From Paenibacillus azoreducens (GTDB lineage Bacteria; Bacillota; Bacilli; Paenibacillales; Paenibacillaceae), in assembly GCF_021654775.1 (NCBI RefSeq), contig NZ_AP025343.1, positions 4,059,501 through 4,123,500 on the forward strand: a stretch of 64,000 bases of DNA, written 5' to 3'. A model generated the notes under the pieces. That model was given only the letters and a program-made list of their open reading frames with translations. It did no database searches and was not told the origin of the DNA. Positions 1 to 64,000 of the stretch are shown here, in pieces. A program made the translations under genes and the position numbers. Position 1 is the first letter of the stretch; each line of letters begins with the position of its first letter.

Positions 1-800
1 TTGCGGGGATTTATCGTGACTTTTTTATAACCGTTTTTACCGCGCAATTCATCTTGGTACATCAGTTCGAGGCCGTCATAACCAACAAATTCAGGCTCCG
101 AGTAGATCAGTCCCGGATCCTGCGTTTGATCGCTCCGCTCTGATTCATCGATTTTTCCGTACTTATCCAAACTTATGGACCCGCTATACGTTCGAATATA
201 TCCAACCGTTTGTACGGCAACAGTATCCGGGTCATAGCGGCGCACGCTTTCTTCCTCAATGGCTATACCGGGAAAATCCGATCTATGCTCTGAAAAGTAG
301 GCGATTTCCTGATCCGTCAGATCCATCTTGATCCGGCGGGGCATGTAACCTGCATACTTCTTGAAATCCAAATCCATAGCGTTGATCAGTTCTTCCTTTG
401 TCAATTTCTCATGATCCGGACTGCCGGATTTATTAAATACCGCCAAAAGTTCATCGGCGATTTTCTCGGCTTCTGGCCGGTTTTTCATCCCATTTTTCTG
501 GCTGTAATCCTTCATAAGTGTTATGTACAGGGAATGAGTAGGCTCAGAGTAAGCAAGTTTGACTCCCGCAGCGTCATAAATCGTTCCGCGATTCGGCGGA
601 AGCGGCACATTTTTAACGATGTTGCTGGCTTCCTTTTCCGTTAACGTCGGCCCCTCAACAAACTGCAAAACGGCAAGCCTGATAATCATGACGCAGAAAA
701 GTATAAACGTGCTGAAGAAAAATAGATTTATTCTTAGACGTGAGTTCTTTTTCTTGTTCTCTTCTTCTTCCTGTGTGTGTTCCGACTTGTAATCGCTCAT
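1..800 (-). CDS. Class B penicillin-binding protein (PBP2 type), C-terminal part outside window
   Basis: The frame is open from ATG at 800 to the window edge (266 codons, no stop), so only the N-terminal part is seen. It has a short acidic/lysine cytoplasmic tail, one membrane anchor (about residues 23-45, FFFSTFILFCVMIIRLAVLQ), then the start of the PBP dimerisation domain with the family motif PNRGTIYDAAGVKLA. That layout is typical of monofunctional transpeptidases of the MrdA/PbpA/PbpH group, which cross-link peptidoglycan. The SXXK and KTG motifs would lie beyond the edge. A Shine-Dalgarno AAGGAGGA precedes the ATG. It follows the 1155-3674 gene on the same strand, but a terminator lies between them. 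Confidence 0.85.
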   Translation of the reverse strand, partial: MSDYKSEHTQEEEENKKKNSRLRINLFFFSTFILFCVMIIRLAVLQFVEGPTLTEKEASNIVKNVPLPPNRGTIYDAAGVKLAYSEPTHSLYITLMKDYSQKNGMKNRPEAEKIADELLAVFNKSGSPDHEKLTKEELINAMDLDFKKYAGYMPRRIKMDLTDQEIAYFSEHRSDFPGIAIEEESVRRYDPDTVAVQTVGYIRTYSGSISLDKYGKIDESERSDQTQDPGLIYSEPEFVGYDGLELMYQDELRGKNGYKKVTINPR

Positions 801-948
801 GTATAATCCTCCTTCCTGCCTGTAACCCAGCATTGGAGTAAATAATATAATTTACTGTAAAGACAAACAATGGAATAAATCTGATGAAATTATCATGATG
901 TTGCTAGATATAACCCCACAACCGGAAATTTTTAAGTTCTTATATAGC

Positions 949-973
949 AAAAAAAGCCGCGATTTAACGCGGC
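949..973 (-). terminator. Rho-independent terminator of the 839-aa secreted protein gene
   Basis: GCCGCG (956-961) pairs with CGCGGC (968-973) around a 6-nt loop. Read on the minus strand the stem is followed by a run of T (949-955). It lies between the stop at 1155 and the PBP start at 800; the rest of 801-1154 shows nothing else clear. Confidence 0.75.
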
Positions 974-1154
974 CTAACGAGAGTTATGATCACTTGATCC
1001 ATGCTTTTGACAATCAATCCTATTGAATTTTCAGCGACATTAAAAAAGCGGCGAAAAGTATGCAGCCCCCTGCAAAGAAATGGCGCAAACCTCGTCCGCC
1101 TGCTTCCTGATCGATTCTACCATATGTGTAAACGCCCAAGTAAAGAGTACACGA

Positions 1155-3674
1155 TTATCTTTCTTTTGTTTCGTTGTCCTTTGTTTCCGTTTTAATATAT
1201 TGGATCGGATAATACTCCGTGCCAAGCAGCATTCTCCGTCCCTGGAACTCATCGTACAGATTCACGCGAATGTTTCCGCCTGCAAGTTTTTGGTAAAGGC
1301 TGTTTTTTAGCGTTGTGTTATATGATTTATTATTCCCGATGGTCCAATCTGTCCCAGGCGTCAAAGTGATCTCGGTCGACTGGTCAAGCGGATCGATGAA
1401 TTCCAAAACAATTTTATGCTCATACGTTCCGGTTTCGAAATCCCCGTTTTTGGTCAATGTATACCGAATCAGCGTTTCCACGACATCCTCACCTTCATTT
1501 AATGTTGATTCCGCTTTGTTGATCGAGAGACTATAAGGGAACAAATCTACGTTTTTCAGGTTTGAAACCGGAGGTTTGCCCGAAGGGCTAAGCGACAATC
1601 CAAACGCATCGACATACCCGGTTATTGTTCCTTCTGCCTCTGCCAATTTCCCTTCTTCAATGCCCGCGCCTAGATAAAGCACAAGTTTTGATGTATCTAC
1701 GCTGAGCGGAAGTTTGCTCCAGACGGTAATCAGGTTTTTGCCTTTAGGACTCACGATATTGGATGACTGGCTCACGGTAGCCTCATAGTACTGATTATCA
1801 TGTGTTTTGTAGAAAGCGACCAGCCGGACCGGTTTGGATTGGCGTGCCTCTTCGCTCGTCATTTCAAGCTCTGTATATATCAAATTCGAATTGCTTTCGC
1901 CATAAACGGTTGACTTGCGTTCGCGGATCTCCGCTTTTTTACCCGCTGTCTGAATATGATAGGTACTGCCGGCTGGAGCGGTATTTATCTTACTGCTTAG
2001 GGAATGAGCATTCAAGGCAAGGAACGGTTTCGCTTCATCCCCGATGGTTTCTTGCAGAATGATTCTTAACTGATCGACACCCAATGAATAAGGCACATTC
2101 GCAAGCACATACATCTCCGCCGTTTCATTCGGAGCGAGAGAAACCGGCCCATTCTGCCCTAACATTTTTGCCGATCCGCTAAGATCATTCATTTCCGTTT
2201 TGATTAACGCTTTCAGTGAAGGCATTTGCACCGTACGGGACGATGCATTGCGGATTGCGACTTTGGCTGTGATTTGATCGCCGTCCTCCCAAGGCACGCG
2301 CTGATAAGAGCTGAGCTTGACCGCGAATGTCCCATGACTGTTTTCAAACAAGGTTTCAACCCCCGGCACGCTGCTGTTTTCCCGGGAATAAGGAATAGCG
2401 TAACGGGCTGCCGGAAAAATGATTTTATCCTGCGCCGGAGGTTCGCTCATTTGCAGCTGCAGCGACCCTTGGTTCAGCTTTAACGGTACATCCGCGCCGA
2501 GATCAATGATTTTCTCGTCCAGCGGCTTTAAAGCCAGATTGGCAAGCGCCTTTGCGTCCACCGGAATGCTGTATCCTTCGGCGGTTTTGACGGCAAACTC
2601 GTAAGCGGGAAGCGTTACCGGTTTATTTCCAAGATTTTTAAAGCGAAATTGCAGGCTCCATTTGGCGGAACCATTTTCCGCATACATAGTGGCGCCCTTC
2701 AGCTGAGTTTCAACCGCATTACCCGCAATCATCAATTTCTTGACGGCGTAATTAGGCACCGTTGAATCCAAAACGGTTACCGCAGGGAGATGAAAGGATT
2801 TCACAGGCAGATTTACTTTCAAAACTTCATCTTCCAGCGCCCACTGCAGCTGCATATTGTCCGTTTTCATATAAGAAGGCATCTCCGTCAAATAGTAGAT
2901 GGTTTTCTTTTCTTGGGGTTGTACTTTAAAGTTGCTGCTGTCATCAGTAAGCGAGAGAGCGAATACTGAACCGCCGGACGACTTTAGGTATGCTTTATAA
3001 CCGGGATCGCTAAGCGCCTTTGCACCTTGATTGACAAGACTGATGCCCGCCTTGAGATAGGTTTTTCCGTTCATTTGGATTTTTTGCAGGCTTTCCGCTT
3101 TCGCCATTACAGGCAGGCCGTTCATCATGATCTTCTGACTCTGCCCCTTGGGAACGACCGTTGAATATTTGTCTGGAACCGTGAATACGCCCAGCCTTTT
3201 CTGATAATCGGTGCTGCTGAAATCCCACCCGAATATGGACACTTTTACTCCATCTACTTTGGCCGCCTTGCCAATGTTCGCGTAATAGGTGATGGACTGG
3301 CTGCTATGAGCGGGTATCCTTTTTATGGACGAGTCGCTCGTAACCGGTTTACCCTGTACCACCGTCCCCCCTGACGTGGTTATCCTGGAAAAATAATCGA
3401 TGAGAGCCACACTGCTGCCGCTGTCATTGTTGTAGCGAAGCGTATAGGTCAAAATATTGCCGCTTGGCTGTGCAAAAATATCTATATCCGTCAGCTTTAC
3501 GCTGACTTTGCTCTTTAAAGCAACCGATCCAAGGCGATCAAGTGTAAATGCGGCTGCCGCAGTTAATTTTGGAGCGGACAACGCTGGTGCTGCATAAGCG
3601 CCATATCCGAAAGATTGGCCTAACAATAGTGTGCTAACCAGAATTACTGCATAGGTCTTAACAGGTTTGTACAT
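1155..3674 (-). CDS. Large secreted protein with tandem beta-sandwich-like units, unknown function
   Basis: 839 aa. The ATG at 3674 is chosen because AAGGAGGAG lies 7 nt upstream; an in-frame ATG 21 nt earlier has no such site. A signal peptide (about residues 1-30, ending near GAYAA) predicts export. No known catalytic motif was recognised. The body is beta-rich and appears to repeat a unit of about 110-130 residues: an NxG turn, then VxLP, then a stretch ending in LxPxE and AxVP. This resembles stacked Ig-like domains; at least four units can be followed from about residue 35 to 560. It lies directly behind the binding lipoprotein and adaptor genes, so a cell-surface or scaffold role in that cluster is inferred only. 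Confidence 0.7.
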   Translation of the reverse strand: MYKPVKTYAVILVSTLLLGQSFGYGAYAAPALSAPKLTAAAAFTLDRLGSVALKSKVSVKLTDIDIFAQPSGNILTYTLRYNNDSGSSVALIDYFSRITTSGGTVVQGKPVTSDSSIKRIPAHSSQSITYYANIGKAAKVDGVKVSIFGWDFSSTDYQKRLGVFTVPDKYSTVVPKGQSQKIMMNGLPVMAKAESLQKIQMNGKTYLKAGISLVNQGAKALSDPGYKAYLKSSGGSVFALSLTDDSSNFKVQPQEKKTIYYLTEMPSYMKTDNMQLQWALEDEVLKVNLPVKSFHLPAVTVLDSTVPNYAVKKLMIAGNAVETQLKGATMYAENGSAKWSLQFRFKNLGNKPVTLPAYEFAVKTAEGYSIPVDAKALANLALKPLDEKIIDLGADVPLKLNQGSLQLQMSEPPAQDKIIFPAARYAIPYSRENSSVPGVETLFENSHGTFAVKLSSYQRVPWEDGDQITAKVAIRNASSRTVQMPSLKALIKTEMNDLSGSAKMLGQNGPVSLAPNETAEMYVLANVPYSLGVDQLRIILQETIGDEAKPFLALNAHSLSSKINTAPAGSTYHIQTAGKKAEIRERKSTVYGESNSNLIYTELEMTSEEARQSKPVRLVAFYKTHDNQYYEATVSQSSNIVSPKGKNLITVWSKLPLSVDTSKLVLYLGAGIEEGKLAEAEGTITGYVDAFGLSLSPSGKPPVSNLKNVDLFPYSLSINKAESTLNEGEDVVETLIRYTLTKNGDFETGTYEHKIVLEFIDPLDQSTEITLTPGTDWTIGNNKSYNTTLKNSLYQKLAGGNIRVNLYDEFQGRRMLLGTEYYPIQYIKTETKDNETKER

Positions 3675-3700
3675 CAAATCTCCTCCTTGCTCCATCTTCC

Positions 3701-3733
3701 AAAAAGAAGCAGCACACGCGAGCGGGCTGCTTC
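3701..3733 (-). terminator. Terminator between binding lipoprotein and large secreted protein
   Basis: GAAGCAGC (3706-3713) pairs with GCTGCTTC (3726-3733); on the minus strand a TTTTT run follows (3701-3705). It sits just after the lipoprotein stop and 27 nt before the next start, so it probably lowers rather than abolishes downstream expression. Confidence 0.75.
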
Positions 3734-3750
3734 TTCACATTTGCGCCATC

Positions 3751-5112
3751 CTATTCGTTGATAAAAGTTGTTGTCCGGTTCTGGATCAGCTTCGCGACTT
3801 CCTCGGCGGACTTTTGACCGCCAAAGAAGGACGCAGACTCTTCCCCGACAATGGAAATCACTTTGCCGTCCAGACCCGCATATTGATCCGCATCTTGAAC
3901 GATCTGCTTAAACTTCGTAAACGCTTCGTCCGGTACCTTGGCCTCCTTACCTGTTGGCAGTTTGTAACTTCCGCTTTTCACCTTTTCCTGAAGTTCGTCC
4001 AGTTTCTTGTTGTTTACGGATGTGAGCAACGAGAAGCCTTCCCTCTCATTCAGCGACTGGGCTTCGTCAGATAACATAAACGAAATGAACTTCCAGGCTT
4101 CTTCTTTTACCGGGGATTTAGCCTGAATCCCAAACTGGGATGTTGGAATGATCCGTATGCCTCCAGATTGTCCCGAATGTGGTTTTTGCAGCAGCACCGG
4201 ATTTTCGAAAGCTGAATACGGGCCGTCAATCAAGTCAGACGGCGACATGATCACGGAGGAATAAAACAATTGATTGCCCATTTTCGCTTCATCGGAAGTG
4301 ATGACTTTTGCATCATACATTTTTTTGACCTGCTGCAGCAGTTCTATGAATGCCGGCGAGTCAAACTGTACCTTTTTGGCTTCGCGATTCACAAATTCCG
4401 AATAACTGTCCACGACCATTTCCTGAAGCGTGACTTCCGGCGGATTATTCGCCAAGGCGTACAACTGCTTTTTGCCGCCCTTATTCGCCTGCTGTATAAG
4501 CTGCCTTGATATTTCATCAAAAGTCTTCCAGTTCCAGGTCTTATCATCGATTTTCACGCTGGAATTTTGAATGGCATTTCCGTCACCGACGAAAGGTCTC
4601 ATGAAATAACCGGAAGGAACTGTGTATAACCCGCCTTTTAATTTCAACGCATCTAAGATACTCATTTTCAAATCATTTTTATTTAACGTTTGATCTTGCT
4701 GCATGTAATCGTTCATGTTCAAAAGCAGCTGCTTGCTTACATATTGTTCGTACTCTTCGTTTGGCAGGCTTCCCAAATCGTAGATATCCGCACCTTTGCC
4801 TGACAGCAGGGCCGTATTCATCGTTTTTTTGTATTTTTCATAATCGCCCGGATCCCATTTTTCGCCCGCGTTTTTATAGGATTGGATTTGCAGGTCAATA
4901 TCTGGATATTTTTCTTCGAACTTTTTCTTCAGAGCCTCGTAGAACGGACCTGGCTCCTGAATGGATAATGTAACGACGGTTTTCCCCTCTTTGTTGGTCT
5001 GCTTCTCCTTGGCCTGCTCTTTTCCATTGCTTCCTGCATCGCTTCCCGATCCGCATGCCGTTGCGGTTGTCATGATTGCCCCCATCAATAGCATCAAAAG
5101 CCATTTTTTCAT
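3751..5112 (-). CDS. ABC transporter extracellular substrate-binding lipoprotein (CUT1 sugar type)
   Basis: 453 aa. Start at 5112 (MKKWLLM...) with GGGAGGAA about 8 nt upstream. The signal peptide ends in a lipobox (TTATAC), so Cys20 should be lipidated. The mature part has a Lys/Glu-rich linker followed by a type I extracellular binding fold (PF01547-like): KFEEKYPDIDLQIQSY, an early GADIYDLGSLP segment and a late EAWKFISFMLSDEAQ helix. Presumed partner of the permeases at 6606 and 7498, although a repeat element (5138-5395) and the adaptor gene lie between. Sugar ligand unknown. No ATPase is encoded nearby; CUT1 systems of this group often share an MsmX-type ATPase. Confidence 0.85.
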   Translation of the reverse strand: MKKWLLMLLMGAIMTTATACGSGSDAGSNGKEQAKEKQTNKEGKTVVTLSIQEPGPFYEALKKKFEEKYPDIDLQIQSYKNAGEKWDPGDYEKYKKTMNTALLSGKGADIYDLGSLPNEEYEQYVSKQLLLNMNDYMQQDQTLNKNDLKMSILDALKLKGGLYTVPSGYFMRPFVGDGNAIQNSSVKIDDKTWNWKTFDEISRQLIQQANKGGKKQLYALANNPPEVTLQEMVVDSYSEFVNREAKKVQFDSPAFIELLQQVKKMYDAKVITSDEAKMGNQLFYSSVIMSPSDLIDGPYSAFENPVLLQKPHSGQSGGIRIIPTSQFGIQAKSPVKEEAWKFISFMLSDEAQSLNEREGFSLLTSVNNKKLDELQEKVKSGSYKLPTGKEAKVPDEAFTKFKQIVQDADQYAGLDGKVISIVGEESASFFGGQKSAEEVAKLIQNRTTTFINE

Positions 5113-5137
5113 CGTATGATTTCCTCCCATGTTTTTT

Positions 5138-5395
5138 GGCTCAATACTGAAATTAGTCCTTGACATTGTGCGAGGTGACCGCTGCGGTTACGGATCGTTC
5201 TTCCGATCGCTGCCCATCTCCAAATTTCTTGAATTTTATTTTTCAAAAAGGTAGAAATTCGGAGACAAAGCGTATGCTTCCGATGCTAGCTTTCCTTCGG
5301 AAAGCTTTTAGGCGAACGCTCCCGCTTCGTAAGAATCGATTCCGTCCCCTCCGCTACTTTCGCTTTATGGCAAGCACTAATTATGATATTGAACC
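5138..5395 (+). repeat. MITE-like dispersed repeat, copy A
   Basis: About 258 bp bounded by imperfect inverted ends: 5138-5162 (GGCTCAATACTGAAATTAG...) against 5371-5395 (...TTATGATATTGAACC), about 20 of 25 positions pairing. The inside holds hairpins: GATCGTTCTTCCGATC, a stem pairing CTCCAAATTTCT with AGAAATTCGGAG, and GCTTTCCTTCGGAAAGC. Related copies are at about 26479, 26689 and 35341. It lies 26 nt upstream of the lipoprotein ATG, inside what would otherwise be an operon. Confidence 0.75.
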
Positions 5396-5413
5396 AATTT
5401 TGTTTATAACTGC

Positions 5414-6574
5414 CTATTGCAATCGAACGCGGTCCCCGTCCTGCAAAGGTTCGCTGCTCTCCAAGATGATGACGTCATCATCATAAATGCTGGCCTGCGT
5501 AATCATCGTTTCTTTATCGTTTTTGCCGCCAGTCTCAACTTTGACTTTACGTGCGATAAACGCATTGCCGAGTGCCCCCCGCTGTTCCTCTACCTTGAAC
5601 ACATACTTGCCCTCACGATCCTCATGGACCGCTTTGTTGGAAACAAGCAATCCATCATCAAGCGTGTTTTTCTCGAATTTGACCGACGCCTGCTCGCCGC
5701 CTTTTAGCCCGGGATCAGTCACCTTGATGCGAAGTGTTTTTTGCGGGATCATTTCAGCTTTCACTGTCTCTTCGCCGGATGAGTCCTCATAACGTGCATC
5801 TGCACTGACGATGTCCTCGATCACACCGGATATGGTTTCGGATTGCTGACTTTTTGCCTTATCGACATCGACATCGATCTCTTCACCGACCTTTATCCCT
5901 AAGCTGAGCAATAACTTGGCATCTGCGGATATTTTCAACCGGTATCCCAGACTGCTGTTGATCATAACGACATCCGGATCTCCCGCTGGGGCAAAGCCTT
6001 CCATAGCATTCACTTTTGTAACGATTCCGTCGAACGGAGCGGTAAGCTGGTTTTTACTGGCTAGACTCGTCTTCATCTCGTCGATTTTCCGCTCCTGCGC
6101 CGCGATATCAAGTTTTCCCTTTTCGATTTCACGTTTAGCGTTCCGGAGTTTGAGTTCGTCCTCTTCCAGCGCTGATTCAATGTATCGGTCTTGCGTGTTT
6201 TGCTGTTCGACTTTTTGCTTTTCCAAATTGGTGATCTCGGCATTCAGCTCCTGCTCTGCTGTCATGCTGTCATACAGGATAAGCTTCTGTCCCTTCTTCA
6301 CATGGTCTCCTTCTTTTACAAAGACCTTTTTGACCTTCCACCCCGTCGTATTCATCAGTTTGACTTCAGATACGGGCGTAAGGACGCCGCTGCCTTCAAC
6401 CGTAACAGCAATGCTTCCTTTCTCCGGTTTCTCCGTCCCCACTTTCGGTAAAGTCAACGATTGCAGCGTGTTGCTGAAAAAAGTAAAAAACAGCAGCAAC
6501 CCCACAAAAAAAGCGAATACGAGCAATATGATTCGTTTGCGTTTTTGGTCTGCCTGTTCTTTTCCAAGCTCCAT
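5414..6574 (-). CDS. HlyD/MacA-like membrane fusion (adaptor) protein
   Basis: 386 aa. The start at 6574 (MELGKEQ...) is chosen because GGAGGAGAAAGACGG precedes it. One N-terminal membrane anchor (about residues 17-40), then the adaptor layout: beta segment GSGVLTPVSEVKLMNTTGWKVKKVFVKEGDHVKKGQKLILYD (first lipoyl half), a coiled coil of Lys/Glu/Gln (about 110-180), LTAPFDGIVTKVNAMEG (second lipoyl half), then beta-barrel and membrane-proximal domains ending DGDRVRLQ. In Gram-positives such proteins usually pair with a MacB-type ABC exporter. None is present here; the gene sits between CUT1 permeases and a binding protein, which is unusual. Confidence 0.85.
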   Translation of the reverse strand: MELGKEQADQKRKRIILLVFAFFVGLLLFFTFFSNTLQSLTLPKVGTEKPEKGSIAVTVEGSGVLTPVSEVKLMNTTGWKVKKVFVKEGDHVKKGQKLILYDSMTAEQELNAEITNLEKQKVEQQNTQDRYIESALEEDELKLRNAKREIEKGKLDIAAQERKIDEMKTSLASKNQLTAPFDGIVTKVNAMEGFAPAGDPDVVMINSSLGYRLKISADAKLLLSLGIKVGEEIDVDVDKAKSQQSETISGVIEDIVSADARYEDSSGEETVKAEMIPQKTLRIKVTDPGLKGGEQASVKFEKNTLDDGLLVSNKAVHEDREGKYVFKVEEQRGALGNAFIARKVKVETGGKNDKETMITQASIYDDDVIILESSEPLQDGDRVRLQ

Positions 6575-6605
6575 ATCCCGTCTTTCTCCTCCTAAAACCT
6601 CACGA

Positions 6606-7484
6606 TTAACCCTTAATGCCGGACAATTGAATCCCTTCGATGAAATACGATTCCGCATACAGGAACAGCAGCACCATCGGGGTCATGTACAGCATGGAAG
6701 CCGCAAATGCGATTCCCCGCTCCCCGTCATTGATTCTGGATAAATAAACCGATAGCGGCTGCTTGAACGGGTCATCCAAAAAAATAAGCGGCTGCTCGAC
6801 CATATTCCAATAATCGACGAACAATAAAATAATGAGCGCAGCCAATCCCGGCTTGATCATCGGCAGAATGATTCTAAGAAAGATCCGCCCATGTCCGGCC
6901 CCGTCTATTTTCGCAGCTTCAATATAGACATAGGGAATATCCAGCATGAACTGTCTGAGCATAAACACGCCGAATGCCGCAAAAATCCCCGGCAAAACAA
7001 CCGCATTGGCACTGTTCAGAATCCCAAGCTTATCCGCCATAATATAATTGGGCACAAGCGTTACCTGAAACGGCATCAGCATCGTTAACACATAGATCAG
7101 AAATAGAGGATCCCTGCCGCGGAACTTCAGTTTGGCAAAAGCATATGCGGCAAGCGCACTGACCACCGTCTGACCGGCAATAATCGGCACCACGAGCAGT
7201 ACGGAGTTCCAAAACATCGTGAGATATTTGGGATTGTCCACAAACACCTTGCCATATTGCTCTAAGGACACTTTATCCGGCAGCAATTTCAAATTGACGA
7301 ATGGAGCCGTTCTATCGGCAGACGCTTCGTTTATTTTCCCAATAGGCCCGTAATTGATTTCGATTTCCTTTGCTGTCGTCAGCGAATTCGTGAACGTAAT
7401 CACAATAGGAAATAATAACAGGATCGCAATTACGCTCATCACGAGTGTTAATGCGCTTTTTCGAAGCACATTGGCAAGTGGCAT
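6606..7484 (-). CDS. CUT1 carbohydrate ABC transporter permease, MalG/LplC type
   Basis: 292 aa with six membrane segments. The EAA loop EAAKIDGAGHGRIFLRIILP (about residues 190-210) is the ATPase contact typical of the second CUT1 permease, and the C-terminus (IEGIQLSGIKG) is characteristic. GGGGGTG precedes the ATG. It starts 13 nt after the stop of the partner permease (7498-8364), so they are co-transcribed. Substrate unknown; the periplasmic loop after the first segment (about 35-70) is longer than usual. Confidence 0.88.
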   Translation of the reverse strand: MPLANVLRKSALTLVMSVIAILLLFPIVITFTNSLTTAKEIEINYGPIGKINEASADRTAPFVNLKLLPDKVSLEQYGKVFVDNPKYLTMFWNSVLLVVPIIAGQTVVSALAAYAFAKLKFRGRDPLFLIYVLTMLMPFQVTLVPNYIMADKLGILNSANAVVLPGIFAAFGVFMLRQFMLDIPYVYIEAAKIDGAGHGRIFLRIILPMIKPGLAALIILLFVDYWNMVEQPLIFLDDPFKQPLSVYLSRINDGERGIAFAASMLYMTPMVLLFLYAESYFIEGIQLSGIKG

Positions 7485-7497
7485 TTGATTTCACCCC

Positions 7498-8364
7498 CTA
7501 TTCCATGTAGCGTCGATGCTGGCGTTCCAGTGTGAACAAGATGATCACGACCAGCAAAATGCAGCAAAACATCAAGTTTGCCGCCGCAGTCAGCTTCTGT
7601 ATGTCCAGCGACATGAACATGTTGTTCATGTAGTGCTGCATCATATAAATGCTGTCATGCGGATAATCGCCTGCGATCAAATACGTCTCCCGGAACACTT
7701 TAAACGAGTTGATGATCGACATGATGACGACAAAAAACATGGTGGAGGTTAAATAAACCAGCGTAATGCTCCTGAACTGGCGTAATCGTCCCGCTCCTTC
7801 GATCTGTGCTGTTTCATAGTAGTCTTTCGGGATTTGCTGTAATCCGGCCAAAAACAAAATGACGTTATAGCCAATGTTCTTCCATAAGTACACGACAACC
7901 ACCACAACCCGGGCAGCATCCGTCTTCATCCAATCCACGCGGGCAATCCCGAAGTGGCTGAGCCAAGCATTTAAAGATCCGTTCCAATCAAACAGCATCT
8001 GCCAGATCATGATAATCGACGCAACGGGTACAACCAGCGGCATCACATAGGCAGTCCGCAGCCATTTCCGAAGATATGTACTTTGGTTCAAGAGCAGCGC
8101 CAATCCTAATGACAGGGCAAGCATCAGCGGAACGCTAACCGCGCTGAAATAAAACGTGTTGGACGCCGCTTTGCGGAAGGATTCGCTCGCCAGCAGCTCG
8201 CGGTAATTGTTAAGCCCGACAAAATGCCCGCCTACTGTATTGTCCATAAAGGAATAAAATGCGCCCATAACGAACGGGATCAGGTAAAACATCGCGAATC
8301 CGACGCCGCTGGGCAAGAGGAACATCATTGCCGCTGATGCATCCTTACGGAGCCAGTATTTCAT
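7498..8364 (-). CDS. CUT1 carbohydrate ABC transporter permease, MalF/LplB type
   Basis: 288 aa; ATG at 8364 with AAAGGATGG at good distance (an upstream GTG at 8382 contains that site and is unlikely). Six membrane segments; the EAA loop is a divergent ETAQIEGAGRLRQFRSITL. First gene of the cluster running to the 839-aa protein. Upstream (8365-8576) I see no clear promoter or operator, and not the GTCAAAAT repeat found in the 17-32 kb glycan locus, so it is probably controlled separately. Confidence 0.87.
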   Translation of the reverse strand: MKYWLRKDASAAMMFLLPSGVGFAMFYLIPFVMGAFYSFMDNTVGGHFVGLNNYRELLASESFRKAASNTFYFSAVSVPLMLALSLGLALLLNQSTYLRKWLRTAYVMPLVVPVASIIMIWQMLFDWNGSLNAWLSHFGIARVDWMKTDAARVVVVVVYLWKNIGYNVILFLAGLQQIPKDYYETAQIEGAGRLRQFRSITLVYLTSTMFFVVIMSIINSFKVFRETYLIAGDYPHDSIYMMQHYMNNMFMSLDIQKLTAAANLMFCCILLVVIILFTLERQHRRYME

Positions 8365-8576
8365 GGTTGTCCATCCTTTCACTACCTGATGCTAAGGTGT
8401 ATACAATTTATAAAAATTCCAGTCTATCCAAACCTCCTTCTCAAAGCTCTGCAACCTTTCTACATGCTTAAGAATAAAAAATACTATTTAAATAGATGTG
8501 GGGTAAATATTAAATAATCCTTAAATTTCAGACGGGGGAAAGTATCTTTTTAACCAAATCTTTTTAATATGGATAG

Positions 8577-8618
8577 AAAAAAAAGAAACCCCATACCTTT
8601 TTCAAGGTCAGAGTTTCT
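8577..8618 (-). terminator. Terminator of the 164-aa unknown gene
   Basis: AGAAAC (8584-8589) and an inner ACCTT pair with AAGGT and GTTTCT (to 8618). On the minus strand this is followed by eight T. It separates the 8631 gene from the downstream permease operon. The rest of the 8365-8630 gap is AT-rich without a clear site. Confidence 0.75.
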
Positions 8619-8630
8619 AAGGGGATATCC

Positions 8631-9125
8631 TCAAATCTTCTCGCCCGATATAACGCAATCTTCAAGCACAAGCCAGAAATTTTTTTCATCATAACCCGTT
8701 ACGGTTCCTTCGATTCGATAATCCGGATATAAGAAATTCCATGGCGTACGCTTTCTAAGCTCTTCGTCATCGGTAACTGCATAAGTCTGTTCGTTGATGC
8801 GGATGATGATTCCTTGAGGATAAAACATGGCAATCGCTCCGCTGACCCGGTTCCCCGGCGCATATTGCTGCTTGGTGATCTTCCATGGTGCACGATTAGG
8901 TTCGGTAGCCTGCCTCCAAATGCTCTCAAATGCTTCTGCATCTATTTCCACGTCACCGTCGTACATCGTCACTTCTTGATCGCTCAACATAAAATCGGGG
9001 GTAGTGGAAATCTGGCAGCTGTTCTCGCCCGTAACGACAATTTGGCGGTAGGCGGTTCCCTTTTCATCAATTTCAAAATAATACCATTCATCTTCTTCAA
9101 TCCCGCGCGCTTGAATATACTTCAT
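8631..9125 (-). CDS. Conserved-type hypothetical protein, 164 aa
   Basis: Start MKYIQARGIEEDEWYYFEID with GGGGGAG upstream. Acidic, soluble, no signal peptide or membrane segment. It is rich in aromatic residues and predicted beta strands (GTAYRQIVVTGENSC, GIIIRINEQTYAVTDDEE, YRIEGTVTGYDEKNFWLVLED), so a small beta-barrel or mixed alpha/beta fold is likely. I do not recognise a family with certainty and assign no function. It is a single-gene unit with its own terminator; the MBL hydrolase gene ends about 115 nt upstream. Confidence 0.7.
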   Translation of the reverse strand: MKYIQARGIEEDEWYYFEIDEKGTAYRQIVVTGENSCQISTTPDFMLSDQEVTMYDGDVEIDAEAFESIWRQATEPNRAPWKITKQQYAPGNRVSGAIAMFYPQGIIIRINEQTYAVTDDEELRKRTPWNFLYPDYRIEGTVTGYDEKNFWLVLEDCVISGEKI

Positions 9126-9239
9126 TGCCTAATGTTCTCCCCCTTTCCATGTTGATCCGAACGATAATCTCAATACATGATTGATTCCCTGCAAAAAAAC
9201 AACTACATGCAGATGCGAATCGACGACTCGGCTTCATGA

Positions 9240-10049
9240 TCAGAATTGAACCGAAAACCCGTTAAAACGGTGTATGCCTGTACCGAAACGAACCAAGTTT
9301 TTCTCCCGCAATTCCTTTACCGCTTCTTTCACCACGTCCAGCAGTACCGGATCCAGACCAAGGCGGTTATGGCCGCCGTAAATTTTCCCCACTCCGGCAA
9401 TTCCCGTGATTCTTTCTAGCGAATTTACGAGATCTCCCGGACTGGTGGTCGGATAAAAGGCATATACCGGCGTCTCATCATACAGCAGATCGCCTGTAAA
9501 TAAGTACCCCCTGCTCGTATCATGGACTGCGATATGCCCTGGAGAATGGCCGGGAGTATGATAGATGACTAATTTCCGCGAGCCAAGTTCGATCTCATCC
9601 CCGTCGCGGAGCAAGCCGGTTGGCTTTCCTTGATAGGGGGTATAAGTTGAAGGATGAAATGAAGCTGGTACAGGTCTTGTGATATCACGCGATATATCCT
9701 TGCGGATTTGCTCGATCGACAGCTTTTTGATCCCGTTTACCAGCCAATCCTCTTCAGCCTCATGCACATATATTTCATCGTATTGGCCATGGCTCCCAAT
9801 ATGATCAGCATGGACATGCGTTGTCAGTACCATAATGGGCAGATCGGTCAACTGGTCCGTCATGCGTCTCATATTATCAATGCCGAGCCCGGTGTCAATC
9901 AGGGCAGCGCGCTCTTCCCCTATGAGCAAATACGAATGCACCTTTTCCCAATGTCCGTATTCGCTGATCGCAAATGAGCTTTCATCAAGCTTTGATACGG
10001 TAAACCAAGCATCATCAATGATGATCGGGTGTGGATTGTTTTGTTGCAT
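9240..10049 (-). CDS. MBL-fold metallo-hydrolase
   Basis: 269 aa; ATG at 10049 (MQQNNPHP...) with TTGGAGGG upstream, preferred to an ATG 30 nt earlier. The metallo-beta-lactamase fold shows the full metal set: THVHADHIGSH (HxHxDH), a downstream His in YHTPGHSPGH, Asp in LFTGDLLYD and His in YGGHNRLG. This is the glyoxalase II/lactonase-like branch; the substrate cannot be read from sequence. It sits directly behind the ArsR regulator (10079-10687) on the same strand, so regulator and enzyme probably form one operon. Confidence 0.85.
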   Translation of the reverse strand: MQQNNPHPIIIDDAWFTVSKLDESSFAISEYGHWEKVHSYLLIGEERAALIDTGLGIDNMRRMTDQLTDLPIMVLTTHVHADHIGSHGQYDEIYVHEAEEDWLVNGIKKLSIEQIRKDISRDITRPVPASFHPSTYTPYQGKPTGLLRDGDEIELGSRKLVIYHTPGHSPGHIAVHDTSRGYLFTGDLLYDETPVYAFYPTTSPGDLVNSLERITGIAGVGKIYGGHNRLGLDPVLLDVVKEAVKELREKNLVRFGTGIHRFNGFSVQF

Positions 10050-10078
10050 ATGTATTCCCTCCAAAATATTCAAATTCA

Positions 10079-10687
10079 TTAATTGGTAATGTTCTCGTCA
10101 TCATCCTGAAACGCAATCAAGGACAAGTAGTAACCTTTTTCTTCTACTGATTCTTGAGAATCAGCGGTTTCACTCGTCTGAATTGTGAAATGCTTGTTCA
10201 TAAGCTGGCGGAATTCCTCCACAAAAGCATGGAAGCTTTCCTCGGTTGCATGAAAACGATAAGTCGAGGCGATATTTTTTCGCCTGGTCTCATTCCTGCT
10301 GTCCAAGGCAAAAGATTCGGCCGGCGCGTTTTCGATTTTGGTACGAGTCGCCTCAAGCGTCTCCATAAATACCTGCCGCGATGTTTCCACCAAATCCGCG
10401 CTTGGCAGCAAATGATCTTCCGGTATGAACCGGCCGGCTACCGCGCGATAATACTTCTGAACGATTCCGTTTTTCTCTTCCTTGCGTACCACTTGAATGA
10501 TGCCATGCTTCTCCAGCTCTTTTAAGTGGAAATAAATATTGTTGCGCTGGATACCCAGCATTTCGGCCAACTGCTGTCCGGTGTAAGCTTCCTTTACCAG
10601 TTTCATTAGTATTTTCGTGCGGAGAGGATCGGCAATGGCTTTGAGCTGATCATGCGTTTTGATTTTGTAGACACCAGTCATATTCAT
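10079..10687 (-). CDS. ArsR-family winged-helix transcriptional regulator
   Basis: 202 aa; ATG at 10687 with GGAGATG upstream. The N-terminal ~85 residues form a winged helix: HDQLKAIADPLRTKILMKL, YTGQQLAEMLGIQRNNIYFHLKELEKHGII, then wing VRKEEKNGIVQKYYRA. No Cys-rich metal site of classical ArsR is visible, so it is probably a non-metal ArsR relative. The C-terminal ~110 residues are helical and of unknown role. A palindrome plus half-site immediately upstream (10705-10730) is a likely autoregulatory operator. Confidence 0.85.
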   Translation of the reverse strand: MNMTGVYKIKTHDQLKAIADPLRTKILMKLVKEAYTGQQLAEMLGIQRNNIYFHLKELEKHGIIQVVRKEEKNGIVQKYYRAVAGRFIPEDHLLPSADLVETSRQVFMETLEATRTKIENAPAESFALDSRNETRRKNIASTYRFHATEESFHAFVEEFRQLMNKHFTIQTSETADSQESVEEKGYYLSLIAFQDDDENITN

Positions 10688-10704
10688 TTTAACATCTCCA
10701 TATT

Positions 10705-10730
10705 TTTTACCGGTAAAATATATTTTACCG
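10705..10730. promoter_or_regulatory. Candidate operator of the ArsR-type regulator
   Basis: A perfect 14-bp palindrome TTTTACCGGTAAAA (10705-10718) is followed by a repeated half-site TATTTTACCG (10721-10730). It lies 18 nt upstream of the regulator ATG and between it and the divergent MFS remnant. Confidence 0.6.
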
Positions 10731-10785
10731 TGATATTTTAGAGAGTATCACAACCCTTTTTAATGGTCAATCTTTCCATTCGGGA

Positions 10786-11394
10786 TTGGCTTATCGTTTC
10801 CCTGCACTTTCCCAAAAAAGTAAAACAAACGGGGCGACATATACCGTTTATACGTATCTCACTCCTATTTTGCATGATGTTCTAGCAGTCCCTGACCGGT
10901 ATATCAGTCTCGTATTTTTGCTTTACGGCGTCGTCTCCGTCTTCAGCACGTTTATTGGCGGCAAAATCGCGGCCAATAACGGAATCGGCAAACTACGTTT
11001 CATGTTTCTCGTTCAAGCCGTCATTTTGGCTTCGTTATATGTCTCTTCCCGTTCGCTCGCAGGGGCATTAGTCAGCATCTCTTTGATTACTTTGCTCGTT
11101 TACGTGATGAATTCCACCATGCAATTGTATTTCATTGATTTGGCCGATAAGCATGTTCCGTCTGCCAGAGATTTGGCATCGTCATTAACGCCCGTGTCCG
11201 TCAACGTAGGTATTGCGTTGGGTTCGGCTCTCGGCGGTTTCGTCACGACAAGCAAACAATTGATCGATGTCTCCTGGACCGGCGGACTCGTAGCGGTAGC
11301 TGCCGCTGTTCTGACCTGGATCAGCTATCGTTTGGATCATAAAACCCAGCATTCCTATCAACAAAAAGTCATCTTGTTCGGGAGAAGCGATTAA
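10786..11394 (+). pseudogene. MFS transporter remnant (C-terminal half)
   Basis: 202 codons starting only at a TTG without a ribosome-binding site. It matches the second half of an AraJ/YdhP-like drug or sugar efflux MFS protein from the seventh membrane segment on (YTVYTYLTPILHDVLAVPDRYISLVFLLYG..., five to six segments). The N-terminal six segments and MFS signature are absent, and the join RFPALSQKSKTNGATYTVYTYL looks like a deletion through the central loop. It lies divergent from the ArsR operator, suggesting it was once a regulated efflux gene. Confidence 0.65.
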
Positions 11395-11541
11395 GTGATA
11401 CAGCATTATACTTCATGATCCTCTTTCCACCCATTTACAGCCGAAATATTGTATGGTAAATTTGTAGTATCTCATATGTCGATACTTAGTTTCACTGTAC
11501 GAAACAAAAATGTTAAATGAAGTAGATGGGAGGATACGTCC

Positions 11542-12324
11542 ATGGAAAACTCAATCAAAAATCAGGTGCAACAGCAATTCGCCAGAAATGCGGAGAAATA
11601 CGTCAAGAGCAGCGGCCATGCCAAAGGAGAGGATTTGGCATGGCTTGTTACATGTTCCAAAGCGGATGAAACTATGGATGTACTCGATATTGCAACGGGC
11701 GGCGGACATGTAGCCAATGCTCTTGCCCCACTCGTTCGCCATGTGACAGCCCTTGATCTGACCGAGGAGATGCTGAATATAGCAGCCGCATTTATACGGG
11801 GGAACGGCCATACTAACGTCGGTTACATCGCAGGCGATGCGGAACGATTACCTTTTTCCGATGCTTCTTTCGATCTGGTTACATGCAGAATTGCCGCTCA
11901 TCATTTTCCGGATATTCCCGCTTTTGTTCACGAAGCATTCCGTGTTGTCAAACCTGGCGGCAAACTGCTCCTTATTGATAATGTGGCCCCGGAAAACGAA
12001 AGCTTGGATCAATTTTACAATGCCATCGAAAAGCATAGAGATCCGAGCCACGTCCGGGCATGGAAAAAGACGGAATGGATCAGCCTTTTGGAGCAAACGG
12101 GTTTTCATGTGGAGATGATGGTTTCGTTTCCGAAAACATTTGAATTCCAAGATTGGTGTGAACGCTCAGCCCTCCCTGAAAAAGAAGCAGCAATTCTGGA
12201 GAAGAACATGCTTGAGGCTTCGATGGAAATTAGAGATTTCTTCCGCATTCGGACCCATGAAGCCGGCGGAATGTTCAGTTTTTCAGGCGAATCGGTTTAT
12301 GTGCAAGCAATCCGTCCGATTTAG
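11542..12324 (+). CDS. Class I SAM-dependent methyltransferase (UbiE/Methyltransf_11 type)
   Basis: 260 aa; ATG at 11542 with GGGAGGA upstream. Motif I is VLDIATGGGHVANAL (about 47-61); the acidic residue of motif II is in VTALDLTEEML; post-I GDAERLPFSDASFDLVTCRIAAHHF and motif III VVKPGGKLLLID complete the fold. The substrate is unknown. The gene stands alone on the plus strand and is closed by the long hairpin at 12370-12460. Confidence 0.85.
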   Translation: MENSIKNQVQQQFARNAEKYVKSSGHAKGEDLAWLVTCSKADETMDVLDIATGGGHVANALAPLVRHVTALDLTEEMLNIAAAFIRGNGHTNVGYIAGDAERLPFSDASFDLVTCRIAAHHFPDIPAFVHEAFRVVKPGGKLLLIDNVAPENESLDQFYNAIEKHRDPSHVRAWKKTEWISLLEQTGFHVEMMVSFPKTFEFQDWCERSALPEKEAAILEKNMLEASMEIRDFFRIRTHEAGGMFSFSGESVYVQAIRPI

Positions 12325-12369
12325 GAGTGAGTATGCCTGAATACATGATCGAATGTTAATTTTCACAGT

Positions 12370-12460
12370 AAAAACCGCCAATCGATGATAAACTGCCTCT
12401 CAGATGTTAGACACGATCTAACATTGGAGGTGCAGTCCATCGCATGATTGACGGTTTTTT
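12370..12460. terminator. Long bidirectional hairpin between convergent genes
   Basis: About 91 nt of near-continuous pairing: AAAAACCGCCAATC (12370-12383) against GATTGACGGTTTTTT (12446-12460); ACTGC against GCAGT; and a perfect ATGTTAGA/TCTAACAT tip. T-runs follow on both strands, so it can terminate both the methyltransferase and the convergent acetyltransferase. It is far larger than a normal terminator. Confidence 0.75.
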
Positions 12461-12522
12461 ATGCTGCTCTATTTTATTCAGGCTGTGAATCCAATTCAGT
12501 AATAGTAACTCGAATCGAAAAT

Positions 12523-12957
12523 TCAGCCCCTTTTACTCCACTCCATCACAAACTCCTGTTGGCCCGTATCTTCATCAACGCCTTCTTCAACTACTTGAAA
12601 GCCATTGTAATGATAAAACCCGGTGGCCGCCGTGTTTTTCTTATAGACCCGAAGTTGAATCGTTTTATGTTTTTCTTTTATGTAGTCTAATAATAACTTT
12701 CCGTATCCTTTCTTCTGATAGGCTTCATCTACGAATAATGCCGCCAGATAATCGTCAACCATCGATACAAAACCGGCGATCACGCCATTTTGCTCAATAA
12801 CGTATGACCGCGACATTGGCAGGTATTTCTCGGCCATCTCTTTTTTACCCGACATCCAGTACTCCGGATCAATAAAATCATGGGCTCTCAGTGAACCGGA
12901 AATCCAGATTTCCACTAATCTTTGAATCTCATCTGTTTTGGCTGGTCTAATGATCAT
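12523..12957 (-). CDS. GNAT-family N-acetyltransferase
   Basis: 144 aa; ATG at 12957 (MIIRPAKTDE...) follows AGGAGGACAAAAAAAG. The acetyl-CoA loop is LFVDEAYQKKGYGKLLLDYIK (Q/R-x-x-G-x-G/A form). A central VIEQNGVIAGFVSM strand and a C-terminal TAATGFYHYNGFQVVEE motif complete the GNAT fold; it resembles the YjaB branch. Acceptor unknown. The region upstream (12958-13186) contains no gene; the promoter is not obvious. Confidence 0.82.
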   Translation of the reverse strand: MIIRPAKTDEIQRLVEIWISGSLRAHDFIDPEYWMSGKKEMAEKYLPMSRSYVIEQNGVIAGFVSMVDDYLAALFVDEAYQKKGYGKLLLDYIKEKHKTIQLRVYKKNTAATGFYHYNGFQVVEEGVDEDTGQQEFVMEWSKRG

Positions 12958-13186
12958 CTTTTTTTGTCCTCCTGTGTTGTCCGTCAATCTATTAATTATA
13001 TTTCTTTCCTATGCCTTTGACAGTAGGAACTCCTTTCTAAATGGCCAGTTACTTCACAATCGCTTCAAGAGAAATGAACAATTACGGGTGATTACACAGT
13101 GGAATTATGAATTGATTCTTGAAGTCGTTTTTTGGATTTTAGTAAAATCCTATATACAAAAATGACTGGCTGTTCCATCTGGAAAA

Positions 13187-13362
13187 TTGCAAAAGTGCAT
13201 CTATTTTAGCGCTCCAGGCTACTATGGCTAGAAAGCTTGCAAAAGTGCATCTTTTCCACAGCTTTTAGACATAAACAGACGATTCATGATCAAATTGATG
13301 CACTTTCGCAACAATTTTCCATTTCACGCGATAAAATTCCTGAAAAGGATGCACTCTCGCAA
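13187..13362. repeat. Paired-inverted short-motif array, locus 1
   Basis: TTGCAAAAGTGCATC occurs at 13187-13201 and 13237-13251 (exactly 50 bp apart). The inverse GATGCACTTTCGCAA and GATGCACTCTCGCAA occur at 13297-13311 and 13348-13362 (51 bp apart). No coding frame or phage-like signal explains it. The same architecture with other motifs is seen at about 32735-32962 and 46927-47110. Confidence 0.8.
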
Positions 13363-13460
13363 CATTTTCCCTTTTCACAGGATCAGCTTTCTGAAAAAGC
13401 TTGCGCCCTGAATCCATTTCATAATGGATTGATAGTATTTGAACCTAGATGATTAAACTA

Positions 13461-13513
13461 TTGACAAAAAATATGTGTTCCATTTAAAATAAATGATAAT
13501 GATTATCATTATC
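13461..13513 (+). promoter_or_regulatory. Promoter and Fur box of the iron-siderophore binding protein gene
   Basis: A -35 TTGACA (13461-13466), an 18-nt spacer and a -10 TAAAAT (13485-13490) are followed at once by AATGATAATGATTATCATT (13492-13510). This is a perfect 9-1-9 palindrome containing the 7-1-7 Fur consensus. Fur bound here would block transcription start when iron is plentiful. Confidence 0.92.
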
Positions 13514-13581
13514 GAGTCTGCCCTATCGGGCAAATTATGATCATCATTCAAAATACATAGCCTATGCTAAGGGAGAGTCAT

Positions 13582-14535
13582 ATGAAAAAGTATTTTTCTT
13601 TGCCAGTTCTACTGCTTGTTTTATTGCTAAGCGCCTGCGGCGGCGGTCAAACGAATGACGCCAAAAACGCGGACCAGATTTCCGGGGAGGCATCCGCTTC
13701 AAATTCCGCTGCGAAATCCGACACCTTTACATACCAATCCGAAAACGGGCCGGTCGAAGTGCCAAAAAATCCGCAGCGTGTCGTTGTGCTGACGAGATTT
13801 TTGACAGGCAACGTGATGGCGCTTGGGGTCCCGGTCGTGGGCGCAGATGAAATGTCGATCGAAAACCCAAGGTTTCAGGATAAACTAAAAGATGTCGAGG
13901 CGGTTTCCGACGAAAGCGTCGAAAAAATCATCGAGCTGAATCCCGATCTCATCGTTGGATTATCCAACATTAAAAACATTGACAAGTTGAAGCAAATCGC
14001 CCCTACCGTAACCTTTACATACGGCAAGGTCGATTATTTAACGCAGCAGATTGAAATCGGCAAATTGCTGAATAAGGAAAAAGAAGCTAAGGCATGGGTC
14101 GATGATTTTAAAGCACGTGCCCAAAAAGCCGGCGAAGAAATCAAAGCGAAAATAGGCAGCGATGCAACCGTATCAGTTGTTGAAACATTTAATAAGCAGC
14201 TTTATGTCTACGGTTATAATTTCGGGCGCGGCACCGAGATTCTCTATAATGAATTTAAGCTTGGCATGCCGGAAAAGGTTAAGGAAGCGACGGCAAAAGA
14301 CGGTTACTTGGCCCTGTCGACCGAGGTCTTGAAGGACTATTTTGGCGACTACGTGATCTTAAGCAAAAATGCGGATGAGGACAGCTCCTTCCAAAAAACT
14401 GAAACATATAAAAACATTCCGGCCGTCAAAAACAATCATGTTTTTGAAGTCGATGCGAAGTCGTTTTATTTCAACGATCCACTCAGTCTGGACTATCAAT
14501 TGGATTTCTTCATCAAAAGTTTTCTTGGCAAGTAA
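13582..14535 (+). CDS. Iron(III)-siderophore ABC transporter substrate-binding lipoprotein
   Basis: 317 aa; ATG at 13582 with AAGGGAGA upstream (an earlier in-frame start lacks a site). Lipobox LLLSAC gives a lipidated Cys about residue 19. The mature part is a type III (FhuD/FeuA/FecB-like) binding protein: GPVEVPKNPQRVVVLTRFLTGNVMALGVPVVGAD, then ESVEKIIELNPDLIVGL, a long linking helix and VLKDYFGDYVILS. Works with a ferrisiderophore permease/ATPase not encoded here. The strong Fur box directly upstream supports an iron role; it is a monocistronic unit with its own terminator. Confidence 0.9.
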   Translation: MKKYFSLPVLLLVLLLSACGGGQTNDAKNADQISGEASASNSAAKSDTFTYQSENGPVEVPKNPQRVVVLTRFLTGNVMALGVPVVGADEMSIENPRFQDKLKDVEAVSDESVEKIIELNPDLIVGLSNIKNIDKLKQIAPTVTFTYGKVDYLTQQIEIGKLLNKEKEAKAWVDDFKARAQKAGEEIKAKIGSDATVSVVETFNKQLYVYGYNFGRGTEILYNEFKLGMPEKVKEATAKDGYLALSTEVLKDYFGDYVILSKNADEDSSFQKTETYKNIPAVKNNHVFEVDAKSFYFNDPLSLDYQLDFFIKSFLGK

Positions 14536-14571
14536 TCCATTGGCGCTTAAATGATATTGTTCGAAATGTGG

Positions 14572-14609
14572 AAAACGGTGGTTTGCCTATGACGGCGCCG
14601 CCGTTTTTT
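14572..14609 (+). terminator. Terminator of the siderophore-binding protein gene
   Basis: AAAACGGTGG (14572-14581) pairs with CCGCCGTTTT (14598-14607) with one mismatch, followed by T. Located 37 nt after the stop. Confidence 0.85.
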
Positions 14610-14791
14610 CATTCATTTTATCCAATGATTTTGATATGATGATTTCAAATGTCCAAAATGAGAATAACTCTTTTCTTAACGAAATTGTTCCGGAGGAGGG
14701 GGATGTGGTTCTCTTAACATCTGATGAGCCCGCGGCCAATGGAATCCCAATCGCATAGCCCCCCTTTCATTAGGGGATTCGATGCAAAAGA

Positions 14792-14817
14792 AAGCAGGCT
14801 GTCGGAGCCTGCTTTTT
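14792..14817 (-). terminator. Terminator of metE
   Basis: AGCAGGCT (from 14793) pairs with AGCCTGCT (to 14813) over a 6-nt loop, with A/T runs on both sides so it could act both ways. It lies just past the metE stop. A second small hairpin (CCCCT...AGGGG) precedes it. Confidence 0.75.
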
Positions 14818-14859
14818 CTTCTGTCATATATTCTTTTGTCCATTTATTCTTTTGTCCAG

Positions 14860-17148
14860 TTATATCTTCAAGGCATATTTTTCCCGCGAAATCCGCGTCG
14901 CTTCAACCATGTTGCGCAAGGATTCCACTGTCTCTTCCTTACCGCGTGTTTTCAACCCGCAGTCCGGGTTAATCCAGAAAAGCTTCGGATCCAGCACGCG
15001 CAAAGCACGGTCGACCATGCCGGTCATCTCCTTTACTTCCGGAACGCGTGGGCTGTGGATGTCATATACGCCTAGACCGATACCCAGCTTGTAGGTATTT
15101 TGCTCAAAGCTGTGGATCAGTTCGCCATGGCTGCGCGATGTCTCGATCGAGATCACGTCCGCATCCATTGCTTCGATCGAATCGATCATATCATGGAATT
15201 CACAGTAGCACATATGCGTGTGAATCTGCGTTGTATCTTGAACTGTGCATGTGGTCATGCGGAATGCTTTGACGGCCCATGCCAGATATTCCGCCTGCTC
15301 TTCTTCCTTCAGCGGCAGCCCTTCGCGAACCGCAGGCTCATCCACTTGAATCATGCCGATACCTGCTTGTTCAAGCGCCTCCACTTCCTGACGAAGCGCA
15401 TATGCCAGCTGGTAAGCGATTTGCTCGCGAGGGATATCGTCACGAACGAAGGACCAGTTCATAATCGTGATCGGTCCCGTCAGCATACCCTTTACAGGCC
15501 GCCGGGTCTTCGATTGGGCATACTTTGTTTCCTCGACGGTCATCGCTTTCTCAAACGCCACATCCCCGAAGATAATCGGAGGTTTCACGCAGCGGGAACC
15601 GTATGATTGAACCCAGCCAAACTGGGTGAAGGCAAAACCCGCAAGTTTCTCGCCGAAAAATTCGACCATGTCCGTCCGTTCAAATTCGCCATGCACCAGC
15701 ACGTCCAGACCGATATCTTCCTGCAGCTTGATCCAGAGATCGATTTGCTCACGAATGAAACTCTCATACTGCTCTTCGGTCCATTCGCCTTTACGCCACA
15801 ATTGACGGGCCTTGCGCACTTCTGCGGATTGCGGAAAGCTTCCGATCGTCGTTGTCGGCAAAATCGGCAGCTGCCATTTCTGCTGCTGAACAACATGGCG
15901 CTCGGAGAATGGCAAATGGCGTTCCGGTTGCTGGCTGCTGATCGCAGCGACCGTGACTTGAACGTCTTTGCGATTGCGTTCGGCGGATTCCTTAAGCGCC
16001 TGCAAATCGCGCTCGTTTGCCGCTAGTTCGTCTGCGATTGCATCTTTCCCCGAAGAAACGGCTTTTGTCAGATTGACGATCTCGTCCAACTTTTCATCCG
16101 CGAAAGCCAGTGCATTCTTAAGTTCGGTTATAAGTTTCGTTTCGTTCTTAACCGTAACCGGAACATGCAGCAAACTGCAGGATGACTGCACGATGAGCCT
16201 ATCGTCCGTTACGAATTGGGTCAATCCTTCCAACAGTCCCAGCTTCTCGTTCAACGAAGCCTTCCAGATGCCGCGCCCATCGACGATGCCCGCACCCAGA
16301 ACTTTGTCTGCCGGGAAACCATGCTCTTTGACCGACTGCAAATTTCCGGAGAATCCGTGTACGAAATCCAGCCCGATTCCTTTGACAGGCAGCTGAATGA
16401 TTTCACTGTAATTTTCCACCGACTCAAAATACGTCTGCAGCATAATGTTCAGACCCGGCACTGCTGTGGAGAATTCATCATAAATGGTCTTCAGCCGCCC
16501 GCGGTCGGCATCGCTTAATTTCGTAACGAGTACCGGTTCATCCAGCTGCACCCACTTAACGCTTTCCCGCGCAAGATCCTGAAGAACTTGTATATACAAC
16601 GGCAGCAGGCGGTTCAGCCAAGCGTCCGTTTCCTCTGGAGCAAACCCTTTCGACAGCTTGAGGAAAGTAAGCGGGCCTACGATCACCGGCTTCCCTTCGA
16701 TCCCGAGCTTTTCTTTCGCTTCGCGGTAAGCCGCCAACGGCTTGTTTTCGGTAATCACCGGTTCCGCCCCGTCCAGTTCCGGAACGATGTAATGGTAGTT
16801 CGTGTTAAACCATTTGGTCATCTCGCAAGCCGTTGCTTCTTTCGTCCCCCGCGCCATACCGTAATATACGGACAGGGGCACAATACCGCCTTTGTATGCA
16901 AAACGTTTCGGAATCAGCCCGAACATCGCCGCCGTATCCAAAACATGATCATAATAACTGAATTCATTCACCGGAATCAGATCAATGCCTTTTGCCTGCT
17001 GTTTGCGTAAATGATCCAAGCGGATTTCCTGAAGACGCCCGTGAAACTCTGCTTCTTCGAGCTTTCCGGCCCAAAATGCTTCGAGCGCTTTCTTCCATTC
17101 ACGTTCCGCACCAATACGTGGATACCCAAGAACACTGCTAATCGCCAT
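14860..17148 (-). CDS. metE: Cobalamin-independent methionine synthase
   Basis: 762 aa, full length for the family. It transfers a methyl group from 5-methyltetrahydropteroyl-triglutamate to homocysteine, making methionine in the cytosol. The N-terminal folate-side domain starts MAISSVLGYPRIGAEREWKKALE; the C-terminal catalytic domain begins near LPILPTTTIGSFPQ. Zinc ligands are visible as THMCYC (His and Cys) and INPDCGLKTRG (Cys), with MIQVDEPAVREGL in the active site. AAGGAG lies about 11 nt before the ATG. No SAM or cobalamin riboswitch fits the 137-nt leader; instead two inverted repeats (17203-17257) suggest control by a LysR/MetR-like regulator. Confidence 0.97.
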   Translation of the reverse strand: MAISSVLGYPRIGAEREWKKALEAFWAGKLEEAEFHGRLQEIRLDHLRKQQAKGIDLIPVNEFSYYDHVLDTAAMFGLIPKRFAYKGGIVPLSVYYGMARGTKEATACEMTKWFNTNYHYIVPELDGAEPVITENKPLAAYREAKEKLGIEGKPVIVGPLTFLKLSKGFAPEETDAWLNRLLPLYIQVLQDLARESVKWVQLDEPVLVTKLSDADRGRLKTIYDEFSTAVPGLNIMLQTYFESVENYSEIIQLPVKGIGLDFVHGFSGNLQSVKEHGFPADKVLGAGIVDGRGIWKASLNEKLGLLEGLTQFVTDDRLIVQSSCSLLHVPVTVKNETKLITELKNALAFADEKLDEIVNLTKAVSSGKDAIADELAANERDLQALKESAERNRKDVQVTVAAISSQQPERHLPFSERHVVQQQKWQLPILPTTTIGSFPQSAEVRKARQLWRKGEWTEEQYESFIREQIDLWIKLQEDIGLDVLVHGEFERTDMVEFFGEKLAGFAFTQFGWVQSYGSRCVKPPIIFGDVAFEKAMTVEETKYAQSKTRRPVKGMLTGPITIMNWSFVRDDIPREQIAYQLAYALRQEVEALEQAGIGMIQVDEPAVREGLPLKEEEQAEYLAWAVKAFRMTTCTVQDTTQIHTHMCYCEFHDMIDSIEAMDADVISIETSRSHGELIHSFEQNTYKLGIGLGVYDIHSPRVPEVKEMTGMVDRALRVLDPKLFWINPDCGLKTRGKEETVESLRNMVEATRISREKYALKI

Positions 17149-17202
17149 CCTTGTAACAACTCCTTCATCATTCTGTTACAAGAAAGATAACATGTATTCC
17201 GA

Positions 17203-17257
17203 GATATAGTGTAACTGTAATAAACTATATCCAGCTATAGCTGAAGGCTATAGCTGG
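17203..17257. promoter_or_regulatory. Two inverted repeats upstream of metE
   Basis: GATATAGT (17203-17210) and ACTATATC (17224-17231) are perfect arms with a 13-nt spacer. Directly beside it, CCAGCTATAGC (17231-17241) and GCTATAGCTGG (17247-17257) form a perfect 11-bp stem. The first resembles the TATAGT...ACTATA MET-box used by LysR-type methionine regulators; that reading is inference. The second could also terminate transcription reading rightwards. Confidence 0.5.
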
Positions 17258-17285
17258 ATTTTCATGGAGATGCTATCGTATTTAC

Positions 17286-19094
17286 CTAGACGGATTCATC
17301 CTCCACCACGAAATTCAAGTGCCGTTCGTCCAGCAAAGCCGTACTTCCGAGGTCCGGCTGGTCAACCAGCGTAATGATCGCCTCTTCCGGCGTGCCGTGA
17401 AGCTCGAACAGGATAATTTCATTACGCCCTTTATGGAGCAATGGCCCAGGAATATACAAAGCTTGCTGCGGACCGGCCTCCCAATAACGACCTAGGTTAA
17501 ATCCATTCACCCAAGCGACGCCTTTTTTCCAGCCGTCAACTCTCAAGAACGTATCCCCGATTCTTTCCACATCGACATAACCCCGGTAAAACGCCGGACC
17601 TTGAACTTGCTCCCCGCCTTCGGTAAAACTCAACTCAGACAGGGAAGCAGGCTCCAGCGGAAGCGTTCTGATCGTCCATCCGTATTGGAACTGGTTATCG
17701 ACGCGCACGCCTTCCATGATTCCTTTCGGATCCCGGAGAAATGGTCCGTAGTTTACCCGGCCCATGTTTTCAACGAGAATGTCAAGTCTAGCACCCTCTT
17801 TCGACACTGAAATATCCAGTGGCTGCGGATTCCAGCGTTCCACCACGCCAAGCAGCTTTCCGTCCAAGAAAACCTGAGCCCGGTCGCGGACATCCTGAAT
17901 ATAAAGCTTTTGCCCCTTGCGCGGACCTTTAACCCAAGTTGAATACAGGATAAACCCGTAAGATTGTCCGAATTTCTCCATTGGTTGAATATAAGCCTGC
18001 TTTACCGGTGTCGACAATGTGTCCAGCTCATCAAACAACGGACTGCATTCCGACAAGGTCACCTGTCCATACGTACATTTGGAAATCGGATCAGGCAGGG
18101 AACATCCCGGTTTGATGCCATGTTTCTCGAACACTTCCCTTACGGCTTCATACTTGCTTGTTAAATCTCCCCATTCGGTCAGCATCGCATCATAATCATA
18201 GCTTGTCACCGTCGGTTCGTATTTTTCCGGATGATTCGCCCCGTTGTAGAACCCGAAGTTGGTACCGCCATGGAACATGTACATGTTGATTGAAGATCCT
18301 GCCTTCAGCATGTCATCCAGCACCTGGCCAACATCAGAAGCCTCCCGGACATGATGGGGTTCCATCCAATGATCGAACCAGCCATTCCAGTATTCCATAA
18401 CCATTAGCGGATCATGCTCTCTATGCTCCCGGAACTTGGCAAAGGATTCGGCAACGCGGGATCCGAAATTCACCGTCGCATGCACGCCGTCTATCGTACC
18501 GCCAATCAGCATTTCATCGGTTGGACCGTCGGAGGTAAAGAGCAGTACATCCACACCTCTTGCAACCAGACCATCGCGAAGATATTCAAGGTAAGAAGTG
18601 TCATTACCAAAACTTCCGTATTCATTTTCGACTTGAACAGCCAAAATCGGCCCGCCGTTGGTCGATAGCAGAGGAACCAGCTTAGGAATCAGCACATCAT
18701 AATACCGGTCCACCTTGGCTAAATAAGCCGGATCATAACACCGCAGGCCCATGTCGCTGTTCTGCAGCAGCCAGGCCGGAAGCCCGCCGAACTCCCATTC
18801 TGCGCAAATGTATGGGCTTGGCCTTACAATCACATAAAGTCCCATTTCATGCGCCAGTTGGATAAACGAAGCGACATCGGCCATGCCGTCAAACACAAAT
18901 TCGCCTTCCTTAGGTTCATGAAAGTTCCAGGGAATATAAGTCTCAACCGTATTAAAACCGCAGGCCTTCAGCTTTTGCAGACGATCTTTCCAATATTCCG
19001 GAACGACACGGAAATAATGAATCGCTCCCGACAGAATCCGGAAAGGCTGCCCGTCCAAAACATATTGTCCATCCTTGATTTCCAGCAAAGTCAT
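17286..19094 (-). CDS. Glycoside hydrolase family 35 beta-galactosidase
   Basis: 602 aa without a signal peptide, so cytoplasmic. It hydrolyses terminal beta-galactosides. The GH35 TIM barrel starts at FRILSGAIHYFRV; acid/base Glu158 lies in VQVENEYG and nucleophile Glu234 in MVMEYWNGWFDHW. The C-terminal beta domains carry the jelly-roll pattern ending RYWEAGPQQALYIPGPLLHKGRNEI. AGGAGTGAG precedes the ATG. It follows the CUT1 binding-protein gene, but a terminator lies between, so expression is by read-through or a weak promoter. It probably releases galactose from imported oligosaccharides. Confidence 0.95.
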   Translation of the reverse strand: MTLLEIKDGQYVLDGQPFRILSGAIHYFRVVPEYWKDRLQKLKACGFNTVETYIPWNFHEPKEGEFVFDGMADVASFIQLAHEMGLYVIVRPSPYICAEWEFGGLPAWLLQNSDMGLRCYDPAYLAKVDRYYDVLIPKLVPLLSTNGGPILAVQVENEYGSFGNDTSYLEYLRDGLVARGVDVLLFTSDGPTDEMLIGGTIDGVHATVNFGSRVAESFAKFREHREHDPLMVMEYWNGWFDHWMEPHHVREASDVGQVLDDMLKAGSSINMYMFHGGTNFGFYNGANHPEKYEPTVTSYDYDAMLTEWGDLTSKYEAVREVFEKHGIKPGCSLPDPISKCTYGQVTLSECSPLFDELDTLSTPVKQAYIQPMEKFGQSYGFILYSTWVKGPRKGQKLYIQDVRDRAQVFLDGKLLGVVERWNPQPLDISVSKEGARLDILVENMGRVNYGPFLRDPKGIMEGVRVDNQFQYGWTIRTLPLEPASLSELSFTEGGEQVQGPAFYRGYVDVERIGDTFLRVDGWKKGVAWVNGFNLGRYWEAGPQQALYIPGPLLHKGRNEIILFELHGTPEEAIITLVDQPDLGSTALLDERHLNFVVEDESV

Positions 19095-19126
19095 TTTAGC
19101 TCACTCCTGAGTATGTTGTGGTAAAG

Positions 19127-19169
19127 AAAAAAAGAGCTTTAAAGAGCCATGGCGGACTCTTCAAAGCTC
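19127..19169 (-). terminator. Terminator between the binding-protein gene and GH35
   Basis: GAGCTTTAAAGAG (19134-19146) pairs with CTCTTCAAAGCTC (19157-19169) with one mismatch, then T7 on the minus strand (19127-19133). Confidence 0.85.
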
Positions 19170-19198
19170 ATCAATTTCATATTGCTTTGTTTCTAGCC

Positions 19199-20578
19199 TT
19201 ACTTGGATTCTTTTTCGTTAATAATTTTCGTTGCTTCATCGACCATCCATTTTTGCACTTGATCGATCGGTTCGTTGCTAAGCATAAACTTACTGAAACC
19301 GTCATCAATGACTTTGGTAAGGTCCGAACCGCTAGTTGTAACCACTTTGGAAGCATCCAAATATTTGATATCTGGGCCAAACAGAGTATTTTTCAAAGAT
19401 TCCACATCATATTTATCCGTGTTTTTGCCGATCAAGCGGTCGAGCAATTTGTTTTGATCCGCTTTTTTCCAGCCGGAGAACTCTTGTCTTGCATCCGAGT
19501 CGTTTGTCGTCATAAAGCGCATCAGTTTAAATGCTTCTTCTTTATGTTTGGATGTTGCGCCCATTGCAAGCTGTCCGCCGCCTACAAAATATTTTCCGCC
19601 TTCGTAATCTTTAGGCAGAGCGTTTTGCGGAGGAAGAGGTACCGGTGCGAATGCTGTTTTGAAATCATGCGGGTACTGCTCGACATTGCCCGGATCCGGA
19701 ATCATGAAGCTTCCTGTAAGAAGCATTGCCGCGCTGCCGCTGAAGAATTCGCTTCGGTAGTTCAGCTTGGCCGCCAGCGTATCCGCATATGTTTTTGCCG
19801 ACTTGTCCACGGTCTCCATATCCTTGCGGAGTTGGAAGAAATATTTGTAGGTCGGGTCGGACAAGATCGTTGTTCCGTCATCATAGCGATACGGATCTTT
19901 CATGACAGTCTGTGCCGGAGCGTTCACGTATAGCTCCCAAGTGTGGAAATAGGTTCCGTACCGTTTGTCGGTACCTTCGCCTTTGGTCAGCTTCTTCGCG
20001 TACTCGCGGAAGTCATCCCAGGTCCAGCCGAACTTTGGTACAGCCAATCCGGCTTCATCCAGAGCATCTTTATTGAGCAGGATGAATTGATAGCCGGCCG
20101 TCATTTGCATGCCGTAATATTTGTCATCGACCTTAGGGTTGACATAATATTCATCTTCCGGCTTCAGGCCTTCTTTGTCGTAAAATTCATTCAATGGAGC
20201 AAATGCGCCTCTTGCTGCTCTTTCGACTACGCCACCTGCGCTTGGCAAGTTAACGACGTCGATGGCTTCACCCGAAGAAATCAAAAAGTCCAATTTTTTC
20301 ATCATTTCGACGGAATTACCCGGAACAAGCACGACATGCTCAACTTTGATGCCCGGGTTTTGCGCTTCGAACTCCTTCAGCATGGCATCTGTGTTTCCTT
20401 CTTGATCCGCATTATCCCAGTTGTAATACTTCAGGGTGATTTGGTCCCCTGATTTCCCTGCATCATCGCTTGACTTGCTTGCAGAATCGGAGTTGCCGCC
20501 GCATCCGCTCAGCACTGTGAACAAAGATAACAGCAGACACGTCGAAGCCAAGAAATTGCGTTTGCTTTTCTTTCTCAT
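19199..20578 (-). CDS. CUT1 sugar ABC transporter substrate-binding lipoprotein
   Basis: 459 aa; ATG at 20578 (MRKKSKRNF...) after TAGGGGGC. Lipobox VLSGC at about residue 26. Type I binding fold: LKYYNWDNADQEGNTDAMLKEFEAQNPGIKVE, GWTWDDFREYAKKLT, and EEAFKLMRFMTTN near the end. It binds an oligosaccharide and delivers it to the permeases at 20695 and 21548. It is transcribed from its own promoter with a GTCAAAAT-type direct repeat (20655-20684), separate from the permease promoter, which allows higher expression. The ligand is probably a galactose/fucose/uronic-acid-bearing glycan given the neighbouring hydrolases (inference). Confidence 0.9.
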   Translation of the reverse strand: MRKKSKRNFLASTCLLLSLFTVLSGCGGNSDSASKSSDDAGKSGDQITLKYYNWDNADQEGNTDAMLKEFEAQNPGIKVEHVVLVPGNSVEMMKKLDFLISSGEAIDVVNLPSAGGVVERAARGAFAPLNEFYDKEGLKPEDEYYVNPKVDDKYYGMQMTAGYQFILLNKDALDEAGLAVPKFGWTWDDFREYAKKLTKGEGTDKRYGTYFHTWELYVNAPAQTVMKDPYRYDDGTTILSDPTYKYFFQLRKDMETVDKSAKTYADTLAAKLNYRSEFFSGSAAMLLTGSFMIPDPGNVEQYPHDFKTAFAPVPLPPQNALPKDYEGGKYFVGGGQLAMGATSKHKEEAFKLMRFMTTNDSDARQEFSGWKKADQNKLLDRLIGKNTDKYDVESLKNTLFGPDIKYLDASKVVTTSGSDLTKVIDDGFSKFMLSNEPIDQVQKWMVDEATKIINEKESK

Positions 20579-20654
20579 TTTTCTGCCCCCTACATGGAAG
20601 TTGTCCTCGCTTGCAATCTCAGTATAATAATTGGGCACTGCTTGGACGTGCATA

Positions 20655-20684
20655 ATTTTGAGGTAAAAAGATAACTTTTTTGAC
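20655..20684 (-). promoter_or_regulatory. Candidate YesN operator, binding-protein gene
   Basis: Read on the minus strand: GTCAAAAA (20684-20677) and CTCAAAAT (20662-20655), start-to-start 22 bp. The -10-like TATACT (20626-20621) begins 36 nt after the start of the proximal copy, the same spacing as at three other units of the locus. Confidence 0.7.
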
Positions 20685-20694
20685 CTTTTGCGTC

Positions 20695-21531
20695 TTAGCC
20701 TTTTACGCCGCCAAGCGCAATACCGTTGATAACCTGTTTCTGCAGAACAACGAACACAATCAGCAGCGGAATTATGGCGGAAAGCGATGCCATCATCATA
20801 ATCGCGTCGTTGGTCGTATAGTCATCCCGGAACAGCGTCATGCCGAGCGGTATCGTATACAATTCCTTGGTTTGCAGGAAGATCAGCGGGTTTTGGTAGT
20901 CGTTCCAGGACCAAATGAATTTGATGATGGCTACGGTTGCCAGCACAGGCCGGCAGAGCGGAACGATGACCGAGAAAAACGTTCTTAAATGACCCGCGCC
21001 GTCGATTTTTGCCGCCTCAATAAATTCGTCGCTGATGCCAACCATGAATTGGCGCAGCAAAAAGGTGAAGTAGATCGAGAACATACTCATCAAAATCAAC
21101 GCGACATGGGTATCATATAGGCCCAACCAGCGGATCAGCATAAAGCGCGGAATGAGCGTAGCCTGATCCGGAATGATCATAAAAGCAAGCAGTGCCGTAA
21201 AGACGATGTTTCTCCCGCGGAATTTCAGCTTCGTGAACGAATATGCCGCCATCGTCGACACAAGCAATGTAACGAAAGTCACGATTATAGCGACTTTGAT
21301 GGAGTTCATGTATATATGTATAAAAGGTACTTTCCCCATCCAAACCGCTTTGAAATTGTACACCACATTGATGGATTTGGGAATCCACTCAATCGGGAAC
21401 CGCATGACGTCCTTTTCGAATTTAAAGGCTGACGACAGCATCCATATAAACGGAATCAAGAAGAAAATGGACAATACAGCCATTAAAATTGTAGTGATTA
21501 TTTTCGTGAAGTTTTTACGGATAAACAGCAT
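20695..21531 (-). CDS. CUT1 carbohydrate ABC transporter permease, MalG type
   Basis: 278 aa, six membrane segments; EAA loop EAAKIDGAGHLRTFFSVIVP and the typical C-terminal GIALGGVKG. It begins 16 nt after the partner permease stop, so they are translated from one mRNA. With 21548-22483 it forms the channel for the glycan imported by the binding protein at 19199. No ATPase gene is nearby; a shared MsmX-like ATPase is assumed. Confidence 0.92.
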   Translation of the reverse strand: MLFIRKNFTKIITTILMAVLSIFFLIPFIWMLSSAFKFEKDVMRFPIEWIPKSINVVYNFKAVWMGKVPFIHIYMNSIKVAIIVTFVTLLVSTMAAYSFTKLKFRGRNIVFTALLAFMIIPDQATLIPRFMLIRWLGLYDTHVALILMSMFSIYFTFLLRQFMVGISDEFIEAAKIDGAGHLRTFFSVIVPLCRPVLATVAIIKFIWSWNDYQNPLIFLQTKELYTIPLGMTLFRDDYTTNDAIMMMASLSAIIPLLIVFVVLQKQVINGIALGGVKG

Positions 21532-21547
21532 AATGTCATCTCCTCCC

Positions 21548-22483
21548 TTAAGAATCCTCTCTTCTCATTTTCCATGTTGCTGCCGTAATGATCCCGATAA
21601 TGGCAAACAACAACCAGGATATAGCGGATGCATAACCCATGTTATAGTTCACGAATCCTTCCTCGTAAATCCGGAACACGATTACCGTCGAAGAATTATC
21701 CGGTCCGCCTTCTGTCAGGTAGGAGATAATATCGAATACTTTAAATGAACCGATCAGCATCGTTATCAGCAAGAAAAAGGTCGTAGAGCGAAGCAAAGGA
21801 ACCGTGATTTTGAAAAATTTCGTCAACCCGGTCGCGCCGTCGATCTCCGCAGCTTCATAAAGCTCGCTTGAGATGTTCGTCAGACCGGCCAAATAAATGA
21901 TAATCGTATATCCGAGTCCTGCCCACGCGCTTATGATCGCGATCGCGATCAGAGACGTCTTCGGATCCACGAGCCATTTCGGCGGATTGGAAATTCCGAT
22001 GTCCATCAGGAACTGGTTAATCGGTCCAAGCGATGGATGGAATAATGCGCTCCATACGGCTGCAACCGCAATGATAGACGAAATATAAGGGATAAAAAAT
22101 ACGACTTTAAAATAATCCTTAAAAAATACTTTGTTGTGAATGATTACGGCCAGGACGAGTGCGATCGCAATTGGCACAGGCACTGTCAGCACCGTGTAGA
22201 GCAGGTTGTTTTTCAAGGCCTTCATAATCGTAGGATCCTGGAACATGTGAATGTAGTTTTCCAGTCCTGCGAATTTAATGCCCGACATCCCTGAAAGCAA
22301 ATTCCAGGAAGTAAAACTCAAATACAGAGAAAAGCCGAGCGCAAATACATTGAGCAGCAGCATCCCGACAATTTCCGGGGCGAGAAATAACCAGCCGACT
22401 AATGCTTCCTTGCGTTTCGGAGTCCAAAATTTTCGAGGATTTTGAAGCTTCTCCGTCGGGTAACTCGGTTTAGCAGCTTCCAC
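21548..22483 (-). CDS. CUT1 carbohydrate ABC transporter permease, MalF type
   Basis: 311 aa; GTG start at 22483 with GAGGTGAT 6 nt upstream. A charged cytoplasmic N-tail (about 30 residues, RKFWTPKRKEALVGWLFLAP) leads to six membrane segments; EAA loop EAAEIDGATGLTKFFKITVP. First gene of the permease pair. Its promoter carries the GTCAAAAT-type direct repeat (22551-22580) and a good -35/-10 pair (TTTGTG, 17 nt, TATGAT). Confidence 0.92.
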   Translation of the reverse strand: MEAAKPSYPTEKLQNPRKFWTPKRKEALVGWLFLAPEIVGMLLLNVFALGFSLYLSFTSWNLLSGMSGIKFAGLENYIHMFQDPTIMKALKNNLLYTVLTVPVPIAIALVLAVIIHNKVFFKDYFKVVFFIPYISSIIAVAAVWSALFHPSLGPINQFLMDIGISNPPKWLVDPKTSLIAIAIISAWAGLGYTIIIYLAGLTNISSELYEAAEIDGATGLTKFFKITVPLLRSTTFFLLITMLIGSFKVFDIISYLTEGGPDNSSTVIVFRIYEEGFVNYNMGYASAISWLLFAIIGIITAATWKMRREDS

Positions 22484-22516
22484 TTCGCATCACCTCAACA
22501 TGAATTAGTTGACTTA

Positions 22517-22580
22517 ATCATAAAGTAAACGAAGTTTCCACAAAGGACGGATTCTGACTTGATACGGGTAAAATTTTGAC
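22517..22580 (-). promoter_or_regulatory. Promoter and candidate YesN operator of the permease pair
   Basis: On the minus strand: GTCAAAAT (22580-22573) and GTCAGAAT (22558-22551), 22 bp apart; then -35 TTTGTG, a 17-nt spacer and -10 TATGAT (22522-22517), which begins 36 nt after the start of the proximal copy. The proximal site abuts the -35, as for AraC-type class II activators. Confidence 0.75.
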
Positions 22581-22600
22581 TTTTCTCTCCATAAAGTACG

Positions 22601-22882
22601 TGTTCAAAAAGGCCGGTTTTCAGCACCGAGAAGGTTGGATGAAGCTAAGGACTGAGGAGCGGAGCGTACGTAGTGGGTACGTGAGCACCGGAAGGCCTGG
22701 CTGAATTCAAGATTCGATGTCGTTCCAGCTTCCTGATTCACTTCGTGTTAGATATAGGATTTATAAGTTATCAGCTACGCTGATGAAATTCTATATCGCA
22801 AGAAAACCTACCTATGCATCGCGGTCGCTCATCCTTGAGTTACTTCGATTGGTTTTCTTATCAAAAGCGGACTTTTTGAACA
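22601..22882. repeat. 282-bp element with terminal inverted repeats and nested hairpins
   Basis: The ends TGTTCAAAAAGGCCGGTTTT (22601-22620) and AAAAGCGGACTTTTTGAACA (22863-22882) pair at 18 of 20 positions. Inside are CGTAC/GTACG, GATATAG/CTATATC enclosing ATCAGC/GCTGAT, and AAGAAAACC/GGTTTTCTT. It contains no convincing gene. It lies between the YesN stop and the permease promoter. It is either a MITE or a structured RNA; the sequence alone cannot decide. Confidence 0.7.
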
Positions 22883-22970
22883 TCCTCTTAAAGAAAACGG
22901 GACCGTTCCCCTCAATCCTCAGATCGGATCGGAAGAAACGGCCCCGCATCAAATAATTGCCAAAGGCAAT

Positions 22971-24569
22971 CTATCGGGCGTATTTGTTGACGGCATACTT
23001 TGTTTTATATTCACTTGGCGTCATGCCGATGTATTTCTTAAACACTTTGGAAAAATAAGTCCGATCCGAATACCCCAGCCCCATCGCAAGCGATTCGAGC
23101 GTCTGGCCCGAGGTTTTCATCATCTTCGCGGCGATGGTCATTTTGTATTGATGGACGTAATCCGTAAAATTGACGCCAGTCAAACGCTTAAAATAACGCG
23201 AAAAATAGCTGGAGTTCAGGTATAAATAACGCGCCATGTCAATGGACGTGATATTATCGGCTAAATGCTGATCGATAAACTGCTGGATCTGCTGCAATTT
23301 AGGCTCTTGTGCGGACGAGACGGCATTCCCTTGTTTATTTTGGGCAATAAAAACCAGCTGCCTTTCGGCAAGCTCAAGCACATCCTCCAAGGTTCTGGCT
23401 GCGGAAAGATAGCTGTATCTCGCTTCATCCGCTTTTCTTCCCGAAAACATCATAGCGACGCCGCGCAAAAAAAGAGTGACCTCTTGCACGAACTCATTTG
23501 GCTCAAACCGTTTCTCCCGGACTTTGGCGCCAATAGAAACTATCATATCGTGGATGCAATGGACGTCGTTTTTTAAGACCGCGCGTTCCAAGTCCGCTTT
23601 ATAGGCATCCAATGACCCATGAGGAAACGGCAGGAATACACGCTGCATATGAAGCTGCATATCCGCCACCTTCTGATCGTCGCCCTCGTAGAACCCATGT
23701 TTGTGATGAATGATTTGATGGTAGCAGTTTCCGACAGCCCGCAAATCCATTTTATCGTTGACCGTCACGATGTTCAGCTGCAATTTTAAAAATTGCGCTG
23801 TTCTTGACCGCAGCTCATCCATATATCTTTGAAAATACGGGCAGACATTATCCGCCAGATTCAGCCGGTAGTTGTATAACACGATCAGGTTGTCCTGATC
23901 CAGGAACGGAGTGATTCCTTCATACGCTGCCGAAAGCTCCACCGCGATATTGTAAATGGCATAAGTGATCAGTGACAAATTGTTCCGGACGTACAACGTT
24001 TCGTACGAAGAATAGTGGAGATTGACCACTCCCAGCATAAACCAAGGGTATCCCCAGGAAATGCCGATCCCTGCGGCATACTCTACCGTTGACTCGGGAT
24101 GCCCTCCGTCAATGACTCGCTGGATCAGACCCTGCTTGAATAGTTCTCTATTATAATGCGATGCTTTCTGCCCCATAGGGGCGGATTTCTTCTGCAAAAA
24201 GAGAATTGATTTATTTAAGCTTTGTTCCAGTTGGTCCGGCGTCAATTGATCTTTAAGCAAGTAGTCATCCGCATTCAGCTTAACCGCCTGTTGCGCGTAA
24301 TGAAAGTCTTCGTGGCAGGTCAAAAAGATAACGCGGATATCGGGCTTCATGCTGCGAAAAGCCGCCGCCAGCTCGATTCCGTTTTTCTGCGGCAATCCGA
24401 TATCCGTAATCACGATATCAGGCCATGTTTCTTTAAAAAGATGCAGCGCTTTGGCGCTGGAATAAGTCGTTCCAACAATGTTCAGCTGAAGCGCTTCCCA
24501 CTCGATCATTTGCTGCAGTACTTTAAGCATCGGGACATCATCATCAATCAGCATTACTTTATGCATCAC
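22971..24569 (-). CDS. YesN-like response regulator with AraC-type DNA-binding domain
   Basis: 532 aa. GTG at 24569 lies 8 nt after AGGAGG; an ATG 3 nt further in is the alternative. Receiver domain residues 1-120 with phospho-acceptor Asp56 (IVITDIGLP) and DD at 10-11; a long variable middle; C-terminal double helix-turn-helix (about 425-525) with the AraC signature LESLAMGLGYSDRTYFSKVFKKYIGMTPSEYK. It should be phosphorylated by the kinase encoded just upstream and activate the surrounding transporter and hydrolase genes. The shared direct repeats at four promoters are its likely binding sites (inference). Confidence 0.93.
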   Translation of the reverse strand: MMHKVMLIDDDVPMLKVLQQMIEWEALQLNIVGTTYSSAKALHLFKETWPDIVITDIGLPQKNGIELAAAFRSMKPDIRVIFLTCHEDFHYAQQAVKLNADDYLLKDQLTPDQLEQSLNKSILFLQKKSAPMGQKASHYNRELFKQGLIQRVIDGGHPESTVEYAAGIGISWGYPWFMLGVVNLHYSSYETLYVRNNLSLITYAIYNIAVELSAAYEGITPFLDQDNLIVLYNYRLNLADNVCPYFQRYMDELRSRTAQFLKLQLNIVTVNDKMDLRAVGNCYHQIIHHKHGFYEGDDQKVADMQLHMQRVFLPFPHGSLDAYKADLERAVLKNDVHCIHDMIVSIGAKVREKRFEPNEFVQEVTLFLRGVAMMFSGRKADEARYSYLSAARTLEDVLELAERQLVFIAQNKQGNAVSSAQEPKLQQIQQFIDQHLADNITSIDMARYLYLNSSYFSRYFKRLTGVNFTDYVHQYKMTIAAKMMKTSGQTLESLAMGLGYSDRTYFSKVFKKYIGMTPSEYKTKYAVNKYAR

Positions 24570-24671
24570 ATTGCATTCCTCCTTGCAAAACTAACCCCAC
24601 AAAGTGAACCGCGGCCTTCGAAGTTTATTCCGATTACTTTGCGGGGAGCCCCCTTATCATTAATAAATTCT

Positions 24672-26381
24672 TTATTGCAAAGAAAGCCTGGTCGAATGAA
24701 TTGGAATTTGAATCCGGGCCGTGATTCCGTTATGCATATTTGTACCCAGCGAAAGCGTGGCCTCGGGGCCGAATGAAAGCTTGAGCCTTTGAGCGATATT
24801 GATCAGTCCGACCCTTTGGTATGAAGGATCCGGTTCGCGATCGCAGTTCAGCAGAAGATCATTTAACCGGCACAGCTGTTCTTCCTCCATGCCTTCACCA
24901 TTATTTTCGATTTCGATCCGAATACAGTCGTCTTTCTTGTGGGCGGAAATCCAAACCTTCGCATCCGGGTGGTCCACGAATCCATGGACGATGGCGTTTT
25001 CAATTATGGGTTGGAGCATCAGTTTGGGAAGCTTCCAGGACTTCAAATCCGGTTCCAAATCGATTGTCAGCTGGACCGGAATTTCATTGCGGATCTTCAT
25101 AATATCGATATAATGCCGCATCAATTCGCATTCTTCCTGCAATGTCGCTGTTTCATTAAACTTCATGTAGGCGCGGAGCAAACTCATCAAGGAGTCGATA
25201 ATGCCGCTGTGAACATAATCCTTCTGCAAAATTAAACTGCATTTGATTGAATTCAGCGTATTGATCAGAAAATGGGGGCGGATTTGCATGAACAACGCCT
25301 CAAGTTCCATAACCCTTTTCTGTTCCTGCTCCCGCTCGATATCATGAATCAAGCCTTGAAGCTGGTCCAGCATCGTATTTAATGTACGGCTCAGTTCGGC
25401 GATATCATCCCGGCCCTTCACCTCAAGTCTCGCATCCAGATTGCCCATGCCGAATTGGCGAACGACCCGCTGCAGTTTTTGGATCGGCCTATGTAACCTT
25501 TTCGCAATAAACATCGAGGATATCGAGAAAATAATGAAAAACAGGATAACACCGCCGATCCCCATATAAAATGTTCTAGAAATTTTACCCGTAAAAGCCT
25601 CTTTGCTCGCTTCGTATACCAAAGTCCAATCGGTTTTGTCCAGCGTCATTTCCGAATGAAGGTTGGAGTGGGCATAGGCCGTGTTGGGCGGAGCAAGCTC
25701 CGTGCTTCCCGCAATCCTGCTGCCCTTGGCGTCAAAAAGAGCAACTTTGCCAAATTCGACCGGCTTCAGCAGTTTTTCAAAATAAGGCTCCGAGATGCCG
25801 ATCAAGAGAACCGATAAATATTCTTTTTCATGGTCGTCGTAAATGATTCTGGCGATGTAATATGTTCCTTCTTTTCCAGGTTCATCACGCATCATTCCCA
25901 ACCATTGCAGCGTTTCCGGCTGATTGAAATTGATTTTTTGATATAAAGCGTCCAAGCTTTTATGCATGGCTGACAGATCATCTTCGCCCGACGGAATAAT
26001 GAAGCGCTTTCGATTCACAAGATACATGCGCGTATTGTTATTTAACGGTTTGGTGGTAATCAGGGAAAAGACGCCTTTAATCTGCGTAAAATTCGTATAA
26101 TCATCGTATGTGCGCAGCCTGTCCGTATCCGCAAAGTTCTTCAAATAGGTTCTGAAGCTCGTATCGTTAACGATAAAATGGGAAGCAAACGTAACATCAT
26201 CGATCGTTTTTCCGATTTCATCAATCATGACATTCAAAAAGTTCTCATTTGTTAATTGAAGCTTTTCTACCATCGTTTCTTTAATCAAAACAAAAGAGAT
26301 CACCGATACGGTTATGATCGGAACAATGATGAACAATAGGAATGACAGCTGTATTCTCTTGTAGTAAGTCAATTTGAACAC
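24672..26381 (-). CDS. YesM-like sensor histidine kinase
   Basis: 569 aa, GTG start at 26381. Two membrane segments (about 11-33 and 272-292) enclose a ~240-residue extracellular sensor domain of the dCache type. HAMP domain about 293-345 (RLHRPIQKLQRVVRQFGMGNLDARLE); His_kinase domain with His370 in MQIRPHFLINTLNSIK; ATP-binding N box QPIIENAIVHG and the G-rich NNGEGM. The signal is probably an extracellular sugar or a liganded binding protein. It is paired with the 22971-24569 regulator 102 nt downstream. The ~100 nt upstream of it has no GTCAAAAT repeat, so the pair itself is not obviously autoregulated by that site. Confidence 0.93.
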   Translation of the reverse strand: MFKLTYYKRIQLSFLLFIIVPIITVSVISFVLIKETMVEKLQLTNENFLNVMIDEIGKTIDDVTFASHFIVNDTSFRTYLKNFADTDRLRTYDDYTNFTQIKGVFSLITTKPLNNNTRMYLVNRKRFIIPSGEDDLSAMHKSLDALYQKINFNQPETLQWLGMMRDEPGKEGTYYIARIIYDDHEKEYLSVLLIGISEPYFEKLLKPVEFGKVALFDAKGSRIAGSTELAPPNTAYAHSNLHSEMTLDKTDWTLVYEASKEAFTGKISRTFYMGIGGVILFFIIFSISSMFIAKRLHRPIQKLQRVVRQFGMGNLDARLEVKGRDDIAELSRTLNTMLDQLQGLIHDIEREQEQKRVMELEALFMQIRPHFLINTLNSIKCSLILQKDYVHSGIIDSLMSLLRAYMKFNETATLQEECELMRHYIDIMKIRNEIPVQLTIDLEPDLKSWKLPKLMLQPIIENAIVHGFVDHPDAKVWISAHKKDDCIRIEIENNGEGMEEEQLCRLNDLLLNCDREPDPSYQRVGLINIAQRLKLSFGPEATLSLGTNMHNGITARIQIPIHSTRLSLQ

Positions 26382-26478
26382 CCTAAGCTCAGCCTCTTTC
26401 TTGCTGTTATGATATTTATGCCTTCCTATCGTATATCGGCAGATCCTCTTTTGTCATTGACTTTATTCAAATAAATCC

Positions 26479-26687
26479 GTCTCAGAACTAAAAGAACCTT
26501 GCATTTTGCGAGGTGGTCGCTACGGTTACGGATCGTTCTTCCGATCGCTGTTGTCTCCAAATTTCTTGATTTTGTTTTTTATAGGTAGAAATTCGGAGAC
26601 AAAGGCGAACGCTACCGCTTCTTCAGATCGATTCCGTCCCCTCCGCTACTTTCGCTTTTTTTCAAGCACTAATCATGATGTTGAGCC
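26479..26687 (+). repeat. MITE-like dispersed repeat, copy B
   Basis: Closely similar to copy A (GCGAGGTGG-CGCTACGGTTACGGATCG, GGTAGAAATTCGGAGACAAA, GATTCCGTCCCCTCCGCT, CAAGCACTAATCATGATGTTGAGCC). It lacks about 45 bp that copy A has in the middle (the GCTTTCC hairpin). The left inverted end is degenerate, so that boundary is approximate. Confidence 0.7.
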
Positions 26688-26688
26688 G

Positions 26689-27007
26689 CTATATTAGTTG
26701 AATAAATGAGTCTGCAATGCAGCTCGGAGAAATGTTCTTCCGATCGCTGTTCTCTCCGAATTTTTATGATTCAAGCGTATTCATGGTAGAAATTCGCTCA
26801 CAAAGCGTATGCTTACGATGCTAGCTTTCCTACGGAAAGCTTTTAGGCGAACGCAGCTTATGCTTCCGAGGTAGCTTTTTTTCAAAAAGCTTTCAGCTTC
26901 TTCAGAATCATTTTCCTTAGGTTCAGTATTCTTACGTGGTTCTTCTTTAGAATATTGAACCCACTTGCTTGATCCTTTATCCTTCTGTTCAGTTCAACTT
27001 ATTTAGA
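26689..27007 (+). repeat. MITE-like dispersed repeat, copy C
   Basis: Bounded by CTATATTAGTTGAAT (26689-26703) and GTTCAACTTATTTAG (26993-27007), inverted repeats with two mismatches. The inside shares GTTCTTCCGATCGCTG, GGTAGAAATTCGCTCACAAAGCG and the GCTTTCC hairpin with copies A and D, plus an extra hairpin GTTCAGTATTCT/AGAATATTGAAC near the end. The right end overlaps the GH88 stop codon. Confidence 0.7.
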
Positions 27008-28135
27008 TTCCCGCTCGTACCAGTATCCATGAATTCCTTTTTCCATCCGCATCAAAGCCTCCAGATAGAAATAGTCGCCCCAGATCATATAGTCGTCAGG
27101 CGATAAACCTCCGTGGACATAATACGATCCGTGCTTGAGCAGTCCTTCGGCATCATCTTCACCAATTGTGGAATACCGCTCAACCAGACTATTCATGGAT
27201 TTCACAAGCATCTCTTCGAAATAGCTGCGGTCCGGGTCGCCGGCATCCAGATGGGATATCAATTCGACCAAACCTGCCACCACAATGGCGGAAGCCGAGC
27301 TGTCACGATAAGTGTCAGGACCTGCCGGAGCATTGAAATCCCAATACGCCACATGATCTTCCGGCAGATGTTCAAGGAAATAACGGGCAACCCGTTTCGA
27401 TGTGTTCAGGAATAACGGATTTTTCGTATACCGGTATGAAAGGGCAAAGCCGTACACACCCCACGCTTGTCCTCTCGTCCATGTCGAACCGTTGGAAAAA
27501 CCTTGATGCGTTGCCCCGCCAATCGGTTCACCCGTTTCAGGATTAAAAAAGAATGTATGGTAAGAGCTATCGTCTCCCCTAACCAGGTAACGCCGGGTTT
27601 GCTCCGCTTGCTTGATGGCGGCATACCGGTAGGACGGATCATCCGTTTGCTCGCTTGCCCAATATAGCAAAGGAAGATTCAGCAAACAGTCGATAATGAT
27701 TCTTCCCGCTTCCTTGGGATCATCTTTTGCGCCCCAGGCCTGAATGTAACCTCCAGGTTCGCGCCAGCGTCTCAACAGCACATCTGCCGCTTCCAATGTA
27801 AGCTTCCGCGCCTGCTCGTCCTTAGTGACAATCCATTGCGCTTTCGAGGATAAAGAGTATAAAAATCCAATGTCATGATGATCCAGTACCACATGGTTAT
27901 CCAGGCGTTTCCGGAAGTTCGCCACCGTGGCTTCGGCTGCTTGACGATACCGTTCATCCTGCGAATATTCGTAACATAACCAGAGCATGCCTGACCAGAA
28001 GCCGTTAGTCCAGTCCGTATTGTCGTTCAACTCGTATGTTCCGTTTTGACTCACATGAGGGAATTTTGCTCCGAACCTGTCGATATTTTTTAACGTTTTT
28101 GATAAAGCGTCTTCTATCGCCTTTGTCCAATCCAC
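26999..28135 (-). CDS. Glycoside hydrolase family 88 unsaturated glucuronyl hydrolase
   Basis: 378 aa, almost exactly the length of characterised unsaturated glucuronyl hydrolases. GTG start at 28135 chosen because GGGGAGGAA lies 7 nt before it. The two key aspartates fall at the numbering known from the Bacillus enzyme: Asp88 in LDHHDIGF and Asp149 in GRIIIDCLLNLP. RGQAWGVYGFALSYRYT is a further family motif. It hydrates the 4,5-unsaturated uronic acid left by polysaccharide lyases and releases it. No signal peptide, so it acts inside on imported oligosaccharides. The TAA stop lies inside the terminal repeat of element C. Promoter with GTCAAAAT repeat at 28217-28246. Confidence 0.93.
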   Translation of the reverse strand: MDWTKAIEDALSKTLKNIDRFGAKFPHVSQNGTYELNDNTDWTNGFWSGMLWLCYEYSQDERYRQAAEATVANFRKRLDNHVVLDHHDIGFLYSLSSKAQWIVTKDEQARKLTLEAADVLLRRWREPGGYIQAWGAKDDPKEAGRIIIDCLLNLPLLYWASEQTDDPSYRYAAIKQAEQTRRYLVRGDDSSYHTFFFNPETGEPIGGATHQGFSNGSTWTRGQAWGVYGFALSYRYTKNPLFLNTSKRVARYFLEHLPEDHVAYWDFNAPAGPDTYRDSSASAIVVAGLVELISHLDAGDPDRSYFEEMLVKSMNSLVERYSTIGEDDAEGLLKHGSYYVHGGLSPDDYMIWGDYFYLEALMRMEKGIHGYWYERESK

Positions 28136-28182
28136 TCTAATTCCTCCCCATTTTTTCACCTTAGCGATCCTAAATTAACATC

Positions 28183-28246
28183 ATCATATCGAAAAAAGGC
28201 AATCCTAATGGGTTTGAATTTTTGCAGTGATGTGCAATATTTTGAC
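28183..28246 (-). promoter_or_regulatory. Promoter and candidate YesN operator of GH88
   Basis: On the minus strand: GTCAAAAT (28246-28239) and a weak second copy CAAAAATT (28224-28217), 22 bp apart; the -10-like TATGAT (28188-28183) begins 36 nt after the start of the second copy. Confidence 0.6.
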
Positions 28247-28268
28247 TTTTTTTGTTTCGAAACCGTAC

Positions 28269-30560
28269 TTATTTTGCTTTTAATCCGATTCGGAAGACGC
28301 TGCCGGCCGGAATATTGAAACGATAGGTATGGTTCTCTGGATCAACCGGAATCGCTGCACCACGGAAATCGCGGAACTCAAGCGGTATTTCACTGTAAAT
28401 CACGCATTCCTTTCCAAGCTGGGAAGCGATCTTGGCCTCATGCAGCCGCCCCTCCGACCATTGGATATCAACCGCAAAACCTCCCCTTGCACGCAATCCG
28501 GTCACCCGGCCGGCTGGCCATTCTTTCGGCAATGCGGGAAGAAGGCGAATTTCCCCGGCATGCGACTGCAGCAGCATCTCCTGAATGGCCGCGGCCCCGC
28601 CAAAATTGGCATCAATCTGAAATGGCGGATGATCGCCGAATAAGTTGGGATGGACGGCTTTACGCAAAAGATTTTGCAAGCTGCTGTATGCCTGGCCGCC
28701 ATCGCCCAGCCTTGCCCAAAAATTCGCGATCCAAGCCTGGCTCCATCCCGTGTGCCCGCCGCCATGCGCCAATCTCCGCTCTAGCGTATGTCTTGCTGCA
28801 GCTCCTAGTTCCGGCATACGATGGGGAATGATCTGTTCTCCCGGATGCAGCGCAAACAGTTGCGAAATATGGCGGTGCCCCGGCTCCGCTTCTTCGTAGT
28901 CGACGGACCATTCCATGATCTGGCCGTACCGCCCGATTTGCGGTTTGGGAAGTCTGCTTCGGGCTTGCGTCCATTCCGTTTGAAGCGGTTGATCAAGTCC
29001 CAATTGCTCCGCAGCTTCGATACAGGCGCTAAATAGCGCATACACGATTTGAGAATCCATGGAGGGGCCGTAACATAATGAACCGGCTTCTCCTTGTTCC
29101 GTTATATAACGATTTTCCGGAGACAAAGAAGGTGATGTGATAAGCTGTCCGGATGAATCTTCCACCAAAAAGTCCAGGAAAAATAGAGCCGCTTCTTTTA
29201 GTACAGGATAGGCCCGGTCGCGCAAAAATGCGTCAGAACCGTTATATCGATAATGCTCCCATAAATGAAGCGCGATCCATGCGCCACCTGTCGGCCAAAT
29301 GTTGGCGGATGTGAATGCCCCAAACACTCCGGTATCGGCCCATATATTGCTCATGGTATGGGCTGTAAATCCTCTCGCGCCGTATAAATCCCGGGCCGTT
29401 TTGCGTCCGTTCACGATCAGTCTGTCAATGAAATCAAAAAGCGGTTCATGGCATTCCGCCAAATTCGCCGTCTCCGCAATCCAATAATTCATCTGCAAAT
29501 TAATGTTCAGATGGAAATCGGACTCCCAAGGCGGCGTAAAGCTTTCATTCCATATGCCCTGCAAATTGGCGGGCAGGCACCCGGGTCTGGAACTTGCGAT
29601 CAGCAAATAGCGCCCATAATGGTAAAACAATTCTTCAAGCCCTCTGTCCGCCCCACCTTGCCGGTATTTCGCCAGACGTTCCGACGTTGGCAAGTGGCAT
29701 TGCCCCATATCCTCTTCTTCTAATTCCAGATGAACCCGGTCAAATAATTGCCTATGATCATAAACATGTCTTTGCTTAAGCTCGGCATAAGGTATAGCAG
29801 CGGCAAGTTCAGCCTGTTGTACAGTTTCACGAAAAGGATCGCTGTGCCGGAATGATGTTTGAGCAGCAACAATTAACGTCACCGAGTCTGCTTGGCGGAT
29901 ATCCAGATAGTTACCGACCGCCACGGATTCCCCGCCTTCGGTTACGGCATGAATCACCGCGGCATACTGCACACCGTCAGGCCCGGATTGCCCCCTCATG
30001 CCAATACTGCTTGCGCTTCTAGTGACTTCGCCGTCAAATGGCCTCCGGCTTAACCTTGCAGTCAAAGAAAGCGCACCCGGTTTGGAAGCGGTGAGACGAA
30101 TAATCAGCACTTGATCGGCCGCGCTCGCAAATGCTTCCCGGCTGTATTCCGTAGAACCCATCTTATAGGTGACCGCAGCAATACCGGTTTGAAGGTCGAG
30201 CTCACGCCGATATTCTGCGGCCTGCTCCTGCCCTTCCAAGCGAAGCAATACATCGCCCAAAGGCTGGTATGGGCCAAAATAATGCGGGGCGTTAGTCATA
30301 TGTAAAAGAGCCAGCCGTTCGGCCTCCTGCGGTTTTCCTTCCAACAGCAGCTTTCTGATTTCCGGCAGCTTCCCGAGTGCGGCGGGGTTGTCGTTTCCTT
30401 TCGGACCGCCGTACCACAGGGAATCTTCATTCAATTGAATCCTTTCCGCCTGGGTTCCCCCGAAAATCATGCCGCCTAAGCGGCCGTTACCGATTGGAAA
30501 TGCCTCCGTCCATATTTTTGCAGGCTCCAGTTCGATGAATTTACATGAATTACTGCCCAT
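28269..30560 (-). CDS. Glycoside hydrolase family 95 alpha-L-fucosidase
   Basis: 763 aa without signal peptide, a cytoplasmic enzyme. The N-terminal beta domain opens with the family pattern [19 protein letters not shown] and [11 protein letters not shown]; the (alpha/alpha)6 catalytic barrel contains [12 protein letters not shown] and [12 protein letters not shown] (the Asn pair that supports catalysis in GH95), and a late [13 protein letters not shown] and [17 protein letters not shown]. It cleaves alpha-1,2-fucose (some members alpha-galactose) from glycans. An ATG with GGGGGAAG upstream is used. Own promoter with paired GTCAAAAT sites (30711-30740). It ends 23 nt before the GH88 operator. 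Confidence 0.93.
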
Positions 30561-30676
30561 CTTCCTTCCCCCTTCTTTGGTTAAAGGTCACAATTCTTCA
30601 ATAAACAAATGTGCGTCATTCTAATAAGGTATGATTTTTATGGATGATTTTAATTATAGTAGCATCGCTTTCACTT

Positions 30677-30740
30677 AAGATAGTGGATTGTTATGGTCAT
30701 ATGGGGGAGTATTTTGACGGGGAATGGGCGTAATTTTGAC
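30677..30740 (-). promoter_or_regulatory. Promoter and candidate YesN operator of GH95
   Basis: On the minus strand: two exact GTCAAAAT copies (30740-30733 and 30718-30711), 22 bp apart; the -10-like TATCTT (30682-30677) begins 36 nt after the start of the proximal copy. A TATAAT further down (30658-30653) is an alternative -10. Confidence 0.75.
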
Positions 30741-30747
30741 TATCAGC

Positions 30748-30789
30748 AAAAAATCCCCTTCATTCGAATTGCTTCGGAATAAAGAGGAT
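30748..30789 (-). terminator. Terminator of the chitinase gene
   Basis: ATCC-CTT-ATTC pairs with GAAT-AAG-GGAT with single mismatches, closed by GAA/TTC; on the minus strand T6 follows (30748-30753). Confidence 0.65.
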
Positions 30790-30804
30790 GCATCATATCA
30801 GTGT

Positions 30805-32370
30805 TTAAATTTGTTTTACCTGCCAAAGTGCCGGAACATTAGGCGGCTCCCAACCCGGAAGCGATGTATGCGGCTGGCGGCAAATATAGGTTTTGCCTCC
30901 ATACGCGACTTCATCATTTGCTTTATAGCTGACGTTTGCAGCCCAGCCTTGGGAGTTTCCGCCTCCTCCTGCATCGGTTGTCACGTTGATTGTGGTCCCA
31001 GTTGAAATGTTGCCCGCTGCATCCCTCGCTGTCACGGTAAACTGGTAGCTGGTGTTTGGCTCAAGCCCGCTAATCGTCGTATTTGTTCCCGATACATTAA
31101 CGCTGCTCGCTCCATAAGTAATGGTGTAACCCGTAACGCCCACATTATCTGTCGATGCCGTCCAACTCAAGGAGACGCTGGTTGAGGATTTGGCTGTCAC
31201 CGTGACATTCGTCGGTGCCGTTGGCGGCTGCGTATCCGGAACCGACGGACTTAGCGCATCCAAATAAGCACGATGACTGTCCGAAAATTCAAAATGGTTA
31301 AACTTATCCCAGTTAATGGACCATGTCATCAAGCCGCGGAAATTCGGGTATCCGCTTGCATTGCCGCGCATTTGGTAATTGGACAGCTGCTTGCCTTTGA
31401 TCAAGGCGTCAAGCGCTTTTTGCACTTCGGCGACGGAAGTGAATCCCCCTCCCGCATTGGGACTGGCCGGCAAACCGAGCAGCACTTGATCCGGGCGGAG
31501 AGCCGGAAAGAAGCTATTCGGGTTTTTGGCGACCGGGAAGCCCGTCAACAGCATATCGGCCATCGCGACATGGAAATCGGCGGACCCCATATTATGGTAT
31601 TGATCATCAAGCCCCGTGATCGGACCGGAGTTATAGTTCTGCACCTGCAGCCAATCGAGAATATCGCGTGTTGCATAGATGACCGGCAAATACGCGCCTG
31701 AGCGGTTGTCGCAGCTGATGCAGCTGCCGCCATAGAAAGAATATCCAAGCTGCACGAAAAAGGTCTCCGGCGCCATGGTCAGATAAAACTTATCCGTACC
31801 AAAGTGATCATTAATCGTCCGCAAAGCGGTAATCAAATTGACGATCACCGGAGTGGTCGGATTTTTGAAGTCGCTGTCCCCCGCATTCAAGTAAAGCGAA
31901 TGCCCTTCGAAATCAACATCCAGTCCGTCGAAACCGTATTTCTCAATGATGGCCGTTACGGAGGAAACAAAATTGTCACGGGCCGCCGTACTGGCCAACT
32001 GGACTTGACCGTTTGCGCCTCCGATGGAGATGATGACTTTTTTCCCTTGGCTTTGCAGGTATGCAACGTCCGCCTTAAACTCCGCATCGGTGTAATTAAA
32101 CGGAGTAAACCCGATGGCACCATTCGTAACGCCTGCCGTAGGCTCCGCAAAAGAAACGTTGATTACGTCAAATTTGGGCGACACGTCGCGCAGCTTAATA
32201 AAACCCGATCCGTTCTCAAAGTTATGCCAGTAGCCTACAATCGTTTTATTGGCTACCGCTGCATGCGCCTTCGGCGTGTTAAACGACCCGAATAAAAGCA
32301 GTGATAATATCAGGACCACAATAATGGAAATTGCCCTTGGCTTGCGAAATGTAAAATGATTAACGCCCAT
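30805..32370 (-). CDS. Secreted GH18 chitinase with fibronectin III and chitin-binding domains
   Basis: 521 aa. Signal peptide about 1-37 (cleavage near AHA). The GH18 TIM barrel follows, with the DxxDxDxE motif at 148-155 (FDGLDVDFEG) giving acid Glu155, and ISIGGANG on the preceding strand. A fibronectin type III domain spans about 385-470 (PPTAPTNVTVTAKSSTSVSL...). The C-terminal CBM5/12 type chitin-binding domain runs about 478-521 (YKANDEVAYGGKTYICRQPHTSLPGWEP). It is an extracellular endochitinase of the ChiD type. GAGGAGGGG precedes the ATG. It has no GTCAAAAT repeat and is probably not in the YesN regulon. Confidence 0.95.
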   Translation of the reverse strand: MGVNHFTFRKPRAISIIVVLILSLLLFGSFNTPKAHAAVANKTIVGYWHNFENGSGFIKLRDVSPKFDVINVSFAEPTAGVTNGAIGFTPFNYTDAEFKADVAYLQSQGKKVIISIGGANGQVQLASTAARDNFVSSVTAIIEKYGFDGLDVDFEGHSLYLNAGDSDFKNPTTPVIVNLITALRTINDHFGTDKFYLTMAPETFFVQLGYSFYGGSCISCDNRSGAYLPVIYATRDILDWLQVQNYNSGPITGLDDQYHNMGSADFHVAMADMLLTGFPVAKNPNSFFPALRPDQVLLGLPASPNAGGGFTSVAEVQKALDALIKGKQLSNYQMRGNASGYPNFRGLMTWSINWDKFNHFEFSDSHRAYLDALSPSVPDTQPPTAPTNVTVTAKSSTSVSLSWTASTDNVGVTGYTITYGASSVNVSGTNTTISGLEPNTSYQFTVTARDAAGNISTGTTINVTTDAGGGGNSQGWAANVSYKANDEVAYGGKTYICRQPHTSLPGWEPPNVPALWQVKQI

Positions 32371-32537
32371 TCTTGGTTCCCCTCCTCATGATGGACAAGA
32401 TGACAGCGCTTGCAAACTGATTCGAATCAAATAATCAGCGACTTCTCGCCCCCTTTCATGCACTGTGCCTGGTGGATATCTTGGAAGAACTGCTGGCATT
32501 TGGCCAAAATTACCGAATTCGTTAGCTGGAGCTATCA

Positions 32538-32625
32538 AGTTCGCTTAATGGCATTCCATCTTCGCTTGATGAAGATATCATGTTCGCTTGATGGTCATTT
32601 CATGTTCGCTTGTCGATGTCGATAC
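32538..32625. repeat. Four-copy 21-22 bp tandem repeat upstream of chitinase
   Basis: TTCGCTTGATG-type cores at 32540, 32561, 32583 and 32605 (spacing 21, 22, 22 bp), the last one decayed. It lies 170-255 bp upstream of the chitinase ATG. No function is evident. Confidence 0.6.
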
Positions 32626-32734
32626 CCCTTTCATTATCAAGAAAACGTTATTGGCACAAAAGGGGGAATATACAGTAATCGCGGGGGAAATTCCTCTAGA
32701 AGAGTGAGAGAATGTGTTTCGTTTGCTTAGTTCC

Positions 32735-32962
32735 TAATGAAAGTAATCGTTATTTGAGCAATAACGCGTCTATGCACTCTAACGAAACCACCAATCGCTA
32801 TTGGAGCAAAATAATGCCTTGCAAAATCTTATCGAAACTAGGGAGCGCTATTCGACCAAAGTGAAGTTCAGAATGCCGGATTTCGACCTAATAACGATAT
32901 GGTGTTTCGTTACGTTTTATTTCGCCTCGTTTTTGCCACAATAACGTTTTTCCGTTTCGTTA
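32735..32962. repeat. Paired-inverted short-motif array, locus 2
   Basis: TAACGAAAC at 32780-32788 and TATCGAAAC at 32830-32838 (50 bp apart); inverse GTTTCGTTA at 32904-32912 and 32954-32962 (50 bp apart). A decayed extra copy TAATGAAAG is at 32735. Downstream of most copies lies a CGCTATT or CGTTATT core. Non-coding. Confidence 0.75.
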
Positions 32963-32971
32963 GAGGCGCTT

Positions 32972-33020
32972 TATCGACGTACTCTCTGGGAAGACAGACC
33001 GCGTTTAGGGGATGTTTTTT
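32972..33020 (+). repeat. Short dispersed repeat, copy 1
   Basis: TATCGACGTACTCTCTGGG, then AAGACAGACCGCGTTTAGG and a T-rich tail. It matches 52102-52150 at most positions and directly follows the array at 32735-32962. A CCGC-GTTTA-GCGG-like stem plus T-run gives a terminator-like look. Confidence 0.65.
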
Positions 33021-33346
33021 TTGCGATATCAGGATGCGTTTTCCCCGAAGTTATACTTTTTCATATTTTCAAAAAGGGAGCCGCATGGGCCCCTTTTAAT
33101 TCCGCTTAAATTTTGACTGACTTTCGAAGTTTGTACACGTGATATTCCCTATTTTCAATTTCGATATCGTCTTGCGGTTCAAAACCGCATTTTTGCAGCA
33201 CTTTATTTGACGGCTGGTTACGAGTTTGGGCGATTGCAATCAATTCCTGGACATTGGTATTTTCAAACAAATATTTAATTAGACCTTTGGCCGCTTGAGT
33301 CGTATAGCCCTTGTTTCTATGTGTTGTGTTCATTTGAGATTCCGTA

Positions 33347-33482
33347 TTGAACCTCTCATGACTAAAGTCACGAGATTCTTGGGAAGAGAGCATACTTGAT
33401 CGATCGTGGCATACACGACAATCAGCGGTTTCTCTTATTTACCAAGCTATCCCCGTAGTACCTACGGTTCTTTGTGTCTGGT
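33347..33482 (-). ncRNA. Putative 3' part of TnpB guide RNA (omega/reRNA)
   Basis: Region from the tnpB stop to the element right end. It holds a CCGTAG-GTA-CTACGG hairpin (33453-33467) and the terminal hairpin (33355-33374) and ends GGTTCAA, as expected for reRNA scaffolds. The 5' part would overlap the tnpB 3' end. The guide would be the flanking sequence from 33346 downward (TACGGAATCTCAAATG...), that is, the interrupted gene itself. Confidence 0.5.
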
Positions 33483-34622
33483 CTATGATAGAGCTTGTAT
33501 TCTCAATCCTTCAATCAAGATATTTTTGCTCGCATTGATATCACGGTCGTGATGGGTATGACAAATGGGGCAAGTCCATTCCCGAATGTGGAGCGGTTTC
33601 TTTCCATCTAGGTGTCCACATTCAGAACAAATCTGGCTTGAGGGAAACCATGGATCTACCTTTACAATTTGACGACCGTACCAGTCGGCTTTGTATTGTA
33701 ACTTTTCTACAAAACTAGACCAGGATACGTCAGAGATGCTTTTCGCTAATTTACGATTACGCAACATACCTTTTGTGTTTAAGTCCTCTATACAGATCAC
33801 ATCGTGGTTTTTGATGATTTCTGTACTTAACTTATTTAGAAAATCGGTACGTTGATTCATCACTTTTTCGTGGAGTCTAGCGACTTTTCGCTTTTGTTTT
33901 TGGTAGTTCTCTGCTTGAAAAAGGTCGATTCCCTTCTTTTTAGCCAGGAAGGCACGACGTGACAACTTACGCTGTTCTCGTTTCAGTTTCTTTTCCATCT
34001 GGGCAGTGAATCTATGGTTATCTTTCTTCTGACTATCCGATAGAATTGCAAAATCTGTGATACCTAAGTCAATACCAATCGCGGAATTCACTTTCGGTAG
34101 TTCATCGATTTCTTCCTCACACAGGATGGAGACGAAGAATTTTCCACTCGCATTTTTACGAAGGGTAGCGTTAAGTATACGTCCTTTCGGTTCTCGGCTT
34201 TTAGCCAACTTTACGAATCCGAGTTTAGGTAGCTTCACGTAGCTTTCTTTGATTTCAATGCTTTGATTCACGTTCTTCGTAGTATAGCTTTGAACGGGAT
34301 TCTTTTTACTTTTGAATTGAGGCCTTTTATTTTGTTTTTTGAAAAAACGAGAAAAAGAATCCGCTAAGTTTAAAAGAGAGGATTGGAGTGCGATGCTATC
34401 GACTTCTTTCAACCAATAAGTCTCAACGTCCTTCTTCATTTTGGGAAGCATAGCAGAACAAGAAGGGTAAGATAGACCTTTTCCTGTATTTGAATAAGCT
34501 GTATTCCACATATTTAGAAAGTGATTGTAGACAAATCTGGAACAACCGATAGTTTTAGCGATTAATATTTGCTGTTCTTGATTTGGATAGATCCGAAACT
34601 TATAAGCTTTATGTCGAAGCAT
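33483..34622 (-). CDS. tnpB: TnpB RNA-guided endonuclease of an IS605-type element
   Basis: 379 aa; ATG at 34622 with GAGGTGAATG upstream (an earlier start at 34661 is less likely). N-terminal wedge/REC region ([17 protein letters not shown]). RuvC-like residues are all present: Asp185 ([10 protein letters not shown]), Glu279 (CIEDLN), Asp361 ([10 protein letters not shown]). A zinc ribbon with Cys332, Cys335, Cys351 and Cys354 lies between. It therefore looks catalytically intact. TnpB uses the element's guide RNA to cut the empty donor site next to a short TAM (here probably TTTAT) and so favours retention of the element. Confidence 0.93.
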
Positions 34623-35340
34623 GGCATTCACCTCACTTCTTATTCGTTTTAAGCTTAACATACGTCAGTTGATTAACATAGCTAAAGCTATGCCTCAACT
34701 GAAGCCGATTCATCTGCATGACTTAAGTCACGAGTATTCTCGGCTAATTAATAAATCTCCCTGTTTGGCGGCGACACTTTATCCAGTATTCCCGTACCGC
34801 AAACGCCGATAAATTCACCGCTATCTTTGGATATGATACCAAGCCGCAAACGCAATTCACCAATATTCCCATCTTTCGCAACAGCATCCAGGAAGCGTTT
34901 ATTATCAGGTATTTCATAATCTAGAATCCATTCTTCCCGCTGCTCTTTTGATACGTTCCAATCCAACAAAAATTCATAAAAGTGCGGCTGCCACGTAAGG
35001 TGGAACAGATCGTCCAGATCTTCAAAGCGATACTCCCGCAAAATAATATCCTCACACTCGATCGTAAACAGGTTTGAATTGTGATTTTGTAATTGACTCA
35101 TTTATATCCTCCTAATATATAGAAGGAATACAAAGCAAGGGACATCAAATTCCTGCTAATACGCAGCAAACCCCAAGGATTCACCGCATCATGCGATCCA
35201 GACACACTATGCCTTGCATCCTTGTAATTGTAAAATTCATATTCAGATCAAACCATTACAAAGTTGTAGGCACAGGTAGGCCTCCTTCCAAATATATCCT
35301 CGAAATTGTAGCAAATTCTACCCGTTAATTCAATAATGGA

Positions 35341-35584
35341 ACTATATAAGTTGAACCAATGATTATGAACGGAAGGAGGCAGTCGGGTGAAATGTTCTTT
35401 CGATCACTGTTGCTCACAGATTTCTATGATTGGAACCTATCTTAGGTAGAAATCCGCTCACAAAGCATATGCTTACGATGTTAGCTTTCCTTTGGAAAGC
35501 TTTTAGGCGAACGCTCCGCTTCTCCGTAAATCTTTCCCCCTCTTGCCTTTCCCTTTTCATTTTCTTTAGTTCAACTTATATAGT
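35341..35584 (+). repeat. MITE-like dispersed repeat, copy D, with perfect ends
   Basis: ACTATATAAGTTGAAC (35341-35356) and GTTCAACTTATATAGT (35569-35584) are perfect 16-bp terminal inverted repeats around 212 bp. The interior shares GAAATGTTCTTTCGATC, GGTAGAAAT-CGCTCACAAAGC and the GCTTTCC-TTT-GGAAAGC hairpin with copy C. The remaining gap 35102-35340 shows nothing clear. Confidence 0.85.
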
Positions 35585-35642
35585 CACTGTTTAAGATTAA
35601 AAACAACAAGTTGGGATGGAATATTGGCAAAATGCATTGCGA

Positions 35643-36953
35643 TCAGTACGTACCCGCTGATGTGAAGCTGCCCTCTCCTTTCAAATAACTATCGAAAAAT
35701 TCCAATATGATCCGATTCATCGTCTCAAGACATTTGTATTTATCAATCTTTGCCTTTCCACCCTGCAGCATATCGGCAAGCATCGGTGAAAATAGAGACA
35801 GATCCGTAAGACTCATATGTTTTGCTCCTCGAATATAAACTTTATAAACCTCACCGCCGCTTTCTTCAACCGTTTTGTTACCTGCATAAGTAGAGATGCT
35901 ATCAAGCTGCGTCCAAACACTATCCGAGTATATATTCAGAAGCGGGATCTTGTAAGCTTGGTGAGTCGATTCAAAATTATTCTTCTCCTTGTTATAAACA
36001 ATGTCACTGAACAGTGGACCATCAATATTGACAACCGCCGTAACATCATGACGTTCTCTGCCAAGCCACGCACTCGCCGCACCACCCATAGAATGACCGA
36101 ATACACCTATTTTCTCAGGGTTCACAAGTTGATAGACCTTGTCACTATCGCTTTTCGCTTTTTCAAGAATCGTATCGATGACAAAATTCATGTCGTCTGT
36201 TCGCAGTTTCATCCATTTTTGACGGAGTCCGTAGAGTTGCTCCATCGTGTAAATGCCGTATTTGTTGGAATTATTGAATTCCTGCAAATATTCGCTATTA
36301 ATCGTAGTAATCGTCCCATCATCTGAAGTAGTATAAAAGGAATGATAGGGATGGTCTATCGAGCACACGACATACCCATGACTTGCAAGCTCCTGATATG
36401 TAGAGGTGTTGCTAGATTTAATACCGTATGCTCCATGCGAAAATACCAATAACGGATAGGTTCCGTTTGCGTTTTCGGGATACCAAAACTCCACATTCAC
36501 AAATCTGTTTGCTCCTGTATCTGTAAACTCTTCTTTTCTGTTTTTGTCTATGTAGGTGTATGTCTTCGTTGCGACCCCATACTCCCCTGTAACTTGAGGC
36601 AATCTATACTGTGGAAATACGATCGCGGGTGCAGCCGCAATGATGACCAAGATAAACATGATAACGGCACGTCCGATGACTCGACCCCACTTATAAACTT
36701 TGTGCTTCTCCTTGCGTCGTAATAACGTCCACAAACCAAGCAATGCCCAGATTAGCAGCAGAAAAGCAAGCGCTATCCACTGAAAACCCCACTCAATGAC
36801 CGAAACAAGCGTGAAAATTACAAATACTGCAAACGCGCCTATCCTCACCATACCCCTGATTTTTTGCTGATTCGATTGCGTCCATATGCAAAATGCTGCA
36901 AAGACTACTTCAAAAACTGCTGCGATCATCACAATTAATATTCCCATTCCCAT
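35643..36953 (-). CDS. Membrane-anchored alpha/beta hydrolase (PAF-acetylhydrolase/dienelactone-hydrolase like)
   Basis: 436 aa; ATG at 36953 after GGAGGCGCAGA. Four N-terminal membrane segments (about 1-115) precede an extracellular or membrane-facing alpha/beta hydrolase domain: NVEFWYPENANGTYPLLVFSHGAYG (oxyanion region), nucleophile Ser in VFGHSMGGAASAW, and a late GAKHMSLTDLSLF giving the His. Such proteins resemble bacterial PAF-acetylhydrolase-like esterases. Its promoter region holds three GGTAAGTTG-type sites at 21-bp spacing (37026-37076), next to a LytTR regulator pair, so it is probably their target. Confidence 0.82.
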   Translation of the reverse strand: MGMGILIVMIAAVFEVVFAAFCIWTQSNQQKIRGMVRIGAFAVFVIFTLVSVIEWGFQWIALAFLLLIWALLGLWTLLRRKEKHKVYKWGRVIGRAVIMFILVIIAAAPAIVFPQYRLPQVTGEYGVATKTYTYIDKNRKEEFTDTGANRFVNVEFWYPENANGTYPLLVFSHGAYGIKSSNTSTYQELASHGYVVCSIDHPYHSFYTTSDDGTITTINSEYLQEFNNSNKYGIYTMEQLYGLRQKWMKLRTDDMNFVIDTILEKAKSDSDKVYQLVNPEKIGVFGHSMGGAASAWLGRERHDVTAVVNIDGPLFSDIVYNKEKNNFESTHQAYKIPLLNIYSDSVWTQLDSISTYAGNKTVEESGGEVYKVYIRGAKHMSLTDLSLFSPMLADMLQGGKAKIDKYKCLETMNRIILEFFDSYLKGEGSFTSAGTY

Positions 36954-37025
36954 TCTGCGCCTCCTCTGCGTTTGCCTTGCAGCATCAGCATAACGAATCC
37001 TTTTTGCAGCGTAAATATGGTTCAG

Positions 37026-37076
37026 GGTATGTTGCAGTATGGGTACGGTAAGTTGTAAAAAAGACAGGGTAAGTTG
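37026..37076. promoter_or_regulatory. Three direct repeats with LytTR-type spacing
   Basis: GGTATGTTG (37026-37034), GGTAAGTTG (37047-37055) and GGTAAGTTG (37068-37076): 9-bp sites with 12-bp gaps, the arrangement bound by LytTR domains. They lie 73-123 bp upstream of the hydrolase ATG. On the minus strand a -35 TTTACG, 17 nt and -10 TATGCT follow. Confidence 0.7.
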
Positions 37077-37085
37077 CCCCCCACC

Positions 37086-37538
37086 TTATTGAACATGTTC
37101 TTTTAACTTTTTTAGTTGTTCATTGATTTCATTGGCGACTTTGAGGTCACTCTTCCAAACAAGCAGTTGGACAATGCCGAATATAATGGCAATTTCCAAG
37201 GCGAGGATCACATTCGCAGATACCCCTGTAACCCAACCCATCATGTTAGCGAAAACAATAATCACCGCTTCGACAATGATAAAATGAATCAGTATCCGTA
37301 TCCGCATGCCCTTTTCGCTTGGGTTTGCAAAAAAATCAAAGATATGGCTCGGTAAAACTCCCACCAATGCACAAATCATGAACGCATAAATTTGACGGAA
37401 GCCGAGAGAAAATTTAGATGCATCCAGTTCATATATGAGTATATAAATCTGATTAAGCAAAACAATACATATGACAATACCAGCTAATACGAGCAAATAA
37501 TCTCTTGCAAGTCTTTTTAAAAATTCGGATAATCTCAT
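37086..37538 (-). CDS. DUF3021 membrane protein, partner of LytTR regulator
   Basis: 150 aa with four membrane segments (about 14-33, 45-68, 78-100, 104-124) and a cytoplasmic Lys/Glu tail (LKVANEINEQLKKLKEHVQ). The pattern matches DUF3021. Members are encoded right after small LytTR-domain regulators and in some streptococcal systems act as membrane antagonists that hold the regulator inactive. Here it starts 14 nt after the LytTR gene. The signal it senses is unknown. Confidence 0.85.
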   Translation of the reverse strand: MRLSEFLKRLARDYLLVLAGIVICIVLLNQIYILIYELDASKFSLGFRQIYAFMICALVGVLPSHIFDFFANPSEKGMRIRILIHFIIVEAVIIVFANMMGWVTGVSANVILALEIAIIFGIVQLLVWKSDLKVANEINEQLKKLKEHVQ

Positions 37539-37552
37539 CCCACGCCCTCCTA

Positions 37553-37990
37553 TTATATTCCCAACATCGTTTTGAGTACCGGCACATATTGACGCGAAAC
37601 CATCACGCTTTCCCCATTATCCATTCTTGCTTCGAATCTGCCGCTAATGGAGGGCTTGATGTACGATATTTTGGCGATATTGATAATGCTGGATTTCGAT
37701 GCGCGGAAAAATTTCCTTCCCTCGCATAACTCTTCGAGTTCATATAACTTCTGTTTCGATTCAAAGACCCGATCCCGGCAGTATACAAACACCTTGTTGT
37801 CCACCGATTCAAAATAGTACACATCGCTGAAATTGATTTGGTGGATGGTATCCTCATTAAAGCCGATAAGCATCTTGTTTTTAGCTTTGATCCGGCGCAA
37901 AAGGCTTAAAATCTCTTCATTGACCTCATGACATCGTATGATGATTTCTTCATCCTGCCTATTGTCGATTTCTTCTATAGATATCTTCAT
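37553..37990 (-). CDS. LytTR-domain DNA-binding transcriptional regulator
   Basis: 145 aa. No receiver domain: a ~45-residue N-terminal strand-helix region is followed by a LytTR domain (about 45-143): INFSDVYYFESVDNKVFVYCRDRVFESKQKLYELEEL, RKFFRASKSSIINIAKISYI, GRFEARMDNGESVMVSRQYVPVLKTML. Together with the DUF3021 gene it forms a two-gene LytTR regulatory system of the membrane-inhibitor type. The likely target sites are at 37026-37076. No strong Shine-Dalgarno is seen before the ATG. Confidence 0.9.
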   Translation of the reverse strand: MKISIEEIDNRQDEEIIIRCHEVNEEILSLLRRIKAKNKMLIGFNEDTIHQINFSDVYYFESVDNKVFVYCRDRVFESKQKLYELEELCEGRKFFRASKSSIINIAKISYIKPSISGRFEARMDNGESVMVSRQYVPVLKTMLGI

Positions 37991-38017
37991 GTCTTAAGTA
38001 CGACCGCCTTTTTTGTA

Positions 38018-38482
38018 TCAGATCACGCCTTTATAGTGATTTGATGTTTCGAATTGCTTCACAATAACTTTTATCATGTTCATGGTTTGGTCGGGCATCT
38101 CATCCGGCTTGAAAAATCCAAAATCCGTAACTTCAACCTGATCCGGTTTTATTTTACCTTTGAATTGTTTTGTGTAATAAGTGATCGCAATATAATGTGT
38201 GTCGGCGCCTAGCTGGGATATATAAAATCTAGAATCAGAAAACACTTGAAAATGATTTAAATCATTAACATTGATCTTGATATCAAGCTCCTCGCGCAAT
38301 TCTCTTTTTAATGCATCTTCCACTGATTCACCAGGTTCAAGCATCCCTCCTGGTAACCCCCATGTATTGTCATGATGTTTAACCATTAATATAGAACCTT
38401 CATCATTTAAGAGAATTAAAGTCGGGCGAACGATAATCAGCGGCAAATTTCCCGACCGGTTTCTTAGCTCTTCGATATACAT
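38018..38482 (-). CDS. Nudix hydrolase
   Basis: 154 aa. The Nudix box is complete: GGMLEPGESVEDALKRELREELDI (GX5EX7REUXEEXGU with a conservative end), preceded by LILLNDEGSILMVKHHDNTWGLPGG. It hydrolyses a nucleoside diphosphate linked to some group; the substrate is not readable. It starts 9 nt after the phosphatase stop and is probably co-transcribed with the phosphatase and GNAT genes upstream (39061 and 39586), forming a small three-gene set. Confidence 0.88.
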   Translation of the reverse strand: MYIEELRNRSGNLPLIIVRPTLILLNDEGSILMVKHHDNTWGLPGGMLEPGESVEDALKRELREELDIKINVNDLNHFQVFSDSRFYISQLGADTHYIAITYYTKQFKGKIKPDQVEVTDFGFFKPDEMPDQTMNMIKVIVKQFETSNHYKGVI

Positions 38483-38491
38483 GTTAATCTT

Positions 38492-39061
38492 TCACCCCCA
38501 TAATCTCGTCACGTCTATTAATCTATCTTCATCAAATTCCATCCTGTAAATATCCGGTTTGGATGTCGTGAACAAAAACTCAACGTCATATTGGCTGTCA
38601 AAGTATCCCATCATTAATGTCATCACTGCTCCGTGAGTTCCTATCGCCACTTTTTGCCCTTTGTAATCTTTCAGGATTTTTTTCAATACGGCTACGGTCC
38701 GTTCCCGGCCAATCGTCATGGACTCTCCGCCAGGCAGCGAAGATTCAGGTTCAGCAAACATCTTTTTTACTAACGGATACACCTCGTGATCCTGCAATAT
38801 TTTATCTTCTCCTGCAAAAACAATTTCTTTAAGATCTTCAATAACCAATACTTCTTTACCTGCAGACCGGGCTGCTTCCTCAATGGTTAAAACGGCTCGT
38901 CTATATGGACTTGAAATGTACGTATCGATTCCCTCATCTTTTAGCAGCTCAGTGATTATTTTGGCATCTTGCATCCCTTTATCAGTCAGCGCACGCGTTC
39001 TTTCATTTCCTTCGGTTTTTGGGGATTCTCCATGTCTGACCATGTAAATAACTGTTTGCAT
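38492..39061 (-). CDS. Histidine phosphatase (phosphoglycerate mutase-like) family protein
   Basis: 189 aa; ATG at 39061 (MQTVIYMVRHGESP) right after GGAGGTTAT; an upstream in-frame start is unlikely. The RHG motif carries the phospho-accepting His9/10; a second conserved block is ISSPYRRAVLTIE, and AIGTHGAVMTLMMGY gives the second His. It belongs to the broad specificity histidine phosphatase clade 1. Substrate unknown. Neighbours (Nudix, GNAT) give no pathway. Confidence 0.87.
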   Translation of the reverse strand: MQTVIYMVRHGESPKTEGNERTRALTDKGMQDAKIITELLKDEGIDTYISSPYRRAVLTIEEAARSAGKEVLVIEDLKEIVFAGEDKILQDHEVYPLVKKMFAEPESSLPGGESMTIGRERTVAVLKKILKDYKGQKVAIGTHGAVMTLMMGYFDSQYDVEFLFTTSKPDIYRMEFDEDRLIDVTRLWG

Positions 39062-39106
39062 ATAACCTCCGTTGTCATGATCCTGAGATACTCTCAAGAA
39101 TATTCT

Positions 39107-39586
39107 TCATTTCTGTAAGCTCTCTAATTGAGACGTAAATTTATCAAATGTTTTGATAAAGTGCTTTTGGTCCTTGGTAAAAATAAATCCTCGTCGTTCG
39201 TAGAACCTGTGTGCATTAACTCTACTTGGGTGGGAAAATAATTTAATGCCGGAGTAGCCGTTATTCATCGCCCATTGCTCAAGGCTTTCCATCAGCATAC
39301 CTCCTATGCCATGATTTCGATATTCTTCTTTAACGACAAAACCTAAGATGTTCACAAGAGAATCAGCAGTAAGCAGCTCATATGGACTTCCATGAATATA
39401 GCCGATCACTTTGTCGTTTTGCTCATAAACGAAAATAATATCTTTTGTCTTGCTGGTAATAATTTCGATTTTCTTTCTTACTTTTTCTTCCGAAAATGCA
39501 TGTAGATTAGGATTAAAGTCCAGGTTCAGCATATAAATATCATGGTAATCCATGATCTGGATTTCCCTGATATTTGGTTGGTTCAT
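39107..39586 (-). CDS. GNAT-family N-acetyltransferase
   Basis: 159 aa. Core DIIFVYEQNDKVIGYIHGSPYEL, then ILGFVVKEEYRNHGIGGMLMESLEQWA (acetyl-CoA loop R-N-H-G-I-G) and NAHRFYERRGFIFTKDQKHFIK near the end. First gene of the three-gene set with the phosphatase and Nudix hydrolase. Acceptor unknown. Confidence 0.85.
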   Translation of the reverse strand: MNQPNIREIQIMDYHDIYMLNLDFNPNLHAFSEEKVRKKIEIITSKTKDIIFVYEQNDKVIGYIHGSPYELLTADSLVNILGFVVKEEYRNHGIGGMLMESLEQWAMNNGYSGIKLFSHPSRVNAHRFYERRGFIFTKDQKHFIKTFDKFTSQLESLQK

Positions 39587-39778
39587 GATCTAACACCTCA
39601 ATTTCGCGAATATAAATAGAAACGCATCAAAACGATTTTAGGCAACATAAATATTTCGACACCGTGTTTGCATACTCCTTGCGTTCGGTATAATCTCATG
39701 CATTCAATCAAAGGGTTGCGGTAGCATAATGTCCCATCAATCCTTGAGACATCGGAACGTGTAAATTAAGCACTCTGT

Positions 39779-39817
39779 AATCCCCCCGTTTACCCAAGCT
39801 GGAGGGATTTTTCTTTT
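39779..39817 (+). terminator. Orphan rightward terminator
   Basis: AATCCC-CC (39779-39787) pairs with GG-GGGATT (39801-39810), then TTTTC. No plus-strand gene precedes it (39587-39778 shows no coding frame), so it may end a small RNA. Confidence 0.5.
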
Positions 39818-39854
39818 TGCAGCAAGAATACCACCCTTCAAAATCTATCGGGGC

Positions 39855-39890
39855 AAAAAATAAGGCTGCCCGCTGAAGTGCCGAGCAACC
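39855..39890 (-). terminator. Terminator of the beta-lactamase-fold gene
   Basis: GGCTGCCCGC (39864-39873) pairs with GC-GAGCAACC (39881-39890) using G-T pairs; on the minus strand TTATTTTTT follows. Confidence 0.7.
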
Positions 39891-39900
39891 TTCTCATAAA

Positions 39901-41103
39901 TTATTTCTTTTTCAGTCCTAATCCCGCCATATAAACTCCGTTAAAATACTCTTCGCCCCCGGTGGATTCCGTATACACATTCATATTCACTACAACGACA
40001 CGCTGTCCGTCGCGTGAGGCCCTAACGCCATTTACCGATCCGAAAATGCCGCCGCTATGTCCCCATACCAGCTCGCCGTTCGGCATTTTCATCTGATAAA
40101 TACCAAGCCCAAAATAAGGCACTTCGTCATACCCGGATTTTACCGTGGTGAACATTTGCTTCATTTGCTCCGGTTTCAACAATTTTCCGCCGAACAAAGC
40201 AGAAAAGAAGGTGCTCAGATCTCTTCCCGACGAAATCATCTCACCGGAAGCCCCGGCGATGGACGGGTTCAAATCCGTAACGTCAAATCTCTCATTATTG
40301 TGATATAAATATGCCTTGGAATGATTAGCCCCCGGTACAACCAGGTTTACGCCCGGACAGAACGTGTTGTTCAACTTCAACGGTTCAATGATGCGTCTTT
40401 CGATTTGCTGGGCGTAGGTCGATCCCGTGACTTTTTCAACAATGATGCCAAGCAAAACATAATTAGTATTGGTATACATCAGACCTTTACCCGGCTCAAA
40501 CAATGGATCATTCTTCAGACCTTTCTTTACAAGCTCCTCCGGTGAATATGTCACCTGAATTCGTTTCAGTATATCCGCTCCTGAACCGTCAAACAGATCC
40601 ATCGAATAATCATTCAACCCGCTTGTATGGTTCAATAACTGCCGAATCGTCACCTTATTCCCATCATAGCCGTTGCCCTGGACCAAGCCCGGAACCCATT
40701 TTTCAACCGGATCGTCAAGATTCAGCTTGTTTTCGCCAGCCAATTGCAGAACCACCGTCGCTATAAATGTCTTGGTCAAACTTCCGATCCGGTAGCGATA
40801 ATCCGCCTCCATTTTACGTCCTGTGTTGACATCTGCGATGCCGGACGCGTATCCCTGATATTTACCATGGTCATATACATAAGCGATAGCGCCTTGTACA
40901 TCCGGCCTTAGCAGCTTGTCCAATTCCTTCTGAACATTGGGGTTTGCCAATTCCTTTTGATTCTGAACAGCAGATTTTTGCTCCACTTTCGCATTCCCTC
41001 CTTTTGCGCTCGATCCTGCGATAGCGTGATCCGCCGTCGGAATGACCATCGCACTTGCCAGCAGCGCCGTACAACCCATCAAACCTATTTTTCTTCCAAC
41101 CAT
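39901..41103 (-). CDS. Secreted serine hydrolase of the beta-lactamase/DD-peptidase fold
   Basis: 400 aa; ATG at 41103 (MVGRKIGLMG) with AAGGAGTGG upstream. Signal peptide about 1-30. Active-site elements of class C/DD-carboxypeptidase relatives: SLTK (nucleophile Ser and Lys) in YRIGSLTKTFIATVVLQL, YTN in LMYTNTNYVLLG, and HSGG near the end in LVWGHSGGIFGSVNG. Likely an extracellular D-amino acid peptidase or esterase; resistance to beta-lactams is not implied. It is divergent from the kinase-regulator fusion gene, and the intervening 16-bp inverted repeat (41202-41276) may control both. Confidence 0.88.
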   Translation of the reverse strand: MVGRKIGLMGCTALLASAMVIPTADHAIAGSSAKGGNAKVEQKSAVQNQKELANPNVQKELDKLLRPDVQGAIAYVYDHGKYQGYASGIADVNTGRKMEADYRYRIGSLTKTFIATVVLQLAGENKLNLDDPVEKWVPGLVQGNGYDGNKVTIRQLLNHTSGLNDYSMDLFDGSGADILKRIQVTYSPEELVKKGLKNDPLFEPGKGLMYTNTNYVLLGIIVEKVTGSTYAQQIERRIIEPLKLNNTFCPGVNLVVPGANHSKAYLYHNNERFDVTDLNPSIAGASGEMISSGRDLSTFFSALFGGKLLKPEQMKQMFTTVKSGYDEVPYFGLGIYQMKMPNGELVWGHSGGIFGSVNGVRASRDGQRVVVVNMNVYTESTGGEEYFNGVYMAGLGLKKK

Positions 41104-41201
41104 CGTTTCCACTCCTTCAATACATAATGGCATCATGAGCGCTCAACGGATTTTATGTCTTCCGCATTGCACTTCCAGCCATTACGATAGCTGAGCGGGT
41201 C

Positions 41202-41276
41202 TCATTTTGACTAGTGATGATATGTCACAACTTCGTTTCAAAATATCATATGACAAAAAGTCACTGGTCAAAATGA
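41202..41276. promoter_or_regulatory. Large inverted repeat between divergent genes
   Basis: TCATTTTGACTAGTGA (41202-41217) and TCACTGGTCAAAATGA (41261-41276), 15 of 16 positions paired, 43-nt centre. Sits between the serine hydrolase (start 41103) and the kinase-regulator fusion (start 41351). Candidate operator for the NarL-type domain of the fusion protein. Confidence 0.6.
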
Positions 41277-41350
41277 CATTCCCCCCCTAAACTAATAATG
41301 ATGTATGGTCTTTTGCAGCAATGGATCCAAATGCAAGAAAGGAGCCCATC

Positions 41351-43183
41351 ATGTTCAATTTTAAGAAGCAGTGGCATTGGTATCATTGGATATTATTTTT
41401 GATGCGCATTTTATGGTTAAGTCATATTATGATTCTCGCATGGCGCCAACCTGAGCTGTTTCATTCGCCAATAGGTTTGGTTGTTACATTATCTGTGTTA
41501 GTGTTTATCATACCGCTCCTGCTGCACCAGTTGTATCCCAAAGGGTATCTGCCGGCAGAAATCGGTCTTGCAGGTTCGTTTAGCATTTATTTAGCCGGAC
41601 AAAACGCCGAATTTTCATGGCAATTTATCATTTTTGCCTGCATGATCGCTTTCTTTTGCCGCAATAAAACCACCCGCTGGGCAGCGCTTGCGCTTGTGTT
41701 AATGATTTCTGCCGCAATCGCTTGGGCCGCTAACGAGTCTCGGTATGATATCTGGTTTACTTATACGCTCAATCACGCAATCGCTTTTGCGCTGGGATAC
41801 GGATGGCAGTTATTCGTGCTTCATCAGCGGCAGAACGAGATTATCCAGGAACAAAGCCGTGTGTTGGAGCAGCATCTGGCAAAAGTAGAACAACTCACAC
41901 TAATTGAGGAACGTAATCGGCTGTCACATGAGCTTCATGACACCATTGGCCATACCCTCACTTCTATCATTGTTGGCGTTGAGTCATTGCGGCCGTCATG
42001 CCCTCAAGAATTGGATGCTCGCATGGAAACCATTGCAAATCTCGCTCGTTACGGGCTCGAGGATATCCGCAAACATTTGCATCATCTTTCGGAACCTCTT
42101 CCGAACATATTGACAGAATCACTGCAGCAGTTGGTTGAAGACTTTGCCCAATCCACCGGAGTAGCCGTGCATTTCCGAATTTTCGGGCATGAGGTGAAGG
42201 TTAGCAAGCGTATCAGCCTTTGTCTGCATCGCTGCCTGCAAGAATCACTGACGAATGCTGTCCGGCACGGCAAAGCAAACCTGATTCAAATCCATTTATT
42301 CTTTGATGAATATGAGCTGCGAATGCAGATCGAGGATAACGGCCAAGGCATGGAACAAATCGATCATGGTTTTGGATTGGACGGAATGAAGGAACGGCTC
42401 ACAGAGCTTGCGGGCCATTTATCAATCCACTCCACGCCAAACATCGGCACTTTGGTTGTATGTACGATACCGCTCAGAAAAGAACCATCGAATCAGGAAA
42501 TTTCGATCTTGCTTGTTGACGATCAACCGATCATTACCGAAAGCTTGCAGCGTATTCTTGAGCAGCAGCAAGGTTTTGCGGTCGTCGGTACAGCTGCACA
42601 TGGTCAAGAAGCGATTAAGCAATGTGAGCTGCATCGCCCCGATGTCGTGCTTATGGATGTGCGGATGCCTGTCTTGGACGGGCTCGAGGCACTTCGTCAG
42701 ATTAAACAAAATTGGCCGGAAATACGGGTCGTCATGCTTACCACTTTTGACGATATGCAGCAGGCTTCTCTTTCGCTTCAGTTGGGTGCGGAAGGATATT
42801 TGCTGAAGTCGGCCCATCCGCATGAATTATGCCAAGCATTAAAAGCCGTTTACAATGGGGGAACGTGGATCGATCAAGGCATGGCCGCTCAAGTGTTCAA
42901 GGAAATCAAGCAGCAGCAGAGGCAGCAGCAAAATTTGCAAGGCAGCAAGCCACAGAAAGAACAAGGGGAATATCCTTACGGATTATCGAAACGCGAGCTT
43001 GACATACTGCTTCATTTGACAAGCGGATTGCGTTACAAATCCATTGCGAACAAGATGTTTTTATCGGAGGGCACGGTCCGGAACTACTGCTCCAACCTTT
43101 ACTCCAAGCTTGGCGTCCGAAATCGCGAAGACGCTATTGCGAAGGCAAGACAAGAACGATTGTGTGAAATCGACGGGGCTTAG
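41351..43183 (+). CDS. One-piece histidine kinase and NarL-type response regulator
   Basis: 610 aa; ATG at 41351 after AAAGGAGCCC. N-terminal half: six membrane segments (about 10-160), coiled linker, HisKA_3 dimerisation helix with His196 (LSHELHDTIGHT), HATPase_c with ESLTNAVRHG and EDNGQGM. Only about eight residues after the kinase end comes a full receiver (ISILLVDDQP..., Asp436 in LMDVRMP) and a LuxR/NarL helix-turn-helix at about 545-605 (LSKRELDILLHLTSGLRYKSIANKMFLSEGTVRNYCSNLYSKLG). Normally DesK/DesR- or LiaS/LiaR-like partners are separate proteins. Here the output domain would be tethered to the membrane unless cleaved or internally initiated. Confidence 0.92.
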   Translation: MFNFKKQWHWYHWILFLMRILWLSHIMILAWRQPELFHSPIGLVVTLSVLVFIIPLLLHQLYPKGYLPAEIGLAGSFSIYLAGQNAEFSWQFIIFACMIAFFCRNKTTRWAALALVLMISAAIAWAANESRYDIWFTYTLNHAIAFALGYGWQLFVLHQRQNEIIQEQSRVLEQHLAKVEQLTLIEERNRLSHELHDTIGHTLTSIIVGVESLRPSCPQELDARMETIANLARYGLEDIRKHLHHLSEPLPNILTESLQQLVEDFAQSTGVAVHFRIFGHEVKVSKRISLCLHRCLQESLTNAVRHGKANLIQIHLFFDEYELRMQIEDNGQGMEQIDHGFGLDGMKERLTELAGHLSIHSTPNIGTLVVCTIPLRKEPSNQEISILLVDDQPIITESLQRILEQQQGFAVVGTAAHGQEAIKQCELHRPDVVLMDVRMPVLDGLEALRQIKQNWPEIRVVMLTTFDDMQQASLSLQLGAEGYLLKSAHPHELCQALKAVYNGGTWIDQGMAAQVFKEIKQQQRQQQNLQGSKPQKEQGEYPYGLSKRELDILLHLTSGLRYKSIANKMFLSEGTVRNYCSNLYSKLGVRNREDAIAKARQERLCEIDGA

Positions 43184-43227
43184 TGATATCTGACGGAAGT
43201 GGAATTCAAAGAAAATAATTGTGCTAG

Positions 43228-43269
43228 CTTAGATCCCCCATGAACTGCCCCAACTTTTGGGGATCTAAG
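43228..43269. other. Perfect 11-bp stem-loop without T-run
   Basis: CTTAGATCCCC (43228-43238) pairs exactly with GGGGATCTAAG (43259-43269) around 20 nt. Lies between the kinase-regulator stop and the convergent HAD gene. It could end transcription weakly or be a remnant of a mobile element. Confidence 0.45.
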
Positions 43270-43335
43270 TGTCCGCTTGAACGAAGTCCGTGCTTATACG
43301 CATTGTTATCAGATAACGAATCATTTTTTCAAAAA

Positions 43336-43980
43336 CTAAATAAATCTTTTTAATTCTCCTATATCCGTTATTTCTGCACTTGGATAAACCCCCATTTTGT
43401 TCATCAATTCAACATCTCCTTGATACGCAATAAAACGCACCCCAGCTTCTGTCGATGCCTTGCCGTCAATCCAAGAATCTCCGACTGATATCCATTCTTC
43501 CGCCAAAATATTCCCATACCGTTTCAATACATAAAGAAATCCATCAGGGGATGGCTTCATTAACTTCATCATTTCTCTGCCGACAACGCAATCGAAATAG
43601 TTCAGAATGCCATTATCTCTTAACGCAACTTCGGCAGCTTCAATCGAATTATTCGTAACAACTACCATGCAGAACCTATCATGTAATTCCTTAAGAAGTT
43701 CAGTAACTCCTGACTCAAGATCGGCATCTTTCATGCCAATAACTTCAAATCTCTTTGGAATTTCCCACATTTCCTTAATTAATTGATCCGTCATTAAGCC
43801 TGTTTTTGTGGCTTCCGCAATGATGGTTGATGATGTATGGTTAGTAATATCGAGATCAGCAGGGAGTATTCCCCGTGAAACCAGATATCCGAAAGTCTCT
43901 TTTTTCATCGATTCCAAATCAATTCTCGATTGCAATATTGTATTGTCCATGTCAAAAATGATCCCTTTAATCTTCTTCAT
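43336..43980 (-). CDS. HAD-superfamily hydrolase
   Basis: 214 aa; ATG at 43980 (MKKIKGIIFDMDNT) with GAGGGTG upstream. HAD motif I is FDMDNT (nucleophile Asp and acid/base Asp), motif II is VVVTNNS, motif III is Lys in MKLMKPSPDGF, motif IV is SVGDSWIDG. Small helical cap typical of the phosphoglycolate phosphatase/beta-phosphoglucomutase branch. Substrate unknown. Monocistronic in appearance. Confidence 0.88.
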   Translation of the reverse strand: MKKIKGIIFDMDNTILQSRIDLESMKKETFGYLVSRGILPADLDITNHTSSTIIAEATKTGLMTDQLIKEMWEIPKRFEVIGMKDADLESGVTELLKELHDRFCMVVVTNNSIEAAEVALRDNGILNYFDCVVGREMMKLMKPSPDGFLYVLKRYGNILAEEWISVGDSWIDGKASTEAGVRFIAYQGDVELMNKMGVYPSAEITDIGELKRFI

Positions 43981-44051
43981 ATGCACCCTCACATTAAGTA
44001 GTTTTCATGATTTCATTACGTCCATACGTTCAATGAGACATACGGTCGGCA

Positions 44052-44078
44052 AAAAAATAAATGTCATTTATTTAACAT
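44052..44078 (-). terminator. AT-rich terminator of the methyltransferase gene
   Basis: AAATAAATG and CATTTATTT form a 9-bp stem, and on the minus strand T follows. AT-only stem, so strength is uncertain. Confidence 0.45.
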
Positions 44079-44134
44079 CAACACAATACGCAGCTATTCT
44101 CTCGGATTGGATTCATGCGCATGAATTCAGTCTA

Positions 44135-44875
44135 TTATCCATATTTGGGTTGACCGAGCCATACTTCCGTACTATACCTTACTGTGATTTGGCCATTGGA
44201 CGCTATTTTATTAAAACGTTGTTTATGGGCTTCCTGAAATATCTCAAACCAGTCCTCGCTTTCGTCTGGCGCCTCCATGCCTGAAACTACCGCTCCCCAA
44301 TATTCATCCCATGTCTCGTAATGCTCTTGCTTAAATAGAAATCTATGAGGCGCTGAATCTCCATAAAAATATGTAACTGGCTCCTGATGCCTTGTTGCTG
44401 CTAACCGTTCATTATATTGTGCAATGTTGCATACGAGCATTGTATCCCGAAAAAAATTGTGATCATCATAATAGGAAAATATCGCCAACCATCCTTGGGG
44501 CTTAAGGATTCTTGCAAATTCTTTGATTGCAGCCTCCGGGTTAAATCTATGATAGGCATTTGCCGCAACTATTAAATCAATGGACTGATCAGGCAGGCTA
44601 GTCTCCTCAGCTACTCCATCTATATATTCAATGCCTTCTCGTTGCTTCATTAGTTCATATGAAATCTTGCGCATTTCAAATTCGGGTTCGATTGCAAATA
44701 CCTTCTCTACTTCACCTACAAAATGCTGTGTGAGAAGTCCGGTTCCCGAACCAATATCAGCTATTATTCCTTGACTAACGTTTGCCGTTTCAATGACAAA
44801 TTTACTGGCTTCTATTGAATACGGCAGCCGATACCTGGCATATTGCAGAGCTTTATCACGTGTCATTGAATTCAT
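44135..44875 (-). CDS. Class I SAM-dependent methyltransferase
   Basis: 246 aa; AAAGGAGAC before the ATG. Motif I is IIADIGSGTGLLTQHF (about 37-52), the acidic motif II residue is in VFAIEPEFEM, then DGVAEETSLPDQSIDLIVAANAYHRF and ILKPQGWLAIFSYYDD. Methyltransf_11/25 type; the C-terminal ~90 residues are aromatic-rich and may bind the acceptor. Substrate unknown. Confidence 0.87.
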   Translation of the reverse strand: MNSMTRDKALQYARYRLPYSIEASKFVIETANVSQGIIADIGSGTGLLTQHFVGEVEKVFAIEPEFEMRKISYELMKQREGIEYIDGVAEETSLPDQSIDLIVAANAYHRFNPEAAIKEFARILKPQGWLAIFSYYDDHNFFRDTMLVCNIAQYNERLAATRHQEPVTYFYGDSAPHRFLFKQEHYETWDEYWGAVVSGMEAPDESEDWFEIFQEAHKQRFNKIASNGQITVRYSTEVWLGQPKYG

Positions 44876-44980
44876 TTTAAGTCTCCTTTGAATGGGAATT
44901 ACATGCTTCGGACAGAAGGACTTATTTTAACAGGAGTTACTTACTGGTCAGGAAGCGGAATGCTCTCAGAATCTTAGATT

Positions 44981-45682
44981 TTATTCACATCCCAAATACG
45001 TCGGAATCATTTCGGTTTCCGTGACCTCATGATCAGTACAAGTAACTTGATAGGCCCTGGCCAGAGGCCTTGAGCTAACAACATCAAAAATCTGCTCATC
45101 CTGGTAATGAACCGCCACTCCATCATCCATGGCAATTCCGCCGTTGATTTCTTTGTTTTTTAATAGTCGATGGTAGCTGGTTCTGCGATCCGCTTCCCCA
45201 TCATAATGAGGGCAACTGCTTCCCTTTAGGAACCCCAGGCACTCCAACCGCGTTAGTACACCCGGCAACGAATCCGTAACCCCTTCTTCAAACCAGCAGA
45301 TCGCTCCCGCACTCAGTCCGGCTAATATGACGTGATTCTCCCAGGCTTTTTTTATGTATTGATCCAGGTTCCATTCCTGCCATAACACCAGCATATTTCT
45401 AGTATTCCCGCCGCCAACATACAGAATATCCTTTTCAAGAATATAGTCCTCAAGATCGTGGGGAGTGTTCTTAAACAAAGATAAATGCGAGGGCCGGCAA
45501 GGATGATTTTCAAATGAATGATAAAATCTCTGTATATATCCATCTGCATCTCCGCTAGCGGTTGGAATGAAACAAACTTTAGGACGATTGGATTGGGCTT
45601 GCTCTAATATATACTGATCTAATAAGGGATTCTCAGGCTCCATCGAAAAACCGCCGCCGCCCATGGCTATGATTTGTCTCAT
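44981..45682 (-). CDS. Peptidase E-like protein (family S51)
   Basis: 233 aa; ATG at 45682 (MRQIIAMGGGGFS) after AGGAGTTG. Nucleophile Ser in ILAGLSAGAICWFE, the GGGNTRNM turn that forms the oxyanion region, and a late acidic/His set resemble S51 dipeptidases and cyanophycinase relatives (YgaJ type). The family cleaves N-terminal Asp dipeptides; specificity here is not shown. Cytoplasmic, no signal peptide. Lies 22 nt after the GNAT gene stop and may be co-transcribed with it. Confidence 0.87.
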   Translation of the reverse strand: MRQIIAMGGGGFSMEPENPLLDQYILEQAQSNRPKVCFIPTASGDADGYIQRFYHSFENHPCRPSHLSLFKNTPHDLEDYILEKDILYVGGGNTRNMLVLWQEWNLDQYIKKAWENHVILAGLSAGAICWFEEGVTDSLPGVLTRLECLGFLKGSSCPHYDGEADRRTSYHRLLKNKEINGGIAMDDGVAVHYQDEQIFDVVSSRPLARAYQVTCTDHEVTETEMIPTYLGCE

Positions 45683-45704
45683 GATATGCAACTCCTAGAG
45701 TTTT

Positions 45705-46262
45705 TTATGGATTTAGAGAAGATGTAGAAGCATTATTAGCAAATCTGAAAATCAACTTGATTCCGTCATTTTTCGTTTCCGAGATCTCTTCGTAATAGGA
45801 GCCTTCCGTATAATGATTAATTGTCTTTCTCCAAAAAGCTTGTGCTCTTTTATTCGTTTCCTTCGGGTTCGTCTGCAGCTCCCAAGTGCCTGAATGTTGA
45901 TTAAACACTTCAACTGCTGCCTTTTCAGCCACGTCCATGCCGCGATATGGTCTCAACACAAAATATTCATGTAAATAATAATCGCTGCCATGTGGCGTAT
46001 ATGGTGGCGTACCTACTAGCGCGAATCCCGCTGGAATATGATCTACTTTAATCAAATATGGGAACAGTACGGAGGGATTGGACCACCATATGTCAAAAAC
46101 TTTATTTTGCTCACTCAACGTCGATGTTTCATCCTCTTCATAAACCCCATACTTATTCGGTTTCCATCCCCAAATCTCTGACAGATCATGCAAATACAAT
46201 GGGTACAGATTATTGATAATAAATTTGGTACTTGGATCGGTCAGACTTACAGTGATTATCAT
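45705..46262 (-). CDS. Predicted GNAT-type acetyltransferase
   Basis: 185 aa; ATG at 46262 (MIITVSLTDP) chosen for ACGGAG 6 nt upstream; another ATG at 46289 overlaps the preceding gene and has its site too close. GNAT-like elements: VLFPYLIKVDHIPAGFALVG, YYLHEYFVLRPYRGMDVAEKAAVEVF (acetyl-CoA loop R-G-M-D-V-A) and NKRAQAFWRKTINHYTEGSYYEE. Substrate unknown. Confidence 0.8.
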   Translation of the reverse strand: MIITVSLTDPSTKFIINNLYPLYLHDLSEIWGWKPNKYGVYEEDETSTLSEQNKVFDIWWSNPSVLFPYLIKVDHIPAGFALVGTPPYTPHGSDYYLHEYFVLRPYRGMDVAEKAAVEVFNQHSGTWELQTNPKETNKRAQAFWRKTINHYTEGSYYEEISETKNDGIKLIFRFANNASTSSLNP

Positions 46263-46282
46263 TTTGTTCTCCGTTCGATTGT

Positions 46283-46825
46283 TTAACATTCCTCCATCTC
46301 CCTAATGAATAAAGAACGATTCATCTCTACATATTCAAATAAATTTTCAAAAATATTTCTGTCTTGGTTTAGATATAAATTCTCTGCTTCATCCAACACT
46401 TCATCAAAATCCAGTCCATGGATCATCTGACTGCTGGAGATTGTATATTCACTTTGGTTATTCAAATTAGCCCTTAACAAACTTGGATCAATGCCGCTGC
46501 TCATCAGAATCAGTTTAATATTATGAAGCGTTAAATAGTCTTGATCGGCACCGATCCGTTTCAGGCTGTCTATCGTTTCATCGAGATATTGACCCGAAGA
46601 GTTTTCGAGAAAGCCGATAATTCCGTTCATATTTAATTCCGTGTCAAAATCAATGATCAGTATAATATCCTGCAACCACATCGGGAGCTGCTCAAAATAA
46701 GTTCTCGCTTGAATGCCTCTGTCCGAATAAAGATTCATGCATATTTCGCTAACGATATCTTCGGCGGAGCCCTGATGTAATGTTTCCCAGGAAATGAGTT
46801 CATTTAAGATTTTATGGAGTTCCAT
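46283..46825 (-). CDS. DUF4375-domain protein
   Basis: 180 aa; ATG at 46825 (MELHKILNEL) after GAGGGTGAACC. The central DTELNMNGIIGFLENSSGQYLDETIDSLKRIGA fits the DUF4375 pattern (acidic-x-E-x-x-NG ... SG ... ET). Mostly helical, soluble, acidic. Function unknown; such proteins occur in scattered bacteria without a defined pathway. It lies just upstream of the GNAT gene and may share its mRNA. Confidence 0.75.
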   Translation of the reverse strand: MELHKILNELISWETLHQGSAEDIVSEICMNLYSDRGIQARTYFEQLPMWLQDIILIIDFDTELNMNGIIGFLENSSGQYLDETIDSLKRIGADQDYLTLHNIKLILMSSGIDPSLLRANLNNQSEYTISSSQMIHGLDFDEVLDEAENLYLNQDRNIFENLFEYVEMNRSLFIREMEEC

Positions 46826-46926
46826 TGGTTCACCCTCAAAATAGTATTTAAAGATTGCCCCGCTCATGCAACGCACTACCGTGCGCTGGAAGCTGCGCGA
46901 TGGAGGCCCAACTGCGACTGCAAAAC

Positions 46927-47110
46927 TTTAACGGACACAGCGGCCGCTATGAAGGTCGATTTCGCGCATTTTGATTTTTAACGGACACAGATGCTGCTAT
47001 TTTATGAAAAATCATCATTTTGCGTTGTTTTGGAGCTATTAAGCGCTGTGGTGTCCGTTACATTTTTAATATAGCTGTTTTTAGCCAATTAGCGGTCGTG
47101 GTGTCCGTTA
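46927..47110. repeat. Paired-inverted short-motif array, locus 3
   Basis: TTTAACGGACACAG at 46927-46940 and 46977-46990 (50 bp apart); inverse GTGTCCGTTA at 47051-47060 and 47101-47110 (50 bp apart). Next to each copy is a GCTAT or GCTAAT-like core. Non-coding; 47111-47451 beyond it shows nothing convincing. Confidence 0.8.
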
Positions 47111-47451
47111 GAAAATGGTGTCGTTATGCGGCTGACAGGCCTTACTCGGCGTGTCCAAACACACCAGGATTTAAAAGCGACTTCTAAGAAACAATTTCAT
47201 AATGTCACTTTTCAAATCCTCGTATCTACTCATTATGAAATGGATTCAACAAGCAATACAGAGTTTTGGAGTTCTTTTCTCAGAAGGTCATCATCATCAT
47301 CATAATCAATCAGCATTAGTATGAGATTGGGTTTGGCATGGGTCAGCTTATTCATTTTCTGCGTGCTTCTTACAGTAGCGGTGACTTTAAGCGTTTCTAC
47401 TATTATACATTTACAATATCGGGATATATAGATTAAGCCGCTTAAAATTGC

Positions 47452-47485
47452 AAAAAATGGACCTGGATAAAACCCAAGTCCATTT
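47452..47485 (-). terminator. Terminator of the nitrilase gene
   Basis: AAATGGACCTGG (from 47455) pairs with CCAAGTCCATTT (47474-47485); on the minus strand T6 follows. Confidence 0.8.
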
Positions 47486-47568
47486 ATATTTGAAGTATAT
47501 GGCATCCTGAATGGTAAATTGCTATAGGAACTCCTTAAGCTGGCAGACAAGAAATCACTCTCTGCTTT

Positions 47569-48531
47569 TTACATCCAGATACTTTCTACAGCGCGGACAA
47601 CATCCTGCTTTTTCTCGTTAACATTAAGCTGAAAGACATCCGGGCGGCTGTAATGACCCGTAACGTCAAAATCGAACCGGCTTTGCGGAACCTGATGAAG
47701 ATCAAGCGTGGCAATCAGAACCCCCTCCTGATTGTAGAGCGGCTCAGCGACGTACTCCCCAAGCGGGCCGACGATGGCGCTTCCCCCACGGGATAAAATC
47801 TCATCATCCGCTTTGATGTCATCATAGCAAGCCAAATCTTCGGGATACGTTGCTTTGGTGGCGTATTGGTTGCAGGAAACCACGAAACAGCGGCCTTCGC
47901 AGGCAATATGGCGAATTGTCGACTGCCAAGTATCACGGGCATCCGCCGTAGGTGCGACATAGATGTCAATGCCTTTGGCATACATGGCCATACGGGCCAG
48001 CGGCATATAATTCTCCCAGCAGATCAGCCCGCCCACTCTACCAAATGGCGTATCGATGACCGTCAGCGTACTGCCGTCTCCTTGTCCCCACAGCAGCCGT
48101 TCGGAGGCTGTCGGAACAAGTTTTCTGTGTTTGCCAAGCAGCGTGCCGTCCGGCCCAACGTAAATGATCGTATTGTATAACGTTCCACGGCTGAATTCCT
48201 GATCTCGCTCGACTACGCCGACAACCAGATAGACGCCCAATTCCTCGGCTAATTCACCAAGTGTTTCGACCTCTTCACCCGGAATTACGATCGCATTTTG
48301 CCAATAACGTTCAAAATCCAGTCTTCCCTCGGCATTACGGCTTCCGACACGCGATCCAAAACACAAACCTCTTGGATATCCCGGCAAAAACACCTCTGGA
48401 AAAACGATCAACTGTGCGCCTTGCGCAGCTGCGTCTCTAGTCATCTTGTCGATTCTACTCATCGCGGACCGCTTATCGAATAAAATCGGCGCCGATTGAA
48501 CAACGGCTACTTTAACCAGTCTTTTTTCCAT
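47569..48531 (-). CDS. Nitrilase/cyanide hydratase-family carbon-nitrogen hydrolase
   Basis: 320 aa; ATG at 48531 (MEKRLVKVAVVQ) after GGAGGGACAAA. Catalytic triad visible: Glu46 (VFPEVFLPGYPRG), Lys137 (GKHRKLVPT), Cys171 (GGLICWENYMPL). The C-W-E-N-Y-M-P-L context places it with true nitrilases (arylaceto- or aliphatic), which hydrolyse nitriles to acids and ammonia, rather than amidases. Divergent from a MocR-type regulator 245 nt away, with direct repeats between, so probably controlled by it. Confidence 0.93.
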   Translation of the reverse strand: MEKRLVKVAVVQSAPILFDKRSAMSRIDKMTRDAAAQGAQLIVFPEVFLPGYPRGLCFGSRVGSRNAEGRLDFERYWQNAIVIPGEEVETLGELAEELGVYLVVGVVERDQEFSRGTLYNTIIYVGPDGTLLGKHRKLVPTASERLLWGQGDGSTLTVIDTPFGRVGGLICWENYMPLARMAMYAKGIDIYVAPTADARDTWQSTIRHIACEGRCFVVSCNQYATKATYPEDLACYDDIKADDEILSRGGSAIVGPLGEYVAEPLYNQEGVLIATLDLHQVPQSRFDFDVTGHYSRPDVFQLNVNEKKQDVVRAVESIWM

Positions 48532-48620
48532 TTTGTCCCTCCTCTCCAATGTAAGCGCATAATTTGAAATTCCTGCCGAATCCGGCTTGATCATAATCAT
48601 AAACGAAAATAAATCAAAAC

Positions 48621-48654
48621 AAACCATCCAATTCATGACCGCGGAAACCATCCA
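48621..48654. promoter_or_regulatory. Direct repeats between nitrilase and MocR regulator
   Basis: AAACCATCCA at 48621-48630 and 48645-48654, 24 bp apart, followed by ATCCAT/ATGGAT inverted arms. MocR/GabR regulators bind paired direct repeats in divergent promoters; the match is by arrangement. Confidence 0.5.
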
Positions 48655-48776
48655 TGTTCAATGAATGGATAAAGTTTTGTCAATATTAATATCATAATCG
48701 CTCCATTTTTTCTGAAAATTAATGCTATGATAAAAATCACTACAAACCATTTATTTGCTGTCAAGGAAGTGATTTT

Positions 48777-50213
48777 ATGTGGAAGCCTGATCGTCAGAGC
48801 AAAAAACCACTATATGAACAAATTGCCGATCATCTGGAACAAAGAATTTCCTACGGCGAATTTCCGCCCGGCAGCCTGCTGCCTTCCGAACGCAAGCTTG
48901 CCGAACAATTGGGCGTGAACCGAAGTACGGTGATTTTAGCTTTTGCCGAGCTTAGGTCCCTGGGAATCATTGAAAGCCGTTCCGGCAGCGGAACGCGCGT
49001 AAGCCAATATAAATGGGGCGCTACCCCCAAACATACGCCGAACTGGAAAAGATATGCCGAAGGCGGCAGCTTTCTTCCGAATGTGCCTTTCCTGCGACGA
49101 ATCCGGGAAGCCCTGAACCAGAACCCCACACTTGTTGATTTTGCGAGCGGCGAGCTTTCGGCGGATCTGGCTCCGATGGATGAAATTGCCTCGTTGATGC
49201 GCGGCCATCATTACACCTCCTATTTGGGCTATGACAATCCGCAAGGATATACTCCGCTGAGACAAGCGCTTGAAAAGTATCTCGTCAAATACCGTGATAT
49301 CCAAACGACGGAATCGTCGATTTTGATCACGTCAGGATCGCAGCAATCATTATTTTTGATTACGCAGTGCCTGCTGTCTCCCGGAGATGCCGTGGCGATC
49401 GAAGACCCATCATATTGCTATTCCTTGCCCATGTTCCAATCGGCGGGGCTCCGGTTATTCAGGCTGCCTGTAGACCGTGATGGCGTTCAGCCGGAGGAAA
49501 TACGCAACTTATACAAAAAACACCGCATCAAGATGATTTTTACGAACCCTAACTTTCAAAATCCAACGGGAACGGTGCTTAACGATGAGAGGCGGAACAA
49601 ACTGCTGGAAATCGCCGCCGAATTGGGGCTCCCGATCGTCGAAGATGATCCGTACAGCTTGACGGATTACGCAGGTGTCCCCCGTCCTCCGCTCAAATCG
49701 ATGGATACGACCGGGTCCATTATTTATATAGGTTCATTTTCCAAAATCGCCGCATCGGGCCTTCGGATCGGATGGATGGTAGCCCCGAATTCCATTGTGG
49801 AAAGATTGGCGGATGCCCGACAGCAGATGGATTTTGGGCTCAGCGTCATTCCGCAGCAGGTCGCGGGCCAGTTTTTAAAATCGGAACATTTTGAGCCTCA
49901 TCTCGACCGTCTGCGGATGCAGCTCCTGTATAAGCGCGATCTTCTCATCGAAGCGCTGCAGAAAGAGCTTCCGGATCTGATTCAATTTAATATCCCGCAA
50001 GGGGGACATCATTTGTGGTGCAAGCTGGTTCCTGCGGTCAATGACGCCAAGCTGCTCGAAGAGTCCATCAAAAACGGGGTTGTTTTCGTGCCTGGCAGCG
50101 TTTACGGCTCGGATTCCGGTTTCGTAAGATTTACGTTTGCGCGCGCCAAAGCGGAGGATATCGGACCGGGCATTGCAGGCTTTGCCAAAGCCCTGCGGGA
50201 ATTGATCCACTAA
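48777..50213 (+). CDS. MocR/GabR-type transcriptional regulator (GntR helix-turn-helix fused to aminotransferase domain)
   Basis: 478 aa; ATG with AAGGAAGTG upstream. N-terminal GntR winged helix (about 1-75): YEQIADHLEQRISYGEFPPGSLLPSERKLAEQLGVNRSTV. The rest is a fold-type I aminotransferase-like domain: ITSGSQQSLFLITQCLL, NPNFQNPTG, PLP-binding Lys in GSFSKIAASGLRIGW, and a C-terminal Arg in GFVRFTFARAK. It binds PLP and an amino compound and probably regulates the divergent nitrilase gene and itself. Confidence 0.93.
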   Translation: MWKPDRQSKKPLYEQIADHLEQRISYGEFPPGSLLPSERKLAEQLGVNRSTVILAFAELRSLGIIESRSGSGTRVSQYKWGATPKHTPNWKRYAEGGSFLPNVPFLRRIREALNQNPTLVDFASGELSADLAPMDEIASLMRGHHYTSYLGYDNPQGYTPLRQALEKYLVKYRDIQTTESSILITSGSQQSLFLITQCLLSPGDAVAIEDPSYCYSLPMFQSAGLRLFRLPVDRDGVQPEEIRNLYKKHRIKMIFTNPNFQNPTGTVLNDERRNKLLEIAAELGLPIVEDDPYSLTDYAGVPRPPLKSMDTTGSIIYIGSFSKIAASGLRIGWMVAPNSIVERLADARQQMDFGLSVIPQQVAGQFLKSEHFEPHLDRLRMQLLYKRDLLIEALQKELPDLIQFNIPQGGHHLWCKLVPAVNDAKLLEESIKNGVVFVPGSVYGSDSGFVRFTFARAKAEDIGPGIAGFAKALRELIH

Positions 50214-50248
50214 CCTTATCCCGGAATCGTCTCTCAAAATACAAAAAC

Positions 50249-50288
50249 AACCGTGAAGCAGAAATCTGCTTTCACGGTTATCTTTTTT
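50249..50288. terminator. Bidirectional terminator
   Basis: AACCGTGAAGCAGA pairs with TCTGCTTTCACGGTT (one bulge), with A and T runs on either side. It serves the MocR gene and the convergent 67-aa gene. Confidence 0.85.
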
Positions 50289-50295
50289 ATTTCAT

Positions 50296-50499
50296 TCACA
50301 TTTTCCAAACAACAATCATGATGACAGCCAGCACAACGATGCAGCCGACATAAATTCCGCTGAGGCGCGCCCAATTTTTCCCTGTAGACTTAAAATACGT
50401 TGGGTCCGTCTTTTTATTGCTTTTCGATTCTCCAATCATAATAGTGGCGACAAGACCGACCACTAACACGCCAATGGCCAGAATGAGTAACCCAAGCAT
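50296..50499 (-). CDS. Small membrane protein, 67 aa
   Basis: ATG at 50499 (MLGLLILAIG) directly after AGGAGGGGGAACAAC, a very strong ribosome-binding site. Two membrane segments (about 2-22 and 47-66) are separated by a basic loop GESKSNKKTDPTYFKSTGKNWARLSG. No known family is recognised and no function is assigned. It is a single-gene unit closed by the shared terminator. Confidence 0.7.
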   Translation of the reverse strand: MLGLLILAIGVLVVGLVATIMIGESKSNKKTDPTYFKSTGKNWARLSGIYVGCIVVLAVIMIVVWKM

Positions 50500-50735
50500 G
50501 TTGTTCCCCCTCCTAAATGGGTTCCTAATCAAGCTCGTCTTATTATAATGAAAAGTCCACCTATATGTCACCATCCATTACCTTTTATTTCATACCATCC
50601 AATTTGATCTTTTGAAACCTGCAATCTCCCTGTCATCAGAAGTTAATATCCTATTTGGAAGAATTTAATATGCCATTGTCGGGAAAATGAAATATAATAG
50701 AAAGAACTTTCAAAAATATAACTGGGGGAACATCT

Positions 50736-52091
50736 ATGACAACACCGCGAAAAAACCCAGCGGCGTCAGGAAAAAACGATCGTTTTTCTTCGGCAGGGTT
50801 TATTTTAGCCGCCATCGGAAGTTCCGTAGGACTTGGAAACATGTGGAAGTTTCCGTACATTACGGGCGAAAATGGCGGTGCAGCTTTTTTTCTGCTTTTT
50901 ATCGTTTGTCTGATCATCATCGGTTTACCTGTGCTGCTGGCTGAATTGGCTATCGGGCGCGCAGGCAGAGGCAGCGCAGCCACAAGTTTCGTCAAAGCTG
51001 GCGGCTCCAAAATTTTCGGCCGGCTCGGTTTGCTTCAGGTCATCGCTCCTTTTCTCATCCTGACCTTTTACATCATTGTGGCGGGCTGGACGCTCCATTA
51101 TGCGGTACAATCTTTCAGCGGACATTTGTACAGCAACGCGGATTTCAAAGGACAATTTAACAACTTTATCGGCGGCTATATGCCGATCGTCTGGCAGGCA
51201 GTTGCCGTTCTGATAACGGGCTTTGTCGTTATTAAAGGAATTTCCGGAGGCATCGAAAAATTCAACAAGATCGTCATTCCCGGCTTGATCATCCTTCTGA
51301 TCGTCTTGATGATCCGTGCCGTTTCCTTGCCGGGGGCAGGTGAAGGTGTATCGTTTTTCCTGAAACCCGATTTCTCTAAGCTGAATGCGGAATCGGCCTT
51401 GGTCGCTCTTGGACATGCCTTCTTCTCCCTGTCTTTGGGCATGGGCATTTTGCTGACTTATGGAGCTTACGTGGACAAGCGCCAATCGCTCGGATCGGCG
51501 ACGCTCGCCATCGGGGCCGGCGACTTGATTTATGCTTTTGTTGCCGGGCTCATCATTTTCCCGACAACCGCCTCCTTCGGGATCGCACCTGACTCGGGGC
51601 CAAGCCTCGTGTTTATCGCCCTGCCGGCGGCCTTTTCGGCCATGCCGTTCGGAGCGATTTTCGGCGGGTTGTTTTTTATCCTGCTCGCGATCGCTGCCCT
51701 TACTTCGTCGGTATCCCTGCTGGAAGTTCCCGTCTCCTTTACGATGGACCGCTGGGGCTGGAGCCGAACGAAATCTGTCCTGATCATCAGCGTATTGGTA
51801 CTGCTCCTAGGCCTGCCATCCGCGCTGTCCTTCGGCATCGTACCGGCCTTTACGGATATGGGGGGCAAAAATTTCTTTGATTGGCTCGACTTTATTACCT
51901 CCAACATCCTGCTGCCGGTGGGCGGTTTCATCACCACCCTGTTTGCGGGTTACTTCTGGAAAGGTGCTGCGGAGGCGGCGGGCCTCAAGTCCGGATGGTT
52001 CCGGGTGTGGCTGTTTATGCTTCGATATGTCGCTCCGATTCTCGTTCTTCTTGTGCTTTTGCATACGACGGGAATCATTAAATTCAAATAA
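50736..52091 (+). CDS. Sodium-dependent transporter of the neurotransmitter:sodium symporter family
   Basis: 451 aa, about eleven to twelve membrane segments. The N-terminal signature RFSSAGFILAAIGSSVGLGNMWKFPYITGENGGAAFFLLF contains the unwound first helix that binds Na+ and substrate (LeuT-like). SLSLGMGILLTYGAYV and AALTSSVSLLEVPVSF give the sixth and eighth helix sites. Substrate is likely an amino acid, not determinable. GGGGGAAC precedes the ATG; a TATAAT at 50693-50698 is a possible -10. Ends at the bidirectional terminator shared with tal. Confidence 0.93.
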   Translation: MTTPRKNPAASGKNDRFSSAGFILAAIGSSVGLGNMWKFPYITGENGGAAFFLLFIVCLIIIGLPVLLAELAIGRAGRGSAATSFVKAGGSKIFGRLGLLQVIAPFLILTFYIIVAGWTLHYAVQSFSGHLYSNADFKGQFNNFIGGYMPIVWQAVAVLITGFVVIKGISGGIEKFNKIVIPGLIILLIVLMIRAVSLPGAGEGVSFFLKPDFSKLNAESALVALGHAFFSLSLGMGILLTYGAYVDKRQSLGSATLAIGAGDLIYAFVAGLIIFPTTASFGIAPDSGPSLVFIALPAAFSAMPFGAIFGGLFFILLAIAALTSSVSLLEVPVSFTMDRWGWSRTKSVLIISVLVLLLGLPSALSFGIVPAFTDMGGKNFFDWLDFITSNILLPVGGFITTLFAGYFWKGAAEAAGLKSGWFRVWLFMLRYVAPILVLLVLLHTTGIIKFK

Positions 52092-52101
52092 GAAAAACGT
52101 C

Positions 52102-52150
52102 TATCGACGTACTTTCTAAGAAGACAGACCGCGTTTAGCGGTAGTTTTCC
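52102..52150 (+). repeat. Short dispersed repeat, copy 2
   Basis: TATCGACGTACTTTCTAAG, then AAGACAGACCGCGTTTAGCGG and TTTTCC. It matches 32972-33020; the CCGC-GTTTA-GCGG stem is intact here. It lies 11 nt after the transporter stop. Confidence 0.65.
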
Positions 52151-52203
52151 TTACAATTATCGAATGCTCAAGCTCCGCTTAAGACCTATACATTCTATAA
52201 TCT

Positions 52204-52262
52204 AAAAAAAAGGCAATCTCTTGGTCTGTCATGGACAGTTCCGTTAGAGATTGCCTTTTTTC
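52204..52262. terminator. Bidirectional terminator between transporter and tal
   Basis: AAAAAGGCAATCTCT pairs with AGAGATTGCCTTTTT over about 27 nt, with A/T runs on both sides. Confidence 0.88.
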
Positions 52263-52282
52263 CATATTCCTGTAACCGCCGA

Positions 52283-52948
52283 TTATTTGACGCTGTTTTT
52301 CCAGTCGGCCGCAAATTTGGCAAGACCTTGGTCGGTCAGCGGATGTTTCGCAAGCTGCGCAATGACGGCGAACGGCACCGTGGCGATATGGGCGCCTGCC
52401 ATCGCTACACGGGTCACGTGATCCGGATGACGGACCGATGCGGCAATAATTTGCGTATCCAGGTTATGCGTGCGGAACAGCTGCGCAATTTTGTCCACCA
52501 GAAGAACCCCGTCTTCCGAAATGTCATCCAGCCGCCCCAGGAAAGGCGATACGTATGTTGCACCTGCTCGGGCCGCAAGCAGCGCCTGGTTGACGGTAAA
52601 AATCAACGTGACATTCGTTTTGACCCCTTTACGGGACAAATAACGGCAGGCTTCCAACCCTGCAAGGGTCATCGGCAGCTTGATCGTAACTTTAGGATCA
52701 TGGTTGTTGATCTTGATAAGTTCATCCGCTTGCGCAATCATCTCTTCCGCTGTTTCCGCATCCGGCGTCACTTCGGCGGAGACCGATTCGACTTCCGGAA
52801 CCGCCTGCAAAATTTCGGCGATGCGATCCTCGAATTTAACGCCTTCTTTAGCGACCAGAGAAGGGTTTGTCGTCACGCCGGACAGAACCCCGATTTTATA
52901 GGCGGATTGAATATCATGAAGATTGGCGGTATCAATAAAAAATTTCAT
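52283..52948 (-). CDS. tal: Transaldolase, small (TalC/fructose-6-phosphate aldolase-like) subfamily
   Basis: 221 aa; ATG at 52948 ([13 protein letters not shown]) after AGGAGGTTTTGTTG. Typical short transaldolase: [13 protein letters not shown], Schiff-base Lys in [43 protein letters not shown]. It moves a three-carbon dihydroxyacetone unit in the non-oxidative pentose phosphate pathway. It lies 66 nt after zwf on the same strand, so the pair couples the oxidative and non-oxidative branches in one operon. Confidence 0.95.
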
Positions 52949-53014
52949 CAACAAAACCTCCTGTGACTTACTTTTCATATTTGCTGCATGATCTGAATCA
53001 TGCAAGCTTAATCG

Positions 53015-54562
53015 TCAGCTGGCGGTGACATGCTCTACAGGCTGCTTTTCAACCTCTTCCGCATTTACCACACCCGGTGCGGCATATTCGGACGGTTCAT
53101 CATCAAACCACCAGTGGAAACCGTCCCGGGCAAGCAGCTCATTTGCGGCTTCCGGCCCGTTTGAACCTGCTTCATACGAATACAGGGGCACTTCTTTTGC
53201 TGCAAAAGCTTCAAGGATCGGCTGAACCCACTGCCAGGACAGGTCGACTTCATCCCAATGAACGAAAAACGTCGAATCGCCGTTCAGCGCATCATGAATC
53301 AGCGTTTCATACGCCTCCTCTGCTTCCATTCGGTCCGGGAACATATCAATATGAACCTGCTTGAATTCTCCCTTATGATTCGGGTCATTTGTATTTAACA
53401 GAAGCGTAATTCCTTCATTCGGGCCAATCTCGAAAACAAGCAGGTTCGGCACGCTCGAATCCTTTGCAGGGGTGGAAGAGCCAAGCGGTTCTTTGAACTC
53501 GATCACGATCCGCGTATTTTTGGACTTCAGCCGTTTGCCTGTCCGGATGTAGAAAGGAACGCCCCGCCAGTTATAATTATCGATTTGCAGCTTGGCGGCG
53601 ATAAACGTGTCGTTCATCGAATCAGGAGAGATGCCGGATTCGGAAGTATAACCTATGACCTCTTTCCCTTGAATCGCGCCTGCAGCATATTGCCCCCTCA
53701 CGATATGGCGGTGTACATCTTGTCTTGCCAGAGGCTCCAATGATTCAAGCACGTTTTTTTTCTTCGATCTAATATTAACGGCTTTGGCGTTGCCATTCGA
53801 CACATGGATCGACAGCATCATAAGCAGCTGAAGCATATGATTCTGGAACATATCCCGGACGGCCCCTGCTTGATCGTAATAACCGGCGCGTTCTTCCACG
53901 CCAACGGTTTCGTCGGCCGTAATCTGAACATTGGCGATATAACGGCTGCTCCACAGCGCCTGAATGACGGGGTTCGCCTGCTTGAGCGCTTCAAGCCGCT
54001 GGACCATCGGTTTGCCGAGATAATGGTCGATCCGGTAGATCTCGTCTTCAGTAAATGCCTGGCTGAGCTGGCTGTTGAGTTCCCGCGCCGAAACGAGATC
54101 ATGCCCGAAAGGCTTCTCGATGACGAGTCTTTTCCAGCCCGTTACGCTGCCAAGTCCGCTTTGCTCGATTTGGGACGCGATCGTACCAAAGAAGTTTGGA
54201 GCGACGGATAAATAAAACATTCGGTTCGACGTTCCGCCCACTCCTTGTTCCCGGCGTTCCACCCGTTCTTTTAGCTGAACAAAGTCCGCTTGGCGATCAA
54301 TGTGCAGAATGTTAAAACCGAACAAACCTAAAAAGGACTGCAGCGTTTCATCATCTTTTACCTCCAACCGGTAAAAATCATGCAAGGATTGCTTGACATG
54401 GGCCCGGAACGTCTCATCGGACAGTTCTTTTCGTCCGAGTCCGATCACGGCAAAAGACTCAGGCAGTTTTCCATGTATATATAAATGATATAAAGCAGGA
54501 TATATTTTTCGTTTGGCCAAATCTCCTGTTGCTCCAAACAATACAAAAGTAGTATGATTCAC
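53015..54562 (-). CDS. zwf: Glucose-6-phosphate 1-dehydrogenase
   Basis: 515 aa, full length. N-terminal Rossmann motif FGATGDLAKRKIYPALYHLY binds NADP; the substrate signature RIDHYLGK (about 177-184) carries the catalytic His; VIEKPFGHDL and FYIRTGKRL are further family motifs. It oxidises glucose 6-phosphate to 6-phosphogluconolactone, the entry to the pentose phosphate pathway. First gene of the zwf-tal unit; divergent from a LysR regulator 143 nt away, which may control it. Confidence 0.97.
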   Translation of the reverse strand: MNHTTFVLFGATGDLAKRKIYPALYHLYIHGKLPESFAVIGLGRKELSDETFRAHVKQSLHDFYRLEVKDDETLQSFLGLFGFNILHIDRQADFVQLKERVERREQGVGGTSNRMFYLSVAPNFFGTIASQIEQSGLGSVTGWKRLVIEKPFGHDLVSARELNSQLSQAFTEDEIYRIDHYLGKPMVQRLEALKQANPVIQALWSSRYIANVQITADETVGVEERAGYYDQAGAVRDMFQNHMLQLLMMLSIHVSNGNAKAVNIRSKKKNVLESLEPLARQDVHRHIVRGQYAAGAIQGKEVIGYTSESGISPDSMNDTFIAAKLQIDNYNWRGVPFYIRTGKRLKSKNTRIVIEFKEPLGSSTPAKDSSVPNLLVFEIGPNEGITLLLNTNDPNHKGEFKQVHIDMFPDRMEAEEAYETLIHDALNGDSTFFVHWDEVDLSWQWVQPILEAFAAKEVPLYSYEAGSNGPEAANELLARDGFHWWFDDEPSEYAAPGVVNAEEVEKQPVEHVTAS

Positions 54563-54645
54563 TCCAATTTCTCCCTTCCTTCAGAGCTTCATTGCGAAAA
54601 TGGTAGCTTCTTTCGATGATAACTCTGGTTTCTATGTCTTGGATT

Positions 54646-54665
54646 CACTATAATACAAATTAGTG
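54646..54665. promoter_or_regulatory. Candidate LysR-type operator in the zwf/lysR gap
   Basis: CACTA (54646-54650) and TAGTG (54661-54665) are inverted arms 10 nt apart containing a TATAAT. The short arms make this only a weak candidate. Confidence 0.3.
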
Positions 54666-54705
54666 CCATACACGTAATTAATATATTTCCGAGGAGATAT
54701 AGACC

Positions 54706-55590
54706 ATGTCTATGACTAATAATTATGAGCTGTATAAGGTTTTTTATTGGGCAGCCAAAGCAGGAAGCCTGACACAAGCAGCCAAGGCCTTGTACCTGAC
54801 CCAACCCAGCGTCAGCCATGCCATCAAGCAGCTTGAAGACCGGATGGGCGTCACCCTTTTTTACCGCAATGCCAAAGGCGTAGCGCTGACTCAGGAAGGC
54901 AAAATTCTTTTTTCATATATTGAGCAGTCGCAGATCCTCATCACTTTAGCCGAAGAAAAAATGGAGGCGCTGAAAAATCTCGAAAGCGGCGAGCTGCGGA
55001 TCGGCGGCAGCGATTCATTGTTCAAGCATTACCTGCTTCCGTTTTTGGAAGACTTCCACGTGCGGTATCCAAGCATTAAGCTGCATTTGAAGCATGGCAC
55101 GACGCCTGAGGTCATCTCATACCTGAAGGAAGGGCGGATCGACCTGGGGGTCGTCCGTATGCCGATCGTGGACTCCCATCTGGAAGTCACCGAAAGCACC
55201 AGGATTCAGGATTGCTTCGTCGCCGGCGAGCGTTATGCGGAGCTTAAAGGGCAGACGATGACCATGGAAGAGCTGATGGAATATCCCATCATTTTGTTCT
55301 CGCGCAACAGTCGGGTGAGAATGGCAATCACGGAGCTTTTCGAAAAATACGGATATGAGCTGAAGCCGGATATCGAGGTGGGCAGCGTCGACCTTCTCAT
55401 CGAGTTTGCACGGAGGGGGCTTGGCATATCCTTTGTCACACGCGAGTTCGTATCCAAGGAACTAAAGGAAGGCTCCTTATTCGAGATTGAACTGGATGTT
55501 GGGATTCCTGCCTCCAAGGTAGGCGTGATGAATATGCGCAATATGCCGCTCTCCACCGCAGCCACGAAATTCATGGAGTTGGTTCGTTGA
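54706..55590 (+). CDS. LysR-family transcriptional regulator
   Basis: 294 aa; GAGGAGAT before the ATG. Winged helix at about 6-65: YELYKVFYWAAKAGSLTQAAKALYLTQPSVSHAIKQLEDRMGVTLFYRNAKGVALTQEGK. The effector domain begins ELRIGGSDSLFKHYLLPFLEDFHVRYPSIKL. Divergent from zwf; the metabolite sensed is unknown. Confidence 0.92.
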   Translation: MSMTNNYELYKVFYWAAKAGSLTQAAKALYLTQPSVSHAIKQLEDRMGVTLFYRNAKGVALTQEGKILFSYIEQSQILITLAEEKMEALKNLESGELRIGGSDSLFKHYLLPFLEDFHVRYPSIKLHLKHGTTPEVISYLKEGRIDLGVVRMPIVDSHLEVTESTRIQDCFVAGERYAELKGQTMTMEELMEYPIILFSRNSRVRMAITELFEKYGYELKPDIEVGSVDLLIEFARRGLGISFVTREFVSKELKEGSLFEIELDVGIPASKVGVMNMRNMPLSTAATKFMELVR

Positions 55591-55699
55591 ACCGGTTACG
55601 ATCAAGGTTGGCAATAAAAATGCCTTCCTGATTGTAGAGAAACAAAGCAGTGTGATCGGGGGCCCGCTCTCACTGCTCTTAGAAAGATCAAATATATGC

Positions 55700-55735
55700 A
55701 AAACAGCCCCCACCGTCTATAAAGACGGGGGAGCC
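55700..55735 (-). terminator. Terminator of the qox operon
   Basis: GCCCCCACCGTC (55706-55717) pairs with GACGGGGGAGC (55724-55734) over TATAAA; the minus strand continues TGTTTTG. Confidence 0.75.
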
Positions 55736-55791
55736 GCTTCCGAAAAAATATATAAATTGCCTCTATGATATTTTCACCATATTACGGCGGT

Positions 55792-56118
55792 TTACGTTTC
55801 CACCATGTTGTACAGCATGATCCACATCGATCCGGCGACAATGACCACCAGAATCACCAGTCCTAGAATCAGCGAGATCAGATTATAACGCGGTTTCTTT
55901 TCCTCGCGCAGGTGCATGAAGAAGAACAGCTGCACGATGAACTGCAGCACCCCAAGCAGCATCAAAACGACGGCTTTCGCCGTTCCATGCAGCCATCCTC
56001 CGAGAATGATCGCTATCGGAATGATGGTCAGCACGATCGAGAAAAGATAACCGATGGTGTATGACTTCAATGACCCGTGGTTTTCCTCCACCGGATGTGT
56101 CCCATCAACATGCGCCAT
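55792..56118 (-). CDS. qoxD: Quinol oxidase subunit IV
   Basis: 108 aa with three membrane segments (about 19-41, 48-70, 83-105), the typical CyoD/QoxD layout: SYTIGYLFSIVLTIIPIAII, VVLMLLGVLQFIVQLFFFMHL, ISLILGLVILVVIVAGSMWIML. Assists assembly of the oxidase core. Last gene of qoxABCD, 1 nt after qoxC. Confidence 0.92.
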   Translation of the reverse strand: MAHVDGTHPVEENHGSLKSYTIGYLFSIVLTIIPIAIILGGWLHGTAKAVVLMLLGVLQFIVQLFFFMHLREEKKPRYNLISLILGLVILVVIVAGSMWIMLYNMVET

Positions 56119-56119
56119 C

Positions 56120-56740
56120 TCAGTTCACCCCCATCAAATAAACAACCGTAAATACGAAAATCCAGACGACGTCCAAAAAGTGCCAGAACAAGCTGATCAC
56201 ATTCACCTTGCGTTTCGTTACCGGCGTAATTCCTTTGGAAGATAGCTGAATCATCAATGCGATCATCCAGACGAGTCCGATCGTCACATGCAGACCATGC
56301 GTGCCGACCAGCGTGTAGAATGCCGATAAAAACGCGCTGCGGCTGATCGTTGCTCCTTCATGGACCATATGGGCAAATTCGTTGATCTCAAGCCCGATAA
56401 AAATCGCGCCTAGAATCGCGGTAACGGCAAGCCAGCCAATCAAAGCCTGTTTTTTCCCTTTATTCATGGCCAGAACCGCTAAACCGCAGGTATAGCTGCT
56501 GGTCAAGAGCAAAAAGGTACTCAGGATCACACCATTAAGATCAAAAAGATCGGCTGGCCCCGGGCCGCCATTCGTATTATGCCGCAGAACGATATATGTC
56601 GCAAAAAATGTGCCGAAAATCATAATATCGGTCATCAAGTAAATCCAAAACCCGAACGTGCGCATCTCTTCCATATCGGGATGACTGTGACCGGAGTCCG
56701 TCTGATGCAGCTGTTTCGCTTTTAGGCTGGATGGATTCAT
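56120..56740 (-). CDS. qoxC: Quinol oxidase subunit III
   Basis: 206 aa; ATG at 56740 with GGAAGGTGAC upstream, overlapping the end of qoxB by 4 nt (translational coupling). Five membrane segments; family motifs MRTFGFWIYLMTDIMIFGTFFATYIVL and FYTLVGTHGLHVTIGLVWM, ending VNVISLFWHFLDVVWIFVFTVVYLMG. Structural subunit of the heme-copper oxidase. Confidence 0.95.
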   Translation of the reverse strand: MNPSSLKAKQLHQTDSGHSHPDMEEMRTFGFWIYLMTDIMIFGTFFATYIVLRHNTNGGPGPADLFDLNGVILSTFLLLTSSYTCGLAVLAMNKGKKQALIGWLAVTAILGAIFIGLEINEFAHMVHEGATISRSAFLSAFYTLVGTHGLHVTIGLVWMIALMIQLSSKGITPVTKRKVNVISLFWHFLDVVWIFVFTVVYLMGVN

Positions 56741-58722
56741 GAAATAGTCACCTTCCTTAGAGCCGCTTCCGTCTCCTTGATTTCTTTGACAGGGATATAG
56801 TAATCCGTATCGTAGTTGAACGAATGGGCAAGCATGCAAATCGCAACCCCGGCAAGTCCCGGAATCGTAAGCCATAACCAGTGGAAAACGAAGCCGAAGC
56901 CCGCCAAGAACCAGCAGCCTGCCATAATGATCGGCATCCCTGAGTTTTTAGGCATATGGATCGGTTCCAGCTTTTCTTCAGCGATGTTATTCAATTGTTT
57001 ATGCACTCCGCGCTGCTTCTTCTCCCACCAATCATCCAGTTCCTCAACCTGCGGCAGAACCGCAAAATTGTAGTGCGGCGCAGGCGAAGGAATCGACCAT
57101 TCGAGAGTACGTCCGTCCCACGGATCTCCTGTCGTATCCAAATTTTTGCGGTAATGCTTCACGCCGTGGATAATTTGCCAAACTTGAAGCACAAAAGCGA
57201 TCCCCATCAATGCAGCGCCAATGGTCGAGACGAAGTTTAAAGGCCACCAGCCTTTGTCCCAGCCGTACGAGACGACCCGCCGCGTCATGCCCATCAAACC
57301 GAGCACGTATTGCGGCATAAAACATGCATAGAACCCGATATTCCAAAACCAGAAGGCCCATTTTCCAATATGTTCGTTTAAGGTAAAACCAAACATTTTC
57401 GGCCACCAATAATAAAGTCCCGCAAAATAGCCGAATATAACGCCGCCGATAATAACCTGGTGAAAATGCGCGATCAAAAAGTAGCTGTTATGGAACTGGA
57501 AATCTGCAGGCGCTACCGATAAAAGCACCCCGGTAAGCCCCCCGACGATAAAGCAGGGAATGAAACCGATCGTCCAGAGCATCGGCGTTTTGACCGTGAT
57601 CCTTCCGCGGAACATCGTAAACAGCCAGTTGAACACTTTGACGCCCGTCGGAATCGCGATCAGCATCGTCGATAGAGCGAAGAATGTGTTCACGCCCGCA
57701 CCCGAACCCATGGTAAAGAAATGATGCGCCCAGACGAGAAACGACAAAACGCTGATAATGATCATGGCGTACACCATCGATTGGTATCCGAACAGTTTTT
57801 TGCGTGAAAAGGTCGATACGATTTCGGAAAAGATACCAAATGCAGGGAGCACGATAATATAGACCTCCGGATGCCCCCACATCCAAATCAAATTGATGTA
57901 CATCATCGGGTTCCCGCCGCCGTCGAGCGTAAAGAAGTGCGCGCCCGCATAGCGGTCCAGAAACAGCAGCGCAAGCGTTGCCGTCAAAATCGGGAACGAG
58001 AAAATGATGGCTATGCAGCTGGACAATACGGACCAGGGAAACAATGGCATTTTCATCAGCTTCATTCCCGGAGCCCGCATTTTTAGAATCGTCACAAGGA
58101 AGTTAATGCCCGTCATCAAGCTCCCGATCCCGGATATTTGAATGCCCCAGATGTAGAAATCCTGACCTACGCCGGGATTATACATCAGCTCCGAATAAGG
58201 CGGATAGGCAAGCCAGCCGGCGTCCGGGGAGCCGCCGATAACAAACGACAAGTTGAACAGCATGGCACCGGCAAAAAACAGCCAGAAACTAAGCGAATTC
58301 AGAATCGGATACGCCACGTCTCTTGCCCCGATCTGCAGCGGTACGATGATATTAAACAAACCGAACATAAACGGCATCGCCATAAACAGAATCATGATGA
58401 CGCCATGAGTCGTGAAAACTTCGTTATAGTGATCCGGCTGCAAGAAATCGGCGCCTGGAATAGCAAGCTGGGCACGCATCAAGAGGGCGTCAACCCCGCC
58501 CCGGAACATCATGAGAAACGCCGCAAGAATATACATAATGCCTATTTTTTTATGATCGACGCTGGTCAGCCATTCTCTCCAAAGCCACCGCCATTTTTTG
58601 AAATACGTCAACGTGAATATAATGGCTGCCGTGACCAGCAGAATGCTGACATCTGCCCCGTATATCAATGGATCGCCCGTAACAAAAAAGCCTGAAGCGA
58701 ACTCTTTGATTTGATCGAACAT
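56737..58722 (-). CDS. qoxB: Quinol oxidase subunit I
   Basis: 661 aa, the CyoB/QoxB length with extra helices beyond a 12-helix core. All redox ligands are seen: low-spin heme His in VFTTHGVIMILFMAMPF; Cu-B His with the cross-linked Tyr in WMWGHPEVYIIVLPAFGI; the His pair WAHHFFTMGSG; heme His in IAHFHQVIIGG. It reduces O2 to water and pumps protons. Neighbouring ctaA makes heme A, supporting an aa3-type menaquinol oxidase. Confidence 0.96.
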   Translation of the reverse strand: MFDQIKEFASGFFVTGDPLIYGADVSILLVTAAIIFTLTYFKKWRWLWREWLTSVDHKKIGIMYILAAFLMMFRGGVDALLMRAQLAIPGADFLQPDHYNEVFTTHGVIMILFMAMPFMFGLFNIIVPLQIGARDVAYPILNSLSFWLFFAGAMLFNLSFVIGGSPDAGWLAYPPYSELMYNPGVGQDFYIWGIQISGIGSLMTGINFLVTILKMRAPGMKLMKMPLFPWSVLSSCIAIIFSFPILTATLALLFLDRYAGAHFFTLDGGGNPMMYINLIWMWGHPEVYIIVLPAFGIFSEIVSTFSRKKLFGYQSMVYAMIIISVLSFLVWAHHFFTMGSGAGVNTFFALSTMLIAIPTGVKVFNWLFTMFRGRITVKTPMLWTIGFIPCFIVGGLTGVLLSVAPADFQFHNSYFLIAHFHQVIIGGVIFGYFAGLYYWWPKMFGFTLNEHIGKWAFWFWNIGFYACFMPQYVLGLMGMTRRVVSYGWDKGWWPLNFVSTIGAALMGIAFVLQVWQIIHGVKHYRKNLDTTGDPWDGRTLEWSIPSPAPHYNFAVLPQVEELDDWWEKKQRGVHKQLNNIAEEKLEPIHMPKNSGMPIIMAGCWFLAGFGFVFHWLWLTIPGLAGVAICMLAHSFNYDTDYYIPVKEIKETEAALRKVTIS

Positions 58723-58740
58723 GCTTTCCTCTCTCCTTTC

Positions 58741-59778
58741 CTATGAATCGCCCATATCCATTCCGGGCATATCTTCATCAGTCGAGCCGTGGTCGTGTGA
58801 CTCGGACATATCTTCATCAGTCGAACCGTGGTCGTGCGATGCCGGCATATCTTCATGAGTCGAACCCGGGTCATGCGATGCAGGCATGTCTTTCATCTCT
58901 TTCTGGGACAAACCATGATGATGAGATGACGCATATTTGGTCACGGTCATTTCAAACAATCCTTTCGGAAAGGCGGAATACGTTTGGGTCTTCAGGGTCG
59001 AAGGCTGCGCCAACTCCTTGTATCCGTCCAGTGTTAGTTCGGGCGAGTCTGCCTTAACTTGTTTGACCCATTGGTCGAATTCATCCGTCCCAACGGCATC
59101 GACGTCAAAATACATTTTGGCAAAGTCTTTTCCGGTAAAATTGGCCCCTGATCCCCAATATTTCCCTTGCTCATCCGCCTGCAGGTAAAGCGTCATGGCC
59201 ATGCCGGACATGGCATAGATTTGTCCCCCAAGCTGCGGAATCCAGAAGGAATTCATCGGAGAATCGGCCGTAACCTCGAAACGGATAGGGACGCCTTGAG
59301 GAATTTTTAATTCATTGACGGTCGCAATTCCCTGTTCAGGGTATTGAAACAGCCATTTCCAGTTGAGCGACGTCACTTGCACCGTGATCGGCTTGACATT
59401 TGACTCCAGCGGTTTGGAAGGCTCCAAAGCGTACGTCGCGTGGGCGGTAATCACTCCAAGCGTTGCTATAATGATGATCGGAATCCCCCACCATATCAAT
59501 TCCAGTTTGGTGCTGTGAGCCCAATTAGGCGAATAACTTGCTTTTCTGCCCGGCTTATCCCGATACCGCCAAATGATAAAGGCCGTTAGAATAAGCACAG
59601 GAATAATGACCAAACAGCCAAGCACGGTGGAAATCAGCATCAAATCCCGCTGATGTTCAGCAATCGGCCCCTTGGGATTCAGTACAATGATTTTTTCCGA
59701 ACATCCGGTGGAGGCCAGCAGCAGGCAAACCAGCATGGATAAGCTGGCCAGCCATCGCAGCTTTTTGGGCAGTTTCAT
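58741..59778 (-). CDS. qoxA: Quinol oxidase subunit II with His/Asp-rich repeat tail
   Basis: 345 aa. Lipobox LLASTGC (lipid anchor), two membrane segments (about 45-68 and 90-112) and an extracellular cupredoxin domain (about 125-280). The Cu-A ligands of cytochrome c oxidases are missing, so it is a quinol oxidase. Unusual is the tail after residue about 300: three 13-residue repeats of the form MPASHDHGSTDED plus MPGMDMGDS, rich in His, Asp and Met, encoded by 39-bp repeats (58768-58884). This could bind copper. First gene of the operon. Confidence 0.95.
   Translation of the reverse strand: MKLPKKLRWLASLSMLVCLLLASTGCSEKIIVLNPKGPIAEHQRDLMLISTVLGCLVIIPVLILTAFIIWRYRDKPGRKASYSPNWAHSTKLELIWWGIPIIIIATLGVITAHATYALEPSKPLESNVKPITVQVTSLNWKWLFQYPEQGIATVNELKIPQGVPIRFEVTADSPMNSFWIPQLGGQIYAMSGMAMTLYLQADEQGKYWGSGANFTGKDFAKMYFDVDAVGTDEFDQWVKQVKADSPELTLDGYKELAQPSTLKTQTYSAFPKGLFEMTVTKYASSHHHGLSQKEMKDMPASHDPGSTHEDMPASHDHGSTDEDMSESHDHGSTDEDMPGMDMGDS
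58768..58884 (-). repeat. Three 39-bp tandem repeats inside qoxA
   Basis: Units 58768-58806, 58807-58845 and 58846-58884, each starting CATATCTTCAT-AGTCGA on the plus strand. They encode the His/Asp/Met-rich 13-residue repeats of the QoxA tail and keep the reading frame. Confidence 0.85.
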
Positions 59779-59848
59779 GTTTTCTCACTCCTTGTATCGA
59801 CTTTCTTACATACAATTTCTATCTGGACACCAGGATTAAGCGGCCTGC

Positions 59849-60793
59849 TTACTTCCTGCGATGCTTCCAGGAACGGATGGCGTTATCCGTCAAGAGGCTG
59901 AACAAAATGGTGACCAGCGTGTTATGAACGAGACTGGCAAAAAAGAACTCGTTTGCGTTCTGAAATGTAGTCGTGAGCCAGCCGCCGCTTACGATTTGCA
60001 AAATGACGCAGAACAACGTATACGCTGCTGCTTTGCTCATAACGTGTATGTTACTGCGCGATTCAAACCGGCGCATTTTGATGAACCAAACGAAAATGAG
60101 AATTAGCAATACGATAGCTGCTAACCGATGGGCAAACACCACCTCTGACGCCTTGGTGAAATCGGGAATGATTTTTCCGTTGCACAAAGGCCAACCGCGG
60201 CAGCCTCCCCCGACCTTTAAATGCCGGATATAAGCCCCTAGATAAACGACCACGTAGCAAAACAGCCAGATAAACCAAGCGAAAACGGCAAGACCAGGCG
60301 TGGATTGCACAGGCGGTGGGGTAAGCTTACGCGATCGGTGAAGCCAAACCACCAGCAGCATGCTGCTGGCAACGGCAAGCAGGGATATGCCGAAATGGAG
60401 CGCCAAGACGGCCGGCTGCTGCGGCCACATCACGGCTGCAGCGCCCATCAGCGCTTGAATGATTGTAAAGATAAGCGTGCCGGACGCATACGCGAAAGCT
60501 TCACGATACAGCTTACGGTACCGCCAAGTGCAAAAAAACGTAATGGTTACCAGCAGGCCGACTACACCAGTGATCATCCGGTGCGAATATTCGATCATGG
60601 ACTCCAGCGTGTAAGCCGGAATAAACTTGCCGTTGCAGAGCGGCCAGTCGCTTCCGCAGCCTCTTCCCGAATCCGTCTGGGTCACGATCGCGCCGGCGAT
60701 CAGGACAATAAACATACCGATAAATGAGGCCCACGCCAGGATCCGATAACGGGTCGATTTCAACTGCATCATCCCCTTTTCTGTCTTCATCAT
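59849..60793 (-). CDS. ctaA: Heme A synthase
   Basis: 314 aa (start uncertain; in-frame ATGs at 60772 and 60769 sit just after AAAAGGGG). Eight membrane segments in two pseudo-repeats. Cys pairs in GRGCGSDWPLC and GGGCRGWPLC, heme-ligand His residues in ESMIEYSHRMITG and EVVFAHRLAAIVL. It oxidises the heme O methyl group to give heme A. It is 70 nt upstream of qoxA on the same strand and supplies that oxidase. It starts 10 nt after the decarboxylase stop. Confidence 0.94.
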   Translation of the reverse strand: MMKTEKGMMQLKSTRYRILAWASFIGMFIVLIAGAIVTQTDSGRGCGSDWPLCNGKFIPAYTLESMIEYSHRMITGVVGLLVTITFFCTWRYRKLYREAFAYASGTLIFTIIQALMGAAAVMWPQQPAVLALHFGISLLAVASSMLLVVWLHRSRKLTPPPVQSTPGLAVFAWFIWLFCYVVVYLGAYIRHLKVGGGCRGWPLCNGKIIPDFTKASEVVFAHRLAAIVLLILIFVWFIKMRRFESRSNIHVMSKAAAYTLFCVILQIVSGGWLTTTFQNANEFFFASLVHNTLVTILFSLLTDNAIRSWKHRRK

Positions 60794-60802
60794 GAGCGCA
60801 AA

Positions 60803-62281
60803 TTATTGGGCTGCTGTCCGCTCAGGAACAGCAACGACCCTGAGTTTGTGGATATCGGGATCTTCCGGCCCTTTTACAGGGAGCCCAACCTCGATATGCT
60901 GCTGGATATAATCCACAATCTCCGGAGTAATGAGCTGGCCCGGCACCAGGATCGGGATGCCCGGAGGATATACATAAACAAATTCGGAGATGACCCTGCC
61001 GCAGGATTCCCGTAACTCCACGCTTTCCGCAGATGCATAGAAGGCTTCTCTCGGCGTTAAAGAGAAAGAAGAAAAATCAGGGACAGCAGCAGGCTCTTGA
61101 GAAGATTTATTTTCCCGGCTCTTAAATGTCTCTGACAAGTGACGTAATGCCTTTAACAGCAGACCGGTTTCCCGCTCCGTGTCGCCCAGAGTGACCAGAC
61201 ATAAAATATTTTTCAAGTCGCTGAGCTCCACCTCGATCTTATGGTGCTGCCGCAGCCATTGTTCAGCAGCGAAGCCCGAGATATCCAGTCCGCCGAGATG
61301 AATACAGAGCTTGGTTGGATCATAAGCGAACACGCCCGATTCGCCGCAGATTTCCTCGCCAAAACAATACATGCCCGAAATCCCGTTAATTTGCCGCCGT
61401 GTATCAGCAGCCAGACGAATGGTCTGTTCAGCTAATGCTTTTCCATGAAGAGCAAGCTGTCTGCGGGCTGTGTCCAATGAAGCAAGCAGCAGATATGAAG
61501 TCGAGGTTGTCGTAAGCATGCTCATAAATGTGCGAACCCTCCGGATGTCCACCAGGTCTCCCTGGACATTCAGAACCGAGCTTTGCGTCATGGATCCACC
61601 CAACTTATGGACGCTGGTTGCGGCCATATCCGCCCCTGCCTGCATGGCCGACATCGGCAAATCGTCGTGAAAATGAAGCAGGGTTCCATGCGCCTCATCG
61701 ACCAAAACCGGGATGCCGTAACTGTGGATCATCTCAACCATGTCAAGTAAATTTACGCTTGTCCCGTAATAGGTTGGATTGATCAGAAGGACCGCTTTTG
61801 CCGATGGATTGTTTTTCAAGGCTTGCCGAACCGAACTTAATGTAACCCCGTGATCGATGCCAAGCTGGTCATCCTTTTCCGGATTGACCCATACGGGAAC
61901 CGCGCCAGCGAAAATGACGGCTGACATAATGGATTTGTGGGCGTTCCGGGGAAGAATGATCCGATCTCCGGGAGAACAAACCGACATGATCATGGTCATG
62001 ATGGCTCCCGTCGTTCCTTGGACGGAAAAAAGCGTGTAATCCGCGGCAAAAGCGTCAGCTGCAAGTTGTTCGGCCTCCTGGATAACTCCTGCCGGTTGAT
62101 GGAGGTCATCCAATGGAACGATGTTAATGAGGTCTATGGATAACGCGTTATCCCCAATAAAACTTCGGAACTGCGGATCCGCTCCCGCTCCTTTTTTATG
62201 CCCCGGAATATGGAACTGCACCGGATCGCTTTCCGCATGCTGCATTAATGCCGTAAATAACGGTGTATTGTGATGATTCAT
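60803..62281 (-). CDS. Orn/Lys/Arg decarboxylase family protein
   Basis: 492 aa, the short SpeA/YaaO-like form without the N-terminal wing of the E. coli inducible enzymes. PLP-binding Lys in SVHKLGGSMTQSSVL; the preceding VDEAHGTLLHFH holds the Asp that contacts the pyridine nitrogen; FHIPGHKKGAGADPQF is the family N-terminus; C-terminal domain YVYPPGIPILVPGQLI. It decarboxylates a basic amino acid (arginine or lysine) to a polyamine precursor. Its closeness to ctaA suggests a shared mRNA. Confidence 0.93.
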   Translation of the reverse strand: MNHHNTPLFTALMQHAESDPVQFHIPGHKKGAGADPQFRSFIGDNALSIDLINIVPLDDLHQPAGVIQEAEQLAADAFAADYTLFSVQGTTGAIMTMIMSVCSPGDRIILPRNAHKSIMSAVIFAGAVPVWVNPEKDDQLGIDHGVTLSSVRQALKNNPSAKAVLLINPTYYGTSVNLLDMVEMIHSYGIPVLVDEAHGTLLHFHDDLPMSAMQAGADMAATSVHKLGGSMTQSSVLNVQGDLVDIRRVRTFMSMLTTTSTSYLLLASLDTARRQLALHGKALAEQTIRLAADTRRQINGISGMYCFGEEICGESGVFAYDPTKLCIHLGGLDISGFAAEQWLRQHHKIEVELSDLKNILCLVTLGDTERETGLLLKALRHLSETFKSRENKSSQEPAAVPDFSSFSLTPREAFYASAESVELRESCGRVISEFVYVYPPGIPILVPGQLITPEIVDYIQQHIEVGLPVKGPEDPDIHKLRVVAVPERTAAQ

Positions 62282-62403
62282 GATTAAATAGTCCTTTCCG
62301 TTATTCGTTTTCGTGGTTGGGTCCCCCCGTCTCCTCTCCTGAAGTCAAAGTCGAATATAACGGGTATCCACGAGCCCGTAACCATCCATTCACAATTTTC
62401 GCA

Positions 62404-62461
62404 AACCAACCAATTTAAAATTTGAAGCGGTTGACCCAATTTCCGTCCCAATTGGCTGGTT
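62404..62461. other. Inverted repeat in the decarboxylase/DapA-like gap
   Basis: AACCAACCAATT (62404-62415) and AATTGGCTGGTT (62450-62461), 11 of 12 paired, 34-nt centre. Lies between divergent genes; operator or hairpin, undecided. Confidence 0.4.
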
Positions 62462-62530
62462 ACATTTTTGAAAAAAAGCTATATATTTAGTCACAGTTTT
62501 TTCGACAACTTAGGAATGGAGTTGAAAACT

Positions 62531-63427
62531 ATGCTGACATCACAGTCCCTAAACGGTGTTTTTGTCCCTGTCGTGACGCCTTTTGATAAAAACCGGAACT
62601 TGGATATTAGATCCTTCGATGAACTGACCCGGCGTTTGGTGGGCAAAGGAATACATGGATTGATCGTAAACGGAACCATCGGAGAAACGCCGCTAATGGA
62701 TTCCGGGGAACTCGAAGCCCTGATCATGACAGCCCGGCAAGCCATCGATGCAACCCGCGCCATTCCGCTGATTGTTGGAACAGGTTCGAATAAGACCTCC
62801 TCAACTGTGAAAAGAACAGCTCAAGCCAAAGCCCTTGGCGCCGATGCTGCGCTTGTTGTCACTCCGCTTGACTCTTATTCTGATAAGGGCATTATTCAGC
62901 ATTTTCGGGCCTTAGCCGAAGCTGAACTTCCGATAGTTCTTTGCGATCTTCCCCATCCCGGCAGAGGTTCCCTCGACCTCGGCACCATCAGGAGTATTAT
63001 GGAAATGGATCACGTTATCGGGCTGAGAGAAAGCACCGGCAACCTCAGCCATGTTTTTAAACTTTCCCGTTCTATGTCCAAGCCGGTCCTGTGCGGAGAG
63101 GATGAGCTATTTTTCGCCTCCCTGTGCTGCGGAGCCCAGGGCGGAATTCTGGCTGGCGCCAATTTGGACAGTGACCAATTTGTACAGGTTTACGAATTAT
63201 TTCAAGCCGGAAGCATCGAAGCGTCGCATCAGGCATTCGATCAACTGCTCCCGCTCATTGAGTTTTTGTTGTCTGAACCCAATCCGGCGCCGCTCAAGTG
63301 GCTCCTGGCCCAGCGCCGGCACATCCGTTCCGATCGTCTTCGTCTGCCGATATCGGAGCTTAACCATTTGACCGCGCGGAACGACGGTCATTTGATGACA
63401 GCTAATGAAACTTTATTGATGGTTTAA
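62531..63427 (+). CDS. DapA/NanA-superfamily protein lacking the Schiff-base lysine
   Basis: 298 aa; ATG at 62531 (MLTSQSLNGV) with GGAG 9 nt upstream; earlier starts have poor sites. The TIM-barrel family pattern is clear: GVFVPVVTPFDKNRNLD, IVNGTIGETPLM (usual GTTGE), ALVVTP, and GAQGGILAGANL. Both catalytic residues of dihydrodipicolinate synthase are replaced: the Lys of the G-[IV]-K-E-x-[ST]-G motif is Arg166 (IGLRESTGN), and the Tyr of the [YF]-N-[VI]-P motif is Cys138 (LCDLP). It is therefore probably not a classical aldolase. Followed by a terminator and a convergent GlcG/HbpS gene. Confidence 0.85.
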   Translation: MLTSQSLNGVFVPVVTPFDKNRNLDIRSFDELTRRLVGKGIHGLIVNGTIGETPLMDSGELEALIMTARQAIDATRAIPLIVGTGSNKTSSTVKRTAQAKALGADAALVVTPLDSYSDKGIIQHFRALAEAELPIVLCDLPHPGRGSLDLGTIRSIMEMDHVIGLRESTGNLSHVFKLSRSMSKPVLCGEDELFFASLCCGAQGGILAGANLDSDQFVQVYELFQAGSIEASHQAFDQLLPLIEFLLSEPNPAPLKWLLAQRRHIRSDRLRLPISELNHLTARNDGHLMTANETLLMV

Positions 63428-63456
63428 TCCTTCTTCACATATTCATTGACAGACAA

Positions 63457-63488
63457 AAGGACCGCCTTTATGTGGCGGTCCTTGCATT
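63457..63488. terminator. Terminator between convergent genes
   Basis: AAGGACCGCC (63457-63466) pairs exactly with GGCGGTCCTT (63474-63483); TTTT follows on the plus strand. Confidence 0.85.
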
Positions 63489-63513
63489 TTTCAACTCAAC
63501 ATCAGATTTAAAC

Positions 63514-63975
63514 TTAGAATCGCACATTGCCGATTCGGGCATTGATGTTCGGATTAGGGTTCTCGTGCATCGCTTCAAAGGCCTGCACCGCGCTATTAGC
63601 AACTTCGGCGTCTTGCACGCTGGTTCCACCGCTGACTCCAATTCCGCCTACGATATGGTCGCCTTTCTTTAATGGTATCCCCCCGCCGAGAATGACGATT
63701 CTGCCGTGATTGGTCGTGTTAATTCCGAAAGAAGGCCCTCCCGGCTGTGCGGCTTGCGTCAGATTCGTCGTTGGCATCTGCATGCTCACACTGGTCCAGG
63801 CCTTATCTTGGGATATGCGAATCCCGGCAATCCGGGCATGATCCATCCGCTGAAATGCGATCAAATTTCCTCCATCATCCACAATAGCAATATTGCTTGC
63901 AAGCCCCATTTGCCTGGATTTTTGTTCGGCCACAGCCAACAGGCGTTTTGCCGTTTCCAAAGATAGCTTTGCCAA
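63514..63975 (-). CDS. GlcG/HbpS-family heme-binding-like protein
   Basis: 153 aa; probable TTG start at 63975 (GAGG close upstream). The GlcG/DUF336 pattern is complete: LSLETAKRLLAVAEQKSRQMG, IAIVDDGGNLIAFQRMDHA, GGIPLKKGDHIVGGIGVSGGTSVQDAEVANSAVQAF. Members such as HbpS bind heme or act as cofactors in small-molecule degradation; the role here is unknown. Convergent with the DapA-like gene. Confidence 0.85.
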   Translation of the reverse strand: MAKLSLETAKRLLAVAEQKSRQMGLASNIAIVDDGGNLIAFQRMDHARIAGIRISQDKAWTSVSMQMPTTNLTQAAQPGGPSFGINTTNHGRIVILGGGIPLKKGDHIVGGIGVSGGTSVQDAEVANSAVQAFEAMHENPNPNINARIGNVRF

Positions 63976-64000
63976 ATCCTCACTTCCTCTCCCTTTATGC

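Follow-up and report, generated by a model that had tools for sequence, protein, structure and literature searches.

Tandem repeats upstream of GH95, GH88, a permease pair and a binding-protein gene in a glycan locus of Paenibacillus azoreducens, and upstream of an unlinked PL8 lyase gene, are very probably operators of the locus's own YesN response regulator, as judged from comparative sequence analysis; dimer binding, phosphorylation, activation and the signal are parts of this reading that we infer. The window, which is the whole 64,000-nucleotide stretch of DNA analysed, carries on its minus strand, in reading order, GH18, GH95, GH88, YesM, YesN, two ABC permeases, the binding protein and GH35, all assigned by Pfam:

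30805-32370, minus strand: GH18 protein
28269..30560, minus strand: GH95 target gene, from a family of alpha-L-fucosidases and relatives
26999..28159, minus strand: GH88 target gene, nearest solved chain an unsaturated glucuronyl hydrolase
24672..26381, minus strand: YesM-type sensor histidine kinase (HAMP, His_kinase, HATPase_c)
22971..24569, minus strand: YesN-type response regulator (receiver, residues 5-118; AraC-type HTH, residues 445-523)
20695..22483, minus strand: two ABC permease genes (21548-22483 and 20695-21531), target operon
19199..20653, minus strand: extracellular solute-binding protein, target gene
17286..19094, minus strand: GH35 beta-galactosidase, without a site of its own, behind a hairpin with a T-tract (19169-19134)

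An earlier note on this DNA had placed a YesN-type AraC regulator in the middle of the locus, and the Pfam domains, an N-terminal receiver and a C-terminal AraC-type double HTH, bear this out. A HAMP/His_kinase sensor gene adjoins yesN, and a YesM match directly precedes yesN in all 28 orthologue loci described below. In its own locus yesMN is linked to sugar-type ABC permeases and a binding protein (Pfam); transporter genes were not found in the examined stretch of five alvei-group loci (L034, L036, L037, L039 and L040). The YesN DNA-binding domain matches by sequence the solved AraC-type domains 12aw, 6swi, 3oou, 2k9s (AraC) and 7w5w (SoxS), all distantly (E 1e-16 or weaker), with no close relative in the best 60 of 145 matches.

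All four minus-strand sites were confirmed in the sequence at the positions claimed earlier, and the four -10-like hexamers were read straight from the window:

30711..30740, minus strand: predicted operator 1 (GH95), GTCAAAAT pair, 22-bp step, 0 mismatches
30677..30682, minus strand: -10-like TATCTT (GH95), 58 nt from the distal copy start
28217..28246, minus strand: predicted operator 2 (GH88), distal GTCAAAATATTGCAC, proximal A-box GCAAAAAT, 21-bp step
28183..28188, minus strand: -10-like TATGAT (GH88), 58 nt from the distal copy start
22551..22580, minus strand: predicted operator 3 (permease pair), GTCAAAAT and GTCAGAAT, 22-bp step, 1 mismatch
22517..22522, minus strand: -10-like TATGAT (permease pair), 58 nt from the distal copy start
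20655..20684, minus strand: predicted operator 4 (binding protein), GTCAAAAA and CTCAAAAT, 22-bp step, 2 mismatches
20621..20626, minus strand: -10-like TATACT (binding protein), 58 nt from the distal copy start

The second B-box of the predicted GH95 operator reaches to about 30702, and in operator 4 the proximal unit, CTCAAAATTATGCACGT, looks the better of the two. The sites had been described as copies of GTCAAAAT at a 22-bp step, with the -10 hexamer 36 nt after the proximal copy. The step holds for GH95, the permeases and the binding protein but not for GH88, whose second copy shares 4/8 letters with GTCAAAAT in the 22-bp register (CAAAAATT) and 6/8 in the 21-bp register (GCAAAAAT). Similarly, the 36 nt are found at all four promoters in the 22-bp register, although the true constant is the 58 nt from the distal copy to the -10. 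The letters GTCAAAAT are present but are only the beginning of a longer unit: in the aligned sites each unit spans about 17 bp and reads GTCAAAAT-NN-T-N-CNC.

Scanning the window for GTCAAAAT-N14-GTCAAAAT with up to 3 mismatches gave 4 matches versus 1.41 expected, a number reached in 4/100 shuffles; by itself, this count is only suggestive as evidence against chance. The matches were GH95, the permeases, the binding protein and a plus-strand place at 3448 within an ORF, and the GH88 site was absent as its second copy matches poorly at a 22-bp step. Across the 7.3 Mb of the genome, in contrast to 4 matches for the reversed pattern, 18 were found at up to 2 mismatches, so that the motif is commoner than expected by chance. 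The three with 0-1 mismatch were those of GH95, the permeases and a PL8 lyase, and the other 15 had 2 mismatches. A model of 45 sites that included the genome's own (R1) found five places with E below 1e-6, the next following at E 0.29. We also built a 64-position model from 37 sites of relatives (R2), excluding the own genome, its 90% relative L041 and PL8, and scored 150 of 2088 first-look candidates in the own-genome search. R2 gave 34.6 bits for the permease site, 33.2 for GH88, 30.4 for PL8, 30.1 for the binding protein and 18.2 for GH95 (E 0.019), with the next place at 14.4. All four promoters of the regulon outlined in the earlier note were recovered by R2, but the predicted regulon is not confined to them, as it has a fifth, unlinked target:

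G000:C1:5567398-5567462: fifth predicted site (R2), before a PL8 lyase gene (PL8 by Pfam), 1.48 Mb from the locus

As R2 contains no own-genome or PL8 rows, recovery of the PL8 promoter is an independent prediction. The chitinase and the transporter cluster at 1-8 kb, said earlier to be without the site, indeed have no listed match of this relatives-only model. In 18 of the 25 genomes with a yesN orthologue we found 27 PL8-type matches, two of them fragments, and 8 carry the site (L110, L111 and L117-L122). In the own genome and G051 the PL8 site shares its contig with yesN at a distance of 1.5-1.6 Mb, and in G079 it is on another contig; the remaining five site-bearing PL8 genes are within about 12 kb of yesN. 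No site was found at the close PL8 homologues L112 and L113 (75-77% identical).

To follow the sites through evolution, we collected 28 Paenibacillus loci (L019-L046) with YesN orthologues of 55-90% identity, setting aside the partial matches L047 and L048. Neighbours vary around a constant yesM-yesN and further include GH29, a heparinase II/III-type protein, PL8, KduI, a KduD-like dehydrogenase and GH112. A strict test called for a pair of GTCAAAAT copies, together carrying no more than 2 mismatches, at a 20-23 bp step within 330 nt upstream of homology-placed starts, and 40 dinucleotide-keeping segment-swap shuffles each served as control. In these relatives, among which the earlier note had proposed a search, the site recurred before the same genes: the pair was present upstream of permease 1 in 23/23 (0.05 expected from shuffles) and of the binding protein in 19/22 (0.03 expected), the misses including L042, where a site is present but excluded by the placed gene start. 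GH88 had the pair in 14/25 (0.08 expected), the remaining 11 showing 3-4 mismatches, and GH95 passed in just 3/15 loci. Pairs were also found before PL8 (1/1), yesM (1/28), and KduI and GH112 (5/5 each, in the five alvei-group loci). None was found upstream of permease 2 (23), GH35 (16) or yesN (28), nor of the heparinase-like gene (2), KduD (5), DUF2264 (5), the unassigned family c5 (5), GH29 (1), MetE (1) or GH18 (1). A locus scan showed the pair also in L035 and L038, and in L024, which showed no GH88 gene, yesM is directly preceded by a site of the GH88 type. Identity to the window's YesN, compared for 16 of the 28 orthologues, averages 83% in the DNA-binding domain, 49% in the linker and 81% in the receiver.

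Geometry was read from 97 assembled sites, including GH95 and GH88 sites with 3-4 mismatches, taking as -10 the best match at 54-64 nt. With ties resolved towards 58, the raw counts for distal copy to -10 were 58 nt in 68 sites, 59 in 20, 61 in 8 and 57 in 1. The proximal register was 22 in all counted permease, binding-protein, PL8, GH95 and GH112 sites, mostly 21 in GH88 (19/28, range 20-23) and 20 in KduI. The -35 place coincides with the proximal B-box and lacks a consensus: 9.3% of the 97 sites have at most 2 mismatches to TTGACA there, versus 10.9% of 3000 random places. Direct repeats spaced by about two helical turns, a fixed position at or over the -35 (57-61 nt to the -10) and a weak, non-consensus -35 support the AraC-type activator architecture proposed earlier. 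Cre-like sites, scanned with what we take to be the CcpA pattern, occurred downstream of the 97 sites solely in two PL8 leaders. A dispersed repeat with at least 40 copies in the genome adjoins operator 3; copies of the tested piece (22594..22720, minus strand) mostly end about 13 bp upstream of it, and nothing much further upstream therefore seems needed.

We next asked how sites and regulator are distributed across 100 Paenibacillus genomes, some of which are among those R2 was built from, using an R2 cut-off of E up to 0.01 and at least 55% identity for a YesN orthologue. R2 matched 78 places in 26 genomes, and a YesN orthologue was present in 25; four more genomes had a YesN of 37-39%. Matches occurred in 25/25 orthologue genomes versus 1/75 others (G076, a partial match at E 0.0034), and 75/78 were within 15 kb of yesN, the clustering that the earlier note had raised as a check. 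Because sites and yesN share one locus, much of this co-occurrence follows from shared inheritance, and we weigh it below the distant PL8 sites. Within the own genome, 24 further places match YesN at E up to 1e-15, some being parts of one gene. At 16 paralogue places, none of 17 listed AraC-type domains has the SYFSRYFK helix, and a distal unit followed by a good -10 is absent from all 16 stretches. An intergenic direct-repeat scan around these 16 paralogues showed no excess at 21-23 bp steps; as this single-genome method is too weak, we do not claim the spacing for all YesN proteins.

A related half-site was found with a second group of YesN proteins. In 30 further genomes of the 100 there are permease-1 homologues of 57-61% identity, and G081 has one in addition to its orthologue. 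We examined 23 sister loci, from 20 of these 30 genomes plus G088, G017 and G048; G021 was left out as too fragmentary and six more were not included. R2 gave 0 matches on the 23 loci; being blind to the sister sites, it marks them as a distinct operator type, and they were found by alignment and pattern scans instead. Among the examined loci, all 21 with a subfamily-B YesN have at least two sites with the distal unit GTCAAAA-N3-T-N-(C or T)AC, 60 nt before a TATAAT-like hexamer (61 in two sites). The proximal half differs, reading GTATGAAAGCTATACCGTA or CCGCAAAGCTGTACACGGT. Sister sites precede an FAD-dependent oxidoreductase gene ahead of the permeases (Pfam for two) or the binding protein, and in L155 the upstream sister site is followed directly by the permease. 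The pattern scan also returned two coding-sequence places that do not fit the sister unit (L149 and L151) and a third site in L106. One of two loci with a third YesN type (L137 and L138) has a sister-type site. Between the two main groups YesN identity is 34-37%, yet the proteins have the first recognition helix SYFSRYFK in common and share nearly all of the second.

Across the 100 genomes, the distal unit with a -10 gave 93 matches in 52 genomes versus 8 for the reverse pattern. For 88 of the 92 distinct places a permease-1 homologue is no more than 12 kb away, and 51/55 genomes with such a homologue had a match versus 1/45 without. The earlier note had seen in the sites the operator of one regulator; this stands for the pair, which goes with this YesN, but not for the distal half-site, which recurs with the sister subfamily. 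The operator may consist of two separable halves that evolve differently, a reading to which we give an even chance: the distal half would be constant across YesN subfamilies that are ~36% identical with near-identical recognition helices, and the proximal half and helical phase (58 versus 60 nt) would have diverged and set subfamily identity. If true, the two-half operator would provide a rule for reading half-sites from recognition helices in a very large class of regulators, and half-site cross-binding would be predicted where a genome seems to hold both systems, as G081 does with two permease homologues and four pattern places.

Together, these data suggest a model in which YesM would sense a product derived from an acidic glycan bearing galactose and fucose, and would phosphorylate YesN. 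A phosphorylated YesN dimer would bind the two head-to-tail 17-bp units, two turns apart on one DNA face, each unit offering an A-box and, one helical turn on, a B-box to the two HTHs of one AraC-type domain. With the distal unit 58 (57-61) nt upstream of the -10, the proximal B-box covers the -35 place. Other AraC-type members are known to activate from sites over the -35, and as the -35 place here lacks a consensus, we propose that transcription needs the activator. Transcripts are predicted to begin about 70 nt downstream of the distal copy's first base. Transcription of GH88 may read through into yesMN. Judged by the genes present, the substrate may be an acidic glycan that contains both galactose and fucose. 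The nearest solved chain to PL8 is a Paenibacillus xanthan lyase, but the composition of xanthan does not fit GH95, GH29, GH35 and GH112.

The sites could instead belong to another regulator, a one-component AraC protein or a global factor that shares the locus by coincidence. We infer binding by YesN, and the 24 further YesN-matching places leave room for such a protein, but we consider it improbable: the sites are in every one of the 25 genomes with this YesN and in a single one of the 75 without, the distal half-site accompanies a sister YesN with near-identical recognition helices in 21/21 loci, and the 17 AraC-type domains listed around the 16 paralogue places lack the YesN recognition helices. 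It is even less credible that the repeats are general elements of strong Paenibacillus promoters, A-tracts or UP elements, as the A-rich core just upstream of the -35 place might suggest, since five places are set apart from all others in the 7.3 Mb, the distal unit with a -10 far outnumbers its reverse (93 to 8), and the site is absent upstream of permease 2, GH35 and yesN in the orthologue loci. Chance similarity of four A-rich upstream regions, compatible with the 4/100 shuffles that equal the match number in the window alone, is next to impossible and counted as refuted by the footprint and the independent R2 matches: across the 28 loci the sites recur upstream of the same genes, and for no gene class of 22-25 do shuffles predict more than 0.08.

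To our knowledge, few of the many YesN-type AraC response regulators have had their operator mapped. Our analysis provides exact predicted sites for one YesN and ties an unlinked polysaccharide lyase to its locus, and the half-site that recurs with a second subfamily makes regulator-to-operator assignment in the YesN class testable from sequence. No published operator of this regulator was found in the literature searched, including a text search for GTCAAAAT with AraC, although subscription journals were mostly outside it and one could be in print; the available portions of PMC3572039, PMC10766802, PMC11034029, PMC9722767 and PMC8579813 showed none. Relative to this literature, the present predicted operator, the unlinked PL8 target and the half-site common to subfamilies may be new. 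Pneumococcal YesN (TCS09) and RR07 (TCS07, listed for host-glycan metabolism) are likewise YesMN-type systems; in the portion available, a candidate motif, CTWWWWWWAG, is given for RR07 and no clear repeat for pneumococcal YesN (PMC11034029). XydR of Clostridium cellulolyticum, a 532-aa AraC-type response regulator, has the architecture and length of YesN and an adjacent kinase gene, and it controls genes for glycan enzymes at two places. The XydR effector domain binds to upstream regions, for which the available text tabulates common sequences and shows no single consensus operator (PMC3572039). Tandem operators of AraC-type two-component regulators are already known as predictions in Caldicellulosiruptor: for 3/5 of the C. 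bescii systems AviRS, MosSQ, BxgRS, AxuRS and AxeRS, tandem-repeat sites are predicted ahead of the promoter elements, and these regulators are hence called activators, according to the sections available (PMC8579813). The methods given there use a 21- or 32-bp periodicity and speak of 'inverted repeats', apparently meaning tandem ones, and half-site sharing between subfamilies was not seen in those sections (PMC8579813). The C. bescii systems belong to another genus and to other genes and are set beside ours by description, not by motif letters; as far as the available text describes them, they resemble the present locus in that a local two-component regulator is encoded next to glycan enzymes and an ABC transporter of the CUT1 type, and in that the tandem sites were found by the same comparative method (PMC8579813).

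In the second YesN group, the sister subfamily, the operator upstream of the binding-protein gene contains an inverted repeat (L106-L108 and L139-L156, 21 Paenibacillus loci), usually of the form ACCG-N12-CGGT and centred on the proximal half-site. The arms reach 10-11 bp in 10 of these 21 loci when G-T pairs are allowed, and their letters differ from locus to locus. This repeat may form a hairpin in the transcript of the permeases upstream; alternatively, it may reflect a second mode of binding.

An additional site of the sister type, exemplified by GTCAAAACTGTCCACC ... GGCAATCAGTCTGCACGCT, was present ∼5 kb past the binding-protein site in several genomes of the genus (G007, G042, G045, G066 and others). 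At L106, a similar site precedes an ORF that looks like a further, putative FAD-dependent oxidoreductase.

Two stretches of the window hold repeats that recur in the genome:

22594-22720, dispersed repeat immediately 5' to the permease operator
26382-26998, 617-bp gap between GH88 and the sensor kinase gene yesM, holding repeats

The first occurs in at least 40 places in the P. azoreducens genome among the matches listed, and pieces related to it extend to about 22890. Repeats of the GH88-yesM gap have further copies within the window (5158-5395 and 35342-35514) and elsewhere in the same genome; in the 90% relative (L041), this gap spans only about 180 bp.

GH35 of the window carries no operator, and its expression may depend on read-through past a hairpin:

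19134-19169, hairpin of 15 pairs with a T-tract, in the gap that separates the binding-protein gene from GH35

Two PL8 leaders contain cre-like sites (TGAAAGCGGTTCCA and TGAAAGCGGTTGCA, respectively):

L086, about 11324, minus strand, cre-like site in the PL8 leader
L087, about 7114, plus strand, cre-like site in the PL8 leader

These sites hint at catabolite repression in addition to YesN control.
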